24,116 nucleotides of DNA from a virus, in the IMG/VR virus record IMGVR_UViG_3300007541_000215, positions 1-24,116 of that record; one strand, given 5' to 3'. Shown one piece after another: positions 1 through 24,116 of this stretch. The position numbers and the translations under genes are program-made. The notes beneath the pieces are model-generated. The model saw only the letters and a list, made by a program, of their open reading frames with translations. It did no database searches and was not told where the DNA came from. Every line of letters begins with the position of its first letter. Position 1 is the first letter of the stretch.

Positions 1-1123
1 AATTGTTAAAATCTTTTTGTCCAGTTATAGTTTGATTTGTATTCAAAGTAACATAAGAACCAGTTGCAGAGATTAAACTATTTACTTTACTATCGTTTGA
101 TGAAGTATATGCATTGAATGATGCTGTAGTTACTAATGAACCTGTGTCTATATTAACTGAAAAAGATGAGGTTGCAACTGCAGTTGGATATCCTAATGAA
201 TTACCAACCCATGCATATCCTTGTTGGATGTTTGGTAAGTTGTTTCCAATTTGATTAAATACAACACCTCTACCGTTGTTTGCAGAACGAGTAATTACTC
301 CTAATGATTGAACCGAGTTAGCAGAACCAGTTGGTCTTGTTGCAGTCCATCCACCACCTACTCCTAAATAAACAATAGTTCCTGCAGGGTATAGATTTGT
401 ATTTACACCTTGAATCTCACCACTAATAATACCTGTTCCTGTTGCACTTGGTGCAAGTGTTGCATCAAAAGCAATTAAAGTTGCTGGTCTTCTTAATGGG
501 TTACCTGCATCTGCACGATATACGTTTGCATTATCACCAGTTGCTCCACTTACAAATAAAGGAGTTCCTCTTAATATTGGTGTTGCTTCTTTATTGTGAA
601 TATTTTGGTGAAGTGTTTTTACCCAATCAAATGAAAGGTTACCCGCTCCATCTGTGGTTAAGAACATATCATTTTGACCATCAGTAAAGGTTGTATCTTC
701 TAATACTACTTGTGAAGAACCACTAACTAATCCACTTGGAATGTTGTATATTCCACTCCATTGAGTATGGTCTGCATAAGATGATGAAATTTCTTTAATG
801 ATTTCGTATGATGCAGAAACTGCGTATGAAGCAGATACTGCTTGTGATGCAGTTCCAAATGCCTGTCCTAAATCGATTTGTGAACTTCCTGATACAAGTC
901 CTGATGGTTTATTAGTAATAGCACTCCAATCAGCAGATGAGGTTAAACCAGTTAGATTAGAACCATCACCATAAAAAGTAGATGCGGATACAGAGCCGGT
1001 TATGTTTAAACCATTAACAACCGAACCAGTACCATTTACTAAATAACCAGTGTCATCGTTCTTCTGTAATAACTGTTGAAACGATGCTGAAATATCCTGA
1101 GTTGTTAAATTATAATTTGCCAT
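1..1123 (-). CDS. Tail fibre / virion structural protein, N-terminal part (runs off the left edge)
   Basis: The frame is open from the ATG at 1123 to the window edge, about 374 codons with no stop; the C-terminus lies outside. The start has an AAGGAT SD a few bases upstream and follows the connector gene closely. The protein begins MANYNLTTQDISASFQQLL and holds low-complexity Ser/Gly/Thr repeats typical of phage fibre shafts: SVSASTFYGDGSNLTGL near residue 45, two copies of a W-S-x-I-x-N-x-P-S-G-L-V-S-G-S-S-Q unit (about residues 67 and 123), and an ASQAVSASYAVSASYE stretch. The YGDGSNLTGL motif is common in fibre and neck proteins of aquatic phages. It probably forms a trimeric fibre or appendage; receptor binding is inference, since the tip domain is not in view. 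Confidence 0.75.
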   Translation of the reverse strand, partial: MANYNLTTQDISASFQQLLQKNDDTGYLVNGTGSVVNGLNITGSVSASTFYGDGSNLTGLTSSADWSAITNKPSGLVSGSSQIDLGQAFGTASQAVSASYAVSASYEIIKEISSSYADHTQWSGIYNIPSGLVSGSSQVVLEDTTFTDGQNDMFLTTDGAGNLSFDWVKTLHQNIHNKEATPILRGTPLFVSGATGDNANVYRADAGNPLRRPATLIAFDATLAPSATGTGIISGEIQGVNTNLYPAGTIVYLGVGGGWTATRPTGSANSVQSLGVITRSANNGRGVVFNQIGNNLPNIQQGYAWVGNSLGYPTAVATSSFSVNIDTGSLVTTASFNAYTSSNDSKVNSLISATGSYVTLNTNQTITGQKDFNN

Positions 1124-1131
1124 CTATATCC

Positions 1132-1713
1132 TTATTGTGGTAAATAATCGTACCGTGAATTAGTTATTTTAATACCCATCTTTTCTATATCTTCTCTTAC
1201 CCCTTGTCTAAAAACAAATGGTGATTTAAATTGTGTTCCTGCATCAGGATAAATGTCATCATTGGTTTCTTGACCGTATTCAGGAAATAAGTTGTTATTG
1301 AAACATAGATAATCAACTAATCTTTCACTAAAGTATTCCGCCTTATTTTTTACCGATTGTCTTTTCTTTTCATAAACTTGTAAATCTGCAGGTAAGTTAT
1401 TTTCTCCACCTTGAGGAATTAACAAACCTCCATTTCTTGGTCTTAAATAAATTGATTCTAAAGATTCATAATAAGACCAGTAAATGAGAGCATCTTGAAC
1501 ATAATTATCAACAAGAGTTTTATAGTTACCTGTCAAAGTATCATTGTTAATATCATCCACAATTCTATTGTATAATCTACTTCCAAGTAATCTTGTAATG
1601 TGGATAATCTGAGCTTCTCTAATCGTTGATTTAATTAAATCAACATCCAAATTGTTGTTTATATCTGTGAAGGCTTTTAACTTAGCCTCTGATATCATCA
1701 ATGTATTTTGCAT
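1132..1713 (-). CDS. Head-tail connector (adaptor)-like protein
   Basis: This 193-residue, largely helical protein lies directly after the portal gene and overlaps its end by about 32 nt. The start is preceded by a strong AGGAG SD. The pattern of an N-terminal helix with 'SEAKLKAFTDINNN', a long amphipathic helix and the aromatic 'YWSYYESLESIYLRPRN' segment is what I associate with head-completion/connector proteins of Bacteroidetes phages (DUF6712-like). Its role would be to bind the portal ring and join head to tail. The position next to the portal supports this; the fold cannot be verified here. Confidence 0.6.
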   Translation of the reverse strand: MQNTLMISEAKLKAFTDINNNLDVDLIKSTIREAQIIHITRLLGSRLYNRIVDDINNDTLTGNYKTLVDNYVQDALIYWSYYESLESIYLRPRNGGLLIPQGGENNLPADLQVYEKKRQSVKNKAEYFSERLVDYLCFNNNLFPEYGQETNDDIYPDAGTQFKSPFVFRQGVREDIEKMGIKITNSRYDYLPQ

Positions 1714-2917
1714 CGATATTCTCCTCTTGTTCTATACGGGTTTCTAATTCTTTATCTTCACCACTATCTGCTTCTACTGAGGTGACTACGTCTACTTCTT
1801 CACCATCATCAAACAATCTAATTGTTTCTACACCAAGTGGTTCTGTATAACCATTAATACCAAATATTTCTTCAAATACTGAAAGAATATCCGATTGTTT
1901 TGGTTTAATTACTGTTTTTTGGAAGTGTGCATAAGCATCTAACATTTCACTTCTACCTCCAAGTTGTCCTTCGGTTTTGATACCAAGTAACATAGGTGAG
2001 GAGATTCTGTGTGAGGTTAAAATCTTTTGAACCACCATATCATTAACTGTGGTGTAATAACCATCTGCACCATTTTGAGGAATTGGTGTGATGACTGGTG
2101 CTTCCTCTTTACTTGCAACATCCATATACATTAAAGAACCAGCATTATCTGAACCTGCGTATGCTTCTCTTAATTGTCTTTCAATTGTTTCTCTTTCTTC
2201 TGCATCTGCATTGGTAAATGTAGTAATTGAAAGGGATGGTGCTAAACCATTTTTAATATTATTTTTATGGAAGTTATCTACTTCCGCATCTAATGAAATT
2301 ATATTTAAACCACCTTGATAATCAGGTAGAGGATAATATTTCATACCTGGTCTATAATTGTGGAAATAATAAATTTGTGAGGGTGAACTTCTATCTAATC
2401 TGTTAAATCTTGGAATATAAACCAAATCTTCATCTTTAATTCTTAATCTACCTTTATTGTTAAATTCTGATGAAATATAATATCCTGGTACAATTCCTCT
2501 TTCATTCATACGATGTGCTCTGACGTATGAGAAATCAATGTGATATACATCTGTAATTTTGGTTCTATCGTTTGACCAAATTACTTCTAAGGCAAAACCA
2601 CCGAAAAGTGTTCTATCTAAAGCAACTTTCTTAAATACATCATTCCAAGATTCACCATCTCTGTTTGCTATTTCTAATACTTCTTCGTTTGTGGTTGTAA
2701 TACCGTTACCAACTATACCATCAACAATCGCATTGATTGCAGTTGCGTTAATTGAGGATTTGTTATAAAGTTCAATAACATAGTTAGGGAAATCATTCAT
2801 ATCCCCATAATAAACTACCTTACCTTTATCATCCTCAAATACCTTTACAGATGGGTAATAATAATTCCCATACTTCGGTATAATTGTCATTTTATGTTTA
2901 TTTAGTTTTTTTTCCAT
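1682..2917 (-). CDS. Phage portal protein
   Basis: This 411-residue protein fits the phage portal family. It has a clip/wing-type N-terminal half ('GDMNDFPNYVIELYNKSS', then 'AINAIVDGIVGNGI'), a central region 'ALDRTLFGGFALEVIW', the 'HRISSPMLLGIKTEGQLGG' segment near residues 305-325 that recurs in short portals, and an acidic C-terminal tail. The portal is the dodecameric ring at the capsid vertex through which DNA is packaged and ejected. The start has an AAGGAT SD. The gene lies downstream of the capsid and tube genes rather than before protease and scaffold, as is usual. No terminase large subunit is visible in this window. Confidence 0.88.
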   Translation of the reverse strand: MEKKLNKHKMTIIPKYGNYYYPSVKVFEDDKGKVVYYGDMNDFPNYVIELYNKSSINATAINAIVDGIVGNGITTTNEEVLEIANRDGESWNDVFKKVALDRTLFGGFALEVIWSNDRTKITDVYHIDFSYVRAHRMNERGIVPGYYISSEFNNKGRLRIKDEDLVYIPRFNRLDRSSPSQIYYFHNYRPGMKYYPLPDYQGGLNIISLDAEVDNFHKNNIKNGLAPSLSITTFTNADAEERETIERQLREAYAGSDNAGSLMYMDVASKEEAPVITPIPQNGADGYYTTVNDMVVQKILTSHRISSPMLLGIKTEGQLGGRSEMLDAYAHFQKTVIKPKQSDILSVFEEIFGINGYTEPLGVETIRLFDDGEEVDVVTSVEADSGEDKELETRIEQEENIDAKYIDDIRG

Positions 2918-2919
2918 TA

Positions 2920-3480
2920 TTATCCTTGGTAAATCTTAAGTACCGCATCTTCATTTGGACTCACATATACAATTTCTTGTGATGCTGAACCTGTTAATAA
3001 ATTAATGACCTCACTATCACTAATATATTGTTTTAAAATTGGTTCAACTGAACCAGATATAAATGCTATATCACTATATTTTAGAACACCTGTGTTTTTT
3101 ATGGTTTCTGCATTTATACTACTATTCCATGGAAAATTAGCTGTGTTCCATTTATAAGTAGTAGTTCCCCAAACTTCTTGTTTTGGTTCATCACCATAAT
3201 ATACTTCTAAATCATAAGTTGTTCCAGGTTGTAAATCAACTAATCCATTAGGATAAGAATTTGAACCTGTAATTTTGAAACCTAATGTAATCCATCTTGG
3301 ATTATTTGGGTTTGTGAAAGTTCCCTTTGTAATCAAAGTAGAACCAGTATCATTTGCCATTGTTTGGTACATCAGAATGGAAAATACTTTTCCACTTTCT
3401 AATGAACTTGTTACTAAAGGAGTATCCGTTTCCTTTTGGAAAGTAATTTTATTTTCTTGATTATCTTTTAAATAAATCAT
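2920..3480 (-). CDS. Putative virion structural protein of unknown function
   Basis: A 186-residue protein between the tube-like gene and the portal gene, with an AAGGAG SD before the ATG at 3480. It is rich in beta-type sequence: 'MIYLKDNQENKITF' at the start, a middle segment with 'ITLGFKITGSNSYPNG' and 'LQPGTTYDLEVYYGD', and an extended C-terminus ending 'DAVLKIYQG'. The pattern resembles an Ig-like or BppU-N-like beta sandwich that supports fibres in Bacteroidetes phages, but I do not recognise it firmly. A strong hairpin lies just upstream in the mRNA, which may set its expression apart from the capsid and tube genes. Confidence 0.5.
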   Translation of the reverse strand: MIYLKDNQENKITFQKETDTPLVTSSLESGKVFSILMYQTMANDTGSTLITKGTFTNPNNPRWITLGFKITGSNSYPNGLVDLQPGTTYDLEVYYGDEPKQEVWGTTTYKWNTANFPWNSSINAETIKNTGVLKYSDIAFISGSVEPILKQYISDSEVINLLTGSASQEIVYVSPNEDAVLKIYQG

Positions 3481-3499
3481 ATTACTCCTTAGTTAAATA

Positions 3500-3531
3500 G
3501 GATTTAGGGGGTGTTTCCACCCCCCTTATCC
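3500..3531 (-). promoter_or_regulatory. Very stable GAAA-capped hairpin between the tube-like gene and the next structural gene
   Basis: In the minus-strand mRNA, GGGGGTG (3524-3518) pairs perfectly with CACCCCC (3513-3507) around a GAAA tetraloop, and GGAT/ATCC (3531-3528 with 3503-3500) can extend the helix across small internal loops. No U-tract follows, and the SD and start of the next gene come about 20 nt later, so it is not a standard intrinsic terminator. It sits just after the capsid and tube genes, where it could block 3' exonucleases or cause partial termination. Confidence 0.7.
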
Positions 3532-3537
3532 AAATTA

Positions 3538-4074
3538 TTATTGAGAGATTGTTATACCTGACAATACTGAACTTAAATCTGTTCCAGTGATGATATCAGC
3601 TGGATTAGGTTCTTGTGCAGTGAAAGTCAAAGTATAAGAATTCGCATCTCCAATCGCGGTTCCCGTCTGACCTTGTCCTCCGTTTAACTGAGCACCATAC
3701 ACTCGTCCAACATAAAGGTACTTAGAACCTGATTGGTTGTTGTTAGTTTCAACAACCATTTTTAAATCAGGATTCTGAGCAAGAATCTTCATTTGGTTAC
3801 GAATATTAGTTTGCAGTTTTAAGAAAACAGCATTAACAGTAGCTTCATAGAAGACTGTTCCATTTTCAGTTGAACCATTAATGGTTTCTGTGAAATCAGA
3901 AGTTCCTCTAGTTAAGTCAAACTGATAAAATACACCTGAACCAGTAATTCCTGAAATTTCGTTAGAAGCTTCAGTAATTGTGGTTACAGATCCAGACAGG
4001 ATATACAACGCTTTAATACCTCCCGCATTATCGCGGCATCCGAGACTGTGTCCCGCAGTTATATCACATGACAT
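3538..4074 (-). CDS. Probable major tail tube protein ('CDIT' type structural protein)
   Basis: This 178-residue protein starts 'MSCDITAGHSLGCRDNAGG' and continues 'IKALYILSGSV'. The Cys-rich N-terminus followed by a GG-I/L-K-A-L/V-Y strand is a signature I associate with abundant structural (tube-like) proteins of Bacteroidetes phages. The rest is beta-rich with 'FYQFDLTRGTSDFTETI', a helix 'AVFLKLQTNIRNQMKILAQ' and 'SYTLTFTAQEPNPADI', consistent with a tail-tube fold. It is encoded right after the capsid gene and has the best SD of the window, suggesting high expression. The family resemblance is from memory; it could instead be another major virion protein. Confidence 0.6.
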   Translation of the reverse strand: MSCDITAGHSLGCRDNAGGIKALYILSGSVTTITEASNEISGITGSGVFYQFDLTRGTSDFTETINGSTENGTVFYEATVNAVFLKLQTNIRNQMKILAQNPDLKMVVETNNNQSGSKYLYVGRVYGAQLNGGQGQTGTAIGDANSYTLTFTAQEPNPADIITGTDLSSVLSGITISQ

Positions 4075-4080
4075 TTTATA

Positions 4081-4087
4081 TCCTCCT
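4081..4087 (-). promoter_or_regulatory. Consensus Shine-Dalgarno of the tube-like gene
   Basis: The minus strand reads AAGGAGGA six bases before the ATG at 4074. This matches the 16S rRNA anti-SD as well as any site can and is the strongest of the SD-type sites that precede most genes between 5675 and 1123. Such sites are rare in Bacteroidetes mRNAs. Confidence 0.75.
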
Positions 4088-4106
4088 TTTTAGTTATCAG
4101 TTAATA

Positions 4107-5024
4107 TTAAGCTAAGTTGTTAGTTACCCAGAATTCAGGGTATGCAACTTGGACTCCGAGTTTTGTCACGATACGGTGCTTCAGTTTATCTGAGTTGATA
4201 TCGTAAAATAATTGGAAGTTATCCAAATCAGAAACCAAATCAGTACCTACAACGATATGACGAGCTGGACCAGTTACGATTCTGTTAGAACCTGCTAAAC
4301 CAACTGTACCTACAATTGTAAGGTTAGTGAATGGGTGTTTCATTGACATCAATGAACCTCTGTTCTCTACTGATGCAGGGTCAAACCAGAAGTTGTTCTG
4401 AGTTCTTAACCATACAATGTATTTACGGAAGTTTGCAATTGACATGAATGTTGTTAAGTCATCTCTATCTTGTACATCTACTGCAAGAGCTTCAACTTGT
4501 CCATCAACGATATCACCGATGTTTGTTGAAGTTGGAGCTGAAGATGATACGAAAGTAGCACCTGAGCCAGAAGCCAATAGAATGTTAAGACCGTTGATAC
4601 AGTCACCTGAACCTGAAGCTGCTGTCCATAAGAAGATATCATTTTTCTTTTGGAAGTTAGCTACTAACTGAGAAGCATATTCTTCAGCGAATGCATAAGT
4701 TTCTGGATAAGAACCAGCTGGGCCTAAAAGACCGATGTATTTCTTATCTAAATCACGAAGACAAAGTCCATCGTGTGAAGAACGCTGACATACTTCTAAG
4801 TCACGTTGTGTATAAGTTACTGAACCAGACTCGGTAGATACACATCCGAATCCATCTTGAATTACAAGGTCAATTTCTTGTAAGTTTAGGGGTTCTTTAT
4901 ATTTTATCCCCTCGCGTACCGTTACATATTCTGCAGTTGAACCAGCAATAACAGATTTTACAAGTAATTCACCTGCAAGTTCGTTATTGAAATCAGCCAA
5001 TGCAGCAACATTAAATCCTGCCAT
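4107..5024 (-). CDS. Major capsid protein
   Basis: This 305-residue protein lies immediately after the scaffold gene, the usual position of the major capsid protein, and has an AAAGGAG SD. Length and composition fit a small HK97-fold capsid protein: an N-terminal helix ('FNVAALADFNNELAGELL'), a central part with 'AFAEEYASQLVANFQKKND' as a spine-helix-like segment, and a C-terminal beta-rich P-domain-like part ending 'VAYPEFWVTNNLA'. Several Cys residues ('GFGCVS', 'LEVCQRSSHDGLCLRD') are present. It would form the icosahedral shell. Assignment rests on context and general features, not on a confirmed family match. Confidence 0.78.
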   Translation of the reverse strand: MAGFNVAALADFNNELAGELLVKSVIAGSTAEYVTVREGIKYKEPLNLQEIDLVIQDGFGCVSTESGSVTYTQRDLEVCQRSSHDGLCLRDLDKKYIGLLGPAGSYPETYAFAEEYASQLVANFQKKNDIFLWTAASGSGDCINGLNILLASGSGATFVSSSAPTSTNIGDIVDGQVEALAVDVQDRDDLTTFMSIANFRKYIVWLRTQNNFWFDPASVENRGSLMSMKHPFTNLTIVGTVGLAGSNRIVTGPARHIVVGTDLVSDLDNFQLFYDINSDKLKHRIVTKLGVQVAYPEFWVTNNLA

Positions 5025-5042
5025 GATTATTTCTCCTTTGAA

Positions 5043-5675
5043 TTATTTTTTACGAGCTTTCAGAATTCTTTCGAATTGAGCTTTCTTTTCCTCATTGCGA
5101 GGTTCGAAAGTTAAATCTACTTTTGCTGAACGTCCGTAAGATTGTTTTTTGTTAGTAATTGTTTTTTCTGCAGCTGGTTGAGCACCAAACTCTTCCTTAA
5201 CCGCATTGATTTGGGTTGTAAACTCTTCTTTTAAAGATTCCATTTGAGTTTTAAATTCAGATGAAAGAGCTTTAATGAGTTCTTCATGAATAGAAAGAGT
5301 TTCTTCAGACATATCTTCTTCGATACCTTCTTCGTACTCTTTATCTTCATCTTCTGCTTCCACTTCAACTTCTTCTGCTATAATTTCAGTGATTGAACCA
5401 CCTTCCGTGCGAATGGAGACACCTCCCTCCAACGCGTGTTCACCATCTGGAGCTGGTACATTACCATCTGGTGTTACAACGAAAATTGGTAAACCAACTG
5501 CAAGTTCATCTCCCTCATAGACAAGGGTTAATTCGCCATCAGCTGATTTTATCTCACCAAAAGTTTGTTCAGTAGTTTCTTCTACTGTCTCTTCAGACAC
5601 AGTTTCTTCTACTGCTGGAGCATCTACAAGATTGAAGTGTTTTTTAACTAATTGTCTTAGTTCTTCTTTGTTCAT
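5043..5675 (-). CDS. Capsid scaffolding protein
   Basis: This 210-residue protein is strongly charged: a short N-terminal helix, a small beta module around residues 37-98 ending 'PAPDGEHALEGGVSIRT', an acidic linker (residues 99-125), a predicted coiled coil (about 126-165, repeating EEF-type heptads) and a basic C-terminus 'RILKARKK'. Acidic middle, coiled coil and basic tail between protease and major capsid genes are typical of scaffolding proteins, which template the shell and are then removed by the protease. A TAGGAGT SD precedes the start. The beta module resembles the C-terminus of the preceding protease gene product. Confidence 0.72.
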   Translation of the reverse strand: MNKEELRQLVKKHFNLVDAPAVEETVSEETVEETTEQTFGEIKSADGELTLVYEGDELAVGLPIFVVTPDGNVPAPDGEHALEGGVSIRTEGGSITEIIAEEVEVEAEDEDKEYEEGIEEDMSEETLSIHEELIKALSSEFKTQMESLKEEFTTQINAVKEEFGAQPAAEKTITNKKQSYGRSAKVDLTFEPRNEEKKAQFERILKARKK

Positions 5676-5708
5676 TTTTGACTCCTATTTTGGTTTTTAA
5701 ATTAGTGA

Positions 5709-7643
5709 TTAGAACGAACCTACCTTTGCCTTTGAATCTACAACTACTAACGTCTCTCCATTAGTCAACTTATATCTTCCATCAGGCATAATAGCTTTTC
5801 GCTCACCATCTTCTAGTATGAAAACTACCAAGGTTTCGTGGTCTATTACGATTTCAGTTCCACCTTCAGTAGTTCTGTAATAGAATTTATGTTTACTTGC
5901 ATTGATAATTTTATCTGCGAAGTAACCTTCAACAGAATAACCTTTCACAAGGCCAGTTTTAACATAGTTATTCCATACATTCTTATTACGTACTTTCATG
6001 ATACCCATCCAAGTTCCTTTAGGGTATTGTTTTCCTGTCAGTACGTATGATTTATCTTTTTCTGAATCATCAACTAACCAAGATTCCACAAGGGTAATAT
6101 CATCTAACTTAGAACCATCTGCGTGTTCATAGTTGACATTATCTTGGTATTTGTTTTCCATATATTTGTAGGCGATAGATTCGATAGTATCTTCTGAAAA
6201 ATACACGAAATAATCACCGTTGATATCATCATATCGATAAATTAATTTCTTTGGTACCATTAAAGGCCCAACCAATAATTGTTTTTCTTTACTTTGTTCT
6301 GCAAAGTTTGAAGTAATTACACCTGCTGTTTGTGCTACACTTTTACCGTTTGGATTACGGTTCATGGTTGGTATTGGATTTACTGATGTTGCTTCATCTT
6401 CTGATTGCTCAAATTGAGTTATCTCTTTACCATCATCAGCTTTCCACTTTCTTAATCTTGTCCAATAATGTCTACATCCATAAGAACCTTTGTAAGTAAA
6501 GATATCATAGATACCGAATTCAGAATTCTCACCTTGAATGGTAAGTTTGTTGATATCTTCTTTACGATAAATTAAATCTTTATCTAACATTCTTTTACAG
6601 AAGGTTCTATTCTTAGAATCTCTTGGACCTGTATATTGGTATCTTATTTGAAATTTACCATAATCTTCAAGACTGGAAAGATTGGGTTTAGAAGATATTG
6701 CGAACTGTTGTTCATCTTCTACAATAACCCAACCTTGTTTTTCCAAATCTTTCCTACTCTCTCCTACCTCAAATAATTTATTGAGTATCTTCTCTTGAGT
6801 TTCTATTGGTAAATCACTTATATTCTTTCTCTCATCAACGATGTCTTCTAACACGAGGTTTAGTATCTCTTCATCGAGATAATCTCTTATAACCTCAATA
6901 TGCCCATCCATATAGGATACATCGTGTTCCATTCCGAGTAGTTCATCGATTTCTTTCATCAAATCATAGAAATCATCAAGTAAAACTTGTGCTTCACCTA
7001 ATTGTTCTAATTCTGCTACTTTATTTTCGAGAACTTCTGCTTCTAATTTAAAAATATTATCTGCAATCTGTGCAGCTGAACGAATCATTCCCGCAGTATC
7101 TTCATCAGGGTTCATTTCCATTAAATGAGTAAAGGTTGCAACTGCACCTGGACAGATGTAAAAGTATTCAGTTTGATAACCTAATACATCTAATTCAAAT
7201 TGGAATGATTGTTTTTCTTTTCTGATTTGTTCTAATTTTCTTTGTGCCCATTCGATACCTTCATCACCACCCCAAGCATCCCACATCAGTTTACCACATC
7301 CTTCACCGTAAGGTGTATCTGAATTTTGTCTGTGTCTTTCAAATGCGGCCATTCTTGCAATAGTACCTTCTGAAATGGGTTCACCTTTGGCCAATTGGTT
7401 CGCACGTGCCTTACCCACGGCGGTACCGCAATCACCCCATCCATTTTCTTCTGCCCAATTTAATGCTCTTTGTGCATTTTCTTGTGCTGCCTTGGGATAG
7501 TCAGCATATGATTCGAATTTATGAGAGGAAAAATAATAGAAATTTTCTTCGTGTGCTGGATTTTCAACCAATGCCACAAAATCCACACCACTTTCTAAGT
7601 CTTCTTCGTTTATTTCTAATTTAATAATTCGAGGTGATTTCAT
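5709..7643 (-). CDS. MuF-like head protein fused to XkdF-type prohead protease
   Basis: A 644-residue multidomain protein. Residues 71-140 hold 'KARANQLAKGEPISEGTIAR' and 'DAWGGDEGIEWAQRKLEQI', an insert common in phage prohead proteases. Residues 334-397 hold 'RYQYTGPRDSKNRTFCKRML' and 'GCRHYW', like the C-terminal Cys/His part of MuF head-morphogenesis proteins. Residues 455-577 match the XkdF-like serine protease family: 'LLVGPLMVPKKLIYR', 'NYEHADG' with candidate catalytic His507, and 'KGYSVEGYF' with candidate Ser570. The C-terminus (about 615-641) is a small beta module with 'PDGRYKLTNGETL'. It likely cleaves scaffold and capsid during maturation. There is no SD, and the start lies 5 nt from a -10-like box. 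Fusion of these activities in one chain is notable. Confidence 0.8.
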   Translation of the reverse strand: MKSPRIIKLEINEEDLESGVDFVALVENPAHEENFYYFSSHKFESYADYPKAAQENAQRALNWAEENGWGDCGTAVGKARANQLAKGEPISEGTIARMAAFERHRQNSDTPYGEGCGKLMWDAWGGDEGIEWAQRKLEQIRKEKQSFQFELDVLGYQTEYFYICPGAVATFTHLMEMNPDEDTAGMIRSAAQIADNIFKLEAEVLENKVAELEQLGEAQVLLDDFYDLMKEIDELLGMEHDVSYMDGHIEVIRDYLDEEILNLVLEDIVDERKNISDLPIETQEKILNKLFEVGESRKDLEKQGWVIVEDEQQFAISSKPNLSSLEDYGKFQIRYQYTGPRDSKNRTFCKRMLDKDLIYRKEDINKLTIQGENSEFGIYDIFTYKGSYGCRHYWTRLRKWKADDGKEITQFEQSEDEATSVNPIPTMNRNPNGKSVAQTAGVITSNFAEQSKEKQLLVGPLMVPKKLIYRYDDINGDYFVYFSEDTIESIAYKYMENKYQDNVNYEHADGSKLDDITLVESWLVDDSEKDKSYVLTGKQYPKGTWMGIMKVRNKNVWNNYVKTGLVKGYSVEGYFADKIINASKHKFYYRTTEGGTEIVIDHETLVVFILEDGERKAIMPDGRYKLTNGETLVVVDSKAKVGSF

Positions 7644-7648
7644 ACTAT

Positions 7649-7673
7649 ATAATATACAAAATTAACTTTTGGT
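7649..7673 (-). promoter_or_regulatory. Putative phage promoter upstream of the protease gene
   Basis: The minus strand reads ACCA (7673-7670), 15 nt, then TATTAT (7654-7649). It fits the ACCA-N15-TATWAT pattern found at five other sites in this window. Only five bases separate TATTAT from the ATG at 7643, so a transcript would start at or next to the start codon. The overlapping TAATTTTG also fits the Bacteroidetes -7 consensus TAnnTTTG, so a host promoter is an alternative reading. Confidence 0.55.
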
Positions 7674-7676
7674 TAA

Positions 7677-9587
7677 TTATGATACAGTTCTACGAGAGTT
7701 AATCTTAGCCTCAGCTTCTTGTGAAGTATTAACATCACCTGTGGTAACATAAGCACGTATTGTTCCTTGTCCTTTAAACGTTGCCTCTGCAATATCAATT
7801 TGATTGACTCCTTGTGTTGCTGGATTAATTCCGTTTGTTGTGTTTTGAGGAGTACGAACACTTGGTATAGAAGGTGCGGGTGCACCTGCACCTCCTTTAT
7901 TCGGTGCACCAGGAACCTTAGTAGATATAATCTTTTTCACATTTAATAAACCTGCAAGAATTACAGTACCTGCTGCAATTGCACCAAATGGAGGTGGATA
8001 GGTTGCGAGTGCTTTGGTTGCACCCGCGTAAGTATCAATCGTTGCTTGAGCAACTGCAAGTGCTTTACCTGCTGCGGTGTTCTTACCTATTGCTTCTGCA
8101 ACAGTTCCTAACGCATTAGATATAATACCTAATTTTGCTTCTTGTTGTGCTTGTTCAATCTGTAATCTTGCTGCAGCAGTTTCTTTATCAAATGCAACTA
8201 AGGCTTGATTAGTTGCTTTATTTGCAGCTAATTCTTCTCTTTGTAATTCTCTTTGTTTATCGAAAAGAGCAAGTTCATCTTCGAAGGTAATTGCATTGAG
8301 TTGTTTTCTTAAATTAAAATCAGCTAATAGATACTCAAGTTCTTCTGTTCTTTTTGCAGATTGTTCTTCTAATAATTTCTGAGCATCTTCTTCATCTTTT
8401 TGTTTTTTCTCAAGAGCCTGTTGTTCTTCTACTTCTTTTAATTTAGTATTGTAATTTTCTAATGCCTGAAGTTTGATTTGATTTTTAAGTTCTTCATTTA
8501 CCTTTAACGCATCAATTTCTTTAAATTGTCTTTCTAATTGTAGGGCTAATCTATCTTCTTCAAATACTGCTTCTAAATCTCGTTTCTCATCTTCGTATTT
8601 TTGTAATAATCCTTTTGCCTTTTCATTATCAGCTTTTATTTCATCTTGTCTTTTTTGTAATTCAGCTTTGAGTTTATCAGTTTTTTCTTTTTCTCTCTTC
8701 GCATACTCATCAGCTTCTTGTTTTTTTATACCAGCCTCAAATGCTGCAAGATTTGCAATTGCATCTTTTCTTTCTTGAGATTCTTCTTCAGTTAGTTCAA
8801 TAAGTTTTTTAAGTTTCTCTCTTTCAAGTTCAACAGTATCTTCTCCTGCTGCCTTTCTTACCTTTAACTCATTATCTATATCTTTTATTCGTTGGTCTGT
8901 TGCTTCTTTAAATTTCTTTGCAGCTTGTTCTTCATCTGTTGCAACTAAACCAATGGCTTGACCTATTGCTTTAAAGAATCCAACTGTTTTTTGTAAAATA
9001 TTGTTAAGTGGTTCAATAGATTTGATTACTGATTTAATTTTATCGTTAAATAAAACAAATCCTGCAACTACTAAACCGATTGCAGTTACTATTAATCCTA
9101 TGGGGTTTGCTCTTAATACTGCATTAAATGCTTGTTGTGCTACAGTTGCAATCTTAGTTGGACCAGGTAATTTACCAATAAATTGTGATAATTGACTTAC
9201 CCCTTCACTTACATCCTTTAATCCAATACCGAATGCAATGGCTGATGCTGCCTTTTCTTCAAATTCACCAAACTTTTCTGATTCTATACCAAGTAAACCT
9301 AATGCACCAACTGTTGCTTGGGTAGAACCTGCAAGAGTTTTAATTGCACCATCTAAACCTCTGATTTTATCTTCACCAGTAATACCTTCAATTTGTTTGT
9401 TGATATTACCAATCTCTTTATTTAAACCTTGTGCAGATTTACTTAAATCATCAAAAGCTTCACTACCTGGTTCAACTTCTTTTAATTGTTTGTTAATATT
9501 ATCTAATGCAGACTCTAACTCTCCAAGTGTCTTTGCAGAATTAGCATCATCAATCAGAATTTTATATTCAATAGTTTTTTGAGCCAT
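7677..9587 (-). CDS. Tail tape measure protein
   Basis: This 636-residue protein has tape-measure architecture: helical N-terminus (1-110), hydrophobic segment 'NPIGLIVTAIGLVVAGFVLF' at about 161-180, a long charged coiled coil rich in Lys/Glu/Gln (about 215-480), a second hydrophobic stretch near 495-560 with 'GKALAVAQATIDTYAGATKA', and a Gly/Pro-rich tail. Tape measure proteins set tail length and are ejected with the DNA; at about 1.5 angstrom per residue this would mean a tail near 95 nm (inference). It is first in its transcription unit, separated from the other tail genes by the glycosyltransferase and bS21 modules. There is no SD; the ATG at 9587 is seven bases after a TATAAT box. Confidence 0.85.
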   Translation of the reverse strand: MAQKTIEYKILIDDANSAKTLGELESALDNINKQLKEVEPGSEAFDDLSKSAQGLNKEIGNINKQIEGITGEDKIRGLDGAIKTLAGSTQATVGALGLLGIESEKFGEFEEKAASAIAFGIGLKDVSEGVSQLSQFIGKLPGPTKIATVAQQAFNAVLRANPIGLIVTAIGLVVAGFVLFNDKIKSVIKSIEPLNNILQKTVGFFKAIGQAIGLVATDEEQAAKKFKEATDQRIKDIDNELKVRKAAGEDTVELEREKLKKLIELTEEESQERKDAIANLAAFEAGIKKQEADEYAKREKEKTDKLKAELQKRQDEIKADNEKAKGLLQKYEDEKRDLEAVFEEDRLALQLERQFKEIDALKVNEELKNQIKLQALENYNTKLKEVEEQQALEKKQKDEEDAQKLLEEQSAKRTEELEYLLADFNLRKQLNAITFEDELALFDKQRELQREELAANKATNQALVAFDKETAAARLQIEQAQQEAKLGIISNALGTVAEAIGKNTAAGKALAVAQATIDTYAGATKALATYPPPFGAIAAGTVILAGLLNVKKIISTKVPGAPNKGGAGAPAPSIPSVRTPQNTTNGINPATQGVNQIDIAEATFKGQGTIRAYVTTGDVNTSQEAEAKINSRRTVS

Positions 9588-9594
9588 ATACTAC

Positions 9595-9619
9595 ATTATA
9601 TTTTTTTTACTTAAATGGT
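9595..9619 (-). promoter_or_regulatory. Putative phage promoter of the tape measure/head operon
   Basis: The minus strand reads ACCA (9619-9616), 15 nt, TATAAT (9600-9595). The match with the copy before the tail chaperone gene is wider: TCATTTATACCA, seven variable bases, then A8 followed by TATAAT, in both. The start codon at 9587 is seven bases after TATAAT, implying a leaderless or nearly leaderless mRNA. It lies back to back with a plus-strand copy starting at 9628. Confidence 0.72.
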
Positions 9620-9627
9620 ATAAATGA

Positions 9628-9652
9628 ACCAAAATATATAAATGTATATTAT
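9628..9652 (+). promoter_or_regulatory. Putative phage promoter of the small RNA (divergent from the tape measure promoter)
   Basis: The plus strand reads ACCA (9628-9631), 15 nt, TATTAT (9647-9652). The last ten bases (TGTATATTAT) are identical to those of the promoter before the protease gene. Transcription would begin near 9658-9660, exactly where the first hairpin of the small RNA starts, and end at the terminator near 9757. Confidence 0.6.
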
Positions 9653-9657
9653 AGAAT

Positions 9658-9757
9658 AGATGAGTAGTACCTTTCATTTATTTTCTCATCTTTTATACAG
9701 AGGAATAGTCCTAAAGATTACCCAATTCCCTCAGCAGGGCTATTCCTCTTTTTTTTT
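9658..9757 (+). ncRNA. Candidate small RNA of about 100 nt with its own promoter and terminator
   Basis: Two hairpins are visible. AGATGAG (9658-9664) pairs with CTCATCT (9685-9691). AGAGGAATAG (9699-9708) pairs perfectly with CTATTCCTCT (9740-9749) and is followed by nine T residues. No ORF of useful size is present. The large loop of the second hairpin holds CTAAAGATTACCC, whose last 12 bases are perfectly complementary to GGGTAATCTTTA at 9817-9828, so the loop could act in base-pairing regulation or form a pseudoknot if transcription reads through. Promoter-like and terminator signals frame it closely. I know no matching RNA family. Confidence 0.55.
9699..9757 (+). terminator. Intrinsic terminator of the small RNA
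   Basis: A perfect 10-bp stem, AGAGGAATAG/CTATTCCTCT, is followed directly by T9 (9749-9757). The 31-nt loop contains an extra CCC/GGG mini-stem. The T-tract follows only on the plus strand, so it ends plus-strand transcription and would also stop antisense reading from the tape measure gene. Confidence 0.75.
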
Positions 9758-9828
9758 GTTAAATTTTGTTAATTTTTTTACGTTTTCTGATTTACTTAAT
9801 ATTTATTGTTATAAACGGGTAATCTTTA
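9712..9828. repeat. 12-bp inverted repeat linking the terminator loop to the next leader
   Basis: TAAAGATTACCC (9712-9723), inside the loop of the terminator hairpin, is the exact reverse complement of GGGTAATCTTTA (9817-9828). About 93 bases separate the arms. The second arm lies just before a TATAAT at 9832-9837, so it could be in a promoter spacer or in an RNA, depending on where transcription starts. Confidence 0.6.
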
Positions 9829-9843
9829 AACTATAATCAATAA

Positions 9844-10140
9844 AACACCAGCTCACATAACTCCCTCCGAGAGTTTTTGGAACAACACCCTTGTATCGTG
9901 ATTAGTTATGTGTCAAATGAAGGTAGGTCACCGTTGGAAATACGGAAGTAATTAAGTGAAACCTATCAGGTGGGAATTACAATGTTTAATATACTAAGAG
10001 GAATATTAAAGTTGTAATTGTAGGGGCAATCCTACTTGTGACTCATTGGAAAGTTCACAACCTAACCGTAGAGGAGTAATAACCCTCTAAGGGTGGGTTG
10101 TGTCCTCTTGGAAAGATATAAAACTAAGCTACTAAGCTAT
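9844..10140 (+). ncRNA. Candidate structured RNA of about 300 nt, free or as leader of the bS21 region
   Basis: No ORF is seen here, but perfect helices are dense: CACATAACT/AGTTATGTG (9854-9862, 9904-9912); TAGGTCAC with GTG plus ACCTA (9924-9931, 9956-9965) enclosing CCGT/ACGG with a GGAA loop; AATTACAA/TTGTAATT and TTTAATAT/ATATTAAA (9975-10019); GTAGG/CCTAC (10020-10035); GTGACT/AGTTCAC (10038-10058); TAGAGG/CCTCTA (10069-10089); TCTT/AAGA (10106-10116). CACAACC (10056-10062) can instead pair with GGTTGTG (10096-10102), so alternative folds exist. A-rich and GGAA loops favour the plus strand. Base composition is richer in G and C than the flanks. A TATAAT at 9832-9837 could start it. I cannot assign it to a known intron, riboswitch or large phage RNA class. 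Confidence 0.55.
10123..10138 (+). repeat. Tandem ACTAAGCT x2
   Basis: Two adjacent perfect copies of ACTAAGCT lie at the 3' edge of the structured RNA region, just before the small ORF at 10155. They might be a protein-binding site or chance. Confidence 0.5.
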
Positions 10141-10154
10141 TTAAATTATAAGTT

Positions 10155-10316
10155 ATGAAAACTTGGAAATACTTAACTAATGAAGATTATCATAGTTGGA
10201 TAAAAAAGATTAATAACCCGTCACTTAAATGGAAATTAATTTCTCAGTATAGAAGTGGTAGACCTTTACTTTATACTGCTTATCTTAAACTTTTATCTAA
10301 CCACTTAAAGAAATAA
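10155..10316 (+). CDS. Small hypothetical protein (53 aa)
   Basis: ATG at 10155 to TAA at 10316 encodes a 53-residue basic protein starting 'MKTWKYLTNEDYHSWIKKIN' and ending 'LKLLSNHLKK'. It is rich in Trp, Tyr and Lys and probably helical. No SD is visible, but this is also true of the other plus-strand genes. Its 3' end overlaps the promoter-like element of the bS21 gene. Codon use looks normal for the window and the residue pattern is protein-like, but it resembles no family I know, so expression is uncertain. Confidence 0.45.
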   Translation: MKTWKYLTNEDYHSWIKKINNPSLKWKLISQYRSGRPLLYTAYLKLLSNHLKK

Positions 10317-10324
10317 TATATAAT
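10300..10324 (+). promoter_or_regulatory. Putative phage promoter of the bS21 gene
   Basis: ACCA (10300-10303), 15 nt, TATAAT (10319-10324). It has the same spacing as the five other sites and sits on the opposite strand from the virion operons. A start near 10331 would leave a short AT-rich leader of about 15 nt without an SD before the ATG at 10347. Confidence 0.55.
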
Positions 10325-10346
10325 AAGATATAAAATATACTCATAT

Positions 10347-10583
10347 ATGGCATCAATAGTATCTGTTACTAAAAGAAAAGGGGAAGATTTCAATAAATTA
10401 CTTGCAAGATTCAAAAAGAAAGTAAAAGAATCAGAACATTTGTTAGAATTACGTAAAAGAAAAGAATACATCAAACCTTCTCGTAAGAAATATATTCAAA
10501 GACAAGAAGCAATTAGAGCACAAAAACTGTTACAAAAACAATTAGATTACCAAGATGGAAAAATCAAATCAATGGGACCCTGA
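10347..10583 (+). CDS. rpsU: Ribosomal protein bS21 (phage-encoded)
   Basis: This 78-residue basic protein fits the bS21 family end to end: an N-terminal strand 'ASIVSVTKRKGEDFNKLLAR', then 'RFKKKVKESEHLLELRKRKE' and 'YIKPSRKKYIQRQEAIRAQK' with the typical R-F-K-K, E-L-R-K-R and K-P-S motifs. bS21 binds the 30S platform next to the anti-SD of 16S rRNA. Viral copies are known from several aquatic and huge phages. There is no SD in its short AT-rich leader. The C-terminus continues about 15 residues beyond the conserved part and overlaps the next gene by 29 nt. It could replace host bS21 on ribosomes during infection. Confidence 0.9.
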   Translation: MASIVSVTKRKGEDFNKLLARFKKKVKESEHLLELRKRKEYIKPSRKKYIQRQEAIRAQKLLQKQLDYQDGKIKSMGP

Positions 10584-10902
10584 GTACTCCTACAAAGAAA
10601 ATCAGCACTATAAAAACTTTAGTGATTCAAAAGAAGAAATAAAATCTAAATATCCTTCAGAAATTTTCAATAATATTGCAGCTTATGGTAGGGGTAAATC
10701 ACAAGATTTAATGTTGGAACAATATCTTTCAGGTAATCATAGAGAATTACATAAGCAATATCTTAGAGAACTTGCTGATTTAATTTTTGAACCTAATGGT
10801 GCATTTCAGCACTTAACTTGGGATATGATATCAGAAGTTGAAAAGATAGAGATGGAAAGAAAAGCAAGAGGAAGGTTAAAAAGACAAGTTGATGTTTTTT
10901 AA
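10555..10902 (+). CDS. Hypothetical protein downstream of bS21
   Basis: A 115-residue charged protein starting 'MEKSNQWDPEYSYKENQHYK', with helices around 'SKEEIKSKYPSEIFNNIAAY' and 'LMLEQYLSGNHRELHKQYLR', and a basic C-terminus 'RKARGRLKRQVDVF'. I do not recognise a family. It overlaps the bS21 gene by 29 nt, so the two are probably translated from one mRNA and may act together. Its stop codon shares the bases TTAA with the stop of the convergent glycosyltransferase-operon gene, leaving no room for a terminator between the units. Confidence 0.65.
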   Translation: MEKSNQWDPEYSYKENQHYKNFSDSKEEIKSKYPSEIFNNIAAYGRGKSQDLMLEQYLSGNHRELHKQYLRELADLIFEPNGAFQHLTWDMISEVEKIEMERKARGRLKRQVDVF

Positions 10903-11663
10903 CTCATCACTTTAAGATACTCTCTCCAATTGCACTTGATAATTTGAAAATCATTTGGATTTTCAATATACAAGATATCAAATATCTTCTCATCAGACCC
11001 GATATATTTCAAGTGTAACGAACGATTGATAATATTGTATATCTTGATACCAATTTCTTGAATACGTTCTTTAGGAACGATAAATGAACCTCCTTGAATG
11101 AATCTCATCTGTGATAAAGAGTGGTGTTCAATATCGTGAATAGAAATATTCTCATGATGTGAAAAGAAAATTGGCTTATCACCGATTTTATGAGTTGGAA
11201 ATGGTTTGTTAACCGATTGAATATCTTCTCGATAACAAGCAGCATCAGTCCAGATATAATGAGTACCATTTATTAATTCACTACCTTCTTTTAACCACCA
11301 TATCTTATTGAACATCATAATATTGTACCAAGGTTCTAACATCTCTGGCACTTGAAACTGAATTTTGTTTTTAAACTCTTCAGATTTCATTAAATCATTC
11401 AATGCTTCGTAATGTAACTTTGCTGCAGTACATTCTTCTTTAGTAGAAATAACAATCTTGGTTTCATCAGAATATTTACTTCTCATCTCTCGAATTTTAT
11501 CTTCAAATTTCTTTTCTGTGAAGATTACCATAGGTGATTGAATAGCAAGAGTTCTTTCCATCCAATCTAAGTACCCACCATACGATTGTGTATGGTGAGT
11601 CCACTTATCTCTACCAATATCAAAGAGTGCAGTAATAATAACTGGTTTTATATCCAATTCCAT
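10899..11663 (-). CDS. HtrL/YibB-like glycan-related protein
   Basis: A 254-residue protein whose N-terminus 'VIITALFDIGRDKW', followed by 'YLDWMERTLAIQSPMVIFTE', fits the HtrL/YibB family, found in polysaccharide and LPS gene clusters and thought to have a glycosyltransferase-like fold. 'YIWTDAACYRED' near residues 137-148 could supply the acidic metal-binding motif, and 'LSQMRFIQGGSFIVP' near 183-197 resembles the product-side loop. It is last of four overlapping genes, overlapping the previous one by 16 nt, with only a weak SD. It probably acts in the host cytoplasm on a sugar acceptor; acceptor and donor are unknown. Confidence 0.75.
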   Translation of the reverse strand: MELDIKPVIITALFDIGRDKWTHHTQSYGGYLDWMERTLAIQSPMVIFTEKKFEDKIREMRSKYSDETKIVISTKEECTAAKLHYEALNDLMKSEEFKNKIQFQVPEMLEPWYNIMMFNKIWWLKEGSELINGTHYIWTDAACYREDIQSVNKPFPTHKIGDKPIFFSHHENISIHDIEHHSLSQMRFIQGGSFIVPKERIQEIGIKIYNIINRSLHLKYIGSDEKIFDILYIENPNDFQIIKCNWREYLKVMS

Positions 11664-12409
11664 TCTATCTTTTGATGTTTGTGTTTTATATTAATTTCAT
11701 CAACGTTAAAATAATCAGAAGTACCATCTTTCTTAAAAAGAGAACCAAGAGTATGTCCGTATCCATTTAAGATAGTAGGAACCCAACCTTCTGAGTAACC
11801 CCATTTACCTGCAAGATTATTTTGTGTAATATTCCAAAGGGTGTTTAACGCATTGTGTGAAATTCTAACTACTGGAAAGAATGAACCATACCATTGGAAA
11901 ATCCAAAATGGTAAATGGTCTCCCTCACCAGGAAATCTTTCAAACCACATATGTTGTGATGTAGTATCTGCATCTAAAGTTGGTAGGTGTTTTTTATAAT
12001 CTTCTTTTTGAAAAACAAACCAAGAAATAAAATCTTCTTTTTTATCATCAAAAGAATTAATAAATCCTTTCCAATTATCACAAGTTACATCATCATCAAA
12101 GAACCAATAATAATCATAATCTTTATCTCTATTAGCAAAATAATGTAACATTCTAAAATGTGGATAAAACCAAATTAAATTACGATTGCCAAAAGAATTC
12201 CAATAATGTCTTGGTGATGGTTTATCTGGACCTGTATAACCAATGGTTTTTTTCATTTCTTCTTCGGTATAATGTAAATTTTTAAAATTATCTTTTACAC
12301 CATTCTGAGAATGATACAACCAAATAAAATCATCATGAAAATCTTTCCAATGATGTTGCCATCCGTGATGGGTATCATCACACGTTGATACAATAAATTT
12401 ATTTAACAT
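11648..12409 (-). CDS. Putative glycosyltransferase (GT-A type)
   Basis: A 253-residue protein rich in Trp, Tyr, His and Asp. The segment 'DYDYYWFFDDDVTCDNW' near residues 97-113 looks like the strand-DXD motif that binds metal and nucleotide sugar in GT-A enzymes. Downstream 'FWIFQWYGSFFPVVRISHNA' and 'GKWGYSEGWVPTILNGYG' resemble acceptor-side segments of DUF3405/DUF707-type enzymes. The start has a GGAG SD and overlaps the preceding gene by 11 nt, so it belongs to the same operon. The family is not recognised with certainty. Confidence 0.65.
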   Translation of the reverse strand: MLNKFIVSTCDDTHHGWQHHWKDFHDDFIWLYHSQNGVKDNFKNLHYTEEEMKKTIGYTGPDKPSPRHYWNSFGNRNLIWFYPHFRMLHYFANRDKDYDYYWFFDDDVTCDNWKGFINSFDDKKEDFISWFVFQKEDYKKHLPTLDADTTSQHMWFERFPGEGDHLPFWIFQWYGSFFPVVRISHNALNTLWNITQNNLAGKWGYSEGWVPTILNGYGHTLGSLFKKDGTSDYFNVDEINIKHKHQKIEWNWI

Positions 12410-13220
12410 ATCTCTCCGTTAATTTTTGATTCCAATCAGGTATTCTATTGAATTGATGTACAATATCAAACATTTTACCTTGACCATTGATAATAACTCC
12501 GTTTACTTCTTGGGCTTCACCCCATCTTTCTTGATAATGCCGTTTAAATCCCCATGCTTCATAAAAATCAGTAGGACCACCAACCGCACAATGTAAAACC
12601 CAATTAGATTTTGGATTTAACAATTGTATTTTCCATAGAGGTTGTTCGTTTAAGATAATGTTTAATGCTGCCTGGTCTCTAATATCATGTCCTTTTTCAC
12701 CACTCATCGTAATGGTTTCCATTTCTTTAAGTAGTTCAACTAACTTATCTCGTTTACCACCCATGACACCTGAACAATAAATTAATTCATTTCTTACTAA
12801 TTCTACTTTATCAGGATAAGATTTCTGCATTACATCTAAGTTCCAAGGTTCTTCAGAATGGTAAATTCCTTCGGTACCAATAGTTAAATCCCAACCTTTT
12901 AGTGTAATAGTAGAGAATGGGTCATTTTGAAACATAACATCAAATACATCAGTAACAAGTGCGTAATCCCAATCTAATTTTTCTAAGGTTTGTATCTGAT
13001 ATTTTAACCTTACATTGTTTACAGTTTCATCTAACTCTAACCAATAGGGTGCTGTAGTGATTCCCATCGTGTGTAAGAGGTTCAATTCATTTAAGGTAGG
13101 GTTGAGTACCACTAAACAAACATCACCCTTTGAAACTTCTTTAAATGAGTTTGACCAAACTTTAATTTTATCAATATTTGTTAACACATTGTTAACACAT
13201 CCAATTAATCCTTTTTTCAT
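12399..13220 (-). CDS. Putative glycosyltransferase (GT-A type)
   Basis: A 273-residue protein with 'DWDYALVTDVFDVMFQNDPF' at about residues 83-102, giving a D91-x-x-D94 metal/sugar-nucleotide site, 'IYCSGVMGGKRDKL' near 147-160 and 'HDIRDQAALNIIL' near 178-190, a layout seen in small capsule- or LPS-type transferases. It also has 'VHQFNRIPDWNQKL' near the C-terminus, where a conserved His is common. It overlaps the preceding gene by ATGA and also has an AAGGA SD. The acceptor is not evident; virion proteins or host surface glycans are both possible. Confidence 0.72.
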   Translation of the reverse strand: MKKGLIGCVNNVLTNIDKIKVWSNSFKEVSKGDVCLVVLNPTLNELNLLHTMGITTAPYWLELDETVNNVRLKYQIQTLEKLDWDYALVTDVFDVMFQNDPFSTITLKGWDLTIGTEGIYHSEEPWNLDVMQKSYPDKVELVRNELIYCSGVMGGKRDKLVELLKEMETITMSGEKGHDIRDQAALNIILNEQPLWKIQLLNPKSNWVLHCAVGGPTDFYEAWGFKRHYQERWGEAQEVNGVIINGQGKMFDIVHQFNRIPDWNQKLTERYVK

Positions 13221-14416
13221 ATAAATCCTTCTATTTTATCTACCCAACCTTTTGATTTAGAATACGGCCAGACAATCCACTTGTGTGGTTTAGGACCTGT
13301 ATATTCTTCCCATATAGTAATATGGGGCTGGTTAAGTATGGTAACGTTCTGTTCATCTCTACGGTGTAATGCTACACCGTTTTTATCTTCGTAAATAACT
13401 GCAAACCAATCGTAATCATCGTGAGTTAATCTATCGAAAGTAAATTCGATTGGATGTCTAAAAACAGTATTAAACGGTTCATCTGATTTTTTAGGTTCTC
13501 CATTTTCTCTAATAGATAACTGAAAACTTCTATTACTAAAACGAATTCCCATTTCTTCTTCCCAATCTTGTAAAGTTCTAATTGGGCCAAAGCCATATTC
13601 ACCCCACTCTATATCTGCAGTTTCACCATCTACTCCTAACAGATAACGATTTCTTTGGTGTGATTTGTTATTTCTATCTACCCAAGTTGCATCATCATCC
13701 CATTGTTTGGTTCTACCTTTTCTTGTGTACTCGTGCCATGCAATAACTTTATGTGGATGAAAGATATCATAACCCCAAGTATATGCACGAACTGCAATAG
13801 AAATTTCTTCACCATGAAAATAATAATTTGGGTCATGTGGAACTTCTTTACAAAATTGACCAAGAGTAAATGCAAAGTGTGCTGAATAAAACCTACCTCT
13901 CTTTGGTTTGTCATTATTTTCCATGTAGTAAGGTAAGAAAAATACTGCACCTTCTGGAATAATTCTATCGAATGCCATACCCCACGGTGTGTTTACTCTA
14001 CTTTGTGGGTCATTAGAAGGGTCAAAAGAAGGAATGTAAGAGGTGATAAGTGGTTTATCCCATCCCTCCTCTTGTAACCCTTTAAACATTTGAATTAATT
14101 CAGTATCCCATCCTTCAACAAATCTGTGGTGTGAATCTAATTGTAAAGTATAATCTTCACCATCATACTTTTGTTGAATTTGATTTCTTGCCCAACACGC
14201 ACCTTGTGCCTCTTTGTAAGGAATGGGTATAATTGTAAATCTACACTTCTGTTGTAACTCTTCAGATATTACATCCCATTCATCTTCTTCTGAAAACTGA
14301 TGTGCTATACAAATGTGTAGATTTTGTGGATTATCCGCTTTATCTAATAAATCTTCAAGTGTAGGAACCAACTGTGGGTCTCTATAACTTGCAATTTGAA
14401 TAAAAATTGTATTCAT
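13217..14416 (-). CDS. GlcNAc-transferase family glycosyltransferase
   Basis: This 399-residue protein fits the Skp1-type hydroxyproline GlcNAc-transferase family (GT60-like, Pfam GlcNAc family). It begins 'NTIFIQIASYRDPQLVPTL', has 'AQGACWARNQIQQKYDGEDY' and the D-x-H type motif 'LQLDSHHRF' (D94, H96), then 'NYYFHGEEISIAVRAYTWGY' near 197-216 and 'HPHKVIAWHEY' near 220-230, all typical of the catalytic domain. The C-terminal 130 residues are an extra domain of unknown role. Eukaryotic relatives modify a hydroxyproline; acceptors of bacterial and phage relatives are mostly unknown. It is first of four overlapping genes, with an AAAGG SD and a promoter-like element just upstream. Confidence 0.85.
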   Translation of the reverse strand: MNTIFIQIASYRDPQLVPTLEDLLDKADNPQNLHICIAHQFSEEDEWDVISEELQQKCRFTIIPIPYKEAQGACWARNQIQQKYDGEDYTLQLDSHHRFVEGWDTELIQMFKGLQEEGWDKPLITSYIPSFDPSNDPQSRVNTPWGMAFDRIIPEGAVFFLPYYMENNDKPKRGRFYSAHFAFTLGQFCKEVPHDPNYYFHGEEISIAVRAYTWGYDIFHPHKVIAWHEYTRKGRTKQWDDDATWVDRNNKSHQRNRYLLGVDGETADIEWGEYGFGPIRTLQDWEEEMGIRFSNRSFQLSIRENGEPKKSDEPFNTVFRHPIEFTFDRLTHDDYDWFAVIYEDKNGVALHRRDEQNVTILNQPHITIWEEYTGPKPHKWIVWPYSKSKGWVDKIEGFI

Positions 14417-14441
14417 TACCTTTCATTTAGTGTTCTATATA

Positions 14442-14466
14442 ATAATATATAAAACTCATGATTGGT
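14442..14466 (-). promoter_or_regulatory. Putative phage promoter of the glycosyltransferase operon
   Basis: The minus strand reads ACCA (14466-14463), 15 nt, TATTAT (14447-14442), matching the ACCA-N15-TATWAT pattern. It lies in the 49-nt gap after the LamG protein gene. The expected leader is about 18 nt and carries an AAAGG SD before the ATG at 14416, unlike the nearly leaderless sites. Confidence 0.55.
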
Positions 14467-17108
14467 TATTGACAAGCTCCAGATGGTCCAGTATAAAAAC
14501 CAGAAATAGCACCACCCGATGGGAATGGACTAGTTCTTGAACAAATTGTTTTACTTGGCTCAGAACAACTTACAGTTGTTGTAGCAGGCATACCAGTTTG
14601 ACAATTTGTATATGTCCATGTAGTTGTAAGTCCTGTAGGACAAATATCTGTATCAAAAAATACTGTATAATTACTACAATTTGGTGTAGGTGATGGTGTT
14701 GGACTAATCGTAGGCGTGGGTGAAATTGTTGGTGTTGGAGTCGGACCAGGTACAACATCATATACAGCTGCTTCTGTTAAATATATATCAGAAATTTCTT
14801 GACCAGTTAAAACTCTTCTATACATTCTTGCAATACCCATTGTAATATTACCTCTCTGTGGAGTTGCACTATTATAAGGTAAAGTATTTATTGAGAATAC
14901 TCCGGTGTCATCAAAATCAGACCATCCATTAAATCCAGCAGATGTACCTTGATATACCAATGCACCATTTATATAAAAAGTAAAATCACCTTGATTTCCT
15001 GGACCAGTTGAGGTTGGTTGTGCAGTAACTGCAACATGATACCAATTACCTACGGTCATAGTATGTTTGGTGGTAGTTTTAGTTTCATTACTTTTCCAAG
15101 TTGAATAAACTTTATTAGTTCCAACTTCTGCATTAATTAACCAGATATCATTATCAGTATTACCAAGTCGTGACCAACCAACCAAAGTTGCATCAGTTCC
15201 TGTAACTGAACTATCTAATCTTACCCAAGTTTCGATAGTACCACCCACATTACTAAAATCAGTACCACCTTCTGTTGTACTAAATCTTGCTGATTGATTA
15301 GTATTTAATGCCCATCCTTTATACGGAACTTTAGTTGCCTCACTACCTGTTAGAATTAATGCTGCTCCTAAGACACCTTGTTCATTATACCAATATTGGT
15401 CATCGTATTTGTATCCATTATAACCCCAAGTTCTCGCCAAATTACTTGTAACAACTAAGGTTGGAGTTGGTGTTGGTGAAACCGTAGGGCTTGGTGTTGG
15501 TGAAATTGTTGGTGTTGGGGTTGGTGATGGACCAGGGAATACAAATCTTTGATAACAGAATGCATCAGGTGAATTAATTACACCATAAAGTGGATATGAA
15601 TTATCAACTTGAACTACAACTTCTAAACCATCATAGAACCAAAATACAGATGCATTAAAAGTATTATATAAAGTACAGACTAAAGTACCATCTGAACCAT
15701 ATACATAAATTCTATCTGCACTCATTCCATATACTTGATTTTGAAGTGGTGAACTTACACCCGTCATCAAAGTTACAAGATTTCTTGCTAAGTTAGCATT
15801 ACCACTACCTTGCCAGATTGCTTTAAATACTCCATTTCCTCCACCAGAAATTGAAATATCATGTGTACCAAATCCACAAGTACCTACTTGAGTAGGAGTT
15901 GGTGTTGGAGTTGGACCAGGAGTGGTTGGAGTTGGTGTAGGAGTAGGGCATAAACCTACTGAATAAATTTCATAAGAGAATGGCCCATCAAGTCTTATAG
16001 GTGTAGTTTGACTACAAACATAAATTTCAGAATCTGGTGTTACTACAAGTTGTTCAGGAGTACCTGTTGAACAGTTAGTATATTCAACTGTTAATAATTC
16101 ATCAAAACTTCTGTTAGCAACCAAGAACTCTAAACAAACTTGAGTACTCGTAGGAGTTGGTGTAGGCCCAGCAGTTGGGGTTGGGGTTGGGGTAGTACAC
16201 TCTCTATCATCAGTAACATTACCATTATTATCAACTAAAATTGTTTTAGTTGGAGTACCTGTGGTAGCAGTAATTCCAAACCAAGTATTTCCACCTTGTA
16301 AACGAGTACCATTAGTATCAGTATAAATAACAGTACCATTACCTGCTCCAACTTGTGCAAATGCAGATTTATTAGAATAAAGAGTTGTATCACACGTATC
16401 ACCACACGCCAGTGCAAATGTAGGATAACCACTTGTTGTTCTATCACCAACATCATAAATAGGTGGTGGTGTCGGTGTAGGACCAACTCCACAATTACCT
16501 GAACTTAATATTTCACCAAATTGGTCTACTTCAAACCAACTACCATTGCCAGTTTCACCTGAGATAGGTGCATAATAACCAGGGTCTGCTGGAGTACAAC
16601 CTTGTGAATCTTCATATAATACACTACCAACAATTGGTATTTCAGTTACATAAACTGTTCTTTGAGTTCCACCAGAACAAGCAATACCTGAGTTTGAAAC
16701 ATCATATCCACAAATAATTGCTTCAATAATATTCTGACACGGTGTAGGTGTTGGAGTTGGGGTAACCAATGCAGTTTGAGTTGGTGTTGGTGTAGGGCCA
16801 AAAGTTGGACTTGGGGTAGGTGTGGCCGTTGGGATTATACCCGTGGGTGAAGGAGATGGTGTAGGAGTTGCAGTTGGAACTGGTGCACCAAAGGTAAACT
16901 CAGTTCCACACACACCTCTTGATTTTAATTTATAAATTGTTGCTTCATTACCAACAACAGCAATAAAAGTAGAACCTTGAGAGGGTAACAATAAAGGATT
17001 ATCTACTGATGCAGTATAATTAATCCCATCGGTACCATAAAATAAATCATATAGAGGACCGGAATCGTTTTTCTCTGTTAAGGTTACTATAATACTTTTA
17101 TTTGCCAT
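14466..17108 (-). CDS. Mosaic tail/adhesin protein with Pro-Thr linkers and a LamG domain
   Basis: An 880-residue modular protein. The N-terminus (1-73) 'MANKSIIVTLTEKNDSGPLY' is a beta domain seen in similar phage proteins. Pro/Thr/Ser linkers follow at about residues 74-123, 304-321, 386-406, 524-550 and 785-807. Between them sit two related Cys modules (about 124-300, each with G-x-V-I/L-Y-x-D and an ending C), two related modules with a YTNC-x-T-G core (about 322-385 and 808-880), and a laminin-G/concanavalin-like domain (about 553-780) with 'GGTIETWVRLD' and 'GNWYHVAVTAQ'. LamG domains often bind glycans, so a receptor-binding or decoration role fits. An AAAGGAT SD precedes the start. 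The linkers are candidate O-glycosylation sites. Confidence 0.72.
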   Translation of the reverse strand: MANKSIIVTLTEKNDSGPLYDLFYGTDGINYTASVDNPLLLPSQGSTFIAVVGNEATIYKLKSRGVCGTEFTFGAPVPTATPTPSPSPTGIIPTATPTPSPTFGPTPTPTQTALVTPTPTPTPCQNIIEAIICGYDVSNSGIACSGGTQRTVYVTEIPIVGSVLYEDSQGCTPADPGYYAPISGETGNGSWFEVDQFGEILSSGNCGVGPTPTPPPIYDVGDRTTSGYPTFALACGDTCDTTLYSNKSAFAQVGAGNGTVIYTDTNGTRLQGGNTWFGITATTGTPTKTILVDNNGNVTDDRECTTPTPTPTAGPTPTPTSTQVCLEFLVANRSFDELLTVEYTNCSTGTPEQLVVTPDSEIYVCSQTTPIRLDGPFSYEIYSVGLCPTPTPTPTTPGPTPTPTPTQVGTCGFGTHDISISGGGNGVFKAIWQGSGNANLARNLVTLMTGVSSPLQNQVYGMSADRIYVYGSDGTLVCTLYNTFNASVFWFYDGLEVVVQVDNSYPLYGVINSPDAFCYQRFVFPGPSPTPTPTISPTPSPTVSPTPTPTLVVTSNLARTWGYNGYKYDDQYWYNEQGVLGAALILTGSEATKVPYKGWALNTNQSARFSTTEGGTDFSNVGGTIETWVRLDSSVTGTDATLVGWSRLGNTDNDIWLINAEVGTNKVYSTWKSNETKTTTKHTMTVGNWYHVAVTAQPTSTGPGNQGDFTFYINGALVYQGTSAGFNGWSDFDDTGVFSINTLPYNSATPQRGNITMGIARMYRRVLTGQEISDIYLTEAAVYDVVPGPTPTPTISPTPTISPTPSPTPNCSNYTVFFDTDICPTGLTTTWTYTNCQTGMPATTTVSCSEPSKTICSRTSPFPSGGAISGFYTGPSGACQ
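14687..16885 (-). repeat. Dispersed Pro-Thr-coding repeats in the LamG protein gene
   Basis: Stretches at about 16739-16885, 16141-16197, 15888-15949, 15457-15535 and 14687-14752 encode alternating Pro-Thr with some Ser and Gly. They are nearly the same at DNA level (plus strand GGTGTTGG, GGTGTAGG and variants) and similar to the block in the neighbouring gene. They are in-frame linkers that could recombine with one another. Confidence 0.8.
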
Positions 17109-17118
17109 CTCTTATCCT

Positions 17119-20100
17119 TTATAAACTTCCACTACAAGTTGCGCAATCACCATATACATCTTCTACCAAGAAGGTATATTCTTTTTGTGTTGTTTCTCTT
17201 AATATTGTATAACAAGCATCACCATCTGGGAAACCAACTCTAACTACATCACCAGTTGATAATGAACTTGATGCTGCAATCAAATCAGAGTTTGCAAATG
17301 GATACACACAAGAAAATCCTTCATAATAAATAACAGAATCTGTTAAAGAATCTACTTCAACACTAAATGTTGCGGGTGATGAGTATGGTCCCCATCCAGC
17401 AAAGATACTTGCATTTGCTGAACTAAATGAACCAGCAGATGCAGTGTAGAAAAATAAATTTGAAGGTGCAGTATCTGTTTCTACTATGCTACCATCACGT
17501 TTCCAATATATTCTGTTATTAGGTGATTCATTGAATTTAAATGTTTGACCAATTGGTGCTTTTAATTCAATTTCTAATGCATAGAAGCCAGAATCTGTAA
17601 TTTCAGGTAATACCTGATTTGTTTTAAATGTAAATGAACCACTTTGTAAACTTGCTGTAGTTTCTAATAATTTAACACGTTTACTTGGGTCATTTCTTCT
17701 ATAATACAAACTACCACTTTGGAAATTAACAAATCCATATATCGCAGGTTCTAAATTAATCGTCATCTCAATTTGTTTCGGCCCCAAAGTAGGTGTTGGC
17801 GTAGGTGATGGGGTGGGAGTTGGAGACGAAGTTGGCGTTGGCGAAATTGTTGGCGTAGGGGTAGGCGTATTCGTTGGGCCAGGAGTACTCGTTGGCGTAG
17901 GCGTAGGACTACTCGTGGGCGTGGGTGAAATTGTGGGTGATGGAGTTGGTCTTGGTGTAGGCGTTACCGTTCCTTGAACTGTAAAATCAAAATCACAATC
18001 TAATGAATATAATTGTGGGAATAAACGAATTAACTCTACTGTTGCAACATCATCTTGTGAAATGTTGAACCCTTTTATTTTATTAATACGATATCTTTGG
18101 TTCTTAATAAACACCTGGTCATTAAGTTTGATATCTTTATATTCTTCTTTATCAAATTTAATATCAAGAGTTACCTTGTGTGATTCATCCCAATAAATGG
18201 AATCAATATATGTTTTCCAATATTGTTCAAAATTAGTAATACCATTTGCAGGGTTAAAATTAGATGGAATTAATTTCGCGTAATCATTATTGAAATGTAA
18301 ATCTAAAGTAGAATCTGCAACCGCAGGTAAATCAGATAAGTTACTAATAGTACTATAAGAATTAATCACAGTTTGTGCAGAACCAGCATTACCAATGTAA
18401 ATAATAGTACCCGAAGGTAAAGTGTTATCTACTTTATATCCAATTCTTGGTTTAAATTTAAATGATTTTTGTTGTGAGTTTTCAAATTTGTATAAGTGTG
18501 GATATACAAAAGAAGAACCTACATTAATTTGTAATGAAGAACCACTTGTTTCAGAACCAAGAATAGTTGGTGCAAAGAATGAACCAATGGTTGAAGTACC
18601 TTGTGAAATATTATTCTCTGCAATAACTCGTTGTGTACCATACTGATAATTTGGAATAGATTCAATTGCTAATTTAGAAAATCTATCATTATCATCTTCG
18701 TTTTTAAATAATAATTCTTTTCTTTGTTCATCAATTGTATGGTTAATTGATTTACGAATCGCAGTATTCCATTTATCTGTCCAATCTTTTCTTTCACCAT
18801 CTCTAATCCAATCAGCAAATGGTTCAATTTTGATTGCATTGGTTTCTGTATTGATTGGTGTTAAGATAAGGTTAAATTGTTCAATAAAACCTCTCATCAC
18901 ATCTAAGGATTTTGTTTGTGAATCCCATTGTTGTGAAAAATCTACATTAACTCCATCAAAAGTAATTGGAGCTTTAGTTACGTTAAAATAGTTATTGTAA
19001 TTTAATACAGTAGTTTGAGCAGATGGACCACCATTAAGGTGTTCAACTTTTAATCGAGCATAAATTGGTACACCACCTGCGTATTGAAATTCATGAGATA
19101 AAGCTATATCAATAAACAAATCTCCACCAGGTTCACAATAAATTGTTGGTGAAAATGCTTGTATAAAAGAACCATACATTAGTTCTAAAGTAACCGTAAC
19201 TTCTGAACTTGTATTTATCGTTGGATTTATAAAATATGCAGCTACATCAAACTTATAAGTTCCTGTTGAAGGAACTGTATATACATATGTACTTGTATTG
19301 TAGTTATCACCTGGGTCAGAAACTTCAAAATTAAATTGTAAGTTTGCATATTCCGTATCACCACTCGAAACCGTTGGAATAGATTGTTGTATTGTTTGTA
19401 AAACCGCAGCAGTATTTTGTACACCACTACCAACCCCTAATGTATCTTTTGGTTTTGGTAAAACATATAAGTTTTCAAATGCAGTTGAATTGATAAAATC
19501 AGATTCGTATCTATATCCTACTTGTTCAAAAATAGTATCAATTACATTCTTTGCTTTAATTGCAGGTAAAAACTGTTTTGGTTGCATTGGAGTTTGTGGG
19601 TCTCCAATTTGTCCTGCTGTTGTACCTAATTGAATTCTTGGTTGTGTTGGGAAAGTAGAATTTTCATCAGTACCATAATCTGCGATAGGATAAAATACTG
19701 CACCATCTAATAAATTATTATCCCAAGAATTTATAATATTGGTTGGAGTCAATGAATGACTATACGCTGACCAATCTGCTTCTGAAATTAATTTAGATTG
19801 AAGTAAATCTTTAAACTGTACTACTTTATCAGATAATTGACATTTGTAAACCGTATATCCTCTTTCATCTGTAATAACTTCTAACAGTTGAAATTGTCCG
19901 TTTAAGACGGTTTCTCCATTCAAGATGATATAACCATCGATTGAATTATAAAACGCCGGTATATCTTGTGCTCCTACCTCGTATGCGTGTTTAAAGAAAC
20001 GGTTGTTATTCTTGGTACCAGGTAAATTAAAAGTTTGTGAACCAACACCAAAAAATTTACCAATTTTTTCATTCTCAATTGTAGAAATATCTAATCGCAA

Positions 20101-20172
20101 TGGAACATTGTTATCTATGTCCAAATCATAGGTAACACCATTATAAACAACTCTAATTAGTATATCTGTCAT
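17119..20172 (-). CDS. Large distal tail / baseplate protein with Pro-Thr linker
   Basis: A 1017-residue protein. Residues 1-730 look like the large distal-tail or Tal-like protein of Bacteroidetes phages: '[19 protein letters not shown]', '[20 protein letters not shown]' and later '[17 protein letters not shown]'-like text near the end of this part. A Pro/Thr/Ser linker spans about 734-796, then a C-terminal beta domain ends with a Cys pair 'DCATCSGSL'. It probably forms the tail tip and carries appendages. The gene begins with a TAATG stop-start overlap with the preceding gene and no SD, so translation is likely coupled. The same linker type occurs in the next gene product. Confidence 0.68.
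17786..17971 (-). repeat. Pro-Thr-coding minisatellite-like block in the distal tail gene
   Basis: About 62 codons of alternating Pro with Thr or Ser, including two copies of a [14 protein letters not shown] unit. The DNA is made of short variants of GGCGTTGG/GGCGTAGG (plus strand). It separates the N-terminal tail domain from the C-terminal beta domain. Confidence 0.85.
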
Positions 20173-21362
20173 TATTTAGAATATCTTTGATTTGAGTATT
20201 GGTATTCAAACAAGTATGTAAACACCTTCTGTGCCTTAATATTAGTATTATGGACATAAGATGAATTAGTAATAAGAATTGGAACAAACTTATTCCCTTC
20301 TTGTATATAAACTGATGGTGATTCAATCATCTCACTTAACCAACTTGCTTGTTCTTCTGTTAAAAAATCTGAAGAGATTTGGTACCTATCTTCTAATTGG
20401 ATATTGTAGTAATCCCCTCCTCTTCTTAATATATTATATTGTGAAGTGGTTGAAGAATAATCTACAAATGGTTTAGTAATTTCTTGGCGAGTAATATTGG
20501 TAGTTCTTCTTTTTGGTAAATTGACACCATAAAAATCCCATACACCGAATTTATTGATGAACATAAAATTAACTCTGCCCCAATAACAATCTTCTACTAC
20601 TTTAAAGTAATAATCTTTTTCGGTATCAATATTAATCACATAATAATCAGTAGTATCTAAAATAGATGAACTTACCAATCCATCAAAGTTCTTTAATCCT
20701 GCAGGTAAATAAGTTCCATTTGCATCTTGTATTCCATTTAAGTTTAGTGAACCAATATTGGAATTTGATGAGTTATAAAAATCAACTGATAAAGAACCAG
20801 TTACATAACTTCCTTTATATGCAATTAAACCGTAATCATTACGAGATACTTTTTTGTAATCTTTGGAAGGATTAGAAGTTTGAGTGTTAGGATAAGAAGA
20901 TAAAAAGATATTATCAGAATAAACATCAGAAAAATTATATCCTACTCCATTGTTAATATCAATAGTACCACCCCACACTACTGCATCCGAACCACTAACT
21001 GCTGGGTCACCCGCAGAACCATTACCATCATAAACGGTGGTTGGTGATGTGGTTGAGGTTCCGTATTCTTCACCGAATCGAACTGAGAACGTTTGTAATC
21101 CACTACCATAATTTTGTGCACTACCGGTAGTAAAGATATCTGTTCTATACTCTAAATAATCATCTAAGATTCTTGCAGCATCAAATATTGCAGCACCATT
21201 TGGATTAGGATATTGTTTGATACGAGTTAATCTTGTAGAACCACTTACAATATCCATAACATACTGAAATTGGAATTGACCAGGTGAATCAGAACTTACT
21301 CCGTAGAGTAAATTTGTTTTAGTTACATTGGGATATGTGGGTTGTTGATTAATAGTTATCAT
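20172..21362 (-). CDS. Tail structural (baseplate-type) protein
   Basis: A 396-residue protein, mostly beta type, starting '[20 protein letters not shown]'. The segment '[20 protein letters not shown]' near residues 258-277 and '[18 protein letters not shown]' are patterns I associate with tail proteins encoded before the large distal-tail protein in Bacteroidetes phages. '[20 protein letters not shown]' near 339-358 is another such segment. It starts with an ATGA overlap with the gp10-like gene and a GGAG SD. Its role is likely in the tail tip; exact function unknown. Confidence 0.6.
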
Positions 21363-21817
21363 ACCGTTGCTCCATTCTTTATAAATATCTGAATAATTTC
21401 ATTGTTAATATCTTCAACACCAGCATCTGCAAGTGGTTCCATAAATTGTTCAACTACTTTATCTACTGAACCTTGAATGAATGGACGAGGTCTAAAACCT
21501 TTCTGTGCAATAGATTTACGAACAGGAAAAGGAAGAGGACCACCAATTACTGAAGACCTAAATTGACCTGGGTCATACAATGATTCTGGATTAGCAGGTT
21601 GTTTAATTTTTAAACCACTAACACCAGTATCTTGGTACAAACCATAATCATTCATAACAATAATGAACTTTTGGTTTTGTTCATCTAATCTTACACTTAC
21701 TGAACGGCCAAGTTCACCTGTCTTAAGTAATTTCTGAGATATAATACCATCAACAAGAGCTTCTTCTAATCTTCTTGCAGCATCTCTCAACACTTCTAAT
21801 TTTGCTTCGTTATTCAT
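21359..21817 (-). CDS. HK97 gp10-like tail completion protein
   Basis: A 152-residue protein with an N-terminal helix 'EAKLEVLRDAARRLEEALV', a strand-rich middle 'FIIVMNDYGLYQDTGVSG' and the C-terminal 'KGFRPRPFIQGSVDKVVEQF'. The 'Y-x-x-D/Y-x-G' then 'R-P-x-P-F-I' order is characteristic of HK97 gp10-like neck or tail completion proteins. It begins with a TAATG overlap with the previous stop and no clear SD, so it is likely translationally coupled. It would join the tail tube to the connector. Confidence 0.72.
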   Translation of the reverse strand: MNNEAKLEVLRDAARRLEEALVDGIISQKLLKTGELGRSVSVRLDEQNQKFIIVMNDYGLYQDTGVSGLKIKQPANPESLYDPGQFRSSVIGGPLPFPVRKSIAQKGFRPRPFIQGSVDKVVEQFMEPLADAGVEDINNEIIQIFIKNGATV

Positions 21818-22263
21818 TATGTTGGTATGTTACAATAAGTTATTCCTGATGCTGTGGAACTTAAATTAATTGTTGAAACCCAACCACTTGCCTTTTCACC
21901 AAATGCTTCAATAAGTGGAACTATATTCACCATCTCAATATCAAAATCATATTGAACCGGACCATCTAATATATATGAATATACATCATAGATTCCTTGT
22001 TCGGTATTGGATAAAGAAATTCTTCTATCCTCATCAGATAATCTTGGAATATCTAATGAATACAATTCAAAAGTTAAAGTTCTTACTCTACCATCATTAC
22101 CAGAAAGACCAGAAGAAGATAAAGGTCTCATAAACAATGTAGGATATCCACGATTAACAACCGCATCTAAATTATCAATAGAACCATGACCAAATGATTT
22201 ATAATAAACGTTTTGGGTTACTGCTAATTCGAATAAATTTACTATTTCTTGATAATTAATCAT
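21817..22263 (-). CDS. Tail terminator-like protein
   Basis: A 148-residue alpha/beta protein, 'MINYQEIVNLFELAVTQNVY' then 'YPTLFMRPLSSSG', 'RTLTFELYSLDIPRLSDEDR' and 'VNIVPLIEAFGEKASGW'. Size, fold type and position next to the gp10-like gene fit tail terminator proteins, which cap the tail tube at the head end. The ATG at 22263 directly follows the stop of the chaperone frameshift extension, with GGAGAAG just upstream as SD. Identification is by context and pattern. Confidence 0.6.
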   Translation of the reverse strand: MINYQEIVNLFELAVTQNVYYKSFGHGSIDNLDAVVNRGYPTLFMRPLSSSGLSGNDGRVRTLTFELYSLDIPRLSDEDRRISLSNTEQGIYDVYSYILDGPVQYDFDIEMVNIVPLIEAFGEKASGWVSTINLSSTASGITYCNIPT

Positions 22264-22557
22264 TTATCTTCTCCATTGCATTTGTTGTAATCTTTTTCTT
22301 TCTTCTCGTTCTTTTTCTTTGTTAATCTCATCTTCTAAACTCATCCAATTTAAAATGGTAATGATGTTTACTTTGGTTACTTTTTTTTCTCCTGTTAAAC
22401 GAAGAATCCCTCCGTCTTTTGCGAGGTAATATAAGGTGTAAAACCATCCATAATGTTGAGCAATTGATTTACTTGTTTCTTCTCCATCTCCGTCATCTTC
22501 TTCAAGTTTTTGCGGAAATAAGTTTGTAAATCTTTTGAATATATTTCCCCTACTGAT
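22264..22557 (-). CDS. -1 frameshift extension of the tail assembly chaperone (G-T type)
   Basis: The -1 frame relative to the upstream gene is open from the T9 tract to a TAA directly before the next ATG, adding 97 residues. It has no start codon of its own until near its end. Its sequence is protein-like: 'HYGWFYTLYYLAKDG', 'KVNIITILNWMSLEDEI', then a charged helix 'KEKEREERKR' ending 'QQMQWRR'. This fills the 131-nt gap that would otherwise follow the 239-aa frame. If slippage occurs at TTT TTA the fusion is 283 residues. This matches the G/GT tail chaperone arrangement known from lambda and many siphophages. Confidence 0.78.
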   Translation of the reverse strand: MSRGNIFKRFTNLFPQKLEEDDGDGEETSKSIAQHYGWFYTLYYLAKDGGILRLTGEKKVTKVNIITILNWMSLEDEINKEKEREERKRLQQMQWRR

Positions 22558-23114
22558 AAAAAAAAATTATATGCTCCCAATGCTATAGATAGTGGTAAAT
22601 CTTTAAACATCTGCGAACGTATATCTCTTTTTTCTGTATCGTATTCTTCTATTGTATAGTATTTAAAAAGATTTTCAGATTCTCCTATCACATACTTGAT
22701 ATTATTCATTAACTTCCATTTAAACCCATCGAAAGATTCTTTAACAATAGGTCTATAAAGGATTGCAATAATTTCATGTAATGCAGGTGTTCCTTTATCT
22801 AATCTACTTTCTAAATCAACAAATTCACCACCACTCATTTTACTAAATGGTTGAAATCCATATAAAGTGCCATTCCATTCAAAGATTGGTAAAAATATTG
22901 GATTAATGTTACTTACTCTATCATTTAAATCTTTATAAATTTTAACAATAGAATCTAATGGCCAGTTTTTTATTTCTTGTTCATCATAATCTGTAATTGC
23001 ACTAACAATTCTAATTATTTTTTGACTTTCTGTCAAGTGTTCAAGATTACCAAAATTTTGATATTGGCCTAATGTTAAATCAGATTTTACTTGTATTTTA
23101 ATTTCTTTTCCCAT
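22395..23114 (-). CDS. Tail assembly chaperone (frame-0 product)
   Basis: A 239-residue, mainly helical protein beginning 'MGKEIKIQVKSDLTLGQYQN', with 'NPIFLPIFEWNGTLYGFQPF', 'ALHEIIAILYRPIV' and 'DLPLSIALGAYNFFLSVGEI'. It is first of the tail operon and is followed in the -1 frame by an extension, as expected for tail assembly chaperones, which bind the tape measure protein during tail assembly. The 53 residues after the slip site overlap the extension frame. No SD is present; the ATG lies five bases after TATAAT of a promoter-like element, so the mRNA should be leaderless. Confidence 0.68.
   Translation of the reverse strand: MGKEIKIQVKSDLTLGQYQNFGNLEHLTESQKIIRIVSAITDYDEQEIKNWPLDSIVKIYKDLNDRVSNINPIFLPIFEWNGTLYGFQPFSKMSGGEFVDLESRLDKGTPALHEIIAILYRPIVKESFDGFKWKLMNNIKYVIGESENLFKYYTIEEYDTEKRDIRSQMFKDLPLSIALGAYNFFLSVGEIYSKDLQTYFRKNLKKMTEMEKKQVNQLLNIMDGFTPYITSQKTEGFFV
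22557..22566 (-). promoter_or_regulatory. Programmed -1 frameshift slippery site
   Basis: In frame 0 the codons read AAT TTT TTT TTA. This gives the heptamers T TTT TTT and T TTT TTA, the latter identical to the HIV-1 slippery sequence. Both P- and A-site tRNAs can re-pair after slipping back one base. It lies at the upstream end of the long -1 open frame. No clear downstream pseudoknot was identified by eye. Confidence 0.7.
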
Positions 23115-23119
23115 ATTAT

Positions 23120-23144
23120 ATTATATTTTTTTTGTCCATTTGGT
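23120..23144 (-). promoter_or_regulatory. Putative phage promoter of the tail operon
   Basis: The minus strand reads ACCA (23144-23141), 15 nt, TATAAT (23125-23120). Together with the flanking TCATTTAT and the A8 run it matches the tape measure promoter at 26 of 33 positions, the variable ones being a central seven-base block. The ATG at 23114 is five bases past TATAAT. Confidence 0.72.
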
Positions 23145-23155
23145 ATAAATGACAT

Positions 23156-23180
23156 AAAAAAACCCTCAAAGTTGAGGGTT
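23156..23180 (-). terminator. Intrinsic terminator of the 150-aa gene
   Basis: AACCCTCAA (23161-23169) and TTGAGGGTT (23172-23180) form a perfect inverted repeat, folding as a stem of six or more pairs with a small loop. On the minus strand it is followed by T7 (23162-23156). It lies 10 nt after the stop of the 150-aa gene and just before the tail operon promoter, insulating the two units. Confidence 0.88.
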
Positions 23181-23190
23181 TGGGTTGGGG

Positions 23191-23643
23191 TTATGAAAAT
23201 TTATTTATACAAAACCAATTGTAATTACACTTCATTTGTGTTGTAACTGATTGTAGTATATCAGTAGAACCATTACTTGCATTACTTTGAGTAATTCTTA
23301 CATCATTACCAAATCCATCATTACAAGCAGTTTGTATCCAATAATCAGCAGTAAATGTATCTGGACCTGTTTGGTCATAGTTAATAGATAATATACAAGG
23401 TAAATCTTGTTCATGAGACCAATCGGTAGAATGAAGCGGAGTCTCTAACCAAGCTCTAACACTACGAACCATATCAGGTTGTCCATGAAAAGGTTGGTGT
23501 GACTCTACAATCCAACCATTTTTTCTTAATACCATTTTGATTTGTTCAATCTTAGCATTGTAAAAGTTGTTGTCAGTTTGGGTATTGTCTTCTTTATACT
23601 CTACCCATTTGTTTAATTCTTTGTTTAGAAACTTTTTTGTCAT
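23191..23643 (-). CDS. Hypothetical protein, single-gene unit
   Basis: A 150-residue protein starting 'MTKKFLNKELNKWVEYKEDN'. The middle has 'KIEQIKMVLRKNGWIVESHQ' and 'VRSVRAWLETPLHSTDWSHE', and the C-terminus is Cys/Asn/Thr-rich ('WIQTACNDGFGNDVRIT', 'MKCNYNWFCINKFS'). I recognise no family. It has a promoter-like sequence upstream and a strong terminator downstream, so it is expressed apart from the virion operons, like a moron-type cargo gene. No SD is obvious (AAAAG directly before ATG). Confidence 0.7.
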   Translation of the reverse strand: MTKKFLNKELNKWVEYKEDNTQTDNNFYNAKIEQIKMVLRKNGWIVESHQPFHGQPDMVRSVRAWLETPLHSTDWSHEQDLPCILSINYDQTGPDTFTADYWIQTACNDGFGNDVRITQSNASNGSTDILQSVTTQMKCNYNWFCINKFS

Positions 23644-23678
23644 CTTTTATGTTTTAATGTTTAACTTTTATTACTCTA

Positions 23679-23692
23679 CTAATATACAAAAT
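23679..23692 (-). promoter_or_regulatory. Possible promoter of the 150-aa gene
   Basis: The minus strand reads ATTTTGTATATTAG, matching 13 of 14 bases of the -10 part of the promoter before the protease gene, but ACCA is missing at the usual distance. TAATTTTG within it fits the Bacteroidetes -7 consensus TAnnTTTG, so this may be a host-type promoter. The leader would be about 30 nt. Confidence 0.35.
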
Positions 23693-23716
23693 TATTTTGA
23701 TATATCCAAATTATTT

Positions 23717-24116
23717 TTAAATTATTTTTAAATTTTTTTCAAACGTATATCCGTTGTATTGTGCAAACACTCCTCTGAGTGCTCTTGAAATGTTTCCTTT
23801 ATCTAGATTTAATTGTCTGGCACATTCTGAAATTGATTCCCATGTACCAATAAATTTATTATCCTTATAGACATTAATTGGATGAGATGGTGTATGACCC
23901 ATTATTTTTCTACTTTTATTTCCAAGTTTACAAACTTCTAAACTCCAACCTTTCATCAGATTTTCATAAGATACATAATAAGGTGAATCATCTACTTCAT
24001 ATCCATATTGTTTTTGCAGTTCTTGTTCTCTATCTGATGCAGTGTAGATACAATCATGAGTTTCTAATATCTCAAAGTTTTTATAACCATGAGTTTGTCT
24101 TACTCTTCTTTTTGGA
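23717..24116 (-). CDS. Homing-endonuclease-like protein with NUMOD-type DNA-binding domain (N-terminus outside window)
   Basis: The frame stays open to the right edge, giving at least 132 residues; the internal ATG at 23956 is unlikely to be the real start because the upstream codons 'THGYKNFEILETHDCIYTAS' and 'DREQELQKQYGYEVDD' are typical of phage HNH/homing-endonuclease-associated proteins of Bacteroidetes phages. The C-terminal 'PINVYKDNKFIGTWESISE' and 'CARQLNLDKGNISRALRG' followed by 'NGYTFEKN' is a NUMOD1/IENR1-like helix-turn-helix module that binds DNA. No nuclease motif is visible in the part shown, so activity cannot be judged. Confidence 0.7.
   Translation of the reverse strand, partial: PKRRVRQTHGYKNFEILETHDCIYTASDREQELQKQYGYEVDDSPYYVSYENLMKGWSLEVCKLGNKSRKIMGHTPSHPINVYKDNKFIGTWESISECARQLNLDKGNISRALRGVFAQYNGYTFEKNLKII

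Follow-up and report, generated by a model that had tools for sequence, protein, structure and literature searches.

In Flavobacterium johnsoniae, the anti-SD of the ribosome is hidden by Tyr54 of bS21, a residue that stacks on A1534 and whose conservation is unique to Bacteroidia (PMC9976891). In a Y54A mutant, expression of a reporter with a strong SD was 70% higher in vivo and rpsU'-gfp output in vitro increased 3-fold, and F. johnsoniae ribosomes without bS21, or without its C-terminal part, favor strong SDs (PMC9976891). A strong SD before the bS21 gene is itself typical of Flavobacteriales. Phage bS21 genes are common, and replacement of host bS21 by a phage copy to favor phage mRNAs has been proposed earlier (PMC9723584, PMC7162821). 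In the bS21s of freshwater Bacteroidetes jumbo phages, the residue at the Tyr54 position is aromatic in 61 of 61 cases, which was read as preserving anti-SD blocking (PMC9723584).

The window analyzed here, the whole 24,116-base virus record IMGVR_UViG_3300007541_000215, comes from a tailed sea-water phage with kinship to Flavobacterium phages and contains a bS21 gene of another kind. Its open reading frame at 10347–10583 matches Ribosomal_S21 (PF01165) with 38.5 bits, above the curated cut-off of 27, and by this profile match is a genuine bS21, which we infer to be incorporated into ribosomes. The gene lies on the plus strand inside a block of virion genes, the flanking members of which are on the minus strand, and it belongs to a conserved cassette (53-aa gene, bS21, 115-aa gene):

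10155–10316, plus strand: conserved 53-aa gene, cassette member upstream of bS21; homologues beside bS21 in G023, L013, L030, L043, and the L051 group
10347–10583, plus strand: phage bS21 gene, 78 aa (Pfam PF01165, E 9.7e-10; PHROG 21469, ribosomal protein S21)
10515–10517, plus strand: codon AGA for Arg57, facing F. johnsoniae Tyr54 in the ungapped alignment to the PDB 7jil bS21; invariant in nine bS21s of the phage group
10555–10902, plus strand: conserved 115-aa gene, cassette member downstream of bS21; homologues in the other clade A bS21 contigs

Among the several genes beside bS21 (10899–14416) are one for a GlcNAc-type glycosyltransferase (PF11397) and one for an HtrL/YibB-like protein (PF09612), and 14466–20172 encodes two large tail proteins in which Pro-Thr repeats (TPTPTP) run over long stretches.

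The sequence-only reading of this DNA had placed Arg57 where flavobacterial bS21 has a Tyr after the KPS motif, and the alignment bears this out. A phmmer alignment of the window bS21 with that of F. johnsoniae (PDB 7jil) is ungapped through the KPS motif region and sets A55-I56-R57 opposite A52-A53-Y54; the lack of gaps, together with the recurrence of the motif A[IV]R in relatives, rules out an alignment artifact. All 80 Flavobacterium-type host bS21 sequences fetched have Tyr at position 54, where the window protein has Arg. The nine distinct bS21s of this phage group that were first aligned average 46% identity and share only seven invariant positions, Arg57 among them; the bS21 of lineage L394, added later, also has Arg, and that of one relative (G060/L361) has Tyr. 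Alignment with Bacteroidetes and phage bS21s thus puts Arg at the anti-SD-contacting site but does not make it exceptional: since Arg is the usual residue across the phage bS21 set and occurs in many cellular bS21s of the Bacteroidota phylum, from lineages outside class Bacteroidia, Arg57 is, judging from these sequences, not a special change.

With gene starts called mechanically at the first ATG, 11 of the 20 called window genes have a 4-nt SD core in their leaders, compared with 2.2–2.3 expected from shuffled leaders. That comparison rules out chance as the source of the SDs, and the earlier claim that virion genes carry strong SDs holds. The sites include the following:

1721–1725, minus strand: SD AGGAG before the putative connector gene (1132–1713)
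2923–2927, minus strand: SD AAGGA before the portal gene (1682–2917)
3485–3491, minus strand: SD TAAGGAG before gene 2920–3480
4082–4088, minus strand: SD AAGGAGG before the putative tail-tube gene (3538–4074)
5033–5038, minus strand: SD AAGGAG before the major capsid protein gene (4107–5024)
5682–5686, minus strand: SD AGGAG before the putative scaffold gene (5043–5675)

The bS21 gene itself has no SD, as the sequence-only reading had it: its leader pairs at only −1.1 kcal/mol (the median for Flavobacterium rpsU is −19.8), and the other clade A bS21 leaders that were read are likewise without one. Pairing of the phage SDs is moderate, with a median of −6.3 kcal/mol and none below −13 kcal/mol, the level that McNutt et al. 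tie to rpsU autoregulation (PMC9976891), while Flavobacterium rpsU leaders reach about −20. These moderate strengths suggest that the anti-SD is well exposed, not that the SDs compete with the pocket. Two window genes without SDs, the tape-measure gene (7677–9587) and gene 22395–23114, share a TATAATNTA element that ends a few bases before the ATG; it is also present in leaders in G008, G022, G025, and G060, and the messages behind it may be leaderless or nearly so.

A search with the window major capsid protein returned 80 related viral loci. In the SD-using clades (ten lineages), 47 of 59 leaders of six head genes carry an SD core, versus 3 of 39 leaders of the syntenic orthologues in eight SD-less relatives (Fisher 5e-13, a P value that overstates independent events because the sequences share descent). 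Clade A (capsid protein identity at least 78%) keeps the SD of the capsid gene leader, as does clade B (62–69%), where it is mostly AGAGGT; clade C (59–63%) has none. Head-gene SDs fall on the same genes, nearly all at a spacing of 4–10 nt, across diverged lineages. The SD-less syntenic relatives include prophages in a Flavobacterium panici genome (G074) and a Hymenobacter-like genome (G147, its name inferred from GC content and proteins), both of which carry a Tyr54 bS21; the count of SDs in Nonlabens phage P12024S was 0 of 30. Because head-gene SDs are frequent in the SD-using clades and rare in their syntenic relatives, SD use is most simply read as a trait gained in clades A and B, where bS21 occurs. 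A PF01165 search of 50 records (49 capsid relatives and one found via bS21 itself) identified bS21 in 13. With later searches included, bS21 lies on long contigs of SD-using lineages (clade A, L394, and G060), and the searched contigs of clade C yielded none. SD use is tied to this phage group more strongly than the sequence-only reading could see.

Two further observations concern genes outside the head module. A gene of about 175 aa (6019–6546 in G008, L217, with orthologues in clades A–C) resembles by eye a small sigma factor, and in several phages of clades A and B this putative sigma-like gene is preceded by an SD. In a Polaribacter MAG (G075), the normal bS21 gene has another beside it (C74:747–926), whose product shares 67% identity with that of F. 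johnsoniae; this extra copy is perhaps viral or contamination.

If the head genes acquired SDs, their translation requires an anti-SD that can be used. We favor, at a probability of roughly 0.4, the reading that bS21 is a takeover protein and that the phage lineage carrying it came to depend on SDs for late translation. The phage paralogue would replace host bS21 during infection, and by the most likely route, ribosomes carrying it would hold the 16S 3′ tail less firmly in the bS21–bS18–bS6 pocket, owing to Arg in place of Tyr54, to the divergent C-terminal region, or to both. SD-bearing late phage mRNAs would then be favored, and the SD-less bS21 gene would be made by unmodified ribosomes. 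The pattern suggests that this phage group re-tunes the host ribosome. The original proposal that phage bS21 exposes the anti-SD survives in part: Arg rather than Tyr, SDs that are conserved and apparently gained, an SD-less bS21 gene, and signs of Bacteroidota phage ancestry speak for it, but Arg is ordinary, one Tyr-bearing relative uses SDs, and some jumbo phages have Arg without SDs. Arg57 may help, though neither its need nor its sufficiency for the SD effect is established.

The alternative that survives best places clades A and B in hosts whose anti-SD is already free, either Arg-type Bacteroidota outside Bacteroidia or members of another phylum; the SDs and Arg57 would simply match the host, and bS21 would bring the same benefit as in other phages. 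We consider this a real possibility, if a doubtful one. An Arg-type, SD-using Bacteroidota host would make both Arg57 and the SDs ordinary, and some cellular Arg-type genomes do use SDs (8/16 in L334, 9/20 in L335, and 6/17 in L340). Among the matches listed, those cellular proteins of the phylum that match the window bS21 best all have Arg; bS21s like that of L011 occur in Methylophilales and Pelagibacter phages, and the moderate strength of the phage SDs is also consistent with a free anti-SD in the host. However, in a tree built without column 54, phage bS21s are separate from cellular Bacteroidota bS21s and do not group with the cellular Arg-type proteins, in both cases with modest support. 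Clade A bS21s are scattered among other phages in this tree, as if the gene had been exchanged between phages.

Gene content also argues against such a host. The virion module is present in synteny as prophages in Bacteroidota genomes with Tyr54, Nonlabens and Bacteroides phages head the portal matches among cultured phages, and in lipoproteins of clade A relatives the lipobox is followed by CSKDD or CSKES, much like the export signal C-X-K-(D/E)2 of Bacteroidota lipoproteins (PMC5080379). These features point to Bacteroidota for the lineage, and a host in that phylum is presumed for clade A. A capsid-profile scan of genome contigs yielded no prophages, and the prophages were located instead by portal and capsid profile in Bacteroidota genomes. 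Compared with 296 Flavobacteriales genomes, the window DNA gave no credible CRISPR spacer match; the matches were short and AT-rich or of low complexity, and one stretch of the tape-measure gene was hit again and again. Similarity of TerL to cultured phages was uninformative on host, and a lipoprotein match in a Flavobacterium genome was discarded because it lies within a tail gene. Small phage lipoproteins in G023 (L216), L367, L368, G065, and G064, which start CSKDD, CSKES, CTKDD, or CQKDV, are possibly lysis proteins.

A second alternative, which we judge unlikely, is that the anti-SD is freed without Arg57, either because host bS21 is depleted or destroyed or because the divergent helix or C-terminus of phage bS21 acts, leaving residue 54 incidental. 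The behavior of F. johnsoniae ribosomes that lack bS21 or its C-terminal part (PMC9976891) is consistent with such a route. So is G060, in which 9 of 24 genes have SDs against 2.8 expected despite a Tyr bS21, and so are the SD-using contigs G051 and G052 (21.5 and 27 kb, both fragments), in which no bS21 was seen. Arg is nevertheless kept in the group's other bS21 types despite high divergence and apparent gene exchange, which speaks against an incidental residue. Across other phages there is no correspondence between residue 54 and SD use (the jumbo-phage loci L186–L191 have an Arg bS21 and no SD excess), and Arg alone was rejected as a predictor of SD use. This mismatch would also suit an account in which bS21 and SD use are unrelated, the SDs being tolerated or relics of a past host and bS21 serving, say, ribosome maintenance or the countering of defense, but SDs kept on the same head genes in diverged lineages, with nearly all spacings in the 4–10 nt range, indicate current selection and make that account very improbable.

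Returning to the takeover reading, its fullest form holds that a phage ribosomal protein switches SD-blind Bacteroidota ribosomes to SD reading and that capsid-gene leaders were rewritten to exploit the switch. We offer this form only tentatively; if true, it would amount to a translational early-to-late switch through the swap of one ribosomal protein. What appears to be new is a bS21-bearing phage group that combines a non-aromatic residue 54 with evidently gained SDs, a combination that no paper found in the literature searched reports. The group provides natural contrasts: the same genes have SDs in some syntenic relatives and lack them in others, and the one bS21 residue for which F. johnsoniae mutants have been tested is either Arg or Tyr. 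These contrasts make the idea of a "specialized ribosome" directly testable in a laboratory strain.

Compared with described systems, the window bS21 is closest in setting to the jumbo-phage bS21s of Chen et al. 2022 (PMC9723584), with which it shares a position among opposite-strand virion genes and the proposed replacement of host bS21 late in infection. Unlike those proteins with an aromatic residue, it has Arg, and its phage is of another family, one in which head genes bear SDs. The bS21 of Pelagibacter phage HTVC008M (Mizuno et al. 2019, as cited in PMC9976891) is also a phage protein and enters E. coli ribosomes; its host is SAR11. The F. johnsoniae protein (McNutt et al. 2023, PMC9976891) is of the same family, and loss of its Tyr54 favors SD mRNAs, but it is cellular, has Tyr, and is encoded by an autoregulated gene with a very strong SD, whereas the phage gene in the window has none.
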